From positions 21,246,001 through 21,310,000 of the forward strand of contig JAYKYS010000009.1 of NCBI GenBank assembly GCA_036924285.1: 64,000 nt of DNA. Direction: 5' to 3'. The position numbers were made by a program, and so were the translations under genes. Source of the stretch: Asterella californica. Its lineage: Eukaryota > Streptophyta > Marchantiopsida > Marchantiales > Aytoniaceae. The notes under the pieces were generated by a model. The model ran no database searches. It was not told the DNA's origin and was given only the letters and a program-made list of their open reading frames with translations. The first letter of the stretch is position 1, and the number at the start of each line of letters is the position of its first letter. Positions 1-64,000 of this stretch are shown piece after piece.

Positions 1-2402
1 TAAGGATTTGTTTGATGTGTATGCGGTATATAAAGGATAACAAAATACCTCTTTTCTTTGAGATATCTAGAGTTTACAATAAAAATACGATATCATATCT
101 TGAATGTTTAAACGAAGTTGAAGAAAGATTGATCTCACCACGAGTCCTGTTCGAAAACATTCTATATACAATGGTCTTCAACAATGACATCTAAGAGATA
201 GTGTTATCAATATCTCGTCAAATACAAACATGGTCCAACACATTTATCACGTATGGCCGATGAAGAAGGTTCTTCATAGTGGAAATCAAAAGAAAACTGA
301 CTCTAAAATCAATCTATAAAACAAGCTACGTTCGATCTAACAAAGTAATGCGAGCTTTAGATTATCTTATTGATACACACTTATACAAACATCACAATAT
401 CAAGCTGAATGAAAATTGGATTGACACTTTCAATGAAAATTATTTCAAAGAACAACTCCAATTCGATGAAGTAGAAACTACCGAAAAAAATAACGAGTTC
501 GATGAAAATAATCATGAATCAAACACAAACATTGATACATTTATTGCAAACTTTTTAGATCTTGAAATGATTTACGCCAATGAAAAGTATAAACTTACTA
601 TGGCTCCTAGCGAAGGATATCACCCTTTGTTTATTCAAAGATGAATTTTGTGAAGAGACTAATTTTCCTTGTTTGTTTTTTGACAACGGAAGAAACAAAC
701 AAATCGTTTCGAAGATGTCATATCACAAACTAGCTTCATGGGAATTATTATACAAAACTCATAAATTTGCTAGACATTTGTCAAACATCTTTTTCAAGAT
801 GTCCAAAATCTGCATCGAGAAAATTCTAAGCATTTCTTAGATTCGAGTAAGGAAAAGTAAACTACAAGGTTCTCCTTTGACGACGAAATAAGTCAAGGAT
901 GACAATTTCAGACAACAACTTCTTATATCAGATCAAGCTTTTCCTTGTTTGTCCCAATTACGATTCACTTCAGACTATTACCAAGTCGTTAGGCGAAATC
1001 TTTACGCGATGATTAGGAAAGCCTACATTTTTCATTACTTTAACTGCGAACAAAAAAAACTGGAAATTGTTAATGAACACCGTATTCAAACTGAACAAAA
1101 TGGATAACCATATACTATTGCCGGATGATGAAGAAACCTTAAGTTCTTCACAAAAACAACAACTTCTTAGACAAGATCTTGTCACATGTGCACGATATTA
1201 CGAACATAGAATACAATATTTCCGTAAACTTATTCAACATAACCAATTCTTTGAGAAATGTATCTGATTTTCTTTCGTAACTGAATTTCAAGGCAGAGGC
1301 AGTCCAAATGATCACGGACTACTGTGGATAAAAAATGCTCCTGTTTTCAAGATAGATCTTTATGAATCAGTAACAACTTTCATAGACAAATACATTTCTA
1401 CTGATCGTCACTTATTGAGCGAAGAGAAGATCAAATGTCAAACTCATCATCACACAAATACTTACTATAAAAAAAGATCATCTTTTTTTGTCGATTTTGA
1501 TTTCCATGACATCCCATGTAAAAAATAACAATATTATCTCCTTTAACTAACGATGAACTCGACGATGAAACGAGGAGAGATATAAAACTTAAATCTATTA
1601 GAATTTCAAACATCATTTCTTCTTTCAAAACTAGATTGGAGATGAACTTCAATCCGTATCTTCAACATTTAGAACTTACATATGAAACTTACTTATTAAC
1701 TTTAAGATATTCTTTACCAAAACTTTCCATATATCTCAAACGGCATCCAATCGATATTTACATTAATTCTTTTCTAAAAAATGCTGCTTCGATTTGATAA
1801 GCTAACACAGATTGTCAATACGTGTTGGATCGACATGCTGCGGCACAATATTGTACATCATATCTAACAAAAGTAGACAATACAATAACAAATGAGATGA
1901 AGAAAATTAACAATAAATGTACTGAGGAAAATCAAGAAGTAAGCACACGAATAAAAAAGTTAGGCAATGCATTCTTAAATTTCAGACAAGTTTCGGCTCA
2001 ATTAGCCATCTATACAATCTTAAAATTATCTTTGTATTATGCTTCTCGCTCTTTTAAATTCATAGATACTAGTAGTCCATCCGATCGAACATTCCTCCTC
2101 AAAAGTGCCAAACAACTATCTTCTGAAGATCTTCAACAAACATAGGATTGTCATTACAGATAAGTATGCACTGCATACAAATTCAACACCCACAACATCT
2201 GCAAACAAATTCAATGGCTTTGATGGAATTCGTGGCCAAGTTTAATACTTCACAAAATAGAAGACTGAGAAAATCTAAAATTGTTCGGTGGATATGTTTT
2301 GAGCAATATAAACAACCGGAAGAATATTTCAGAGAGCAAATGTTGTTATATGTCCTTTTTCTTTACGACGAGAATAACATTAAAGATTCAACTGAAACAT
2401 GA
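1..2402 (+). pseudogene. Helitron Rep protein, decayed (Helentron-like element)
   Basis: This is a broken coding region for the rolling-circle replication initiator (Rep) of a Helitron. Fragments in shifting frames follow the family order: an N-terminal region with 'EERLISPRV' (about 12-194), 'KRKLTLKSIYK' (279-644), 'APSEGYHPL' then 'DEFCEETNFP' across a frameshift near 630, 'LYAMIRK' (about 1005), 'TEFQGRGSPNDHGLLW' (about 1280-1340) and, from 1822, 'AAQYCTSYLTK' followed by 'LGNAFLNFRQVSAQLAIY' and 'SRSFKFIDT'. The second part (2148-2402) carries 'YFREQMLLYV'. The paired tyrosines of the Y-x3-Y-x2-K motif are kept, but the HUH metal-binding motif reads N-D-H, with Asn at the first His. At least four frameshifts or stops break it. 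The helicase half is not seen. The window edge cuts the 5' end. The family call is firm; the element is dead. Confidence 0.85.
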
Positions 2403-2483
2403 GAAAATACATATAATACATAAATTACATATTGTATTGTTACAAAACAACTCTCGGCGCATAATATTTTTGGAACTCATAAC

Positions 2484-2887
2484 ATGGAAATAATTTCTCC
2501 AGATTTCAACATTCTAACTCGTCGGGCAATTCACATCATAGTTGTATACAAATCTCCTCGTATGCATGTCATGAGTTTTTGATCAATTTTACTATCATTA
2601 TTCAAAACATACCTAAAAATTATCCAAAGATAATCATAAGAGATTTCAATATCGGTCTGCTCAAAATTGATGATCATCAAACTGCATCTTTTGCATCTTT
2701 CATGAATTCATTTAAAGTTTTTCCAACTTGCATTAAACCAACCACAAAATACGGATCAAATCTAGATCAAATATGGACTAATGTTCCTCAATACGAAAAC
2801 CTCTCTTCATCATCACATGCTTATTGGACAGATCATGATCCTATTTTTTTTCTCTATAAAAAACCATCTCATGTTAATACTTATTAA
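2484..2887 (+). pseudogene. Endonuclease/exonuclease/phosphatase-like domain of the Helitron
   Basis: This reading resembles the apurinic-type endonuclease (EEP fold) carried by Helentron-class Helitrons and by LINEs. Visible motifs are 'IHIIVVYKSPRM' (from 2484), then after a one-base frameshift near 2575 'PKIIIRDFNIGLL', 'GSNLDQIWTNVP' and 'YWTDHDPIFF' near the end, which matches the fold's typical closing S/T-D-H. The usual G-D-F-N is R-D-F-N here. It lies about 80 bases after the Rep remnant on the same strand, so a large internal deletion seems to have removed the helicase and joined Rep to the endonuclease. It could instead be the end of an unrelated LINE, but the spacing, strand and level of decay favour one element. 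Confidence 0.7.
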
Positions 2888-3908
2888 CTTCATACGCTCA
2901 TCATTCTAACCATTCAATACTAATTCATATGCATCGAATTAAAGCTAATTTCAACAGTTATAACATCATATATTCCTTCATATTTCCTAACAGTAATTGC
3001 ATCATACACAAACTGAAAACTAGCACAATGCTATTTATGTATCTTTTCTTAACTTCCATAAATTTTGAAATGTATGTAATGACATAGTATGAAATTATCC
3101 TTCCTAACCTCCACAATATTCTAAATGTTCTTTTCTGCAGTTGCAACTGATCACTACTTTCAAATCGGTCCAAAGACGCATAAACTTCGACATTATCATA
3201 CATCGGAAGATAATCTTAGGATCACTATCCTCAAAATGATCCAAAGATTCACAAGTATATTATGCATAAAAGATGCAGACATGTTACTACCAGTATATGA
3301 AGACATGTTGAAAGATGACCATTGTGACTTACATAAAATTATAAATACTTCTTTCAGTATACGAAGATAATCTTATCATGGCTCAAAGATTATATTAATT
3401 TTCATTGTTTCTTCAACATTCATCTACATCTCTAGAATTACATCTTCACATATAACATTTTCTAAGACTCGTGAAGTAAGATAAATTTCACTATTAAGAT
3501 TCACCTTCACAGATTTCATCAAACAGGATTGTGAGGTCTTGCAAACACATAGCCCTTGCAATTCCATTGCATGAGTAGCACCTTGTTAGGTCTGTTATAT
3601 TTATGCAAGTATTTTTTATAAAATGATTTTTCGCATTTCATTTATATACTTGATTGTTTTAGTTAGCTCATTTCTAACTCAGCAATATTCATATTTTCTT
3701 TTGGATTGGATAACATTATACAGGTTTAGTATATGATCATTTTCATTTTTTCACTAGAAGATTTTATGCTACTACAAGGTAATATTTGCAAAATTGTGGG
3801 TCATATTTGACTTGAAGTTTATCTTCAAACTTCAACCTCTTCATAGTTTATTTGAGCGTATGAGCACTGAATGGTTTTTAGCATGCGTATAAGTAGTGAT
3901 GTCATAGA

Positions 3909-4064
3909 GAGAGAGTTCTGCTATGAGAAAGGGCGTTCCTCTTGGTTGTGTTCAAGAATCTCTACTTGCCAAGATGATGTCCTAGAGTGAGAGTTCTGCT
4001 ATGAGAAAGGGCGTACCTCTTGGTTATGTTCAGGAATCTCTTCTTGTCAAGATAAGGTTGTGAA
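3909..4064 (+). repeat. Two-copy 78-bp tandem repeat
   Basis: Two adjacent copies start with GAGAGTTCTGCTATGAG at 3911 and 3989, giving a 78-bp period, with few differences between copies. Helentron-type elements often carry short tandem repeats near their ends, so this could mark the element's right end, but that is inference. Confidence 0.8.
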
Positions 4065-4293
4065 TGTGACTCATAAAACACATATTATATAACAGATCAA
4101 TTGAGAGAAATCTCTTGGATGCTCATATTTCTAAATGTCTGAATGGGCATAGTCTTCTCCCTATCCTTTGATACACTTTATCAACTGATTTGCAATACTC
4201 TCTTGCAGACTTGGTAAAATATAGAGATGATTATTTCTTGTCTTTAAAAATCACTAAGTCTTCATTTGACCTCTGTTTTAAAGATCAGCGGGT

Positions 4294-4398
4294 GACTCAT
4301 CATGGTGATCATGGACGAACGATGGACCACCGAGCTGCGCACTGAATATCATCTGGTGATCTATCGTTCATCGACGATCATCACGGTGGATCATTGGA
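4294..4398. repeat. Imperfect inverted repeat, about 30-bp arms
   Basis: The left arm around GGACGAACGATGGACCACC (4312-4330) is the imperfect inverse of the right arm around ATCGTTCATCGACGATCATC (4363-4382), about 75% matched by eye, with a short spacer. It could be the core of a small foldback element. No target duplication was found. Confidence 0.45.
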
Positions 4399-5470
4399 AG
4401 GTATACTCATGGCTGTTTTGTGAGTTTACTCCTCTCAGGTGTTAGACACATCAGCATAAGATTACAGTTGTCGGGATTTTAGATTGTCAAGATTTCTCTC
4501 ATATAAGATAATATATAGATACTATGCCAAGGTTTCTCTACTCGTAACTGTCTCTTAGGAGTATCTTTCCTCACTAAGACCAGCATCATCTCTCCTACGC
4601 TTCTCTTCCATGAGAACCTCATGTTAGTCTTGGTCAAGTAAGCATGTAGAGATATTTTATCTACTTGATCACTCCATGTAGTAGCACCTCTGATTGCCGT
4701 GGTCAACTTGAGTAACTCATCCCTCTTCATTTTCTCTTGGACGAGTTTACCTCCTAGTGACCTGTCAGTATGATCGTCAGAAATGACAAACCTCCGAGAT
4801 GTGCGCCGACGGAGCAAACCCCAGACAATTGTGGTGCACGATAACGGGATCCTCAGCTGAATTCCGTCATACTGTCACAGAATTATAATTTCTAATTACA
4901 ATTTATAAAAAATCATGTTATAATTTACAATTGAAATAAAATAAAATTTTAAAATCCTTCAAGGAACTCTTGAGAGCACACACCAGTTTTCATGAAATTC
5001 CATGAAATGTTGGTTGGGCAAAACTTGGATGAGAACAACTAGTATAAAGTATTGGATAATCCAGCTTATCATTAAAACAAGGAATACGACTGGTCACATT
5101 TGACTTCAAAGTTGGAAAGTTGTGTGAAAACATCTAAAAAACATAAGTCGATTGTGCAAGTCAATGACACTATACGAACAGGAGAAAAGTACATCACTCA
5201 TCGATAAGTACTTCAAACAAGATTATTCCGAATTATTTTGTACTATGTACTAATTATATTTATGAATAAATCACAACTATGACAACTCAACATTTGATGT
5301 ATGTAAAATACTAATTCCACAAGCCATATACTCTATTGATCTATGATGTTAAACTGGAACTCACGAGATTATCTCTAAATGGAATACAATATGAATATTA
5401 AGTCAATGAGATAGAATATGCATCCGAAGCGAACTTTTGAACCTAGAAGCAAAAGAAAGTATACTCAAAC

Positions 5471-5905
5471 TATAAGTTTTTGCGCGAGTTGGATAATTTG
5501 GACGAGTTGCAAGGAAGTCTTGAAATTATGAATATATACATACAGATATCAATATATTTGATAGAGAATGGATCCGATCGATTGTGACAATATACTTCTG
5601 ATAGAAAAAGTATGCGTGTAAATCGATTTGTAATCTGGTCTGTATAATACAACAACTCGCATCATAAAACAAAACGATTTGTTAGACTTGTTTCTTTCAT
5701 TGATCGATTGTAATTTTTAAAACAGTGTGTCCAACAAATCATTCTGTGTTAGCGGATTACTATATCCAACGGACTGGATTACAAACCAATTTACATGCAT
5801 CCACACTCTGTTGAAGATGTATGAAAATCACAACAATCCGAGCTACACATATCCACTGTCTACCCACAATATATATTTACAAATTTCTAAACTCTTCTGC
5901 TACTC
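5471..5905. repeat. Foldback (inverted repeat) sequence, about 430 bp
   Basis: The two halves are imperfect inverse complements about a centre near 5707. The minus-strand reading of 5490-5655 and the plus-strand reading of 5740-5890 share blocks such as GATTACAAA..ATTTACA..GCAT, and the pairing runs inward to GATTTGTTRGAC close to the loop. Translations of the two arms also match each other (TDxITNxFT). Arms are roughly 75% identical. This looks like an aged foldback or MITE-type insertion. No terminal motif or target duplication was settled. Confidence 0.6.
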
Positions 5906-7065
5906 TCTCATACTATTCTTTCATGATCCAATGATCCAGTTGTTTTTCCCGTCTACAGAAGTTGAATTACAAATGTTCATTTCCAAACGAAAAACATCGG
6001 GTTCATATCCTTCGTTAAGTACTTACAATAATGAATTTTGATAACAAAGAGAAAGAGTGAAACTTTGAATACATCCGATCATAGTGCAAGAAGTGTCGCA
6101 AGACAAAGTGAAAATATGATCTAGCTTAATGGTTACTTGACCCTTTAAATACCAACTTACTGTATTGACTAATATTCCCTAAAAATCTAACACCTAGAAA
6201 AATCTACAAACAATAAATTTGAAATATAGTAACGCCTCCCTAAGTTTCTCCTTTCGACTCGTTGAGTTCATTTGCTAACACCAACTAGCCATCCGTCATA
6301 AATGCACCTTTACTATTCAATCCCACAGAAGTTGATGTTCTAAAAGGACATCATATGAATTCGCGATAGTTTACTGGAAGATTCTTGGCAAACTCTCATA
6401 GCATATTAAACCTGTTGTTTGATAATCATAAATTTTAAAGATAAAATGATAAATTATCAATATGAAATATCAACGCCATACAGGATATTAGTTATCTATC
6501 ATAGTATATTATATAGCAAAGATGCAACTCACTCACTTCATTCTCTCGACTAAGGTAGGGTTGCGTCCGCAGAGAGTGAGACGAGTCAGTTTGAGGTGGA
6601 GTAATGATAGCGAATCAACAAAAGCAGATATGTGAAGACATGACATGCCAACAGCACCTCGAGACCAACTCGGACAAGAGGCATCACTTTCTGCTCGTCC
6701 ATTTCCGTCAGTTAGTTTACTCCTGATCATAAAGCCACTTGTGGAAGGTGCTTCCTTTGGAAGTTGGAACAGGCGGAAGCAAAATCAACATTTTCTCAGA
6801 CAGAACCCCAGACAGAACGCCAGTAAGAATTTGGTCGTTTGCAGCACAAGAACCGAGGCTGCCTTGCCTCCAAACCTCCAAACCTCCATGTCTCGGTCGG
6901 CCCCGTTGAACTTCCCCAGATCTAGAGAAAACGGTTCTACAAAACTTCACTTGACAAGCTTGACAGACAGAAAAATGCCTGTTGTAAATAAGCCTCCTGG
7001 ATATGTTAGAATCTAGAGGAGGACATTCTGAGAAAAGCCTGTATGATCGACTTCTTCTACATACA
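5906..7065. other. Intergenic; left flank of the MULE
   Basis: No supported gene. Open frames occur on both strands at 6530-7016, but none has a recognisable motif. A GA microsatellite begins near 7069, just before the MULE target sequence. Confidence 0.4.
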
Positions 7066-7068
7066 ATT

Positions 7069-7144
7069 AGAGAGAGAGAGAGAGAGTAACTGTAGAAGAA
7101 GTACTTGCGGGGAAGTACTGTAGTACGTTACTGGAACACACACA
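7069..7144 (+). repeat. Left MULE flank, duplicated beyond the right end
   Basis: GA repeat followed by GAAGTACTTGCGGGGAAGTA and CTGTAGTACGTTACTGGAAC, ending in an AC run. The same block recurs at 18358-18438 outside the right end of the element. The last nine bases (7136-7144, ACACACACA) and 18309-18317 (ACACACACG) agree at eight of nine positions and are the likely target-site duplication, of the length usual for Mutator elements. Confidence 0.7.
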
Positions 7145-7389
7145 GAGGAATTGGCTTGATCACACCCCCAATACGATCGCTGCGCTTGATCATACCCCTC
7201 TTAACGTTTGGTTGCTTGATCACACCCCCAACCTCCCATCGTCCGTCCTGCCGGTCAACCGCGCCATGTAGATCAAGCCGTTATGCCAGGTCATAACGAC
7301 AGTTCGACGTGGAACGTGCGCCATGTCATATTGACAGTCTGACGTGGTGAAATCGCCACGTCACAGTTGGGTAGTCTGACGTGGTGTGT
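7145..7389 (+). repeat. MULE left terminal inverted repeat
   Basis: 245 bp starting GAGGAATTGGCTTGATCA, the inverse complement of 18064-18308 with about five mismatches. CTTGATCA(C/T)ACCCC occurs three times with a start spacing of exactly 30 bp (GCTTGATC at 7154, 7184 and 7214), a plausible set of transposase-binding sites. The inner part has two AGTCTGACGTGGTG copies. Matching stops abruptly after GTGGTGTGT at 7389. Confidence 0.95.
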
Positions 7390-7742
7390 AAACGAACGAT
7401 TTGTATGACGTGGAGCGTGGACGAGCTGTTTACTTTGAGCGGAAATGAGCGAGAAAGACGGGGCAATGCGAGAATGGCGCCAGTATCGTCCGGCCAGTCT
7501 CACAGTAACGCGTGAGATGCATTTACAGATTTTCCGCACTCAAAATGCGAGGTGATGCGAGATCAAAGAGATGAGGGTGATGTGAGATCGAGGAGAGGGG
7601 TGAAAAGTTACGAGCGAAGACGAAGGCAAAGGCAGTTGTTGTTACCGTTAGACGTGTTGATTACAGAGTGTACACAGCCGTGTGTAAAGTTTCCGTGCGG
7701 TGAGCTGAGTAGTTTATAGAAACGATACTACTCATTGAAACG
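7390..7742 (+). promoter_or_regulatory. Likely promoter and leader of the RPA-like ORF
   Basis: The 353 bases between the left inverted repeat and the first ATG of the RPA-like ORF hold no gene. Transcription would start here or inside the inverted repeat, as in other Mutator elements, where the ends carry promoters. No TATA box was identified with confidence. Confidence 0.4.
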
Positions 7743-8564
7743 ATGTGTTCACTTGCAGAATTCGAAGAATGTATCGGCAATGTCTCTTCTCAGTGGGTTT
7801 CAGCTTCCATTCAACGAATAATCAAGAACAAGCTGTCTGGTTCTATCTCTTATGTTGCCTGCAACTTCCCGGGGTGTTATAAGCGTGTAAGTGAACCAAG
7901 CATGACAACGAGCTCAACCAGGAAGGTGTTGTATTTCAGTCATACGCAGCCGGGGCGAAAAACGTGGCACCCATGTGGTCAAAGAGGAAGCAGGAGACAA
8001 TATCGATTTCATCTAGGATTGATTGATCACAGTGTGAAGGACCGTGCAGAAACCGCATTACCAATAGTAATTGTGTGGACTATTGGAGAGAAACTATTGG
8101 GCATGACAGCAGAGGAGTTCGAGACACTAACAGTAGAAAAGCAAGATGAAATATTGAACACTGTGTGCTCAGAGAAGTGGCGTTTTAAAATTGGATTGAA
8201 TGCACAGCAGAATCGCTATATAGTGTTTGATGTGGAGCTTGAGATGGAGCAACCGGATGAATTTCAAGATGCTGTGGAAGACCTTGCGAATGCAATGGAT
8301 TGTTGTACTTTTTATCCATCTATGGTGGAAGATACTAAGTGCATATCGAAGGAAGATACTAAGTGCATATCCGAGAACGTTCAACTTGTCGAGATAGAGA
8401 GGCTACATGACATGGCCTTGTTACTGATGGGGAGAGCAAATGAGATAGATGTAGTTGCAGAAAACATTGTTCGAGAAATGAACACTATAATCGAACTGCA
8501 GAGAGAACAAAGAGCGGACCTTTCTGAATTTGGAGATGCACTTCGTAAACTTAGACAGTTGTAG
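7743..8564 (+). CDS. RPA70 C-terminal OB-fold-like protein (single-stranded DNA binding)
   Basis: A 273-codon ORF resembling DNA-binding domain C of the replication protein A large subunit. 'ISYVACNFPGCYKR' (residues 35-48) matches the start of that domain's zinc ribbon with C-x4-C, 'TWHPCG' (74-79) supplies a third cysteine, and 'IGEKLLGMTAEEF' (114-126) is the family's signature after the zinc loop, followed by 'WRFKIGLN' and 'YIVFDVELE'. The fourth zinc cysteine is replaced (C-G-Q-R). The last 60 residues look helical. A donor GTAAGT at 7887 and an acceptor at 7949 would remove 63 bases in frame, shortening an insert between the cysteine pairs; I cannot tell whether this intron is used. 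A 24-bp direct repeat (8328/8352) duplicates 'EDTKCISK'. It runs convergently with the HAD gene. The family call rests on motifs remembered, not on a search; a captured host RPA fragment or a transposon accessory protein would both fit. Confidence 0.6.
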   Translation: MCSLAEFEECIGNVSSQWVSASIQRIIKNKLSGSISYVACNFPGCYKRVSEPSMTTSSTRKVLYFSHTQPGRKTWHPCGQRGSRRQYRFHLGLIDHSVKDRAETALPIVIVWTIGEKLLGMTAEEFETLTVEKQDEILNTVCSEKWRFKIGLNAQQNRYIVFDVELEMEQPDEFQDAVEDLANAMDCCTFYPSMVEDTKCISKEDTKCISENVQLVEIERLHDMALLLMGRANEIDVVAENIVREMNTIIELQREQRADLSEFGDALRKLRQL

Positions 8565-8764
8565 ACTTAGTAGACTTCAGGAGGAGTGTGGTTGTGAAAA
8601 CTCAAATTTGGATATGGAGAAGAATGATATTTTCATGGTTCATTGTTGCAATGAATGGTTAATTGCACTGGGAGTCAATGAGTTTACTCTTGTATGGCAC
8701 TCGTGTTTGTGCATGATGTTTCTCCCTAGCAGTGTGTAATGTTCTTAGTGTTACCCTCACCAGC
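8565..8764. other. Spacer between RPA-like ORF and hairpin array
   Basis: Likely 3' untranslated region of the RPA-like ORF. No further gene seen. Confidence 0.4.
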
Positions 8765-9830
8765 TCAGAGGCGATACATCTTGTATCGCACTGTTGCTGA
8801 TCGATACAGACTCTCCAGTCTGTATCGCTTCGACCTTATCTTATCCTTCGGAGCGATACACTATGTATCGCACTCGATGTGCGAAATAACGCCTGTATCG
8901 CTCAGAGAAGGAACGATACACGTAATGTTTCGTTACTGCGGGGCGAAATAACCCCTGTATCGCACTCGTTTACGTAATGTTTCGTTCTTGGCGGGTGATA
9001 CAGCCCTGTACCGCACAGGTCAGGTCGAGGGATACAATCTGTGTCGCAGAGCGTAGGAGCGATACAGGCTGTATCGCTTCGACCAGGGTAAGCGTAAGGG
9101 TTAGCCACCCTGATCGGTGCGATACAGGCTGTGTCGCATTGAGAGGAGGCGATACAGATAATGTATCGTCTGGCCTCTACGATACAACCTGTATCGCTCG
9201 ACGATCGAGTACACTGATCGGGGCGATACAGGCTGTATCGCCCCGACCAGGGTAAGGGTAAGGGTTAGCCACCCTGATCGGTGCGATACAAGCTGTGTCG
9301 CACTGAGAGGGGGCGATACAGATAATGTATCGCCCGGCCGCTGCGATACAACCTGTATCGCTCGACGATCGAGTACACTGCTCGGGGCGATACATGCCGT
9401 ATCGCCCCGACCAGGGTAAGGGTAAGGGTTAGCCACCCTGATCGGTGCGATACAGGCTGTGTCGCATTGAGAGGGCGCAATACAGATAATGTATCGCCCG
9501 GCCTCTGCGATACAACCTGTATCGCTCGACGATCGAGTACACTGCTCGGGGCGATACATGCTGTATCGCCCCGACCAGGGTAAGGGTAAGGGTTAGCCAT
9601 CCTGATCGGTGCGATTCAGACTGTGTCACATTGAACGGGGGCGATACAGAAAATGTATCGCCCTGACTATGCGATACAACCTGTATCGCTCGACGATCGA
9701 GTACAGTGGTCGGGGCGATACAGCCTGTGTCGCACAGTTATGGAGCGAAACATCTTGTATCGCTCGACTATCGGTGTAGACATGACACATGTTTCGCTTG
9801 TGTTCGGAGCCTAACAGGCTATATCGCACC
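8765..9830. repeat. Hairpin array 1 (GCGATACA/TGTATCGC palindromes)
   Basis: About 1.07 kb made of short inverted repeats packed nearly end to end. The commonest form is GCGATACA, 2-6 loop bases, TGTATCGC, with variants such as GCGAAATA or TGTGTCGC at either arm. The left part (8765-9080) is irregular; 9081-9736 is a regular 164-bp tandem repeat; the rest decays towards 9830. Base composition is GC-rich against AT-rich surroundings, and reading frames stay open on both strands because the units lack stops, so those frames are not genes. It lies between the convergent 3' ends of the RPA-like and HAD genes. Confidence 0.9.
9081..9736 (+). repeat. 164-bp tandem repeat, four copies, within hairpin array 1
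   Basis: GACCAGGGTAAG recurs at 9081, 9245, 9409 and 9573, an exact 164-bp period. Each unit is a chain of hairpins: an 11-bp stem (CCGACCAGGGT with ACCCTGATCGG) whose loop carries telomere-like GGGTAAGGGTTAG, then several GCGATACA-type palindromes and CTCGACGATCGAG. Copies are over 90% alike by eye. The fourth copy diverges in its second half. Confidence 0.9.
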
Positions 9831-9992
9831 GAACAGGTACCCTTCGCCCTGTGTTGTTCTGTCTGGTGTTTGTTTATAACCATAATTTATATGAATTCAA
9901 AATAATAATATTGTAACCATTGATGCGAAACTTTTATCAAAAGTTTTATAACTTTACTTGCAAGGAGTAGAAACTTGAAGTTATCACTATTC
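9831..9992. other. Spacer after hairpin array 1
   Basis: AT-rich stretch, likely the 3' untranslated region of the leftward HAD gene. No gene seen. Confidence 0.4.
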
Positions 9993-12900
9993 TCACTTGA
10001 GAAGATGGAGGTAACCCATAGACATACTGTGTGGTACTGACCTCCATACTATATGTACTTCCTCTTTGGTAATATTGCTCCAATACTCTTGTAAAGCCCT
10101 AATAGGATCTTGAGCTTGAATCTGAGAATATCTAGTCTCCACATAAGATACTGTCTCCTCTGGAGTACATCCCCAATGAAGAAGCCAAGGCAACAAAGTT
10201 GCCTCTAAATACTGTTCCTTATCACACTCGATGGTGAAAGGAGAAAAAGGAGGAGGGTGGATAGCATTGAAGGGATGATTTGTAGAATTCTTCACTGGAC
10301 TATCATCCACCAGGAGAACATCTCTCGTGCTCAAGTTGTAGCGATGTAGATACGAGAAATCTTTCAGGTATAAATGATTCCCGAACCCTGCTTCCCTCTC
10401 TGTGTTATATTTGAAACACGACTCCTGAGCCAACACTCTACATACCTGATAAAAGATAAGAAAAGAAGGCAAGACTGACTGTATAAGAAGTATGGCAAAT
10501 TTGATATAAATAACAAAAAATCTGAACATGAATGGAAGGAGGATAGCAGTGTTGCGTAGATGCAAATACCTTCCCAGTTGCAACTCCAGGGGGTAAATAA
10601 TGCTTGGCGTCCATTGCATGTAGTAGAGTTGCAGTGTTGACCAAAGTACGGGATGTCCATATAATAACCTGAAACTTATCGAGACAAATGTCCAAAAATG
10701 CTTTCACTCCAGGTCGAGCCACATACCTGTAGTAAACATATATGGTAAACAAAGTAAGAGATTAAACTCAAATTTGAGATCTAAACATGTCTAGATTGCT
10801 ATTTATACCAAGATGAATGGATAGTGACGTACCATACAGAAGGCTTAGGGGTATTCTCCACTACATATCCCTTCTCACGAGCCTGCATCAACTCCTCCTC
10901 AGTCCTCCCAACTTTAACCAAAAGACCATTCAAATCAAGAATAAGAGTCTTCCGTCTTATGGTAGTAGGGTGAATAAGACGAGGTAAGAACTCAGGGGTC
11001 TCTTGTATACGAGCTATTTCTTCTTTTCCCACCCATTATCTCGTAGTCCATAGCTCCTAGTTCCAAAAGCTTTTCTGCAAGCTGTGCTTTCTTCTCATCG
11101 ACGGTAGTGGTTAATGCAGCAAGTTCCTCCTTCTTCCTCTTGATGCTATCGTAGAGAATAATCTCTTCACCTGCCAAAATCATCTTCGACTTGTAAACAT
11201 TGTACATGCCCTTACACAGCCAAGACTTCTTTGGAAACATACATATCAGTACAATGTTTCTAAACAGTAAAGTGAGCAGAAAACCGTAAATAATTCAGAA
11301 ACTCAAAACAGAGGAAAAAGAGCATCTCACTGTATGATGGAGGTGGAGGAGCTCTCTGTGAAGATTGAGGGTCTTGAGTTTGTTGAGAAGACGACGGATC
11401 TTCAACCGAAAGTTGTACTTGATTAGAAAGACAACTAAAAATACTACTACAAAACTTTGAAATCATAAACAAATGCACGTAATAAACTTATAGAGGAGGA
11501 AGCAGACATCTTACCTAGAGTACCTCCTTGCGAAGACCCAGCATGTTGGATTGGCTCCTCCACTTGTTGGGAACTCAAGAAGATGCGAGACTCCGGAAGT
11601 ATACCCGCATGTCTCATGAAATGGGTCAATATCATACCCACCCAAGTCTCTGGATGCCTCACCAACTTCTCCTTACTCATATCCTTTTTCAGGGCGGAGA
11701 TCTCAGCATCTAAAGAGTCCAAGATGAACTCAGCCCAATCATAGTCTTCTCCGCTCTCTTCTACTTTACTCTTCAAGTAAAGAGCCAAGTGTCCATGTAC
11801 CTCTTTAGGACGTCTACGAGCTAGAAGTATGCAGTTGATGAGCTGAAAGATAGGTCTCCACTCTGGATATTCACACATCCATAACAAATATCTTTTCCCT
11901 TTCTCATCTTTTTCTGGGAACCAATCATCTATCAAAGCTCTCTTAACATTGTGGGGACGAGGTACTGTAGTTCCCATGGGTAGAACTAATGCTTCGCGAA
12001 CAAAAGACTCATCCAATAATATCTCGTGTCCTTCAACGATGGCACGATGAATAGTTGGATCATAAGTGTCTATGAATTGTAGACAATATGATATCTGCAT
12101 ACATTGTAGGGTTTAGGGTTTAGAGTTTACATACATGACACACACATACATTACAATAAGAGGAAGTGCACTAAGCACACTTGCATGTGTGAAAAGAAAA
12201 GCTTTCATATACAAATAGAAAGAAAGAAGGGACTGATTATGCAGACTTACATCTGGACGAGGAAAGTCGAAGGAGAATGTCACAAGTAATCCCACTCGAT
12301 CTATAGCATCTTCTTCAACTCCAGATAATGCATTTTCAATGTCCTCTTTCAGCACCCAGCACCATTTTAAATGATACCGATCATCTTCCTTTGAATGATA
12401 TTTGAACATCGAAGGTCCTTCTCTCATTTTCTCCATAGCAGCTGGAAAATAGCAGACAACAGAGAGTATCGGTAAGGGAGTACAGTTCGCGACGGGCGAA
12501 ACAGCCCGTGTATCGCAACCAAGAAATAAGCGAGACTGCCCGCTTCGCCCCGCTAGAGCGATACACAGGCTGTATCGTCCGAAGGGAGCGATACATGGCG
12601 TGCTTCGCTCCCTTTCCTAACGATACAGACTGCGTCGCCCCGATGTTCCTCGCCATCGGGGCGAAACAAGTAACTGTTTCGCCCCGCTAGAGGGCGATAC
12701 AGCCTACATCGCCTCAAGGTGGAAGTCTCTTCCACCCTTCGGGGCGATACACAGGCTGTATCGACAAAAGGGAGCGAAACATTGCATGTTTCGCTCCCTT
12801 TCCTGGCGATATAGACTGCATCGCCCCGATGTTCCTCGCCATCGGGGCGAAACAAGTAACTGTTTCGCCCCGCTAGAGGGCGATACAGCCTGCATCGCCT

Positions 12901-14203
12901 CAAGGTGGAAGTCTCTTCCACCCTTCGGGGCGATACACAGGCTGTATCGACAGAAGGAAGCGAAACATTGCATGTTTCGCTCCCTTTCCTGGCGATACAG
13001 ACTGCGTCGCCCCGATGTTCCTCGCCATCGGGGCGAAACAAGTAACTGTTTCGCCCCGGTAGAGCGATACGTGGGCTGTATCGCCCCGCTAGAGGGCGAT
13101 ACACAAGCATGCATCGCCTCAGGGTGGAAGTCGCTTCCACCCTGAGGGGCGATAGACAAGCTGTATCGCCCCGATGGCGATGAACTATTTTGAAGGGGGC
13201 GATACAGCCCATGTATCGCCCCGCTAGTGGACGATACAGCCTGCATCGCCTCAGGGTGGAAGTCGCTTCCACCATGAGGGGCGATACACAAGCTGTATCG
13301 CCCCGATGGCGATGAACTATTTTCAAGGGGGCGATACATGGGCTGTATCGACAGAAGGGAGCGAAACATTGCATGTTTCGCTCTCTTTCCTAGCGATACA
13401 GCCTGCGTCGCCCCGATGGCGAGGAACAATTTTCAATCACGGGGGCGAAACAAGTAACTGTTTCGCCCCTGTACAGCGATACATGGCGTGTATCGCCCCG
13501 CTAGAGGGCGATACAGCCTGCATCGCCTCAGGGTGGAAGTCTCTTCCACCCTTCGGGGCGATACACAGGCTGTATCGACAGAAGGGAGCGAAACATTGCA
13601 TGTTTCGCTCTCTATCCTAGCGATACAGCCTGCGTCGCCCCCATGGCGAGGAACAATTTTCAATCACGGGGGCGAAACAAGTAACTGTTTCGCCCCGCTA
13701 GAGGGCGGTACAGCCTGCATCGTCTCAGGGTGGAAGTCCTTTCCACCCTGAGGAGCGATACATCGCATGTTTCGCTCTCTTTCCTGGCGATACAGCTTGC
13801 GTCGCTCCGCTCGACCAAGGAGTACACTACGCGGGGCGATACTCACCATGCATCGCGCTAATCTTGCCCGATACTGCATGTATCGCTGCTCTTTTGCGGC
13901 GATACACGTCGTATCGCTCTTAAACCCCTAAATTTCTACTCGTTTCGACGTGACACCACCTGAATCGCCTTAAATTCGTGCGATGCATGTTGAATCGCAC
14001 ACTATCTACACCCGAATTTAAACATTTCACGACATTTCACAAAGATAAAGTTTGATTCGAAACTTACTTGGATCAGCCTCCTCGTCTCTGTGATTCGTCT
14101 CTCTTGCATCTGGTGCCCTGCCTCGTCCTCGTCCATCACCTCGTCCTCGTCTGCCACCTCCTCTACCACCTCCTCTGCTCTTACTACCTCTCGTTCTCAT
14201 CAT
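9993..14203 (-). CDS. Spliced MULE cargo gene with C-terminal NIF/FCP1-type HAD domain
   Basis: Seven exons can be joined in frame: 14203-14068, 12441-12251, 12094-11515, 11417-11331, 11022-10833, 10726-10570 and 10445-9993, giving 597 aa. All introns are GT-AG. Exon 1 is rich in RG repeats ('RGRGDGRGRGR'), an RNA- or nucleic-acid-binding style tail. Exons 2-3 encode about 250 residues I do not recognise, exon 4 is Pro/Gln/Ser-rich. The end is an NLI-interacting-factor/FCP1 HAD fold: 'LILDLNGLLV' (residues 358-367), 'VIIWTSR' (415-421) and 'LLVDDSPVKN' (491-500). The nucleophile motif is D-x-N rather than D-x-D; I recall a plant HAD subfamily with the same D-x-N-G-L-L, so this may be inherited rather than damage, but classical phosphatase activity is doubtful. 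Weak point: the acceptor at 11023 lacks a pyrimidine tract. An open coiled-coil reading (11240-11031, 'KRKKEELAAL') lies in that intron; if it is an exon, the frame breaks near 11031. The HAD part looks captured from a host gene. Confidence 0.7.
12105..12127 (+). repeat. Short telo-box-like TTTAGGG run
   Basis: TAGGGTTTAGGGTTTAGAG lies in the second intron of the HAD gene. It holds two units of the plant telomere heptamer. Such short runs are common in plant introns and promoters. Confidence 0.7.
12480..13925. repeat. Hairpin array 2, inside intron 1 of the HAD gene
   Basis: About 1.45 kb of back-to-back hairpins. A 186-bp period is clear on the left (unit starts at 12588, 12774 and 12960); further right the units are rearranged (13361, 13588). 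Each unit strings together GGGAGCGAAACA/TGTTTCGCTCCC, GGCGATACA/TGCGTCGCC-type, CCCCGATG/CATCGGGG, GGGGCGAAACA/TGTTTCGCCCC (11-bp stem) and GGTGGAAG/CTTCCACC. Array 1 uses the same terminal core but different units. The array fills most of the 1.63-kb first intron, so it would be transcribed and able to fold as RNA. Confidence 0.9.
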
Positions 14204-15038
14204 TCCGATTCAAGAAAGAATCGATCAGAGATTACAGGTTTCTCTTAAACTTCTAAAAAACCTACAGCATTACTCGATCACTTCGAACAAGTCTCCTCCT
14301 CTCTCTCTCCTCACTCACCTCTACCTCTTTCTACTCTCCTCACTCACCTCGTCCTTCCTCTCCTCTCTACAGTCGTCGCTGAAGTCTCACTCTCTAAACT
14401 CACCCTAAAGCTCTCCTCTCCTGTAAAAACTTCCTTAACGTGTGCGAACTCCACTCGACATTCTCAAGAGGAACTCCACTCGACTTCTCAACACGCTCAA
14501 CGCCCGTTACAACTTCTTACACGGTACTCAACGTCAGAACCATGTCACAGAAGTTTCCGCGCCCTTTCTCTCCCCTCTTCACCTCGCCAGCTGTTCTTTC
14601 TTTATAGTGTATAGGTCAGCCAGTAGTTTCATATTTTCGAAGTTCAATACAAGAGAGATTGAACATAAGGCGAGCGATATATTGCACATCTGTCCACATA
14701 TTTTAAAAGGAGATAGTGTACTTCTATCCAGTGTATTCAACTAATATATACACCACATAACAACTTGTGCTCCTTGTTTCACACTGCTCTTGTCACAAAT
14801 AGAGAGCTATTTATAAAATGATCATGATGGACGAATTTGAGAATTGATAATGAGTTAATCATCATATGTGTTTGTTGAGAAATAATGTATATGAACTGAA
14901 AAAGAACAATGTACTACTACCTATAACAAACTAGTAATACCCGAAGATGTATCAACACAATAATGAATCTGTAGCAGCTGGTACTGTAACTACTCCCTAC
15001 AATAATGAATCTGTAGCAGCTGGTAATGTAACTACTCT
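14204..15038 (-). promoter_or_regulatory. Promoter and leader region of the HAD gene; end of MURA
   Basis: No gene seen. On the minus strand, just upstream of the HAD gene's first ATG (14203), the sequence is strongly purine-rich (GAGTGAGG and GAGAGAGG runs), like many plant 5' leaders. The right part holds the 3' end of MURA transcripts and a 42-bp tandem duplication. Confidence 0.4.
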
Positions 15039-15042
15039 CTAC
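14959..15042 (+). repeat. Two-copy 42-bp tandem repeat at the MURA stop codon
   Basis: AATAATGAATCTGTAGCAGC occurs at 14959 and 15001, giving a 42-bp period with very few differences. The second copy overlaps the MURA stop. Confidence 0.85.
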
Positions 15043-17826
15043 AGCGGATCTGGTTCACTCAATGAAACTTCTCCTTCAGAAGAAGCAGTAATCGCCACAC
15101 GAATTCCACTTCCTTCTACTTCATCTGTCACCTCAGTGAACATCTCTTCGTCATCCGTGGGTGCATACAGCCTAGGGCATGTTCTTCTATTGTGGCCTGG
15201 TTGATCACAGAGACTGCACTTCCCTGGAGTAGAACGAGGAAATTGTCCCAAGTCATGATGTGGACCTGTTTGTTGGACTCTTCTTCGTCTTCGATGGCAC
15301 ATTGTCTCAGAGGCAAAATGTAATATCTGCTCATCATTAATAGGATACTCATTCTCAATGGATGTGGGTTCAGTAAGGTGACTAGTTTCAATTGGTGAAG
15401 AGACACGGGTACTGCTCGTGGGAGGTAGATCTTCATTGCCATCTGCTGTTGCTGTAGATTGAGTGAATTGGATGTTGTTATCGATCCTCACCACTCTGTG
15501 TCTTCCCCTTCGTCTTGCCACCGGCGGAGGTCCGCAACTGTACACCGGTTGAAGATCATCAGTGAAAACAGCTGGCAACGCACTATGTCCGTAGATTGAA
15601 AATAACGAGGAGCTATGCCAGATGTTATCCAATCTCGTTGTTGGGTTCCCACCAGTCTCTCTGTCGGAAGCAATGACATGTCCACATGGCCATCTCATCT
15701 CTTGAAGTTCTGTACATGTACACTTTCCTGCACCACCTTGTGCTAGTTTCACCACATGTGTTACTCCATTGGTATGGTCGCGGACGGTAGCCTCGAATGG
15801 AGAAGACACTTGACAGAGAAAACCTTCTGCAGCATGTTCATTCTCCATGAGCCGAAGTCTAGCAAAACGAGTCAATACACTTGTTTCTTGCTGAAGCTGT
15901 ATCCTCCGCTTAGTGAACTGCTGCATAATATAATACCATAAATCCAACAGGATCTTCAATGGAGCATTCCAGCGGATTGGTCTCAGAGCACTATTCATAC
16001 TCTCAGCCAAGTTAGATGTGACTTTCTCATAACGTGGTAGAGAAAACGCATATCGGCTATACCTCTTTGATTGTATATTCCTCAAATATTCAGCCAGGTG
16101 TCTACCTCTTTCCCCTGATGCATCCAGCTTGTCAAGCACTTCATTGTACCTACAGATGAGACATTATACATACAAATGAGATAATAGCTATAACTCAACC
16201 AACAAAAAACTTCAATAATTCAATGAGAAAAAGATTGAGTGAGAAAAGAAAAAAGTATAGAGTGTCTTACATTTCTCTCGTCTTGGCGTACAAGCAATTC
16301 AGAAATGGTCTCTCCGCCTCTTTGCCAAACCTCGTCCGTACATTCATTCGGATGTGTTGTCCACAATGCCCGTGGACAACTTCAGGGAATACATCTGAAA
16401 CAGCTCTTTCTAAGCCCTTCTGTCTATCGCTGATTATCACAGTCTGAGGAGAAATAATACCATGTATAGAGTTGCGGAGATGTTGACAGAACCATGTCCA
16501 GTTTACAGTGTCTTCTTGTGGTGCAACTGCGAAGCCTAAAATGATTGCTTCATTTGCACCATCCAACACTGAAGCTAGAAATATTTGGCATGGAAACTTT
16601 CTGGACTTGCTATGACAAGCATCCAAACAAATCACTTTCTGACACAAAGGAAATATATCACGAGTGGCACTAGGACACACATAATATCTACTAAATATTG
16701 TTGTGTTACATTCCCAAGTACCCCAATCCACAACTGCCATGGGATCTACTTCAAGTATACGTCTACATACAGAAGGAATGTAATAGAAGGATGATGCTTG
16801 ATTACCCTCCAACCAGTCTCGAGAATGCTCTCTACTCCTCCACACCTGATAGTAAGGAACCCTCTTATTGAATGTAGTTCGAAGATCCTCCATGAGATTT
16901 TGTATGGGAGTGTTGGGGTCAATAGCGACTCTGTTACACATGACTGCAGCAAGGAATTTCGAGTTTGATGCAGGTCCACGCCAGTATCCGATCTGACTAG
17001 GACAACTGTGCTCTAAATCACAAATAGTAATAGTAATTCGGCTTGTGAACTTGCCCTTCTGTGCTCTAACTCTCCATTTGCATGGATGCTCCATATCACT
17101 ATCCCGAGCATTAGCCCCATAAAAGGTAGTTCTCCCAGCGGATTGATATCGAAATCTTTCACCACAATGACCGTTAACTGATTCTCTTCTTGATTGACCT
17201 TGCGGAGGTTCTGACCGACCAGCTGCAAGCTGCCTTACTGAGGCTCTACGTCTTTGTGTATATTCGTGGAAGCTGCGAGGCTGACTGTTTCTGTGACTCG
17301 TTTCAGCACTATTTGATGTTACAGATCTATCTTCGAATAATTTTCTACAACGAGCCTTCGCTCCATACCTACACACTCTAACTCTATAGTTTTGAGAGTT
17401 TTTCAATTTATGACTCGCTCGGCTATTCAAAAAACACCAACAGTCAACTGCGAAATCAAACTCCTTAAAGGATTCAAATTCTGACCCGAGACACACTTTG
17501 CTTGCAATAGCTCTCAAGGACTCCAAAGTCTTGCCTTGGAGTAACCGATTCACTCCTCTGACATCGGTCATTTCTCGTCGCCATCTTTCTAGCACGCTCT
17601 CCTCAGTAAGATCCTCAGAACGTACATCCATAGTGAAGCTCCTTTCTTCATCTTCGAAATGCAATCCGTCTAAACAATCATCATTGTCGCTCTCAATATC
17701 GAGATTCATCACATTGTATCGTTCGGTCGGCATATCGTTATCTCTGAATCTGTCCTTCTTATCACTCTCCACCGGCCCGTACTTCTGATCACTCTCCACT
17801 CTCCACCGCCCCGCACTTCTGATCAC
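15039..17826 (-). CDS. mudrA-like: MURA-type Mutator transposase
   Basis: Transposase that should cut and rejoin the element at its terminal inverted repeats. Two exons, 17826-16271 and 16149-15039, join across a GT-AG intron of 121 bases (donor GTAAGA, acceptor CTGTAG) to give 888 aa without a stop. The MULE domain shows the DDE triad: D402 in 'LDACHSK', D467 in 'ISDRQKG' and E568 in 'NLAESMNS', with the C/H motif 'CGQHIRMN' (488-495) after the second D. A SWIM zinc finger follows (C662, C664, C674, H676; 'WPCGHVIA') and a CCHC knuckle near the end (C830, C833, H838, C843). An Arg-rich segment at 805-810 could be a nuclear signal. Start is the most upstream in-frame ATG; one at residue 32 is the alternative. 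All expected catalytic and zinc residues are present, so the protein may be active. Confidence 0.92.
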
Positions 17827-18063
17827 TCTTCACTCTCCACTTCGCTTCGCTCTGATCAATACTCTCGGATTTTTTCACTTCTATGTGATCTTCGTCATTG
17901 TTAATGTGCGGGAAATGTTATGATCTATTTCAAATGTGTTATGATCTCTTTTACGGATAAAATTTGTCACTGTCTCGTTCTAGTTCTTTCCCGCGAAACA
18001 CACCCACTCGTCAGACGGTACATTTGCATGCCCCAAGTCAGACATGGCCACGTCACCATGTGA
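17827..18063 (-). promoter_or_regulatory. Likely promoter and leader of MURA
   Basis: The 237 bases between the MURA start and the right inverted repeat contain no gene and should hold the leader or part of the promoter, with the inverted repeat itself likely contributing. Confidence 0.4.
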
Positions 18064-18308
18064 ACACACCACGTCAGACTACCCAACTGTGACGTGACGA
18101 TTTCACCACGTCAGACTGTCAATATGACATGGCGCACGTTCCACGTCGAACTGTCGTTATGACCTGGCATAACGGCTTGATCTACATGGCGCGGTCGACT
18201 GGCAGGACGGACGATGGGAGGTTGGGGGTGTGATCAAGCAACCAAACGTTAAGAGGGGTGTGATCAAGCGCAGCGATCGTACTGGGGGTGTGATCAAGCC
18301 AATTCCTC
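18064..18308 (-). repeat. MULE right terminal inverted repeat
   Basis: Inverse complement of 7145-7389, 245 bp, about 98% identical. It carries the same three CTTGATCACACCCC repeats spaced by 30 bp. Confidence 0.95.
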
Positions 18309-18486
18309 ACACACACGAACGAATACCAAACACGAAAGCAACTTCAAAACCAACTATAGAGAGAGAGAGAGAGAGAGAGAGTAATTGTAGAAGAAGTACT
18401 TGCGGGGAAGTACTGTAGTACGTTACTGGAACACACACGAAACGAATACCAAACACGAAAGCAACTTCAAAACCAACTATACATGA
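18309..18486 (+). repeat. Right MULE flank: 123-bp tandem duplication of the target region
   Basis: GAATACCAAACACGAAAGCA occurs at 18321 and again at 18444, a 123-bp offset, with the GA repeat and the TACTTGCGGGGAAGTACTG block between them. That block also forms the left flank (7069-7136). The element therefore seems to have landed inside the first unit of a pre-existing tandem duplication. Confidence 0.75.
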
Positions 18487-21400
18487 GGAGGAAGTTGCTC
18501 ATTGCCTCGACAATTATTGTTTCGTTGACATGATAAACAGGTTCGCTCCCATACATCCAGTTCGCCAGCCGCATGCAGATCGCTGGATCATCCTCACGTC
18601 GAACGAATATGTCCTATGTGCAGTGCTGAAGCAGTTTCGAGTGGAAACGCACTATGAGGAGGAGAAACAAGGTGCTTACGAGAAAAAGGTACAGGAAGAA
18701 CCGATAGAAGCGATAGAACCCCATTGTGGTTTCAGCAGAAACTGCTTTTTTCTAGCCGAAGATTCCCTGTCTCCTTTTATTAGAATCCTCAAACCTTTAC
18801 TTCTCTAGCTGCAAGAAAGCTGCAAACACTCACCCTTCCAGCTTATATTAGAATCGGACTGACTAAAGGGATAGGGACAAGAAAACTTCCCTGAAAGCAT
18901 GGACAGTGAAGGCTGCGGCCATGTGAGTATTGGTGGCAGTGTGTTCTTTTTACTATACAGCACTGTAACAGTTGATCTTGACATGAGCTGCATTAAACTT
19001 AGGTGATCATATCCTGATGACTGCAGTCCACTGCTAGGGTTTACAACTTTACATCTGCCCCCGCGAAGCATTTCAGCGCAAGAAAGAAACTGGTTCAAAA
19101 TCACGATCAATTCCTTTTCCAAATCCAGCTGCAGCAGCACGCGCTCTTCTAGCATGCCAGAAGTGACCCTAGAGTGGAAAAAGCAAACCTAAAAAGACGA
19201 TGTCCAGCGCGTCTCATTTCAGTACAAGGGATTTCCCCCACGAGAGATTACGGAGGCTGTTTGACTCAGGATCCACTAATATATGGATCAAGTAAAATAC
19301 ATACATGCAAGATTGACTTCTGGGAACTTCGCCCGCTTGTTGTTATCGGGGAAAAGATATAAATGTTAAGCAAGTTGACAGGAAAGATGAAAATATTTGA
19401 TAAGTATTAAATATTAACTAGCCTAGAAATGCAGGAAGACCCGCAACAAGACTCGAACATAAAATGGGAAGCCGCTGAATACATATGCAAGATGTTGATT
19501 ACCACCAGAGAACATTTTATCAAAAGTTTAATTTATTATGTAACTTTTTTAAAGGAAAACGTTCAGTAATAAAGTAAGAAGAAGGTGAAATATGAAAAGA
19601 AGTTAGATTTTAATATGTATTCTATTCACGGAAAGAAAAAGACAAACAGAAGAAAGATACCATTGTTAAACAAAGTCTCACGACGTGACTCTTCGAATGA
19701 TATACTTTATATCTTTAGAGTATTCTCGTTCTCTATACATCCGGACCCTTAAGATAATTTCGAAAAAAACGAAGAATTGAACAAAACTTGAGAATAGATC
19801 AGCTGTAACGTGTAGCTAAAACAAATAGATATGAACTCTGTTGATTTCCTTGACGCAGGTGTAACTAAAATATAAATACATAAAGACATAATTACATAGA
19901 AGAAAGAGGCAGATGAGAACGAAAGGATCAGTGAACAAATAGTCTCAACCTTTTGCACCAATAATGACACTGCGCTGATATGCCTGGCGCGGGCACGGCG
20001 GCAAACCAATGGCATTGCTTGCAAGTTGTGGTTGTGGGCAGGGATGGAGGCCGTGACTTTCTCAATGCAAGGAGAGAAAAATATTTGCGATCATGCCTAT
20101 TCCTTTCTCCACTCGCAACCACGAAATGAAAACGATCAATCTACTAGTGCATCTTACCGTGCAAATGCTTGCTAGCTTCTCCTCTTCGAATCCCCGTGCC
20201 CACGCAACAACACTAGACGAATGAGATCCTGCAAGCATGGTCGACGATACATAGACAGCTCATGAATACATTGTCGACTCCTGCTACTACTGCTACTACT
20301 GCTGCCACAACCAACTGCTTCATGTTCAAGTATGATCAGTTCATTGATGCATTCATGACAAATATATTATATACCTCCTCCATCAGTCTCGACTTGGATC
20401 TCTCGATGGATATCCAACCGTCTTCCCAAGAGAACATAAGAGAGGACAGAGCTCGAGAGACTACGTATACTTACGTGCTGGCCGAGTGAATGAAGTGAAG
20501 CCCGGTTCGTCATTGTCCGTGCGAGTGAGCACATACACCGCCAAAGCCTTCTTTGTCTAGTCAAGACCGTTTCATGTCCCGGACGCGTCAATCAGCGATA
20601 TCGATCCTTTCACTCCTCGATCGATGGTCGACCACATAGCCGACCAACATTCTCATAACTTAATGCAGCAGCTCCTCCAGGCGGTCGGTAATTTGAGTGA
20701 GTCGATGAGGTAGACGTAGTAAGAGAAAAGTCCTGGAACTGGAACTTGGAAATAAACTCCACTTGCTGACGAACAGGACACAACGTCAAGCCAGCGTTCG
20801 ATCATATAACTTAAATGAAGTTGAACGTCGCTTTTCACATCACTTCGCGTAAGACGATGAATCCAGTCCTGTAAATGTGATCATGAACGAAAGAGAATAG
20901 TAATAGTTTCGAAAGTCTTCAGTTCCTTCGCGTCGTCTCGTCTCGCCGGACGAAGAAGGACGGCAATTAGAAGAACTCATCAGATTCATCAGTTTCCAGA
21001 CGGATCAGGTTTTAACTCTCAGTTGATACTTTACAAATAAATGTCCGCTTAACTAGCACCCATGATCGGATCCGAGACCAACAATGCGACCATCGAGATC
21101 GAAACAATAATCATTCAGACTCATGATCTCTCTCTATCTCTCTTTTTGCCGGAGGCGCGGGATAGATCTCTCTCTCTCTCGGCAAGTGGGATATGTCCCC
21201 CAATTTGTCACGTGCATCATGTTGTCGCCACCAGACAAGATTCTGTCTGCCGTTTGGAAGGCCAAACAGCGCCCCGCGCGCACGCTGAGAGGTGAAAGCG
21301 TTCGAGACGTGATGGAATTTCATCGATGGGCAGCTTGTAGACCCACTGAATTGGACCAATCTTCAGCAAACAGGCTCCAAAATCTTCTCCAGGACGAACA

Positions 21401-22812
21401 TAAGACGAAGAATGAACATGCATAAATACTCCTGTGAGCGAGCTGGAAATGCATGCGTTGGGTCCAAGCATCGGAGCGAAGCACAGCTCAGATTCTGTCT
21501 CTCTGTCTCTCTCACACACACAAAAGGGTATATGCATGATCCAAACCTTTCACGTTCATTTCAACTGATGCACCAATTTTCCCTTCGTTTGAATCTGTTA
21601 GCGATCGATCGGTTGTTGTTGACGTCGGAGCTAGCTAGTGAGATTACAGTCCACGGTGTATTTTTAAGGGAGACAGAAACGTCTCTGCAGCTGTGTGACA
21701 GCGACTGGGGCAGTGCGTACAATGTCATGCAAGAAATGGATATTGCGTGTACATGATCACTTGGTAGTTCACCGAACCATAAGACCAATTTACAGTTGTA
21801 GAAGGGTGCAGCTGCATGTATATATTACGGGCATGCATGTGCTGTCGACCGGTGTATGACCCAGTTGGGTCCCAAACCTCGTGAACAAATACGGTAGCAT
21901 TAAGTACCGAAAAGTAGAGCGGCAGCCACAACTTCGTGAGTGGATTATCCTTCCTATGCAGATCGGTGAGTATCGGTCAGATCCCAGCCTTGTGCGATCC
22001 CACTGTTGGATCGCACAGGGAAAGAACCAAAACAGTGAGAAGAAGAAAAACTATCGCAGAGAAATAGGGCAGGATTATCACTTACTCAACTAAAAATATA
22101 GTAAGGAAGCGCAGCAAGGATTAGGGAAATCCATCACCAAGGCTGAGCTCAAGCAGGCAAGTCTAAAAATTACACGTGCACGTGGATACAGAGAGCTACG
22201 GTAGGATGAGAATCGAAATGCGTGAGAAAAGTGCACAATCATCTCAGAGAAGACCTAGACATTGGAGAGAATGGAGTGAATGAATGCTGTACATGCACAG
22301 AGTAGAGACATGTAGGTCGCTGAGAAATGAGAATGTTAATGTTTGTTCTAGTCAACATTAACAGATATATATAGTACAATCATGTACACTTTGAACTCTT
22401 CTGAGGAAGAAGTCCTAGAGGTACAAAACCTGTCAGTTAGTACTAATAAATGTTGCCCTGAGCGTGTGCTAATGTCATCAACTACTAATCGCTAGTCAAA
22501 TTCTACTGTAAAAATTGTGTCTCTATCGACTTTGGCTTAAACTCAAATTTTCTGAATTCTGTACAATTCGCTGCGCACCCAGAAGATGATACAATTCCCG
22601 ACTTCCTAAGCTTCTCTCTCATGCGCCTGAGGGAACTTCATGGATAACATTACCCTACTGTTCTGTACTGATCTGCACTTGGTGGTGGTGGCGGAAGCAG
22701 CAACTTGCGAAGTCTTCCAGATGGAAGACCTGAATAATGTACATCTTTATCTGTACAACTCCTTTATAACGCCTGCTCATAGCGGGGCTTTGAGCGAGTG
22801 AGTGGCTTGATT
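18487..22812. other. Intergenic region between MULE and BAHD gene
   Basis: No gene is supported. Open frames at 18530-18808 (plus) and 18805-19155 (minus) show no family motif. A CTACTG-type microsatellite lies at 20280-20312. The left part contains a dispersed repeat (listed). Downstream sequence at 22100-22812 is the probable 3' flank of the BAHD gene. Confidence 0.4.
19290..19560 (+). repeat. Dispersed repeat, copy 1 (second copy at 48.03-48.31 kb)
   Basis: Shares order and blocks with 48030-48310: CATGCAAGATYGACTT, TGGGAACTT, AATGCAGGAA, CATATG, GATGYTGATYACCACC and ATTTTATCAAA, then TTTAATTTATTAT. Identity is perhaps 70%. No coding content. The family is unknown to me. Confidence 0.65.
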
Positions 22813-24989
22813 TTACATGGCAATCACATGGCTGGAACGGTCCGTCGAATCGTTGGCAGAGGCGATGGATTCAAATTCTGGATCGTTTTCCAGCTTCTCC
22901 ATATGGTCAGCTCTCAAGTGTACAGAGACATTGAGATTTCCATAGCCCAGAGGACTCGGCATCAGAATTACAAAGTTGGCAATTCCTTCAGGAATGGCTG
23001 CATATCCAGCGAACTGAGGCCTGCCCCAGCCGAAGTCAATTTCGTACATTCCAAGATGAATGCAACTAGACGCAATCACGACCTTGTCCGTGAAGACGTT
23101 GAAGTTAGGCATGACGACCGAGCCCTTGTTCAGCTCGATAAAGTCGATCAGAGAACGGAAGTTCTCGTCGGTGGCTGTCTTGGCAATCGACTTTTGCACT
23201 TTCTGCACTGCATTTGCAAGTGGTTGATATACGAGTTCAGTCATGGTGCATTCTGAGCTCGCAATGGCAATCATATTGCCGAAGTAGTCTTCAGGGACAC
23301 AAGGACTCTGGAGTCTCTTCCTGCCATCGACAGACATGATCATCCTGCTCGTGGCCTCCTCGTCCTGGTCAAACCCATTAGCCTTCATGATCAGTCGCCA
23401 GAGGTATGTGCTCGTACACTCGGTCGAGGTGAATGGGCCGTACTTGCCATTCTCGCTGGTTTGTCTCTTGAGATTACGCAGAGCCATGTCATCGAAGTGG
23501 AAGGTCCTGGCAACAATGGGCTGCTTTTCCTCTTCGGAGATTGGACCTCTTCGCTGTGGCGTCCTCGCTATATTCTTAGGCTTCAGCTTGTACTCTTGGC
23601 TGTGGTCTAGAGTTGCTCTGGGTGGACTCCTGGCTTGTAGCAGTGATCTCCAGTGATACGGCAATGTGCTGATTGGCTGACTTCGCATGTTCTGAGACCA
23701 CGCCTTGAGGAACATGTTACCGGAGTACACATCCGCAATTTGGTGGTGGAAGCTGCAGCCGACGATGACCCCACCGCATCTGAATTTCGTAATCTGGAAC
23801 AGCAGAAGCAAAGCGGCAAATTATAGCGAGCAGCGTACGAGCTCAGTCACTTATGAAGAACGTCTGTGTAAGACTCAAGACACGGTTCGAAACTACACGA
23901 AACGGGCAACCAGAGTGTACTCCATCAACTTCTGCTGAGATTATATTTGCATGAGGGCTTCTGGAAAGTTAACCTGAATGCAAACTGGTGGAAGAGAGCC
24001 GTCCTCAGCACTGAAAATCTTAGTGGGTGCAAGTTGTCTTCCAAGTGCTGGATCTGGGTTGTGGTAGTCCAACTCCTCCAAGTCACAATTTGCGTAAGCC
24101 TCGGCGAATTCAGCACCCGTCCCGTCGCAGTAGACATTGTAGATACCTTGTTCAGGATTCCTCATCCTTCCAGCAAGAGGATAGTAAGGAATCAAAACCT
24201 CGGACAAAGTCCTCTTCAAGGACGAAACGATATCTCCAAAGGCTCTGCCTTTCGTGGATTCGTACACAAAGTATGCCTGTTCGTACACGGAAGGCATCAA
24301 TCGGTCCATGTTCGACAGAGGAAACCAATGTTCCTGTACTTGCAGAGCTGGTTGCACGTGACACGCACTGGTTTGCGTAATTTTCACATCTTCGTGCGAC
24401 ATGATGGTTCGAGGGAGAGTATATTGTTGACTATACGTAGCTGTGGCTGCAGAGTAAGTCCTTCGGTTCTGCATTGACACATCAACATTTTACACGTTCA
24501 GATTCCGCTCGGTCTGGACTCTGTCTGATTGCGTTTTGATTCATATCTCAACAAGCCGGAAGGCAGAAAACCGAGAAGATCAAATGACCGGCAAGCAAAT
24601 ACTGACCAAATCATGCACACTAGCAGCAATTGACAAGCAAATGAACTGACCTTAACTTGCTGTAGAGGCTGCTCACTTCCTTTTGTTTGTGAGCTGGAGA
24701 CCTCAACCTGTGCTTTGACGTCGGAAGAGGATGCGTTTGGGAACAAGTTAAGTGCAGGTGAATGATATGCTCTCCTGATGTCGAATGCTGTCGACGCCCC
24801 TCGAACAGCACTGGGGCAAGGAGTGTATTGGTGGGGTTGTCGTACAGCACACCAGTGGAAGAGAGAATTAAAATCATCGAGCAACGAGTGGTTCCCCTTG
24901 AGTTGAAGAGTTGGGGAGCACGAGTGAATAGGACTCTTGAGAAACGAATTCAAAATACTCTGGCAGCGACGAGCGTATGCTGCAGCCAT
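22813..24989 (-). CDS. BAHD-family acyl-CoA acyltransferase with N-terminal extension
   Basis: Transfers an acyl group from acyl-CoA to an alcohol or amine; the acceptor cannot be told from sequence. Exons 24989-24651, 24468-23974 and 23793-22813 join by GT-AG introns of 182 and 180 bases, both phase 0, giving 604 aa. The second intron falls right before 'ITKFRCGG', the place where BAHD genes usually carry one. Catalytic 'HHQIAD' (H295, D299) and structural 'DFGWG' (531-535) are intact; 'YYPLAGRM' marks the N-terminal lobe. The BAHD core runs from about residue 140 to 590, a normal length. Unusual is the 140-residue lead: 'MAAAYARRCQSILNSFLKSP' is rich in Arg/Lys, Ser and Ala with no acidic residue in the first 36, like a mitochondrial or plastid presequence, while most BAHD enzymes are cytosolic. 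An upstream in-frame ATG at 25046 would add 19 residues. If exon 1 is not used, translation could begin at the Met at residue 136. Confidence 0.9.
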
Positions 24990-25290
24990 GTTGACAAGGT
25001 TCTTGTAATTTCTACACTGGGGTGAATGAAGGGGTTTGTGCTTCACTGAATTGGCTGACTTGACTTGACAACTTGCTCTTGAAAAAGTGGTCTGGAGTAC
25101 GTCGGAAGAAATTGTGTGGTCAAGATCTGAGCCTCACACTTTGAAGTGGTTTTAAACTCGTAAGGCTCAATTCATCATCCTGCGCACAGTAGACTCGACT
25201 GATCGTAGAAGCAAGGGAGTCTCTCGGTTGGCCCCTGAGGAGTGAGCAGGTATGTACGGAGGGTGAAGGACAAGAATTGCAAGTCTATTC

Positions 25291-25292
<2 letters not shown>

Positions 25293-25339
<47 letters not shown>
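25293..25339. repeat. (GA)n microsatellite upstream of BAHD gene
   Basis: Uninterrupted GA dinucleotides, 47 bases, about 300 bases upstream of the BAHD start. On the gene's strand it is a CT run, common in plant leaders. It creates false Leu-Ser frames. Confidence 0.95.
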
Positions 25340-25343
<4 letters not shown>

Positions 25344-28300
25344 GAATTTCTATGAACTCGAGGTGGATTGAACGGTGTTCGAAGAGATGAATTTGTACTT
25401 CTCCCAAACCCTGCGTGGTGGAGGTGGGGGCGGAGAGGTGAAGGAGCTTGTCTGAGCTGGAGAGTGTTTCCTGGGCAGGCACATCCACCCATCCACCGGG
25501 AAAGAAGACGTAGTTTGTCGCCCATGTTGAAATGCCCATAGGATCGCTGACGTCAGGGCTCTTCATGCACAGGACATGTTACAGTGGACTACATATTTGT
25601 AGATCTTAGCCTAGCCCTTCCTCCGATTCATCTTTCCCGACTTTTAACTTTGCCCACATTCATAACAATTAATCCGTCTTACAATCCCATCTAACTTGTC
25701 GGGGGATGTTGCGTCATTATTTCTTCCAGCCTAGTTCTCGTGTGACTTCAGCAATTCTGTTAGTACAGATCATTTATCATAAGACTACTTTATTCTGAAA
25801 TCCTAAGAATAAGAAACCCGCCCCTCGATATCTACTAATATCGTTCTCCATACACCGATCTCACCTGGTGAACAGACCGATCTCACGAATACAGACATCC
25901 TAGCCAAGAAAGAAGAAAAAGTTAAAGCAACGTTAGAAGAGAACTACTAGAGTGACTGAAAAATATAAGCCGTGGGGTTTCTTTGTCGAAAGAAATTCGG
26001 ACTGAAACCCGTTTCCACCACTGATTATGATCAACAGCGTAGAAGTATCCAGTGGACTCACAGGCTTGCTTGGATCAGACTGGGAGTGGAAATGAAAGTC
26101 TTAGAAGTGAAAAATTACTCTGCTCTATGAACAGGCATGTTTTACGAACCTCAACAATATCTACAACAGATATCTGTCCTATTTAGCATGTAAGACCACT
26201 CAAGCTTGGAGCGCAGGATGCTCTCTACGAGTACCACTACGCGCCCAGGTTCTCTTTCTCGAAGTTCTGTGGTCTCAAGAATTTACTTCGGAGGAGGATT
26301 TTAAGTACCTGTGAACAACAACAACTTCTCACCTTCTTACTTGGATTGTAATATCATTGTATGTTGTCAACGTTTCTAGCCTCTACCTATAATCTGGAAT
26401 TTTCCGAGTCCCAGATTAAACGGAGCGACAAGCAGCCAGGGAGATAATGATCAACTTGCCAGCAGCGGCTGCGTTAAGTCTTCTCGAGCTACCGTCAGTT
26501 TGTGAGAGGAAGTGCCCAAACCTGAAAAAACAAATATTGGTGAATTTGTTGTTGGCGAAGTCGAGTCCCCTCCCTCAACAGTAGACGACAATGATTGGAT
26601 CAATGGCATGACAGGCTCTATGTCTCTCCTATGTCTGGCAAGAAACAAAAGGACAGAGGGGACCCACAACGTTGCTGTGCTGGGCTGGGTGCGACCAGTT
26701 CAGGGCGCCAACTGAAGTTGGCTCAACCGTTCGTTTTTTCACTTCAGGTAGTCGAGTGACTTGAGGACAAAGAACGCCTGATGAAGGGGAAAGTGTGGCC
26801 ATAATTTTACACCCCGGAACCAACGTACCCCTTTCGAGTGGCGGCATATATCGTGTCACAAAAGCCTTCAAAACCATCAATACTGAAGGTGGATTGCGTA
26901 ATACCCAAAATTTCCTCACGCCTGGGGTAGTCCGGTGGGCTACACCTGTCGATTCATCTCGACAGACTTGCAGAAGAGCAGCATGGTCCTGAGGTTAGTC
27001 CTGAGGATTTCTTTTCTTTCACTGCCGAGAAGAAGAAGAAAAGAAACTTCTACCTGGAGAAGGCAGTCGATCCGCTCGGGAGCACACTCTGATGCGTAGG
27101 ACACCACGTGCCGAGCAACTTCGACCCTGGCTTGGACTGGACTGCAGAGCATGTAAAATCTTTACGACCCCAGTAGCAGCTCCAGCCTAGATCCGGCATC
27201 CCGTGTAATGTGCCCCGGCGACTTTTCTAAAATTGCAGGAGAAGTAGAGAATGCGCCGGATAATTTCTGTCTCAAACGTACAAAACAGTGGAAAAATACT
27301 CGAAATTTACTAAAAATCGCCGGTGAATTAACACAGTAGTCCGTCAATTGTCAAAAACCGCCGGCAAATTACAGGTAAGCAGGAAAGACCTAGGCTGGGC
27401 CTGGCCAGTAGCATCGAACGACCTGCAGATTTTATTGCAATGTTGCTACCTCTCCTTTCCCTCGGGACTAGGAACGTGGTGCTAAAAGTTGTACCATGAT
27501 GTAATCTTCTGCTGTGAAGCATGGAGGACTAGGTACATTAATTCTCTCAGCAGCGGTTTAGCTCTAGTCAACACAACACTTCGGTGAACTCTATAGTCTA
27601 CATCTGGAGACGCTTTTATTACTTATTATTTACTACTTTATTTTCTGAAAACTGGAGATGAATACGTACGTACGTGACAGCAGCAGCTTGAGAATGGTGG
27701 TGGTGTTCCCATTTAGTGAGTCTGAAGAATGTTCCTCAATGCATGAGGTTTGGACAGATACCCTGTGGACTCAAACAGCAACCCCTAGCCGGAAAAGTAA
27801 CACAAAGAGACAAGGAAGAATTGAGAGATTGCATTGCAGATCAAAGAGGGAATCTCATGAGCCCACTACTACTACTGCTACTACTACAGTCTCTCCGTAT
27901 CATGAGTAGCATTTAATTTAGCATTTGTCCCGCCGCTGAAAGTTCATGACTCTCGCTGCTTTCTATTGATGCTCATTGATCGGCCTGGCTGGCTGCTGGC
28001 TTATGCTGCCCCACCCTACAATCTACAATCACAACATAGTCTCAAAGACCAGTGGCCCCATTTTTTTCACGTACACATGTTACGGCTGGGTTCGAAGAAA
28101 AGTGGGGAGGTGGTTAGTGGATCTTTCTACTAGAATCTAGCATCCATCCGGTTACAGGTCAAAATTGTCAAACCGGGTTGAACCAAGCTTGCTGTGAAGA
28201 CAACAGAACAATCAGCAAGGATCCAACTGCAACAACCCCTCGTGGAACCTTTTCCTTCTGTAATTCCTCTATCAAGCTCTTTCTACTGTTTGTAGTACAA

Positions 28301-29107
28301 GTGTTTTACGCGCTAACAGACAGACGCGCCTCCTCGGCCAGTCAAGCCAGGCCCGTTCTTCCAGATACTAAAAGCTCCGGATCCTTTTTGCGGAGATGTT
28401 CCAAGATTGGATTTGGTCTATATGCAAGCTTTTCCCTGCAATACTCGGCATATGTTTTTCTCCTGTCCCCAGTCACTATCTCTCCACACATGAACTTCAT
28501 AGCGACCTGCTGAGATTGCAATGCGTAAACCGGAGGTGAATACGGCTCAGCTCCTCGACACTCCATCAGTTTTGGTTGGAAAACCCAGAATTTACTGTTA
28601 CGCGGTAAAGAACTGGAGAGATACAGACTCCATACTGAAGTCAAATTTAGTACTGTAAGTCTACTCTAGGTACTGAGAAATGTGTTGAGTCCACCATATC
28701 TATAGCTCAAGATTAGCAGAATTTACACTATGCTGTTCCTGTTAACAGCCTAGGATCTTTGACCCGAAACTCAATCTATCCACTGTATCGGGTACGTGGG
28801 ACTTCGAACTACGGTAGTATGTCGGGGACTTGTTCTTTACCCGTAAGAACCTTGACTAAGCCCCCTGAAGCTGAGGCCCTGAAGCTGTATCTCGAGTTGA
28901 GCAAAGTGACTGTACGAAGGAGGAGAATATATTTCACGAACACCCATGTGGTGGGGAAAATCACACCCCCCAACCTCCCCTGGGGAGTACAAACTAAAGA
29001 ACGAGGAGTCCTGAACGTGGAGACTGAGAAACAGGTTGGCTGTGTGAGTTGTTTCCTGAGGTACAGGTTTTCAGGTTACGACTTCAGAGGTAAAACTATG
29101 GTAAGTA

Positions 29108-29232
29108 TAACACGCGACGCAATGAATAGCCAACGGATGGAAGGACCCCATCAAGCCTTACAAGGGAAAGAGGGACCCGAAGGGCCAAGCAACCAACGCC
29201 CCGAAGGGAGGAACTATGGTAAGCAGATGTGT
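29108..29232 (+). repeat. Fragment of a dispersed LTR-like repeat
   Basis: CGCAATGAATAGCCAACGGA, CATCAAGC, GGGCCAAGCAACCAACGCC and CGAAG appear in the same order as in 41060-41200 and 54310-54430. At 54.3 kb the match lies within a sequence that looks like a minus-strand copia LTR, so this is probably a fragment of the same LTR family. Confidence 0.55.
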
Positions 29233-31447
29233 GTTTTGAGGCGGAATGGACATGTAATTAACTGAATAGAGGATTTCATCTACCGTGATTGTTCCTCTTT
29301 ATTTCCCGAATCCCGAGCTGCATACCTGAAGCTTTGAAGTAGCAGTACAAGACGAGTTAAATGACAAACTCACGCAATTGATGCAAAGTTTGTCGGAGTA
29401 GGTTCTCATAACTGGCTGTGTGTATGAAAGAAGACAGAACAAGTGACATGGTTGCAGGCAGATTGTCAGGTAAATCAAAGCAGCCTTTGCACTAGACACA
29501 GTCGTTGAAAAAGTTGGAAGTAGAGAAGGGAAAGGGAGGGAGGGCAGACGAGGGGATACGCGACGCGACGCGCATGGGCAGAACATGGACTGTGAATGTA
29601 TGGAGACAGATTTTACGCAGGTGGCGTCTTTAGTCAGAAGAAGGGAATAAGAAGTCAATCATGTCATGTGCATCTTGAGTTGTACTTATGAGGGACAAGC
29701 TCGATGCATGCGCAGACTTTCTGTACTCGTGATGGAGCAACGGGTGCTTGATTTTGTCCCGAACGACCACCTGACGAACTTGGAACACCGGAAGTCGGGC
29801 AATGACGGGGCATACAACACCCCCGGAGCAACCAAACCCACCTGACAATCATCAAGTTGGAAGTGAAATTAGGAAGTTGGAAGTATGATACCACTACGAA
29901 TCCCATCACTACCCTTGACTTCTCGGGAGAGCTCATTCGTTTCTTTGACTTCTAGAATCTCATTTTGGATTCCTGCTTTTCATTATTCACAGCTGCAAAC
30001 ACAGCCTTCCTTTACCTCGACGAAGGTCCCAGGATCATCTTTGTAGGCTAGGGATTAGAGAACTTTCAGTTGAGTATAACAAGGCTCTTGCGGGAATGCT
30101 GGTCGTTTACACAATGATGGCCTCTACATAGACTATCCACCGAAAAGGCCCAAACAAAAGGAGGTTTGCTAGACCTATTTATATGTCAGAAGGTTTTGTT
30201 TTGCAGCAGGCCAATTCATTCTCTAGGGGAAACGACTGGTGGTTCGCTAGATTCCAAGAATCTTTCAGTTGATTCCTATTTTCATCATTCAAGCAATGAC
30301 CAGCTATCATAGTTTGCTGGAAAAGACTCCATACTTCTTCACTGTGTTCTGAACTTCAGATCAGTTTCTTACCTGGGAATTTGAGCCACAGGCAACTGCA
30401 TGTCGGTCTGTACTTCCTGTCATCTGCACATTCACTCGATAACGTTACTCTAAGCGGACCTTCTCTTCTTAGAGTGCCATATAGTTAGAAGCTGTACTAG
30501 CTCTATCTGTCTGTCAGAGGTTTTTCTTTTGGGCCGTCCTTCTAGACCATACTTCCCTTAGTATGGAGTTTAGTTTAAATATATTTACTTCGGATTCATT
30601 TTTCAAGAAACAAGTACTTCTTTGGCCTGTTTCTCCACGAATAAAATACATGTCCCTAATAATTCGTCCATATCAAGAGGTAATATTAATGGGTATTCAG
30701 CTAACCGACCCTCATTTCACGCGTTGGGACTATATGCAATATATTGTAAGAGCAGAGCTCCACCACGATAGCAGCTCTAAAACCATATCACCAAAACGAA
30801 AAAGAGAAGAAAAGCCTAGACTGTTCCTGCTTGAATGTCTTCGGGACATCTGTCCGTAACACAAAACAGGTCACCAAGAAATGTCCTACTTTATTGACAT
30901 CGAAGGCGTTGATCAATAACGAATACACCAGCAGGCAACATCTCACTGTCTCACATCATGCAAACATTCTGAAGCTCCGCGTGAAGTCCAATTCTCTTTT
31001 GTTGAAAGAAATTAATAAGAGTGTAGGGCATGACTGATGGGCTTCTTATCTGTATGTGACGATTGTTTGACTCTTCTGTAGAAAGAGAGCAAAAGACGGA
31101 ATCCCTTGCTCTGACTGGAGCATCAAGGTTGAGGTCCTCCTGAAAGTTCCGGACTCTCAGGCTGCCCACATTGTGCAGGACACTAAAGGACCAATCCTGT
31201 TAGAGGCACGTGACAGTCCTAAATTCCAAATGCATACAAGATTTTTGAGTACTGCCGTCACATGCCGACATTAACAATCTTGAAGTCCGACATTAAACAT
31301 GCGTGCTCGTCAAACTACTCGATCAGAATGAGAATTTTGAAGTCCAAGTTGTTGCCTGAAATGCTTCGAGCTACCGACAAACTAGTGATAAAACTTAAAG
31401 CCAAATTTCGATGCTTTACTTGGTACTCTGCCCATCACATCAAAGAT

Positions 31448-31562
31448 ATTGCCCCACCCACCCGTAGCTGGGACGCCGTGGGGTCGAATCCTCCTGCCGG
31501 GAGGGTTCAGTCCGTGCAAGGGCAGCAGCGTTCGGCTGCAGAAAGCCCCACGGCGAAAAAGA
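31448..31562 (+). repeat. SINE-like repeat family, copy 1
   Basis: CGTAGCTGGGACG, GGGTCGAATCCTCCTGCC, GGAGGGTTCAGTCCGTGCAA and GGGCAGCAGCG then AGAAAGCCCCAC. The second block resembles a pol III B box. The order is repeated at 40848-40930 (inverse), 44770-44822 (inverse, tail only) and 46733-46842. The A-to-B spacing is too short for a plain tRNA head. Confidence 0.55.
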
Positions 31563-33080
31563 GGCCTAAATATCGGCATCGCGGGTTCTTACTTGACAAA
31601 AAGTATCACATAGAAGATATTAAGAACATGGAACATCAATATCACCTTAGGAATACTATGGCACGTCATTTCCTTGACAAGCCAAACTTCACTCAGTTTT
31701 ACGTCTTTCACAGCGAGATTCTGCTCGACAAAACTACAGATTCAACTTCGCAGTGAATCAAGTGGGGAAGGTGAGTGAAAACGAAACCCAAAATAATATC
31801 ACTGAAGAAGCTGGAAACAAAACATGAAACCCCACTGTGATGTCAATCTCAAAGAGTAAGTATTTTTTTCGAGGAATGACATTGTTTCGTTATTCATCTT
31901 ATGAATATGAATCTGTAATCCGAAGCCCGGAGTTCGGAGTGAAGCTGCTCTATTTTCCCAATTTTATCTGAGGGTCTGCGGGTCTGCGGGGCCTTACAGT
32001 GATCTGGTCACTCTCGCTGACAAATAAACTCCCTTGAATGAAATATGTCTTCTGATACTGGTGAGGCCTAGCTCAAGAAATGCTCTGCGAATGCCTTGGT
32101 ACTGCAGTTTGCTTACCTCGAGGGCCTTGGTTTGGCGGCCTTCGGTAATAATCGAAATAACAAGCCATGAATCCAAGCTTCCATCTAGGCGGAAGGCGCA
32201 GTATTCTGTTTCTAATGCTTCCCAGTGTGGCAGAGAAGCGAGATGTTTCGCTTCGCAGCCTCCCTACAGTAATGAATGAAACATGCACAGTAATGAATGA
32301 AACATGCCACCGAACTTTCAAAGTAGAAAACGTGAAACTTATGTCGGTAAATAGCAACCTCTAGTCATACCGACTCATACGTCAAAAAGGACTGAGTACT
32401 TTACTGCTGTTCAATCGCAGATCAGTCCCGACAAGCTGCTGCTGCAAATGAGCAGCTGCCTGATGGCCGTCGGACAAAAAGGATGATCCGATGAGCCTCC
32501 GTTGAGGGGTTAGGTCATGAAGAGAACGCCGAGGTAAGCGTAGGCGCTCTGATTTCAAACCAGAACCCCGTTTATTTATTGTGTGAAGGTCAAGGTACGG
32601 GATATAGGGGGCGAAAGGTGAACTGACTTATGACCAGAGTAAAGCGTAGCAGCTGGTCGGGTTTCACTTTTTTCATCTTCCTTGTCCTCCCGTACCATGA
32701 GTCCGGGTAATATGGACTGATGATTCTGACGTTGTGAGCGTGACTGTAACATTGGTTCCTCGTGACTGTGCAATAGAATGATTCAAGTATATGCGCCTAG
32801 CCCCAGTTCAGTTCAAGTATTACAGCACTTTTGCATTTCTTGAAGATATTATTTTTCTTCACAACCAATCAGATGTCTTCTTGGAATACTCTAACTCTGT
32901 TTTAATTTTTCAATTACCCCTCTAAGTCCTTTCAATTACTCTAACTCTGTTTTAATTTTTCAGTTACCCCTCTAAGTCCTCTGCAATTTCTCTGACGTCA
33001 AATTATCACCTCAAATGACACATCACTAATCATTTCAGATTAATTAAATTCCAAGACACCCCTCCGAGGAGATACAATAT
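31563..33080. other. Intergenic, repeat-bearing
   Basis: No supported gene. It contains the 50-bp tandem repeat listed below and several short open frames without motifs. Confidence 0.35.
32888..32986 (+). repeat. Two-copy 50-bp tandem repeat
   Basis: CTCTAACTCTGTTTTAATTT starts at 32888 and again 50 bases later, followed in both copies by TTACCCCTCTAAGTCCT. Confidence 0.85.
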
Positions 33081-33182
33081 ATATTTTTTTCATTATAGCT
33101 CTACCTGCCTGCACAGAGGTTCGAACCCCCACCATCTCATCCCTAGGCCCAGCTCGTTTCTAACGCACTACACACAGTTCCT
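33070..33182 (-). repeat. Possible tRNA-derived SINE head
   Basis: On the minus strand TGTAGTGCGTTAGAA resembles a tRNA A box and D arm, and about 35 bases on GGGGGTTCGAACCTC is an excellent B box and T arm, followed by an A-rich tail (AATGAAAAAAATATAT). The anticodon region does not fold as a real tRNA. Spacing fits a tRNA-derived SINE. Confidence 0.5.
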
Positions 33183-33194
33183 GATATATACAGA

Positions 33195-33308
33195 GAGATA
33201 TAGTGTATTATCTATTTCTGGAAAACAATTGGATTTTTGGAAATATAGTGTATTGTCTATTTCTGGAAAACCACGGAGATATAGTGCGTTATCTATTTCT
33301 GGAAAACA
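33195..33308 (+). repeat. Three-copy short tandem repeat
   Basis: ATATAGTG(T/C)(A/G)TT.TCTATTTCTGGAAAAC recurs at 33198, 33243 and 33279, with period 45 then 36. Confidence 0.8.
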
Positions 33309-35039
33309 GTAGGATTAACCTCTTGATTTTTGGTTGTCGTTTTCCTTTCATTTTGCAGAAGTACGCTTTGTATGTATATTCGTGACTGTGCAAAGAGTGT
33401 GACGCGCACGGGTCTAACCATCCTCTCAAATTGGTTCCAACTAGCCATCCCTACACTCGCAGGTAGGCAGGCCGGGAAAATTTGTACACATAGATGGGAA
33501 CTTACAGTAGTGGCGAGCGATTCTGAGTAATTAAGAGCTGCTGTGAATGAATTGGAGAGTCTACGAGAAACCAAGTGTGTGTGAGAAGGGATGCGAGAGT
33601 ATTCATAACAAGACGTGACCGGTCGAGTCAATAATCTTTTGAATGTGAATCATACATTGTCTGTATAAGATATTTGTTGTCTAAGAATATACAAGGTATG
33701 ATTGCGTAGAGGTATGTGGTTTGAACAAGTAGACTCTGAATCTCGATCTTTCAACCGAAATGTTTTTCTATTTATTAGTTTTTCATAAATTCAATTACCA
33801 CAACTCTATCTATTACAACTGAAAGATGCTCTAGTGCGACATTCTCACATGTGAGACTTCCAGAACTCAACCAAATTTTGTATTCATATATGTAAATCAA
33901 CAGAGTCCCAATACAACTTGTTGCACCTTTGTTTCTTAAGCATTCTAGCAAAGTATAGCATGCACGCATCAAGCAATATTCAATTCACAACATAGCACCA
34001 ACGATGACAGTACAGCTCTGAAATCATGAACAATGACTTTTAATTCATCGTGACTCCTTGCTCCTTTGCCACTTAGAGCTGAAATTAACCCACACTTTCA
34101 CAATGCTGTCTTCTATGCTGGCAGGGCAATTTCAACATCAAACTTCTACTCAATTGCTCACAAATCACTCGCTAAGAAAGAATGTTTCGTGAACCTTCGA
34201 CCCACCATCTTATAACCGAATGTAATGACAAGGACCACTGAAACGAATGCACATAAACTGTTGATTTGGCATGTTTTAATACTGTATGATCATTCAAACA
34301 TAAAATCATAATCGTGACACGCATCATATTGTTCAATAAGTTACGCGATAATGTTCACAAAACCTAGAAAAAGAAACACAACCTAATATCTATGAAAATT
34401 TGACACAAGAACCGCACCACAACACTACATCCACCATTCTAAATCTACGTATCCTCCAGTATGCATCACAAAACACTCACAAAGTTGTGATTGACATCAC
34501 ACAATATTTCTGTCCTTTTGATTGATGTCGTCGTTAGCAATATCTTCAATATCTAAATCTTCTCTGTCATCATTCAAGAGATCAAACTCTACTTGACTTC
34601 TTCCATGCTTATCTTGTGAAACATCTATTTCTATGCATATGCGACGATATGATGTTATGCTCAACATGTGATTACGGTGGTATTTTTGGCGTATTCTATT
34701 AAACATGTGTGTTCCATGCATAAGACAACGAGACACATATTAGGATGCTTCAATATGTTCATGTTTACATACTTCTAGAAGGTCCATTGTATCTTATTGT
34801 ATTATGTAAATAGCCAATGTTGGTGTTTCTTGTAGCTAGTAGTTTAGCTAAGTTGCATTAGGTAGGTAGATTTCTTTGTCAAGGCTTCATTTATGTTGAC
34901 AAGTATTTTATTGTTCAAAATGACTAAACATGCTCAAAACATTTATAAAGATCAAAGATGATTATGTTTGTCACTAGAAGACAAAAACTTAGATCTTTGA
35001 ATTTTCATTGATAGATTATTTTTGATAAAAAGTCCAAAA
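33309..35039. other. Intergenic
   Basis: AT-rich; no gene or clear element seen. Confidence 0.35.
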
Positions 35040-35690
35040 ATACCTCTAGGTTTCAAGTGGACTACACGATCGCTATAGAGGAGGGATGATCTCAATGAGC
35101 TCAAGATAGCATTGGAAAGCTCTTCTCACTAGCTTGCATCTAAATCAAAATCTGTCAATTTGAGATCAGGAAGATGGAGATATGTCCGATTGAAGTTCTA
35201 GTAGTCAATTTTGAGTGTGCATATTCAAACAGCCATATAATGCATTGTGTGAGTGATCTGAAAGAGATTGTATTGGGGTTAGAAAGCTCTCAAAGAGTTG
35301 ATAACTATGGACTCAACGATCGTCTGATTTGAGTTCAGAGGGAGCAAGATACTACTGATTGAAGTTCGAATAGTCAATTTCTAAGTGCGCGTACTCAAAC
35401 AGCCATAGATCACGCTGTAGATTTGATCTGACGGAGATTGAAGTGAGGTTGGAAATCACTCTAAGAGTTGATAATTGTGTATTCAACGATCAATTGGATT
35501 GAGTTCAGAGACAACAAGATACCATCGATTGAAGTTTGAGGAGTTGATTTCTGGATGTTCGTCTTCAAGTAGTCATAAATATCGCTGTAGATTTTATTTG
35601 AGAGAGATCAAGGGAAGATTGGAGAGATCTGGTCGAGTTGCTGTTGGTGGTCCTAATTTTCAGTTGGTTTGGACTTGAGAAGATTGAGAG
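35040..35690 (+). repeat. Degenerate tandem repeat of about 169 bp
   Basis: GATTGAAGTT recurs at 35189, 35357 and 35527 with surrounding blocks (AGTCAATTT, AACAGCCATA, GAGTTGATAA, GAGTTCAGAG) in the same order; a partial earlier copy precedes them. Period is 168-170. Copies differ by roughly 25%. It may be the inner part of an LTR, but no ends were found. Confidence 0.7.
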
Positions 35691-36737
35691 AAGACCAATT
35701 GAAGTTCTGATGTACAAATTGGGAGTAATGACAACATATTTGAGAATTCTAGAGCATTTCCTTGTTTCTATGGATAAATTTTGTCTTAACCTCGTGTGAG
35801 TGTATTCTGTGAATTTGTCTGCTGTAAGTCGAAGTTTCATGCTGATCTAAACCTCAGAGGTCAAGATATAACCAGTTGAAGTCATTACGACGTTGAAACT
35901 TACAAATTCCATGAGAGTCCACACTTAGCTTATAGCTTACGATCTATTTGCCCGAGAGAGTCTAGACTTTGCCAAAAGAGACTTGTGAGTACAGTCTATC
36001 ACCCTACAAAGTTCTAGAGAGTGAGTGCAACCGGAATTATCTCTATCATTGCTAGAAACACTCTTACGCCCATCTCTAGATACTCCTAGTCACAACAATC
36101 TCACAGCTGATCACAACCAGAAGAATCAGTCTTATCTCAAGAGCCGCTCTCGTCTTAAGACAACATGTGTCATGCTAACTTTTTAACTTAACTAGTAACT
36201 TAACTTTTTATTCTACTCCCCTCTGGACTATAGCTCCCGGTCAGAGATTCATCGTAGGCAAGCCTACATAATCATCTCCTCCATCTTCGATGGAGAAATA
36301 TATGCACACTTTTAAATTGAAATCACGGTTTAATTTAATAATATTACTTGTCCACAGTCACTTGTTTATAACGGAATGTTGTTCATTTCGTGTAACATAA
36401 CCTATTGTTCTTTGTGTTATAATGTTCAAGTATGACAAATTCACACGGATAATATATATTTAAATTCTGCTAAATACATTATATATCTAAAGTATATCAA
36501 AATTTAGTTATATTAATTTAGCACTATAGATTTGAAAATCTTTTTCTGCATCACTTGGTTTCATTGTGCAAAATAAATGAACGAGAGTGTGGTTTACTTT
36601 TTCCCAGACTTTTCATCTTTAAAAAAATATTTGTTTAGTACTCTATAGCCCCAATGATCAGTTCAGATATTTTTTTCTTGTTCTTCAAGGTTCTCGTCTT
36701 GTAATTTTCTCTGTCCAAGTTCTTTGGGATGCATATT
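35691..36737. other. Intergenic
   Basis: AT-rich and without a supported gene. A hairpin CTCCATC/GATGGAG near 36281 may be a decayed member of the double-hairpin family listed next. Confidence 0.35.
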
Positions 36738-36740
36738 CAT

Positions 36741-36835
36741 AGCTTGTTTATTCATCTCTTCCATATGTAGATGGAAGAGAAGTGCAAGCTTAATTTATTA
36801 TCTAACACTTCCGACGGCAAGCTTTAGGTAACAAA
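36741..36835 (+). repeat. Double-hairpin element, copy A
   Basis: Hairpin 1 has outer stem AGCTTG/CAAGCT and inner stem CTCTTCCAT/ATGGAAGAG. Hairpin 2 follows with TTTATTATCTAAC, loop ACTTCCGACGG, and an imperfect return TTTAGGTAACAAA. Same layout as copies B and C. Confidence 0.65.
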
Positions 36836-36959
36836 CTAAATAATTATTGAATATTTTATGATAGTCAGTAACAGGCCAGATTTATATAGTTGGAGGTGTG
36901 TTGGTATGGACTTCACGAATGGGTTTTCTAAGATGTTTTCGCAGTTCTCTGTATGTCTA

Positions 36960-37469
36960 ACATTTAATAATTATATATTTTTTATTTTCAATAAACTTTA
37001 ATACACAGTTTCTGTATAATAAATATATATTTTCTTATAACAGATATCGAGCAAAAGTTCCCCAAAGGTGGTTGAGCTTACTCATTCAGTTGTTAGTTCT
37101 AACTTAGATTTGATGTGGATCGTAAAATCTTATTGTATAGAATCTGGACTGATCCTGTTGTTCGGGAACAGCATGCGCAAGTTGCATGGCTGATTCACTC
37201 AGGCCCGTTAGACTTCCGGGCAGGACCTCCTGCCCGTAACTCATCCCAGTACTGTATGCCTGGAATACAAGTTATGACCAAGTTTAGCGTAATATAAAAG
37301 TCTAAAAGTGTCTTCCGCAAATAAAGGAGTGTCAGTGGTTAGAATAATATTTGATGACTTTTAGGACGCGGGGCTGTGGATATGATTTCGGCTAAAATCC
37401 TGAGCTGGCTGTAAGGATTGCCTTGCAAAAGGTTTTTCGGCCGAGGTCTATATTAACTATATATCATCA
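36960..37469. other. Intergenic between double-hairpin copies
   Basis: AT-rich; GGGCAGGACCTCCTGCCC forms a short GC-rich palindrome near 37217. No gene seen. Confidence 0.35.
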
Positions 37470-37830
37470 GGTTAAGGTGGCTTATTATTCACCTCTTCCC
37501 TCTGAAGATGGAAGAATGCTGTAACCTTAACCTTGATTTATTATCTAATCTTTTTGACGGAAAAAGTTAGATAATAAATAAATATATTTTTATATTCATG
37601 AATTCAGTGCAGCACCCTCCCGCACTTCTATCCTGTGAAGCGCAAAGAACCACACTGCACTTATGGGTTTTCTAAGGAGGTTTCTAACGTTCTTGGAGCA
37701 AATAATAGTTAACATTTAAATATTATTTTGATTTTTAATTTTACTTAATCTAAAATATTTATATAATATTTACATTATTTCAGATATCTTAAAAAGAATA
37801 AAAGTATGGAAGTTGATTGAGCATGCTTAT
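37470..37830 (+). repeat. Double-hairpin element, copy B
   Basis: Hairpin 1: outer stem GGTTAAGGT (37470) with ACCTTAACC (37524), inner stem CTCTTCC/GGAAGA. Hairpin 2: TTTATTATCTAA (37537) with TTAGATAATAAA (37567), loop containing TTGACGG. It is followed by GTGCAGCACCCTCCCGCA and about 230 bases shared with copy C at 52.83-53.07 kb. Confidence 0.75.
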
Positions 37831-40800
37831 TAACTTTTCTTTTTTCTTTTTTCTTCAATTTAGCGAGCTTATGGTATTTCACAAAGTTTATCGTAGTTTC
37901 TAACTCAACTGGGCATTGTTGAGTTACGGTTTATATTCTTTGAGACGTTAAAGAATCTCTTAACCTTGACACCCTCTAGCATAATCGAGCTATACCAACT
38001 TTTACTCGCAGTAACTCCTCTCATGTTCTTCTGGATTCAGAGAAAAAAGATGCTACTTCGAACTAAACAAATATTAGGGCCTGTCAAAGCTGGAAATTTT
38101 AGACAATATTCTTTTCTAGCAGACGAGTGTTACGACTTCTCCCACAAGTTCCTAGAAGTTTTTTATTTTTTTCTAGATTCGGTTGTAATTTTTGACATTA
38201 AGGTATTTTAACATTTAAATATTCTATTTTAATCTTGACTGTAGAGATTTTTCTCTCTTAGCTTTGAATAGCTTACGGACTGATCGATTATTCCTATCGA
38301 TTTTGGTGCAGTGATTACCTTCCGCTCTAGTGGGAGAGTAGCGGGTTCCTAAGCTAACTACGACACTGATAATTAAAAAACACAAAAATAAATAATTATA
38401 TTGTATTAAATTCTTACCAGAAATAATTTTACAGTTTATGAATGTTTTACACTATTTTTATTTCGTATAAGTAGCAACTTGGAGTATTTTTACTTGCAGG
38501 TGTAATTAACAAACGTTGCTAGTGACCCTTTGAGTCTCATCCATGTTCATATTATTAAGACTTTTGTTTAGGTTTTCACTCTTAAACTATCAAGTGTACA
38601 TAATATCCCTAAAAAAATCAAAAAATGAACATAATATCCCAGAATAGACTATAGCTGAAGATTCAGTGTATGGTTTTTAAAGGAAAAGGCTTAAGTAAGC
38701 CATAATCATATTGGCTATGGTGTATGTTGTCTAAATACTCTTGAACGCTCCTCCATCAATTCAATCTAATAAGTATTATCTATCATCAACTATTATCACC
38801 TTCCAAGACCTAATGATTGCTTATGGGAACATGATATGAAATAGGTTAGTGGATCTATATAAGTGGATTATCATCCCCATCGGAATTCAGCGAAAGAAAA
38901 TCGAAATGTTGTAAGACGGTTGGCTGCCGGAAATGTAGCCGTAAGTGAAGAAATTGTTGCTAAGAAGGCGGTGGTACTGTCGCGCTGTAATAAATGTCTT
39001 TTTTTCAGATGACGATCGGTTTTCTTGACGCGTCGATCATTGACCTCGTGCGTAGTCTTATCAGGTCAAAAAGTCACTACTTTTACAAACGTTTGAATTA
39101 ACACAGTGAAAATTGTGCGCATTAACAGGTTGTAGGTCTAGAGTTCGAGCCCAAGCACCCTTGCACGCAAAAGGACCGTAAAAAATGTTCAGGAGGAGAA
39201 ATACAGGAGGATAAAGCAGTCAGACTCATCTCAGCGCAAGCCAGAGTGAATAATACATAGACAGTACGAGACCTGTAAAAGAGAATGAGAAAAAGAGACA
39301 TGACGAGAAATCTTAAATTTTGATGTCAACGACTGATATTGTGATAAATGACAAGCAAGAACATAACAAGTGTGAAGAAAAAAAGAACATCGGAAAGCGG
39401 TTCTTCTTCTCTTAAGCAGCAGGATGCTACTGGAAAACCATGAGGTGAATATATAAGTGGATATAGATATCATATAGACTTCGTCATTATAGACTCGTAT
39501 TAACTTCTATGAGATGCATATCTTTCACTTATTGCCATAATTTTACAAAAAAGTAAATGACATTGTAACTTAAGGATCATGACGTTGCACCATCATGATT
39601 TCATGGTGTTCATTAGTTAATTCTATAACACATAGCTGAGAGTAATATAGAGTATTTTTATTCCAAAGACTAAAGTTAATAAAACTCTATTTTCTAAAAA
39701 GTAAGTTTTGTAACTTGGGGCGTTTACTCCCAGCTACCGTATTCTGGCGGTCAAGCCCCAAGTTCAAGGTATATGGGTTTGACTGGCTGGTATTGGGTTT
39801 GACTTCCGCAACTCGGCCTGAGCTGACGCTGGTGATAGGACCGACTTTCGCAACTCGGCAGGAGTTGACTCATCTTCAAGAGTAAACCTTTTTAGAGGAC
39901 CGAGAAATAATGCTTTTGCAGCAAAGTGAAATACATCTATTTAAATTTAATAATTATGTATGTATATTTAGTTTCAGACCTGAGTTTAATTAGAGTTACT
40001 TGGCAAAAATAAATAAAAATCTTAATTCGAGTTAATGATTTAATTAATTTTGTAAAATAATTTCAAATATAACACTAATGTAGAAAAGAATGCACTGGAG
40101 TGCACCCCGCGTCGAAACAAAAAGATCAAAACTAAAATTAAAATAGAAAGAAAAATGAGTGAACTCGAGCATCTCAAACCCGGTGAAAAGGGATTGAAAA
40201 CGGGATTAAGGTTTGAAGTTTGAACCTGTAAGGCTCAGCTGTAGGAGTTATGTCAGAGCATGCGCAAATGATTGAAAACTTTCAAACCGACCGATACTGT
40301 AACAAGAATTCCTGTAAATTACAACAAATTAATACAGGGTTCGTTTGATGGAGAAAACCCATGAAATCTTCGATAGGACTGACAGGAGTGCTTTACGGGA
40401 GAGTCATTGATTGAGCAGCGAAATCATGAGCATGGAAGAGCAGATAGGGAGCAAGAAAACATATTGGTGAACTAGAAGTTCTGAGCTTGTGCCACCAAAT
40501 CGTCAGTGGCGAACTGACCTATAGGGCCTGTGTGTACCACCTGATCGAACCGCCTTTCAACGGGAGTTCCATAAACACTGATCTCTGAGACTTGTGTCCA
40601 GCACCTGGAAAAAGCAACTTCACGGATAAAGTGGTCAGCTCATTCTCTCCCGTCCCCCACACTCATTCTTTTACTCGACCACTTTCCATTCACTCAGCTT
40701 TCTCAATCAATCGCTCAAGGTTCATTTTGCGCAATGCGGAAGGGAAGAATATTCTGCTAAGGTTTTCCTTTGTCCAAGCAAGAAGCGGGTCAATCACGCG

Positions 40801-40847
40801 AAGTTATTATTTAAATTTCTTTTTCGCCATGGAGCTTTTTGCAGCTG
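37831..40847. other. Intergenic
   Basis: AT-rich; no supported gene. A 10-bp inverted repeat (AACTTGGGGC with GCCCCAAGTT) spans 39713-39772 and a short direct repeat of CGCAACTCGGC lies at 39808-39860. A tRNA-like B box (AGTTCGAGCCC) at about 39142 may be a decayed SINE. Confidence 0.35.
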
Positions 40848-40932
40848 AATGTGGCAGCCCTTGCACGGACTGAGCCCTCCTGGCAGGAGGACTCGACCCC
40901 ATGCAACTCTGGCTACGGGCGGATGGAACTGT
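40848..40932 (-). repeat. SINE-like repeat family, copy 2 (inverted)
   Basis: Minus-strand CCGTAGCCAGAGTTGCATGG, GGGTCGAGTCCTCCTGCC and CTCAGTCCGTGCAAGGGC match the copy at 31.45 kb. Confidence 0.6.
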
Positions 40933-41039
40933 CAGCAATGATGCTCGTTGGCTGGATATTCTGCTAAGGTACAGAATCCAGAAGAGTTCGAGTTTTGACA
41001 GTATGAGGAGCTACTGACACTGGAGGTAAAGTTTTGTTT

Positions 41040-41340
41040 TCAGTTTATTTTAGGAAACCACCACGCAATGAATAACAAATGGATGAGAAGATCTTATCAA
41101 GCAGAACAAGAGAAAAAGACAAAAGATCCAAAGGTCAAGTAAATCTTAACCCTAAAAAGGAACCAAAATGCCAAGCAGCCACCAAAAAGATGAACAGAAA
41201 ATTAGGGCTAAGCCTTGTAATCTCTAGCTCTAAAGTCTCCGATCATATCTACAATATCAAGAGATGGTAAATAAAACTCTTAAATATAATTGGTGCACAA
41301 GATATAGCATCGTCTACTACAATTATTTTTATGTGGAGCG
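41040..41340 (-). repeat. LTR-like dispersed repeat, degraded copy
   Basis: Shares blocks in order with 54300-54560: CAATGAATA, TCAAGCA, ACCAAAA/GAACCGAAGGA, AGGGCTAAGCC, TCTAAAGTC and TAGCATCGTCTACTRCAATTA. Identity is about 65-70%. The 54-kb copy looks like a minus-strand copia LTR. Confidence 0.55.
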
Positions 41341-43474
41341 CATCAGCTAATTTTTTTTGTGAAGCAATAAAAACATGCTGTCTGAAATATGTAGTATAAC
41401 AAAGATGGAAAGTAACACCCTTGAATGTTTACTTTGGTAGGTTATAGTACAAACAATGTGAAACAAAACCATTAAACTCTGAAACTGGAAGATGAAGCGG
41501 TGTTCCTCTTGCATACCTTAATACTTGATCACATTAGCTGTCACCGACACACATGCAACTCATTTTTATATTAGTAGCTTAGAAGTATCCATAGAGACTT
41601 TCCATTATGATATTTTTTGCTCGAGTGAGGTGAATAATTTGTTGGTGTTGATGAGCAAGTTCCAATGAAGGTTTTAACTTTTGAGTCTTCTGAAATAATC
41701 ACGGATAAGAAATATGAGTCAAAAAAAACTAAAGTAATAAATCAAACAATTCATCATGAGATGAGTTTCAGATTTTGTTCTCTTTTATATTAAAGAATCT
41801 TTAAGTTAGCTAAGTTAACTTTGACATCTCATAGTGCATCCATTCATGTAAAATTGTATCAAGTACTTCAAACACTAGCAAATTTTTGTCAGGTTGTGTA
41901 AGGTCACAGACAGAACACATAAAGTAACAAAAAAGGATAAAACTTTACCCACGAGTGTTATGCTACGAAAGGTCTTGTTCGATGACGTGCCTTACAAACG
42001 TAAGTCACTCTCGAGCAGCAGCAGCTTAGACTCGTAAGACCACTACGAGCAGAGCCTTCGGCTATACTTCCAGATTATTTTTGATAGATTTGACCTTTCT
42101 CCAGCCAATCAAGATAATCAATTGCATCTTTCTTGCAACTCTCTTGAAAGATAACTTATTAAGGGACGTCAATGACTACGTCTGAAAAATATGCTGGCTC
42201 ATGCAAGCTGGAATCCATGTCCAAAGAGTAGATGCGCTTTGGAAGTCTTTCTTGCATCCGGAGATTATCACATCTGAAGATATTCAGTGTATTTTCTTCT
42301 GGCAAGAGAGTCCACACTGCCATAATTGTAAGGGGATGTACACAGACCACTGTGACACTGAAGATGAAAACCATACAGTGCAGCAGGAGAAGGATCTACT
42401 GTCAGCTACAAACGAAGTGCACAAGGTTGATACTCCTATCCCAGACTTGCCTGATTTTATTCTTCTCACAGTAGCTATGGCAAAGAGAACATGATCAGGA
42501 AAAGATCTACTTGGCATAGAGCAAGATCTTGTGGTTATCGAATAGAGCTTTCTTTTCTATCTTACATATACTTAACTTATATCTACAGAAAGCAGTAGAG
42601 CAGTTACATGTACCAAGCTGTAGTACAGTAGAGAGCAGTATAGAACTTTTGGTGATGTTTGCAAACTAGTAGAGAGTATTACAAAGTATACTACGGCTCT
42701 TCAGATAGCAGTTCTGGATAATGAACTCTTCGCTCTGTAATTGAAGCTCTCATAATAAAGTTTTATACAGCCCACAACGGCCTTTTCCTTCAACTGCCAC
42801 AGCAAACTTTCATTGTATGTTTTCGTTTCGAAACCGAAATTGGGAAAGAACGAAAGGAGAGCGAAGGCTGGAAAGCTCCACATGGCAGCGAGCAGAAAGG
42901 AATAGTTTAACATTATATCAATGGTGAATATTTACAAGCCTAATGTGAATATGCATGCATAAGAATATTATATTATATTAGGCATGCATATTATTATGCC
43001 TTAACCGTGATCTCGTCTCGTGATACTACGGTGACTATATAGTAACACACGTAGATCTTAAGTTTTGAAACTGATTGACATGATTTCGTCCGAAGTTAAC
43101 ACTAAATATTGTCTTTATACTAAAAGGTTTGAAATCTTTACCTTCATACTGATTTCGAGACTATTTTCAAAATGTTCTATTGCACCATGTATGTATTAAA
43201 TGCTCACTCAGTCCAATGCTCACACAGCCTAATATCTATTCTCGGGTCTAGACAAAGTTGTCTGTTATGCTTGTAAGTGATTTTTGGAATATATATACAA
43301 ATTTAAATTAAATCAAAGGTTTTATCGTCAAATTTTCACTCTTTAACAAATACTTACTCCAACAAGCGAAAGAGAAAAAAGAAAACATAACCATTAAGGC
43401 AACCAAAGCTACACAAATAATATCCATTGAGATATTTTCTTGAGAATCTAAGATAAGGTCAGGGTTAGTCTAAG

Positions 43475-43506
<32 letters not shown>

Positions 43507-44769
43507 GTATACAGAATAGTTTTAAGTCAGAATATAAGTTTTATATTCAGAATCCTGAAAAGAAAATCTCATACCAAGAGAATTTTCCATTTATATACAT
43601 GTATATATCTTTACTTCCATTAAGTACATTAAGGACATCATCATATCGATAGTCGATAAAATTATAGTTAAACCCCCGCTCTTGATACTTAAGGTATGGG
43701 TTATCCAGATCTTTTACTTTTTTACGTGAGCGGACGTCTAAAGCAGACCTCTGGATTACCTAGAGCAAACTATGCCTTTTCATAATATCTGAGTTTGACA
43801 TTCATTTTGGACTTGAGAACATCGTTAGAAAGCGACTGAAAATTGCTACATTTCTGCTAAACAAAGTTTGATTTCATCTAAACATTATGAGAAACCAATG
43901 TGTTAAATTTCAGACGTTTCGGTGTTCCAGATTCCAGCCAGGAATTTTGAATTCAAAAAAATAAAATCTAAGAGAAATATTCTCATCAGGACCTTTTTAT
44001 ACCAGGAGGAGGGTTTAAACAAAAAATATTTGCTCCAAATCGAGAATTATTTAATTTGCTTTCAGATTTGTATTGAAATCCTGGAAACAGTGTAAAGGGA
44101 AAAACCTAAAATGGATCTAAATGATAATCGAACTAATTCAGAGTACTGGTCATAGTTTTAAAGAGATTTTAGAAACTCATAAAGGTCAATTGACAGAGAA
44201 GGTCATTATCTAACTGATATTATAATTTAGAAAATTAAAATGGGGCAATTTAATTGAATAACTGAATACAATTGAATAAAAACTGTTTAACTTTTGACAC
44301 CCTTTACTGTCACCGCGGCAAATTGGGGTTTGCCCTGGGAAGCTCTGGTCGGAGGGTGGCTTGTGGCGGTCACCACCAAGTCGGGTGTCTGGTGGGTTGG
44401 GTTCCCATGGGTTCCGCATGTGCGACCCAAGTTCTCGTGACCGGGGAACTGCAGGGAGCGGCGTAAGGGCTGAACTCAACGGCGAAAATATCTCTGAAAT
44501 GACGACCGTCGTTCGTCCTGGATCGTCCAAGTTCCGACGTCTTTCAGGAGAAAAGGTTCGTGTGACACGAAGATTGTAGACAGCACGCCGCCGATGCTGC
44601 ATGCGATGATGATCTGGTACGTAGCAGAAAGGCAGGCTGTCTCTCTCCGCGGTGACGACACCAACTTTAAACGAGGCGAGTTGAGAACTGGATACGACAA
44701 GCCCACTTCATGCACGAGGTTAGCAAACGCCTCCCTTTTCTTCTTTTCTCTAACCGTTATTACACCTCT
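41341..44769. other. Intergenic
   Basis: No supported gene. A plus-strand reading at 42201-42494 with several Cys/His residues is unassigned and may be chance. Contains an inverted repeat with arms AATATGCATGC/GCATGCATATT at 42948-42992, an AT microsatellite (43480-43506) and a GC-richer block at 44310-44830 whose origin I could not identify. Confidence 0.35.
43480..43506. repeat. (AT)n microsatellite
   Basis: Perfect AT dinucleotide run of 27 bases. Confidence 0.95.
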
Positions 44770-44822
44770 TTTCGTTGTGGGGCTTTCTGCACCAGTTTGC
44801 TGCTGCCTTTCCACAGCATGAA
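44770..44822 (-). repeat. SINE-like repeat family, copy 3 (tail, inverted)
   Basis: Minus-strand CTGTGGAAAGGCAGCAGC and TGCAGAAAGCCCCACAACG match the tail of the copies at 31.5 and 46.8 kb. Confidence 0.5.
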
Positions 44823-46201
44823 TAACCAACATGATTTTAAAATAATAAATATAATTTTAGAATAAATATTTATATTTTATATTAAAATATAATTATTTTT
44901 ACATTAATATTTGTAATTCGACTAAAACCTAAACTTTTATATTTAAATATAGCAATTGTATGTAAACATCAAGTATTACACTTGTTACAAGACACAGAAG
45001 CGGAAAGACTCTCATGTTGCCATAAAGGCTCTCCTTAATGAATAATGAATTCATTTTAAAAATTTAATTTATAATTTAATTTTTTTAAAGGATTAAGATA
45101 TAAATTAAAAGAAGTGCTTATATTTTTCTTTTCAAACTTAGAAGAGGGTGAATATTCATGTTATCTCTAAATAAAAATTAATAGTTAATTATTTTATTAT
45201 ATAATATATTTATAACATTAATACATGATTAAGTGATAGAAAAAATGAATAAAAAGTACGGAGTGGTTGTGAAACCCCAAAAAGAATTGAGTAAGATCCG
45301 AGTTAATCGCTAATGAATAACCCCGCAATTACATTGCAAGTGTAGTTAATTATTTTATTTTGGAAAAAAAATATTAAAAAAAAACAAAAAAAATAAATGC
45401 AAAAAATTAAAAACACGAAACCAAATCAAGAGGGAAGTGCAGTGAAAGTCAGAGGGCCGAAGGAAGGGCATAAGAGGAAATTCCACGTCTATTATAACCG
45501 TTATCTTGTTCCCTTTGTGGGGTTTTCCCTACTTGTCTGTTGGATTGTTTTTCGTTTCGTTTTACACTTTAGGGGACCACAGCAAAAAATCCTTTGAATG
45601 AGAATTATTCTTTTTATTTCTCCATTCTATTCAATAGAGCCATTCAAACCTCTTTCCAAAGTTAAAGGTAAGAAGACGTAAGTCTAAACTGTCGAGTTTT
45701 GTCAAGGCTTGCAGAACATGTGTAATAATATATTCTTTTCTTTTCAGACGCATACAAGAGATATGGTTTACTAGCAGAGAAAAGTTACATCTAATGACTG
45801 TAAAATTTACGTACCACCTCTGGAAGTGGTAAGTAAAATTTACAGCCGAAAACTCTTAAAAGTTTTACGGGAGCTACAAGAGTTTAGTAAAAACTAGGTT
45901 TGAATGGCCCTAATACATTCACGTTGCCTTGGACGATCCAAGACGTAGGGGCGGGTCACATGAATGAATCTGGGCAACAGAACTAACAACTGGAAGTATT
46001 TAGATAGATGCAGCCCTGGCCTACAAACCTTGCAATCTTGCTCCATAATGGTACTGGCAAGGAATGGCCTGTCGTAATAGCTGGAAGACAAGGAATGCAA
46101 TCATCTTACTGCTAGTAGTATTAGTCATCAGCGGCCTGCAAGACACGGAGCATGAGTCATCAGTCTCTTGATCGCTTCATGTTGATACTGTATATTATAT
46201 T
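44823..46201. other. Intergenic
   Basis: Very AT-rich. Contains a palindromic motif GTAAAATTTAC at 45800 and 45833 enclosing ACCAC/GTGGT. No gene seen. Confidence 0.35.
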
Positions 46202-46290
46202 CACCTCATGTACAGTTAGAACTGTACATGAGGTGTAATTAAGAGTTAATCCTTCTCTTAAGAAAGGTTAGTTCTTAATTAATGTTTTTA
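46202..46290. repeat. Perfect 16-bp hairpin followed by a second hairpin
   Basis: CACCTCATGTACAGTT (46202-46217), AG, then AACTGTACATGAGGTG (46220-46235) is a perfect stem of 16 bp with a two-base spacer. AATTAAGAGTTAATCC and GGTTAGTTCTTAATT follow at once as a second, imperfect stem. The TTCACCTC start and two-hairpin layout recall the double-hairpin family at 36.7, 37.5 and 52.7 kb. Confidence 0.75.
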
Positions 46291-46732
46291 ATATTGTATT
46301 CATCCGTCAATACGACTTGAGTTATAGTTGAATAGGTTCTACTTACTGTCACTGCGCTTATGGTTTTTCTGGTTTGTAGAGATCACATGTTTTGTTCATC
46401 TAAGATTAGTTTGAATTAGATTTTTAAATATAGAAATTTAAATTTAGATGTTTAAATTTACACTGAATTTTTTTTTTTGATTTGCACAAAACCAGCCCGG
46501 ATTTAAATTGTCACTGCAGTAAAAACATAAGATTTTTCTTCGCTTCCTTCAATGTAAATTAAGACTTGACGAAATCACCCACGTACACTATAATAAAATG
46601 TAAATATTTCTCCTTGCTTCTTTGAATTCTTGTCTTTTTTCTGTTCTTGTACAAGGCAGTGGGGAAGGATATGAGCTTAAGGACGGATTCCAGAAGCAAA
46701 AGAAAATGAGTGCAGCGTCATGAAACTCCATG

Positions 46733-46842
46733 CGCGGGTAGCCGAGACGACGTTGGGTCGAGTTTTCCTACCAGGGGTCTTATGCTGTGGAAGGGCAGCA
46801 GCGCACGGCTGTAGAAAGCTCCACAACCAGAGAGACCTATCA
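46733..46842 (+). repeat. SINE-like repeat family, copy 4
   Basis: GGGTAGCCGAGACG, GGGTCGAGTTTTCCTACC, GGAAGGGCAGCAGCGCACGG and AGAAAGCTCCACAACC in the family order. Confidence 0.6.
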
Positions 46843-47622
46843 TCATATCATATCCCAAGAGTGACACTATATAATCCTCGAGCGTGTCTCAACAGTAATC
46901 AAAAGGGCTACAAATGTAACTTACGTAACCACGTAGATATGACAAGAGTCTCTTGAGTTTAGCAATGTCACTTATGACTAGTCTAAGTGGCTGACTAGCT
47001 GTCACTATCAACTGTGTATTGCTGGACTTAACTGTATCTTTAACATCGGTTGTTAAAATTTTCTAATTTTTTGTTAAGTGTTCCTGGTAACCCAGAATAC
47101 TTTATTTTGCGGGTTTGCTTTCAGAGAACTGAGAAATTTAACCCTTACGCAGCAAATATTTCTACTGATAACTTCTTCATCCCAACTTGGAATCTGTGAA
47201 ATAAAGAATCAGATTAAAGCTATTCACTAGCTTTACAAGTTATGATTCATGTCAAAACAAACTATTCAGTATTAACAGAGAATTATTAAAAAAAGATTTA
47301 CAGATTTTTTTGAGCAGAACAGAATCTTTCTTCAGACTCAAAGAACACCGTGAGAAATTCAAATATTTGCTTTTATGCTTGTATACTCTTGCTTGGGGTA
47401 GTTAGAGCCTGGGTTACCAGTCTGGGTTTTAAGCATAAGATGGATCAGGAAGAGTTAGAGTCGTTTTTTACTTGGGACACCAGTTCGACCAGGATAGGAT
47501 ACCATACTTTCTTTCAGTTTCAATCGGTTTTCTGTGGTCTGAGTCAGTATAATGATATACTACAGCCACAAACTAGTTCTCGAGAAGTCCAAAGAAAAGA
47601 GACCCGAGCGAGGACAACGATT
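46843..47622. other. Intergenic with an unassigned open frame
   Basis: An open frame at 47350-47763 starts with a hydrophobic stretch ('CILLLGVV') and ends in the 72-bp repeat. I do not recognise it; without splice or homology support it is not called a gene. Confidence 0.3.
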
Positions 47623-47757
47623 GCAAATATCCAAAACTGGTACTGTACTAATATCCAACGCGGTATATGCTTACAAGTAGCGACGACAACGACTGCAAAT
47701 ATCCAAAACTGGTACTGTAGTAATATCCAACGCGGTATATGCTCAGAATATCCCCAT
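47623..47757 (+). repeat. Two-copy 72-bp tandem repeat, in frame
   Basis: GCAAATATCCAAAACTGGTA starts at 47623 and 47695. The period (72) keeps the frame of an open reading that spells 'ANIQNWYC.NIQRGIC' twice. Confidence 0.85.
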
Positions 47758-48029
47758 TCATAGTTCGTTAGTGGAGTTGCCTATCATGAAGAACCAAGTG
47801 TAATACAAGGGGCACAATGTAGGTGCATGCATCCAGTAGAGGTAGAGCCCCAGTGTGCATTCACATAGAGAAGGGGATCATCTTCTCGTAGAACGAAGGG
47901 CCAACATCCACCAGATCCATGAAATGCTTAGAAGGTTGAGTTAAGTTGTATGACTCACATGACCATTCTAAAGGTTCAATAGTTACACAATGAATATCAG
48001 ATTCTGGAGAGAGAAGATTTATTCGTATC

Positions 48030-48325
48030 CAAATATGCATGCAAGATCGACTTATGGGAACTTTTGTTCGCTTGCTGTTATGGGAGAAAATAGAAGTGTT
48101 AAGCAAAAATCTTATAACAAGTTGATAGAAATTTAAACTATTTTTAAAATATTATGTGTTAGTCAAAACTGAAAATGCAGGAAAATCCAGATATAAACCA
48201 TAAGAGGAGTATCGGCAAACGCGCTCACAAAAGTACATATGGGATGCTGATCACCACCTGATCACATTTTATCAAAGATTTAATTTATTATCTATTCTTT
48301 ATCCAACAGATAATAAATTAAAATT
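48030..48325 (+). repeat. Dispersed repeat, copy 2 (first copy at 19.3 kb)
   Basis: Same block order as 19290-19560. Its right end carries a hairpin, ATTTAATTTATTATCT with AGATAATAAATTAAAAT, resembling hairpin 2 of the double-hairpin family. Confidence 0.65.
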
Positions 48326-51300
48326 TTTCATATTCCAATAAATATATAAGGAAGTTAGACTTATAGATAGATTTATTTCTGATACTACACTTCAGACTGA
48401 AACATGAGAATTATTCCTTGGATTTTTAGACCATTCTCCACATGGTGAGAAAGTGCACTGCCAATGTTGTTCATGACTTTGTAAGCTTTTTGACAAGAGA
48501 AATTTTTTCTGCATCTTACTAAAGAAATGAGATAAACCATACATCTTACTCGTGATAAACATCAGTACGGCAAAGTCCTTTGTTACTGAATCAGAGCATG
48601 CTTCTCAACGAATTCAACCATCATACATCCAAGCATTCAGTCTAGTACACAAGTTTCATCAAAATTATCAATATTTTTATTAAAGAATTTTTCTATACAA
48701 CTGATTGATCGATCGAAGAACATGATCCTCATAGACAATACTCCTATATATTACTCGAGTAACAACACACTGGTAGATTATTAGATCACAATCAAGTACT
48801 GCTTAACTGCTGGATGTATCAGGGTCTATTCGTAAGACTACATTTCTTGATCAATTCGATCTGGTTACAACACCGGACATCTATTCTAATCCAGACAATC
48901 TTTCGTACCATCCAGTCGAACTCCATATTAATCTTTTTGTCTTCTGGATGCTACAATCTAAATCATCCTCTAAATTGCAGGTGAAGACTGAAAGTCACCA
49001 ACTCCACGTTAGAAAATGGAAGTTGTCTCTATGAACTAGTATGAAGATAATGCTTGTGATATTACACTTCGGCATTGGAGCCTGAAGATAATTAGAGGTT
49101 TACTGTTGCTTACCATCTCAACAACGATAACCTTAGGCTAATGAATCACTGCTCATTTATATTTATTCAAGAAAGTTCAAGTAGTACATACAGTGAACCT
49201 TGTTATAATCACACTTGTTATAGTCAAAATCACGTTATAATCACCAGTCTCATAAAGACTGATGTTTTCTACCGTCAACTTGGACTTTATAATCACTATC
49301 ATGTTGTATTTAAGCACATATTTATCCAAGAATTATCGGTATTATCAGAATTATCCAAATCCAAGTGATTATCGGTAATATTCTATTACAGGTAATTATA
49401 CTTGAGGTCGTTTACGGATTGTGAAACCTTGCTGCAGTCTGCCATGGATAAACGTTATATAACACTATAATTATTCGAACTTGTCTATTCTGTAAAGCAG
49501 ATACTTGAGACTCTGTTATCTTGTTAACTGTTAACGTTTGGGTATTTCGTTTCTTTGTTTATACATCTGGATATATGAGAATGGATTTGAATTGACAAAA
49601 ACTAATATACTATATACAACAACCAGTTATAGTACCAACTGATACTACAATAGGTTGTAGTAGTGTGCTGGACGTGGTAAACTTTTGCACGCTGTTCTTT
49701 AGTTGAACACACTATTGTTATTGTAGTACAGTACTTGATAATTTCTTTAATTTCTTCTGTAATTGTTTGAGCGCTAACACTTATACTCAGAGTTAACTCT
49801 ACTCATATTAATTGATGTTGTATGCAATTCCGCACGAATCCTTATCGTCTGATGAAGTGGAAAATAACAATATGTTATTGTTTCCATGCACGATAAGGCA
49901 ATTAAGAGTATAATTAACGTATTGCACATTATACAAGTTCCACTGCAAAGGTTCTGCAAATATGTAACTGTGGATTTCTTTTGTTTTTTTGTTCTCTGAA
50001 CTTTCTCGTCATAAGTTCGAGCCTTCCACATGAAATATCTCTATCAAGAAAGACTTCACTTATGTTTCTGAAATTATAATGCTCAATGACTTCTCTTACC
50101 CTGGGTGCTCTTAGTTGCAAGTTCTTTGTTTGCCAAATGGCATAAATTTCTAGAAAAAGTAAAACCTTCTGGAAACTTCTCTAAGTTTTGATCAAACATT
50201 AAATCTTTACACTATTCTTGGAGGACCCTAAGGTATTTAATCACAATCTAAATATATCTTCTTAGAATATGACTAGTAAGTATTTATAAATTATTTTTCA
50301 ACTCTTATACTTGTAGTCGTGATTATATGTATATTAGCACACACCTTTATTAACGTACCAAACCCTAGCACCGATTATTTGATTATAACGAGGTTTCACT
50401 ATAAACCTTAGAAGAGAATGATTTATGGCCATGATTGATAAACCATGGCCCTTCGGAAGTTCATGTAATATGAACCATGTATACTCTTTGTTGAATATGA
50501 ACGTACTTACTATCAGTGTAGGTTGGTCTGTAAACCAAGCCTAAATAGAGACATATCAAGTTCCTATCCTAATTCGAGTCTAATTAATGCTTTATCAATT
50601 TTCTGAAACTGAACCGAGTTTAAATAGTGGTATATCAATTTCCGAATGTAAACTGAGGTTTATCAGTTTTCCGAAAGTAGAATGTGGTGTATGGAGAGAA
50701 GATAGATGGTTTATCATATAGAGAAAAATCTATTGAGAAAAATGTCAGAAATTTACTTCATCATACCCTGAACGATGTATCGCTTGATCACACTTTTGAC
50801 TGGTTACCAACAGTAAAAACAGTCATTCTGTCATGTTGTTCTTCGTTTCATTATCTTCGATCGTGACTAAATACCTAATCCATTCGAATCATTTTAACAA
50901 TAAAATACATGTAAGACTATATATGCTCAGAAAGTTGATGTATGTAACGACATGTCACTAATATGAGAAAATGGCTGGTTTCATAGTCAATACCCATTCA
51001 GGGGTATGCTCAAGCGCAACAAACTTACTGGGTGTGCGATGTAGCAAATTAAACCACGCAGAAAAGGCAGAATGGTTTTAAATTTCCAAGGCAGAAATGG
51101 TTTATGTACATGATAAGCAGCCCTTTAAAGCTTGATCATTATGCCCGCACTTGCATCTTGCTCGTAAAATGTGCACACTTTCTCTACTCCCCCTCTCTAA
51201 TACGTCAAAATGGTTGCTTACCTATACAACCAGAAAAATCATTCTAACATGCAAAACCTTTAAAATACAGTGTACTTAAAGTCATGTACATTGCGTATTT

Positions 51301-51740
51301 AAGTACGGCCAATGTTAAAGATGGTACGAAACTACAACATACAGTATGCAAACAATTGATATGTACCGTACTTCGTACTTCATATGTCACAAAACTAACT
51401 GGCGTTAGAAAAGCTGGTTAGAAAAGACAGTGTCAGAATCCTCGTGATATTAAAACCTAACAAACGCAAGAAAGACAACAACTTTGAAGGTGCTCTTAGC
51501 AAACTATAAAAATTGCGTTTACTATTATATATATATAATTATTATACACTTATATCACGTACATATACAAGATCATTCAAATCTGACAAAAATGAAAAAT
51601 ACAATAGAAGTTGTTCTCTTTATGTAAAATATACGGAAAACAATCATCCACCCAACATGCTTATGGAAACAAAGAAAGAGATGTATATAGAGTAGTAAAG
51701 TGTAATGCTTCTGTCTAATTAACGTAACTGTTAAAGGGAC
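48326..51740. other. Intergenic
   Basis: AT-rich; no supported gene. Short TTATAATCAC repeats occur near 49200-49300. Confidence 0.35.
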
Positions 51741-52545
51741 AAACCTTGAGCTTTTTGCTTAAACAGCAACCGCATACAATAGTACAATTTGAACGACACC
51801 ACAATCATATTATTTAGTTGAACAACACCCGGTAAGATTAACGACTCTTTATCCGATGATTAGAACCGGGAGGACAAGGAGAACTCGACAGCAACATTCT
51901 TTCTGATGGTTTTCTCCTCCTCCCGAAGTTTACGGTTGCTTTAATTTTGTGACGAGCCCCCAAAATTCAATTCCGTTGACTTCAACGTAAATAATGATTT
52001 AATTCAGTGCCTTTAGGCCTAAATTTTTTACTCGACGTAAGTATTCTGATGGCTTAACATCTCGATGGTTTTCCTCCTCCAGCCTATTTATTTATGTTGC
52101 GGAGGCTCTCCCATTCCGATGACTTCATCGCAAAGTATGATTTAATTCAGAGGTCTTTAAGCCTAGATTTTATACCTGATGTAACTATTTCCGTGGAGCC
52201 CCGATGGTTTAGTCTTTCTCGATGATTTAATGTTACGACGGCTCCAGATATTCCATTCCAACTACTTCAATGCAAAGTACGATTTAATGAAGGGCCTTTA
52301 AGCTAAACTTCTGACTGGATATAACTATTTAGCGAATGATAATGTAACGATGGCTTCGTAAATTACCTCCGATAAATATTTGATTTGTGCTGTAGAGGTC
52401 TCCTTGCCCTCTCGGTTCTAATCATTGGATAAAGAGTCGTTAACTCTACCGGGTGTTGTTCAACTAAATAATATGAGTGTGATGCCATTCAAACCATACT
52501 ATTATTGTCTGTGGGTGCTATTTAAGCAAACACCTCGACAAATCT
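51741..52545. mobile_element. MITE-like DNA element with long terminal inverted repeats
   Basis: About 0.8 kb. The left arm (51741-51890) is the inverse complement of the right arm (52405-52545). Shared inner blocks include ATATTATTTAGTTGAACAAC, CACCCGGTA, TTAACGACTCTTTATCC and ATGATTAGAACCG, about 90% identical there and weaker outward (TTTGCTTAAAYAGCA). The middle holds about three degenerate repeats of roughly 150 bp (AAAGTAYGATTTAAT and GGCCTTTAAGC blocks). No coding capacity. Arms of this length fit a non-autonomous MULE, but they do not match the 245-bp ends of the 7-18 kb element. Target duplication not settled. Confidence 0.75.
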
Positions 52546-52702
52546 TCTAAGGTAAGAAAAATCCAGGATGGAATCATGCTTAAACTAACCTTCTGTCTAT
52601 GGTCACATCAAATAGAAAATATTCATCCAAACATTAGGAATAATCAAGTTCGAAGAAGTTAAGAAGTCAAGTTCCAAAAGTGAAAAGGATTGATCATCAT
52701 CC

Positions 52703-53070
52703 ACTTGGTTGCTTATTCACCTCTTCCATCGGAAGATGGAAGAGGGCTGCAACCAAGTTGATATATTGATTTATTACCTAACTCTTCCGACGGGAAAGGT
52801 TAGGTAATAAATTAATATATTTATTACTTAACTTATTGAGTGCAGCACCCTCCCGCATTTGTACCATGTGAAGTGCAAAGCCACACACTCTACTTATGGG
52901 TTTTCTAAAAAAGCTTCCAACGTTCTTGGAGCAAGTAACAGTTAACACTTAAATATTATTTTGATTTTAATATCTACTTAACTTAGAGTATTTATATAAC
53001 ACTTACATCATTTTTGTTATCATAAAGAGAGCAAAAGTACAGAAGTTCATTGTGGATGCTTATTAAACTT
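52703..53070 (+). repeat. Double-hairpin element, copy C
   Basis: Hairpin 1: outer stem ACTTGGTTGC (52703) with GCAACCAAGT (52749), inner stem CTCTTCCATC/GATGGAAGAG. Hairpin 2: TTTATTACCTAAC (52770) with GTTAGGTAATAAA (52799), loop with TTCCGACGGG. Followed by GTGCAGCACCCTCCCGCA and sequence shared with copy B. Confidence 0.8.
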
Positions 53071-54289
53071 GAAGATACTCATCTCCGAAGGAGAGTAACC
53101 GTTGGATCTGTATACTGAATCAAAACAAACAAGACGGAGTTAGATACCAAGTAACCTACTGCAGTTACAAGTTTCAGGCAGCCAGCTGACTTATCTACGT
53201 GGTTGGTTTCGAACCGCGTATATGAGTAGAAAGGAGGCCTATGGACTTGACCTTCGACAAGAACTTATCCAATCCAACAAGTAAAGAACTCAGTGTAGAT
53301 TAGTATGCGGCATCTAACTTGTTTTACTCTGCTTTCCTGCTTCTTTTTTAATTAGTTTACTTTTGATCGACGAAGTTAACTTCAACCAATGCTTCCTCTC
53401 CAACTGCGGCAGCGTCTACCTTGGATTTGTTTTATGCGTTTTGGATGTAGTTGCCGTGCTAGACGTTGGGAGGGGCTCGACCCCATAATTTGGCATCACG
53501 GACATCCTTCGGTATCCGTCTGCGTTCACCGTCCATTGTGTTCCTGGCCTCCAGTTTCATATATTTTCCTTCAGCCAATCCTCTGTTGACAGCATTGCGG
53601 CGCGTACTGTGTGTCCTTGTCCTGAAAATCACTTTCTTTCTGTACCTGTCTGTGGTTAGGAACAGGAAAGCTCGTGTGTAAGGGCATCTCCACCGCACAG
53701 GAGCTAACTGGAGAGTTAACGGCATATTTAGTGTTGACGCTATATTAGCAGCATATCGTAATTAAAAATTAAAAATTAATCTCGAAAAGTTTCAGGACAT
53801 ATCACACAACAGCTATATTGGGTAAGTTTTCAAGGTATATTTTATACGGCAACGCTAATGAAAACACTGATTTAAAGTCTAAAGTTAAATCTCGCATAAA
53901 ATAAAATCGAGTTCACGTCACCGGTGAAATATCAATTTGTTTTTTAACATTATAATAAGGTTAGAGTCTCTCAGGTTGAGATGCGCTAAGAACCGATAAA
54001 ACATATCAATGTATATGAAGTGGTTGAAGTAAAAGAAGCAAAAGGTGGAGAGATATCAAGAAAAAGAGAAAACGATAAGTGCCATTAACTAAATTCATAC
54101 ACAGTACAGGTCTTTACTTGACCTGCGAATGCCAAAAATCTTACTTGGTTGGGTCTTTGTACCAAATGTTTTATTTTGGTCGCACCTCTGACTTGGTATA
54201 GGAAGTTCAAACTTACTTATAATGGTTGATACAGAAGTATCGGTCCTAATCAGCATAGAGAGCTTGCACGGTAGACTTACATAGAGGAT
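53071..54289. other. Intergenic
   Basis: Open frames on both strands at 53389-53725 overlap and have no recognised motif. No gene is called. Confidence 0.35.
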
Positions 54290-54771
54290 AGACTATGGAG
54301 AAGAAAAAGCACGCCACACAATGAATAGCAAACTGATAGAAAGAACTCATCAAGCATTAGAAACAAAAGAAGGAACCGAAGGAACAAGCAACTAACGCCT
54401 CGAAGAAAAAAATACCCGGGCTAAGCCCTACTATCAGTAGTTCTAAAGTCGTCTATTGTTTTCATGATGTCAGACACGAGTAAATCAAAACTCTTGCATA
54501 CGACAAGTGTACATGATGTAGCATCGTCTACTGCAATTACTCTCCTGTGGACAACGTCTCTAAACTCTCTCTAGAGCAATGAAGCAAAAAGAACGAGAAG
54601 GAACAAGCTGCTGATGGAGAGTTCTCTTGGGACGAGCGGTATTGTGAACAATGAATGGTGTGCGCGACTGAGAGAACCGTGAGCGAGTTCGAATTGTTAC
54701 GGGGCATTTGCAAACACAATGTGCTCATTAGCCTTGTCATGGACAATACTCTATTATAATTCGAATGCTAA
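54290..54771 (-). repeat. Copia-type LTR, minus strand (solo or truncated)
   Basis: Read on the minus strand, CTTGAGGG (polypurine-like) is followed at 54771 by TGTTAGCATTCGAATTATAA, a typical LTR start. Related fragments at 29.1 and 41.0-41.3 kb support a dispersed LTR family. The other boundary is uncertain and no coding region adjoins it. Confidence 0.5.
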
Positions 54772-54805
54772 CACCCTCAAGATGGACTTGAAGCATATTG
54801 GTGTT

Positions 54806-55570
54806 AAATATCATTAGAGGTCACATCTAAACTCTGCGGAAGATAAAAAGACAAAAGTAAAAAAGGAAAAGGTGACTTGTGACATGACTTGTGACGTGAG
54901 AAGCACTGTGACAGCAGTTAGGTAAGTCACTTTGAGATGACAGCAGTTATGTATCATTAGTATATTAACTCACATTCCCTGTAGAGTAGTATGAGTCGGA
55001 GGCCCTTTCTGTCTGTACCAGTTCTGAAGTCTAAGTAAACCTGTGCACATTTCATCTCGGAATATTTCTGTTCAGTTCTCCTTCTGATTAGTTTTAACAG
55101 GCTGATCTGTTATCAGTTCTAATAGGCTGGTAGCATTCTCTTGTGGGAGATAAATTCTGTGTTCTGAGAGACTTGGGAGTACAGTTCTCAGTTTTGTAAC
55201 ATGGTATCAGAGCACAGGTTGCTCAAGCTAAAGTTTTAAGATTTTGATAATCTGGTATTTAGTTTCTGGGGCTTTCTTTTTGGACTCATCATTTCAGCAA
55301 AATAGCAACTATAGTTGTTACTTTTAGATGGAGGACTGTATTATGCTTTCTCAACAAGCATACATAAAGTCTATACTTGGAGAGTTTCAGATGGAAGATT
55401 GCAAGTCATCAGCAACACCTATGGAGCATGAAAGTGGTTTTGAGGAGACTACAGTTGAAAATACCATTGAAGAATATCTGTACAGTAAATTAATTGGTAA
55501 ACTCAGATATCTCATCCACACTTCGCGCACCTACCGCTTTGTTGTGCCAGTGGAAGCTCTAACTCAGTAG
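54806..55570 (+). mobile_element. Ty1/copia remnant: LTR, primer-binding site and RT/RNase H scrap
   Basis: The LTR ends TTTTGTAACA at 55201 and is followed directly by TGGTATCAGAGC (55202-55213), the initiator-Met tRNA primer site usual in plant copia elements. The LTR start near 54806 (TGTTAAATATCA) is a guess. At 55328-55570 a reading with 'YIKSILGEFQMEDCKSSATPM' and 'YSKLIGKLRYLIHTSRT' matches the C-terminal part of copia reverse transcriptase next to RNase H. Only about 110 bases separate the primer site from this fragment, so gag, protease, integrase and most of RT are deleted. Confidence 0.75.
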
Positions 55571-55597
55571 GTCACAAACTTTACACCGCTAACCTGC

Positions 55598-56645
55598 AAA
55601 CACAATCACAAGTTAGCGTCCATGCACCACTTACCTTAGTTCTGTTTGGTCCAGACCGGAGCCGGACCATCTCCCTATTCATCAAGCTCAGCAATCCTAA
55701 GTCCCGACTTAGCTCCACCTAAGTCGGTCCCAAACATGAGCAAGTCACAATATGACTTGGGGCGGACTTCCCATAAAGTCCAGGGTCCTAAACGGTGCCC
55801 CAGCACACCTAGCGGCCCAACTGTCCATGATGTCCGTCTGGGTCTAGGCTCCCGAACGGTGGTCTAACCCGCCGACTCGTTCCCTAGTCTTGCCCTAGTC
55901 CTTACATCGTTCCTAAGTCCAGACATCCAAGTCTGGATCGGAACGTGCCTTGGAACCGGCCCAGCCATCACCTCATGCCCCTAGAGTCCGCTCGCCGAAC
56001 CCTGGGATCGGGTGACTCGTCCTGGCCCACCCAGGCATCGAGCCCCCCTCATATATACTTCTGGGGATCGGCGGCCCCGCCCTCCTCTTTGGTCCCTGAA
56101 AATTATACCACAACCCGATTGTGGTTCGGCCATAACTTCCAGCTCGGAGGTCAGATCGAGGAGTGTTATATATCACTGGAAAGCTCTCGACGAGACCTTT
56201 CCAATGATACCTCACTCCCCTCGAGATCTTATGTGGAGCTCCGTCCACGACCTAAAACGTCCATGGAGCTCCAACACTTAGCCATTTTTCGGAAACCTGT
56301 GGTCCAGACCCAGGGTCGAAACCTGTAGTTCGTCTGCGTCTCGGATCTACGTACCGGTCCCACGTCTCGGACCCACGTCTCAGACCTATGTCTGAGACTC
56401 ATGTTTCAGCCCGTTCCCAGACTCGCCCCCTTGGGTCAGCGTTCGTCTGGGGCCCTCTTGGGGTAGGCCCTTATGTCCTAACCCAAGGTTCCAACCTTGG
56501 TTCAGAGAACCACTTAGGGTTCATCTGATCCTGACTTCTCGGCCAAGCCGTTAAGTCCTACTCGCAGCGTTCACAACCTAGCGCAAGTCCGCTAAGATTC
56601 TGTTGTTCGCGTCTGCGCCTGATCTTGAGAATGAGGGGCGCGACA
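55598..56645 (-). repeat. 3' LTR of the Ty3/gypsy element
   Basis: Begins (minus strand) TGTCGCGCCCCTCATT right after the polypurine tract. It is GC-richer than its surroundings. The far end is set near a TG at 55598 without a confirmed target duplication, so about 1.05 kb is an estimate. Confidence 0.6.
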
Positions 56646-56657
56646 CTCACCCCACTT

Positions 56658-57365
56658 TGGAGGTTGATGCCCTCATCAACAATGATCCTTTAAGTTAACA
56701 CCAAGTTCAAAATGGGTAGCCAACCCCTTGGCGTCAGAATTGCGTTCTGGTAGCTAACCCGCAATTCCCTTCTTGGCTTGAGTCTTAAGTTGTCGCTATA
56801 ACACTTAGAAAATTTCAACTAGTCTCGGGAAAAGTCTTACCTTTTTGGCTTACCCTAAACAAAACTAGTTGACAACTTCTAAACATTCTACTTAAGACTC
56901 TAACTTGCAAACTGTAAGTATTCACATATACTTACGAGGTCCCCCGAAACTCACTTTCCGGTCGCAACCTGATTTGACTTAGACGCGAGACTAAGTTTAC
57001 TTTGTAGAAAACCACAAAGCAAGATCACCCAAGCCCGAAGACAAGTATGAAATTTCATACTTGCTTTGCCAACGCTACGGCAAACCTAAGTCTTGACATC
57101 AAGACTTAGTCTTGATTTAGATGCTTATCCAAACCAGCTCACTTCCTTTGAGTGTGCTTCGTTCCTCCTCTTGACAACATCCTAGGCATCTGATCAGAAC
57201 TAGTCATAGCCATGCACTACCAATACACTTAGACAAATTTTCAAGAAACAAAATCTTTATTTCCAAACACAAGTATAAAGTCCATCGGTCCAAATCGCCT
57301 CAAGTTGCTACTCGTATGGTTCGTCATTTCTTCACCCCTCGCTGGAAAGAGATGTACTCATCTTG
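56658..57365 (-). other. 3' untranslated region of the Ty3/gypsy element
   Basis: Non-coding sequence between the chromodomain stop and the polypurine tract. Confidence 0.5.
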
Positions 57366-60300
57366 CTAACGCCATTGTTGTCCTTGTCTCCGTTTGAATA
57401 AGTCCAATACTTCGCTCGCATGTGCGAGATCTTCCTCTGGCACCCAAGTTGCTTCCTTCAAATGGTAACCACGCCATTTGACCAAGTACTCCATCCGGTT
57501 TGATTTACGCCGAGATCGCAAAATAGACTCCACCTCATATTCTGCTTCGCCTTGCACGACATCAGGTTGAGGCCTGAGTACTTGTTTGCGCTCCGGCTGC
57601 AAATCATCCTTGAAGTATTTCTTTAATAAAGAAACATGGAAAGTCGGATGCAACTGCCACTCGCGAGGAAGGTCTAAGGTATAGACGTCTTCATGCGGAT
57701 TCTTGACAATGACAAAAAATCCCGCAAACTTTGATGAAAACTTTGCCAATATTTCCTTCGGAAGTGTGAAGTTTTTCGCACTTAACCATACTTCTTCGCC
57801 CACTTGAAACTTCACTTGTCGTCGATGCTTGTTTACCTGCTTCATGTATCGTTGCTGCGCCTTCTCGAGGTTCTTCTTTACTTGCTCCTCGCGCCGCTGC
57901 ATTGCCGCCATCAACTCTTCAGCTGATGTTTGCCGTGTTCTTGGTCGTGCCGATGTAGAACTCCCTGCAAGAGTCAAGTCAAGAGGCCCTTCTGGCTCAC
58001 GTCCGTAAGCCAGCAAGAAAGGCGATTCGCCGGTTGTCGAATGTTTCGTGGAATTGTAGCAATACTCCGCAAGACTGAGCCACTCCGCCCAATCACTTTG
58101 GTCCGCGCTCACATAATTCCTCAAGTATTGATTCATAACCGAGTTAACTCGTTCCGTTTGCCCATCTGTTTCCGGATGAAAGGCGGTACTAAATTTTAAC
58201 TTAGTCCTCAATTTTTGGAACAAGTGTTTCCAAAAGACACTTGTGAACTTAGAGTCTCGATCTAAAATAATACTCCGAGGTAATCCATGTGAACGTCATC
58301 AAGTATCTAGGAACAACCGAGAAGTCGTGAACGCTGTTGCAGTATCCAAGGTCAGAGCAAACTTCGCTAGTTTGCTAAACCGATCAACTATAACAAAAAT
58401 CGTGTTGTATCCATTCGAGTCTGGCAGAGAGGTGATGAAGTCCATGCTAATGCTTTCCCAAGGTCTGGCTGGAATCGGCAGAGGATGAAGCAACCCTTGT
58501 TTCTTCTCATAAGAAACGCGGTTCGCTTGACAGGTTACACATGTTTTCACAAAGTGGGCAACATCGTCTTTCATGTGGGGCCAATAAAACTTTTTAGCTA
58601 CCACTGCTAAAGTGGACTTTTCTCCTTTATGACCTGATAAGGGCGCATCGTGACATTCTTTGAGTAACTTCGTCCTAAGTTTTCCTTGTCCCACATAAAC
58701 CCGACTTTGCTTGAACATGAGTAAACCATGCCTTAGCTGCATGTTCTGCAACTTCACTCCTCGCTTGAGTTGTTCCAAGTACTCCTTCGCTTGGTCATCA
58801 CCCATGTAACCTTCACGTATTCGCCTCTCCAAGTCTGATTCCTTAGGATACATAGCTCGCAAAATCTGTGTTGACGATGAAAGATATTCCTCCTTGCGAC
58901 TCAAGGCGTCAGGAACCACATTGTCCTTTCCCGCTTTGTGGATTAATTCCACGTTCATGAGCGCCAAGGTATCATGCCACCGTAGTTGCTTTGGCGTCAC
59001 CCGATCTTGTGTTTCAAAGTACTTGAGCGAAATATTATCAGTATACACTTGGGTTTTGTGAAGTCTCAAGTAATGCCGCCATTTCCTCAAGCAATGAACC
59101 ACCGCGAACAGTTCCTTCTCGTGAGTCGGCCAACGACTCTCCATCCCAGTTAACTTCTTGCTTTCGTATGCTACAGGTTTTCCATCCTACACCAACACTC
59201 CGCCAATCGCATAGTCGCTCGCGTCCGTGTGCACCTCGAATGGTTTGTCGAACTCCGGCAGCTTCAAAACTGGCGCCTTTGACAAAATAGCTTTGATCGT
59301 TTGAAACGCATCATCCACCTCCTTGGTCCAACTTACCTGTGCGTCTTTGTCCATCCAGTCCGTCAGCGGCTTCGCGATCTTTGAAAACCCCTTCACATAC
59401 TTGCGATAGAACTGCGCCAATCCTAAGAATCGCCGCATCCCTTTCACTATAGTCAGAGGCTCCCAAGTCACAATCGCGTCCATCTTCTGCATATCCGGGC
59501 CGACTCCTTCTACACTAATGACATGTCCCAAGAAGTTAATGCGCTCCAAACCAAACTCACTCTTGTCAATGTTGGCAAACAGCTTATGCTCCCACAGCTT
59601 CGTCAACACCACCCTTAGCTGCTCCGCGTGCGACTCCAAGGTTTTGGAGTAGATCAAGATGTCGTCGATGTAAACGATGACAAACTCATCCATCTCCTCG
59701 CAAAAAATTGTGTTCATCAATGTCATCTGGGTCAGCTATCCGGATCTGGTAATATCCTGACTTCAAGTCTATCCTGCTGAAGTACTTTGCGCCCGCTAAC
59801 CTATCAAAGAGGTCGTCTATCCTTGGCAAGGGATAATTATTCTTCACCGTCACCTTATTGAGTGCACGATAATCTACGCAGAGTCGTAACTTCTCATCCT
59901 TCTTCTTTGCAAAAAGAACTGGGGCTCCATAAGGTGACTTGCTGGTTCGAATATATCCCCGCGCTAATAGCTCACCGCGTTGTCTTTTCAACTCAAGGAG
60001 TTCCACCTGATTGAGTCGGTAAGGGGCTTTGGAAGGTGGTTCTGATCCTGGCAAGACCTCGATCTTGTGATCCACCACTCGCCTTGGAAGTAACTCAGCA
60101 GGTAACTCATCCGTCAAGACATCCTCAAATTCCTTAATCACTTCGCGAAGCACCTTCGGAAGTTTAGTCGCGTCTCCTGATGTTTCCTCTTGTCTGTCAC
60201 CTGCCATCAAATCTGCAACTCGCATCAAACACATGACCCCGTCGTTGAAGTCCATCTGTTTGCCTTTGATCAAATTCACTGCAAAGTCATCAATCTTCCG

Positions 60301-60690
60301 CACCTCCCGGATCAGCCTCACTCCCAGCTTTCGCCCTTTAACTCTAACGTTTAACCTTAAAGGTTTCCGCCTAAGTTCCACTTCAAACCTGTCCAAGAAA
60401 GTGTTCTCCAAAACCGCATGGATATCATCCATCTCGCACACCGTGAAGTTCTCTGTGAACTCCAACTTCTCACACGCAAATCGTACGTCCAAGGCCACTT
60501 CAGAAGTTTGGTACATCTTGCCCTTAGCAAAGCGTACCTGAATAGGCTTGTCTGCCTTGGAGGTAGACAAGCCCAACTTCTTCACCAACTTTGGACTTAT
60601 GAAGGAGTGAGTCGCTCATGTGTCCACAAGAAAAGTAACATCACGGTTAGCAACCTTGGCTTGTAGAAACATCAATCATGGCGTCTTCTT
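57366..60690 (-). pseudogene. pol: Ty3/gypsy pol: protease, RT, RNase H, integrase, chromodomain
   Basis: Protease: 'FLVDT' is followed by a TGA stop (60618-60616) within the active-site motif. RT: 'APYRLN', '[11 protein letters not shown]' and '[15 protein letters not shown]' are present, then a frame change and an apparent internal deletion near 59700 lead straight to 'TLMNTIF' and the catalytic 'VYIDDILIYS'. RNase H ends with a TAG at 59189-59187. Integrase: zinc region 'CHDAPLSGHKGEKST' with 'CVTCQANR', first Asp in 'SMDFITSLP', 'ILDRDSKF' and 'HPETDGQTERVN' supply a complete D,D,E set, but two TGA codons interrupt the frame at 58301-58296. Chromodomain: 'YEVESILRSR', 'YLVKWRGY' and 'TWVPEEDL' near the end (about 57530-57400). 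All domains are recognisable; the protein cannot be made whole. Confidence 0.9.
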
Positions 60691-60714
60691 CGTGGTTCTC
60701 AAGATCATAGTCAT

Positions 60715-61608
60715 CTAGCCCTCCAACAAGTCCTTTGCAACAAATGCATTCATGCTACAATTACTAACTTTAGGTTTTGTACACCCCTTAGCAATATGGC
60801 CCGCCTCGCCACAGTTGTAGCAAGTAAACTTAGCGCCATTGCTCTTCTGAGGTGGTTGCCCCTTAGGTTTTGCTCCTGTTTGCTGCCGCTTTGCTACCGG
60901 GACTGAAGTATCCTTCCGATCCTTCTCACCCCCATCCCATTGTCGCTTGAAGCCCTTGTTCTTCTTCTGGAACTTGTCCGTGCTGCGTGGTTCAAAGGGT
61001 TTCTGTTGCTGGACTTCATCGTCTCCAATTCGCTCCGCTAACTTCAAAAGTTTGGCACTTGTCGCAGGTAGCTCCGGCATCCGAAAGAGAGCCTTCTCCG
61101 AGCTGGACTTGAGTCTCTTGATAAATATACATATTTTGGTCTCCTCTGTCCACTTGGAGAACGAGTCCAGCTTGGCACTGAACTCGCACACATAAGCGCT
61201 TAAGGTCCCTGTCTGCTTCAGCCGAACTAACTCAACACCGTCCCGAATCCTTTGATACTCTAGAGTGAATCGTCTTGCGAGCAACTCCTTGAACTCTTTC
61301 CAACCAAGCGCCGAGACGGTCAAAGCATGCTCATCCCTGTATGCGGTCCACCAGAGAAGCGCATGGTCCTTCAGGAACGTAATCGCCGCTCTCACTTTGT
61401 CTGACTCCTGAGTCTGATGCGCTTCAAAGTATAGGTCCAACTCAGTTAAGAAATCCTTAACCTTGCGAGCCCGTCCTATATCTATAAACGGAGTCGGCAA
61501 GTTTGTCTTACAAAGCTTTCTGGTAGACGAGGAACTTCCTTAGCCTGCCTCAAGCTCAGTGATACGTTTATCCTTGGAGGCCATACCTTCCTGCATGGTC
61601 TTCATCAT
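60715..61608 (-). pseudogene. gag: Ty3/gypsy gag with zinc knuckle
   Basis: Capsid-type reading 'FIDIGRARKVKDFLTELDLYFEAH' and 'WWTAYRDEH', then a basic stretch and the CCHC knuckle 'CYNCGEAGHIAKGC'. The first ATG of the frame is at 61608, but a TAA at 61542-61540 follows after 22 codons, so the protein as annotated is interrupted near its start. Confidence 0.85.
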
Positions 61609-61620
61609 TTTGATGAGTTC

Positions 61621-62462
61621 TGTTTATTTGCTGCCAAAGTACTTTTAGGAGGTATCAAGTTAGTCATGACTAGCTAAAAGTTAGTTATGGTTAAACTTAG
61701 CTGTACTTTTGGCAGAATTCAGATATTTGCTAAAGAGTGAGCATTACTATCTTGTCATCTTGTCTAAAAGGTAGAAAGGAGGTGGAAAGTATCCCTTATC
61801 TCCTTTTTTGACTTGATATTAGTGGTTGGATAAAAGTTGTGGACTTTGTGAGCATTAAAAACAAGAAGAGATTCCACATGTTTCTTTTTTAGTGGGTCCT
61901 AGTGTAGAAGGGGGGTGGAAATTCGAGATTCCTTGAGAATATTCTAGAATCCTTCTAGAAGTTGTTGACTTTGAAGGAATAAGCCCATGTGAAAAGGTAA
62001 AAAGCCCATGTGATCAATGCTTTTACCTTAAGTAATATCTTAGTAAAACCCGGTAAAAGTAGTTACGGCTGAGTTACCGGGGGTACCAAAGTAAAAACCT
62101 AGAATGTATAAATAGAGGAGTAGAGAAGAGCTCCTCATCCTTGTTTTCACATTGTCGTAATGACAACTTGAGTAATATAGAGAGTGTGGGATATTTTTAG
62201 CATGTGAGAACTTGAGAGACGTCGTTAGAATGGAGGATTTTAGTTGATGTGTTTAAGGAGATTTTTAGTTGATAAGTTTGTGGGTGTATGAATGAGTGAA
62301 CTCAGCATTTTCCCTTCAAGTTCATGGTGTGCTTCCATCAAAGCCATCAGAGGTGACTCCTGAGTGAGAGACAGGCCCGACATGTTGCAGATTCGTGGAT
62401 GACGATCGTGGAGGTTGAGAGATGGGGGGGTAGTTGATCGATAGGACCGCGGAGGGTTTACA
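61621..62462 (+). repeat. Putative 5' LTR
   Basis: Starts TGTTTATTTGCTGCC and ends GGGTTTACA before the primer site. A TATA box (TATAAATA, 62107-62114) lies in the right third, as expected for the U3/R border. An inverted pair, CTGCCAAAGTAC and GTACTTTTGGCAG, spans 61631-61717. The second LTR is not in the window, so the start is provisional. Confidence 0.55.
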
Positions 62463-62466
62463 TTTT

Positions 62467-62484
62467 TGGTTCCGTTGCCGGGAC
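62467..62484 (+). promoter_or_regulatory. tRNA primer-binding site, Athila/Tat type
   Basis: TGGTTCCGTTGCCGGGAC lies five bases after the LTR. Plant Athila/Tat elements carry a closely similar TGGCGCCGTTGCCGGGGA matching tRNA-Asp; here bases 4-5 and a few others differ. Confidence 0.6.
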
Positions 62485-62508
62485 CTCACTTGAAGGGATC
62501 GTTGAACG

Positions 62509-62679
62509 ATGTTTAGAGTTCAGTTCTATATTCGACAAAAGGAGATTATGAGAGAGCACATGGAGAGAACGTTGGGAGGAGAGAGAGCTAACGCGATGTT
62601 AGCAACGTTAGAACCTTTCGTGTATCCCGTAGTGATATATGACGCGTTCGAAGTCATTCTTTACATCTTGTTCACTTAG
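62509..62679 (+). CDS. Short ORF after the primer site, retroelement leader
   Basis: A 56-aa frame ('MFRVQFYIRQKEIMREHMER' and 'VVIYDAFEVILYILF'). It may be the true start of a gag protein cut short, or an upstream ORF. No family is recognised. Confidence 0.35.
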   Translation: MFRVQFYIRQKEIMREHMERTLGGERANAMLATLEPFVYPVVIYDAFEVILYILFT

Positions 62680-62699
62680 AAAGGGTTTGAGGAGAGTTG

Positions 62700-63250
62700 A
62701 AAGAGGGTGCAACAAGAGTTGTAGAGAAAGGAGGAGAGAAAAGTTATTAGAGGAGATAAATTTGTGAGTTTAGAAATTCTGCTCTCTGGAAAATTTGTAC
62801 AGTCGCTGTCAACTTTTCTGTGAATTTTATTTTCCTGTGAAACTTTCCAATGTTTTAGATTGGCTGATAACCTATCTAAGACAAAAGAAATCATAGGAAA
62901 AGATGGTCTAGAGAGGGAGCAATGAAGTTTCAAAGTTGAGGGGGTCTATTCGTGAGAATTGAGGAATTCTGTTATCTGGAAAAAATTACAGTCATTGTCA
63001 GATTTTCTGTGAATTTTATTTTCTTGAGAAACTTTCCAGTGTTTTAGAATGGCTGATAAGCTATCCAAGACAAAAGAAATCATGAGAAGATGAGGTCTGA
63101 AGAGGGAGAAAGAATTTTTCAAAGTGGAGGGGGTTGACAACCATGAGAGAAGTGAAAATATACAAATTTCAGTTCTCTGAAAATTTGTACAGTCATCACC
63201 ATCTCTTCTGATTAGGGAAGTTTCTGTTGAAACTTCATGATTTAGTAGCT
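62700..63250 (+). repeat. Three-copy tandem repeat of about 190-200 bp in retroelement leader
   Basis: TCTGGAAAATTTGTACAGTC and its variants appear near 62776, 62968 and 63168, each followed by TTTTCTGTGAATTTTATTTT-like sequence, AAACTTTCCA and GGCTGATAA. Copies are about 80% alike. Minus-strand frames here are repeat shadows. Confidence 0.75.
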
Positions 63251-63409
63251 TGGAGGTTGAGCTATTGGAGATCACAAAAATCTTGGAGAGATCTCTTACC
63301 AACTAAGAGATATACGTTTCGGCATACAAGGAGGTCTTGAAGATACTTCATGGGGAATCCAGTTCGAATGACGAGGTGGAAGAAGAGACGTTTAGGAGTT
63401 TGAACAGAG

Positions 63410-63666
63410 ACGGAGAAGCCCAAGTTAAGTATAGATGAGTTACGAACTCGCATCTATAGCACTTGGGGTGCCCTCTTTACCCTATACGAAGAAGCTTCCG
63501 CGACCATTGGCACAGATTCAAAGAAAGCCGAGTTTAAAGCATCATTCACTGTGGAGGCCACGAATGCTCTTGGTGAAGTAGAGTTGGATCCTTACAAGAG
63601 TGAGTTCAAGATGTCTGTTGTGATTAGTACAAACGATGGTGAGGAGGATCATATCTTCGATAGTTA
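63410..63666 (+). CDS. Unassigned reading frame in retroelement leader or gag
   Basis: An open stretch without a clear ATG reads 'IYSTWGALFTLYEEASATIG', 'FKASFTVEATNALGEVELD' and 'MSVVISTNDGEEDHIFDS', then TAA. It looks protein-like and lies between the short leader ORF and the gag-like frame. It may be an exon or a split gag part. I do not recognise it. Confidence 0.3.
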
Positions 63667-63799
63667 ATTTAGATTTTATTTCGTGTATAGCATGTATAAT
63701 ACACGATTTCCAATATAAAGCTCGGAAGAGTTAAGAAAGTGATGTAGAATTATTTTCCTCTATGATATTTTGTCCACTTAATGGTTGAGAAGGTGCAAC

Positions 63800-64000
63800 A
63801 TGAGTGGAAATTCAAAAGATTGGAAAGTTAGACTTAGAAACTTTCCTCAAGGTTTAGATGTGATAGTAAGTGTCGGAGAAAGTTCGAGAGAGATTATCGT
63901 CGAGTTTGAAAACCCTAGTACTAAACCTCAAGTAGAATCTCCGAGGAGAAGAGTAGAAACCGACTTGTGGTGTTATTTCTGTAGAGGGTTGGGACACAAA
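63800..64000 (+). CDS. gag: Gag-like protein with zinc knuckle, cut by the window edge
   Basis: Open from the ATG at 63800 to the last base (67 codons). The final residues 'WCYFCRGLGHK' are the first C-x2-C-x4-H of a retroviral-type zinc knuckle. Upstream is 'DWKVRLRNFPQGLDVIVSVG'. It fits the nucleocapsid part of gag in the LTR element starting at 61621, though an ATG so near the knuckle suggests that the true protein starts earlier. Confidence 0.55.
   Translation, partial: MSGNSKDWKVRLRNFPQGLDVIVSVGESSREIIVEFENPSTKPQVESPRRRVETDLWCYFCRGLGHK

What the first reader, a model, noticed from the sequence alone, without database searches (positions are those of the whole stretch)
8765..13925. Two kilobase-scale arrays made almost entirely of packed hairpins inside a MULE
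Arrays 1 and 2 (8765-9830 and 12480-13925) consist of short perfect or near-perfect palindromes set nearly end to end. They share the cores GCGATACA/TGTATCGC and GCGAAACA/TGTTTCGC, yet have different higher-order units (164 and 186 bp). Ordinary minisatellites repeat a unit; here the units are themselves strings of 6-7 different hairpins, with arm changes often matched on the other arm. I know of double-hairpin elements in organelle DNA and of bacterial REP elements, but of nothing quite like this in a plant nuclear transposon. Possible roles: hairpin RNA for small-RNA production, cruciform DNA bound by an element protein, or remains of a self-spreading hairpin.
Basis: partly seen in the sequence, partly recalled or inferred. 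Interest (0 to 1): 0.9.

Follow-up and report, generated by a model that had tools for sequence, protein, structure and literature searches.

The report
Paired-motif arrays inside a jumping gene
A large, apparently recently active jumping gene, whose closest matching transposase proteins come from a liverwort, carries two kilobase-long strings of one short mirror-image DNA motif that stays the same in related elements while the DNA between the motifs differs; the strings likely serve as landing strips for a protein that would help the element stay switched on.

Summary
The two arrays are real and non-random. They lie inside an 11.2-kb Mutator-like element (7145-18308; 245-nt inverted ends, 98% alike): array 1 between two convergent genes, array 2 in the predicted first intron of gene 2. 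The shared unit is a fixed dyad, CGATACA-N3/5-TGTATCG, 26 and 37-39 times, most often 30-32 bp apart. In the same 517-Mb genome 12 copies were read: array 1 is in 12, array 2 in 11. All 23 left ends among 30 end loci carry ORF1 and the start of array 1. Two sister subfamilies (synonymous distance 0.14-0.28) keep the dyad with other linkers and units. The claimed matching of arm changes mostly fails at the level of distinct site types, except weakly at position 5 and in the far flank, and there is no G-U strand bias. Against a pure binding-site reading, arrays fold better than shuffles that keep the cores, through long linkers and, in array 2, matched flanks. Best explanation: dense dyad sites for a protein, likely element-encoded, acting on the element's own chromatin, as VANC proteins act on VANDAL tandem repeats. 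Binding and anti-silencing are inferred. New variant of a known kind.

The parts
7145..18308 (.). whole Mutator-like element (11.2 kb), flanked by ACACACACA / ACACACACG (8-9 bp target-site duplication)
   Evidence: inverted repeat scan, end alignment; a second copy of the target site without the element stands in the right flank at about 18370-18500 (sequence read)
7145..7389 (+). left terminal inverted repeat
   Evidence: 98% complementary to the right one
18064..18308 (-). right terminal inverted repeat
7743..8564 (+). ORF1, 273 aa; sub-threshold resemblance to the replication factor A C-terminal domain
   Evidence: Pfam PF08646 E 0.00099, below its cut-off; pN/pS 0.60 among 12 copies; no homologue at E 0.001 in the protein search
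8771..9828 (.). array 1: 26 dyads (C)GATACA-N3/5-TGTATC(G) between the 3' ends of ORF1 and gene 2; unit of 164 bp from 9059
9993..10619 (-). gene 2, predicted last coding exon, NIF phosphatase-like domain
   Evidence: PF03031 E 2.7e-05, above its cut-off; pN/pS 0.47
11447..12100 (-). gene 2, middle exon (217 aa reading frame), no known domain
   Evidence: pN/pS 0.35; no homologue at E 0.001
12278..12448 (-). gene 2, predicted exon 2 (57 aa)
   Evidence: no stop in 11 of 12 copies (C729 has one; in C52a only part is aligned); pN/pS 0.30
12496..13917 (.). array 2: 37-39 dyads, units of 186, 132 and 112 bp, with extra hairpins such as GGTGGAAG-tct-CTTCCACC; lies in the predicted first intron of gene 2
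14068..14203 (-). gene 2, predicted exon 1, Arg-Gly-rich, GTAAGT donor at its end
   Evidence: open with the donor in the 11 copies that have the region
15039..17733 (-). MULE transposase gene, two exons (15039-16139; about 16273-17733)
   Evidence: PF10551 E 6.7e-15 and PF00872 E 1.3e-09; pN/pS 0.27 and 0.51

Best explanation
The two arrays are dense strings of one dyad-symmetric DNA motif, CGATACA-N3/5-TGTATCG, that likely bind a two-fold symmetric protein, probably made by the element itself, which would keep the element's own non-coding DNA open for expression and jumping. Shown: the motif, its inverted orientation, its commonest step of 30-32 bp, its place in the element's non-coding DNA on both sides of gene 2, its presence in the family copies and the two sister subfamilies examined, and the change of linkers and repeat units around it. 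Inferred: that a protein binds it, that the protein is encoded by the element (gene 2, which the arrays bracket, or ORF1), that array 2 is intronic, and that the effect is anti-silencing or activation. Array growth by unequal exchange would raise motif density and so the strength of the effect.
For: Half-sites are in inverted pairs: of neighbouring arms within 8 nt, FR 333 vs RF 19, FF 4, RR 3 in array 1 (12 copies) and FR 375 vs RF 39, RR 13, FF 2 in array 2 (11 copies). In copy-to-copy alignments, differences fall at core positions 2-8 in 1.5-3.3% but at position 1 in 10.3%, in the spacer in 11.4% and elsewhere in 6.5%; position 1 was scored when sites were chosen and position 5 was not, so the choice of sites alone does not make this pattern (6 disjoint pairs: C1 51/531, C2-C8 89/3743, linkers with flanks 210/4876). 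CpG in cores differs in 3.5% against 11.1% in linkers and 15.7% in spacers. Sister subfamilies L055 and L056 (dS 0.14-0.28, coding dN/dS 0.18-0.37) keep C2, C3, C4, C6, C7 and C8 at 0.89-1.00 (C1 at 0.76 and 0.81), with spacers of 3 and 5 (one of 7) and 30 bp as the commonest step, but other units (sites chosen with up to 4 mismatches in the pair). Little arm covariation among site types and no wobble bias: sequence rather than pairing is kept. 256 genome places of the N5 form, reversed control 0. Precedent: VANC21 binds a short motif in tandem repeats of VANDAL21 introns and intergenic DNA (PMC5735166, passages read).
Against: No binding, methylation or expression data. No DNA-binding domain above cut-off in ORF1 or gene 2; both single-sequence AlphaFold models failed (pLDDT 39). 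Arrays fold more stably than shuffles that keep the cores (z -4.5 to -22.0, 20 of 20 array strands tested); shuffling only long-linker interiors costs z -0.6 to -10.1 (10 arrays) and permuting flanks z -0.9 to -6.9, -3.2 to -6.9 in the four array 2 copies, so there is pairing outside the cores. Spacers of 3, 5 and 6 nt are loose for a rigid dimer, and 4 is nearly absent. Recent core divergence (2.4%) is not below the synonymous divergence of the genes (1.9-3.3%), and deep linker interiors (2.8%, 59/2142) are as slow as cores; the alignments mix true and shifted repeat copies. Unlike VANC targets, the motif did not change between the subfamilies seen.
Confidence: 0.5

Rival explanations
1. Structural reading: the arrays work as strings of hairpins or cruciforms, in RNA of the 3' region and intron, or in DNA bound by the RPA-like ORF1 product.
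For: Folding z -10.2 to -32.1 against dinucleotide shuffles and -4.5 to -22.0 with cores kept, 20 of 20 array strands; flank matching helps folding in array 2 (z -3.2 to -6.9, 4 of 4) and L056 (-3.4); array 2 linkers carry own stems such as GGTGGAAG-tct-CTTCCACC, in places 14 paired bases long; matched changes at core position 5 (21/2000) and in flanks 7-10 (8/2000).
Against: At type level flanks 1-6 pair no better than with strangers; the outermost core pair is free; 9- and 11-nt linkers show no palindrome excess (0.31 vs 0.37, 37 types); G-T and A-C mismatches are balanced at type level, p 0.06-0.77 in 8 tests. Stems of 8-16 bp are short for Dicer (recalled).
Confidence: 0.2
2. No function: a minisatellite that arose from a palindromic monomer of about 30 bp and was rebuilt by unequal exchange while hitch-hiking in a successful element.
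For: 30 bp is the commonest step in array 1 and both subfamilies, 32 bp in array 2; length and site number vary freely among copies; recent core divergence is not below synonymous divergence.
Against: Spacer, position 1 and near flanks have diverged widely among site types while positions 2-8 stayed; two subfamilies at dS 0.14-0.28 keep the core with other units; array 1 is kept in the 23 of 23 left ends examined.
Confidence: 0.2
3. Transposition enhancer: sites for the transposase or an accessory protein, like the TNPA sites of CACTA elements.
For: Short motif repeated in both orientations; TNPA binds subterminal repeats, which act in excision, and regulates its own activity (PMC2613891, passages read).
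Against: The arrays are internal, at nearest 1.6 kb from the left and 4.4 kb from the right end; none of the four exact 8-nt arm words occurs in the terminal repeats; C52a lost array 2 by an internal deletion and still has both ends and a 9-bp target-site duplication, so array 2 may not be needed in cis, though the deletion may postdate insertion.
Confidence: 0.1

Closest known systems
VANDAL elements of Arabidopsis and their VANC anti-silencing proteins (PMC5735166, PMC10398659; passages read)
   Same: MULE; short motif at high density in tandem repeats of introns and intergenic DNA; repeats gained and lost quickly; element codes for extra proteins beside the transposase, VANC with tandem peptide motifs in its variable parts (here an Arg-Gly repeat of exon 1 varies among copies).
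   Different: [quoted passage not shown] VANDALs have degenerated TIRs, here 245 nt at 98%; VANC proteins have DUF1985/DUF287, not found here; VANC motifs differ between VANDAL families, here the core is unchanged in two subfamilies.
CACTA (Spm/En, Tgmt*) subterminal repeats bound by TNPA-like proteins (PMC2613891, passages read)
   Same: Short repeated motif recognised by a second element protein with little sequence conservation; TnpA activates Spm together with demethylation (stated in PMC10398659).
   Different: Subterminal, not internal; other transposase superfamily.
Abermu MULEs of barley (PMC9168764, passages read)
   Same: Likely autonomous MULE with extra ORFs, one in opposite orientation, 9-bp target-site duplications.
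   Different: The words tandem repeat, subterminal and palindrom have no occurrence in its main text.
Bacterial REP elements and double-hairpin elements of organelles (recalled, no call)
   Same: Short hairpins in many copies.
   Different: Scattered in genomes; here, so far as checked, at two places of one transposon family.

Membership tests
Mutator-like element (MULE) | MULE transposase domain | tested here: met
   PF10551 E 6.7e-15, PF00872 E 1.3e-09
Mutator-like element (MULE) | long terminal inverted repeats | tested here: met
   245 nt, 98%; 42 matches to the left repeat in the genome, a lower bound
Mutator-like element (MULE) | target-site duplication of 7-12 bp (range from PMC9168764) | tested here: met
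   of 12 copies, 9 have both ends in the fetched DNA: by the flanks printed, 7 have perfect 9-10 bp, the window 8-9 bp with one mismatch, C1a 8 bp; 3 have one end outside the fetched stretch
VANDAL / VANC target | dense short motif in tandem repeats of non-coding element DNA | tested here: met
   arrays not coding
VANDAL / VANC target | fast gain and loss of repeats among related copies | tested here: met
   array 1 957-1277 bp (12 copies), array 2 936-1836 bp (11 copies) while the gene pieces are about 96-100% identical to the window
VANDAL / VANC target | motifs in the same orientation (VANC21) | tested here: not met
   inverted pairs
VANDAL / VANC target | element with degenerated TIRs and a DUF1985 protein | tested here: not met
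   TIRs 98% alike; no DUF1985 match at E 5 in ORF1 and the three gene 2 pieces scanned
VANDAL / VANC target | element protein binds the motif and removes DNA methylation | not testable with these tools
   needs binding and methylation data
CACTA / TNPA sites | repeats next to both ends | tested here: not met
   arrays at 1.6-2.7 kb and 5.4-6.8 kb from the left end of an 11.2-kb element
ordinary satellite without link to MULEs | arrays outside the element | tested here: inconclusive
   38 of 50 listed places lie in or next to identified elements; 12 unchecked, 206 of 256 not listed

The most novel reading that the evidence does not exclude
A sequence-specific anti-silencing system of a MULE outside flowering plants, likely in a liverwort, that evolved independently of VANC: the element carries its own two dyad-site platforms of a kilobase or more each and an unrelated, so far unknown DNA-binding factor (Arg-Gly-rich, phosphatase-like gene 2 or RPA-like ORF1) that keeps it free of silencing, with the arrays tiled so that duplex sites and stems overlap.
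Probability: 0.25. Interest if true: 0.85.

Novelty: new variant of a known kind. Interest (0 to 1): 0.6.

Why it matters
Loss of silencing caused by a transposon's own protein is described for VANDAL, and also for Spm and MuDR (PMC10398659). A further, structurally different case in a plant far from Arabidopsis would suggest that transposons repeatedly invent private binding-site platforms, and would make the question testable with a compact motif. None of the titles and abstract openings listed by the seven papers searches made here describes inverted-pair motif arrays in a MULE; the library holds open-licence papers only.

Tried and rejected
Coding arrays: two minus-strand frames are open across much of array 2 in the window, but in the copies the longest open stretch is mostly far shorter than the array (C729 373 of 396 codons is the exception), and 164 is not a multiple of 3. 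Helical phasing: centre distances peak at a period of 10.0-10.25 (R 0.60, 94 spacings), but with linkers collapsed and short steps removed other periods do as well (49 spacings, best 7.75); only the 30-32 bp step is safe. RNA wobble bias: counts over distinct sites looked biased to the sense strand (62 vs 30, 63 vs 96), but at type level no test is significant. Selection from slow cores among recent copies: weakened by the disjoint-pair run. Protein structure: both models useless. A two-site pattern in the bacterial and archaeal collection: 0 matches. Homologues of ORF1 and the middle exon of gene 2: none at E 0.001. Solved structures: none for ORF1, one chance-level match for the NIF-like exon. 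More distant MULE families of the same genome were sought by transposase search, never answered.

Full report
What is there. The window lies in an unnamed 517-Mb assembly. Of 10 protein matches of the first transposase exon, 7, the best among them, are from the liverwort Riccia sorocarpa at 31-52% identity; its assembly is 377 Mb (PMC11735767, passages read), so the window is probably from another species, likely a liverwort. The element runs from 7145 to 18308 with 245-nt terminal repeats 98% alike. It is flanked by ACACACACA and ACACACACG, and the right flank holds a second copy of the target region without the element. It carries a MULE transposase on the minus strand, ORF1 on the plus strand, and between them on the minus strand a gene 2 read here from four conserved open pieces: an Arg-Gly-rich exon 1 with a GTAAGT donor, two exons of unknown kind, and a NIF phosphatase-like end. 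The exon structure is predicted, not proven.

The arrays. Array 1 fills the space between the 3' ends of ORF1 and gene 2; array 2 fills the predicted first intron of gene 2. Strict palindrome scanning finds 13 and 21 stems where shuffles give 0.2 and 0.3. Arms of the two cores alternate in orientation, with more exceptions in array 2. By the core definition there are 26 sites in array 1 and 37-39 in array 2. The commonest start-to-start step is 30 bp in array 1 (11 of 25) and 32 bp in array 2 (10 of 38; 30-33 bp together 21 of 38).

Family. Eleven further copies were fetched. Gene pieces are about 96-100% identical to the window; arrays align only in shifted pieces and differ in length. Array 1 is in 12 of 12, array 2 in 11 of 12; C52a lacks array 2 through an internal deletion. 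Of 30 loci around terminal repeats (30 of 42 matches were made loci; they overlap with the 12 copies and include the window), 23 are left ends and all have ORF1 and at least two sites at the expected place; the 7 right ends have the transposase and no site. Gene pieces look under purifying selection among copies (pN/pS: ORF1 0.60; gene 2 pieces 0.30-0.47; transposase 0.27 and 0.51) and between subfamilies (dN/dS 0.18-0.37). Several copies have stops or frame changes, and the subfamily copies have one stop each in one piece (ORF1 of L056, last gene 2 piece of L055).

Sister subfamilies. L055 and L056 carry ORF1 at 84-86% protein identity and an array at the same place. Their tandem units and linkers are different (units of 92, 120 and 212 bp in L055), but the core, the spacers of 3 and 5 and the commonest step of 30 bp (16 of 28; 18 of 39) are the same. 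L055 also holds the edge of an array 2 with 4 sites; the rest of it could not be fetched.

Hairpin or binding site. Three tests speak for a sequence-specific dyad. First, arms against shuffled partners, per site type: no gain in flanks 1-6; core gain at position 5 only; a small gain in flanks 7-10. Second, per-position change: positions 2-8 low, position 1 and spacer high. Third, wobble asymmetry: no significant one at type level. Other results speak the other way. Arrays fold better than shuffles that keep the cores, on 20 of 20 array strands tested (4 of 12 copies, both arrays and strands, plus both subfamilies). Permuting flanks costs z -0.9 to -6.9, and in the four array 2 copies -3.2 to -6.9; shuffling long-linker interiors costs z -0.6 to -10.1 (10 arrays, plus strand). 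So in array 2 flanks match within sites more than between them when every repeat copy is counted, and some long linkers hold their own stems; the dyad reading does not explain this.

Caution on selection. In six disjoint pairs, core positions 2-8 differ in 2.4%, which is no lower than synonymous sites of the genes (1.9-3.3%, all pairs), and deep linker interiors differ in 2.8%, against 4.3% for linkers with their flanks. The contrast with position 1, spacer and near flanks comes partly from alignments of shifted repeat copies. The case for constraint therefore rests on the older divergence among site types and subfamilies, not on recent copies.

CpG. CpG observed/expected is 1.27 and 1.13 in the arrays against 0.45-0.73 in the genes of the element and 0.76-0.78 in the flanks, but the terminal repeat, without the motif, is also high at 1.08. 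Core CpGs differ less often than other array CpGs. This fits low methylation or selection on the motif, and does not tell them apart.

Mechanism. A dense, symmetric, sequence-kept motif in the element's own non-coding DNA, around one of its own genes, with rapid change of repeat number, is how VANC target regions of VANDAL elements look apart from the symmetry, and there binding and loss of methylation were shown (PMC5735166, PMC10398659, passages read). I take the same logic as most likely here, with the binding protein unknown. It is not a VANDAL: terminal repeats are intact, no DUF1985 protein was found, and motifs are in inverted pairs. So it works like that system by inference and is not a member of it by test.

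Noticed in passing
window 7000-7145 and 18309-18500: The element's target region is tandemly duplicated: the right flank holds a second, element-free copy of the left flank, giving an empty site next to the filled one.
   Followed up: partly
window 7743-8564, 11447-12100: ORF1 and the middle exon of gene 2 show pN/pS below 1, yet have no homologue at E 0.001 in the protein search.
   Followed up: partly
window 14068-14203 and the copies: The Arg-Gly stretch of exon 1 has a six-residue repeat more in 6 of the 11 copies that have the region.
   Followed up: no
window 12718-12736, 12904-12922, 13117-13147, 13530-13552, 13724-13752: A hairpin without the core, around GGTGGAAG / CTTCCACC, recurs in array 2; the copy at 13117 has 14 paired bases.
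   Followed up: partly
array 1 and array 2 of the copies: Spacers of 3 and 5 nt (also 6 in array 2) prevail, 4 nt is nearly absent (9 of 333 in array 1, 0 of 375 in array 2); unexplained.
   Followed up: no
window 57366-61500: Pieces of a Ty3-type retrotransposon with a chromodomain on the minus strand.
   Followed up: no
window 22813-23811: Reading frame of the Transferase family, PF02458 E 9.6e-58.
   Followed up: no
G000:C1:42093053-42096720: Motif places whose spacers read in both orientations lie close together, suggesting an inverted or rearranged element.
   Followed up: no
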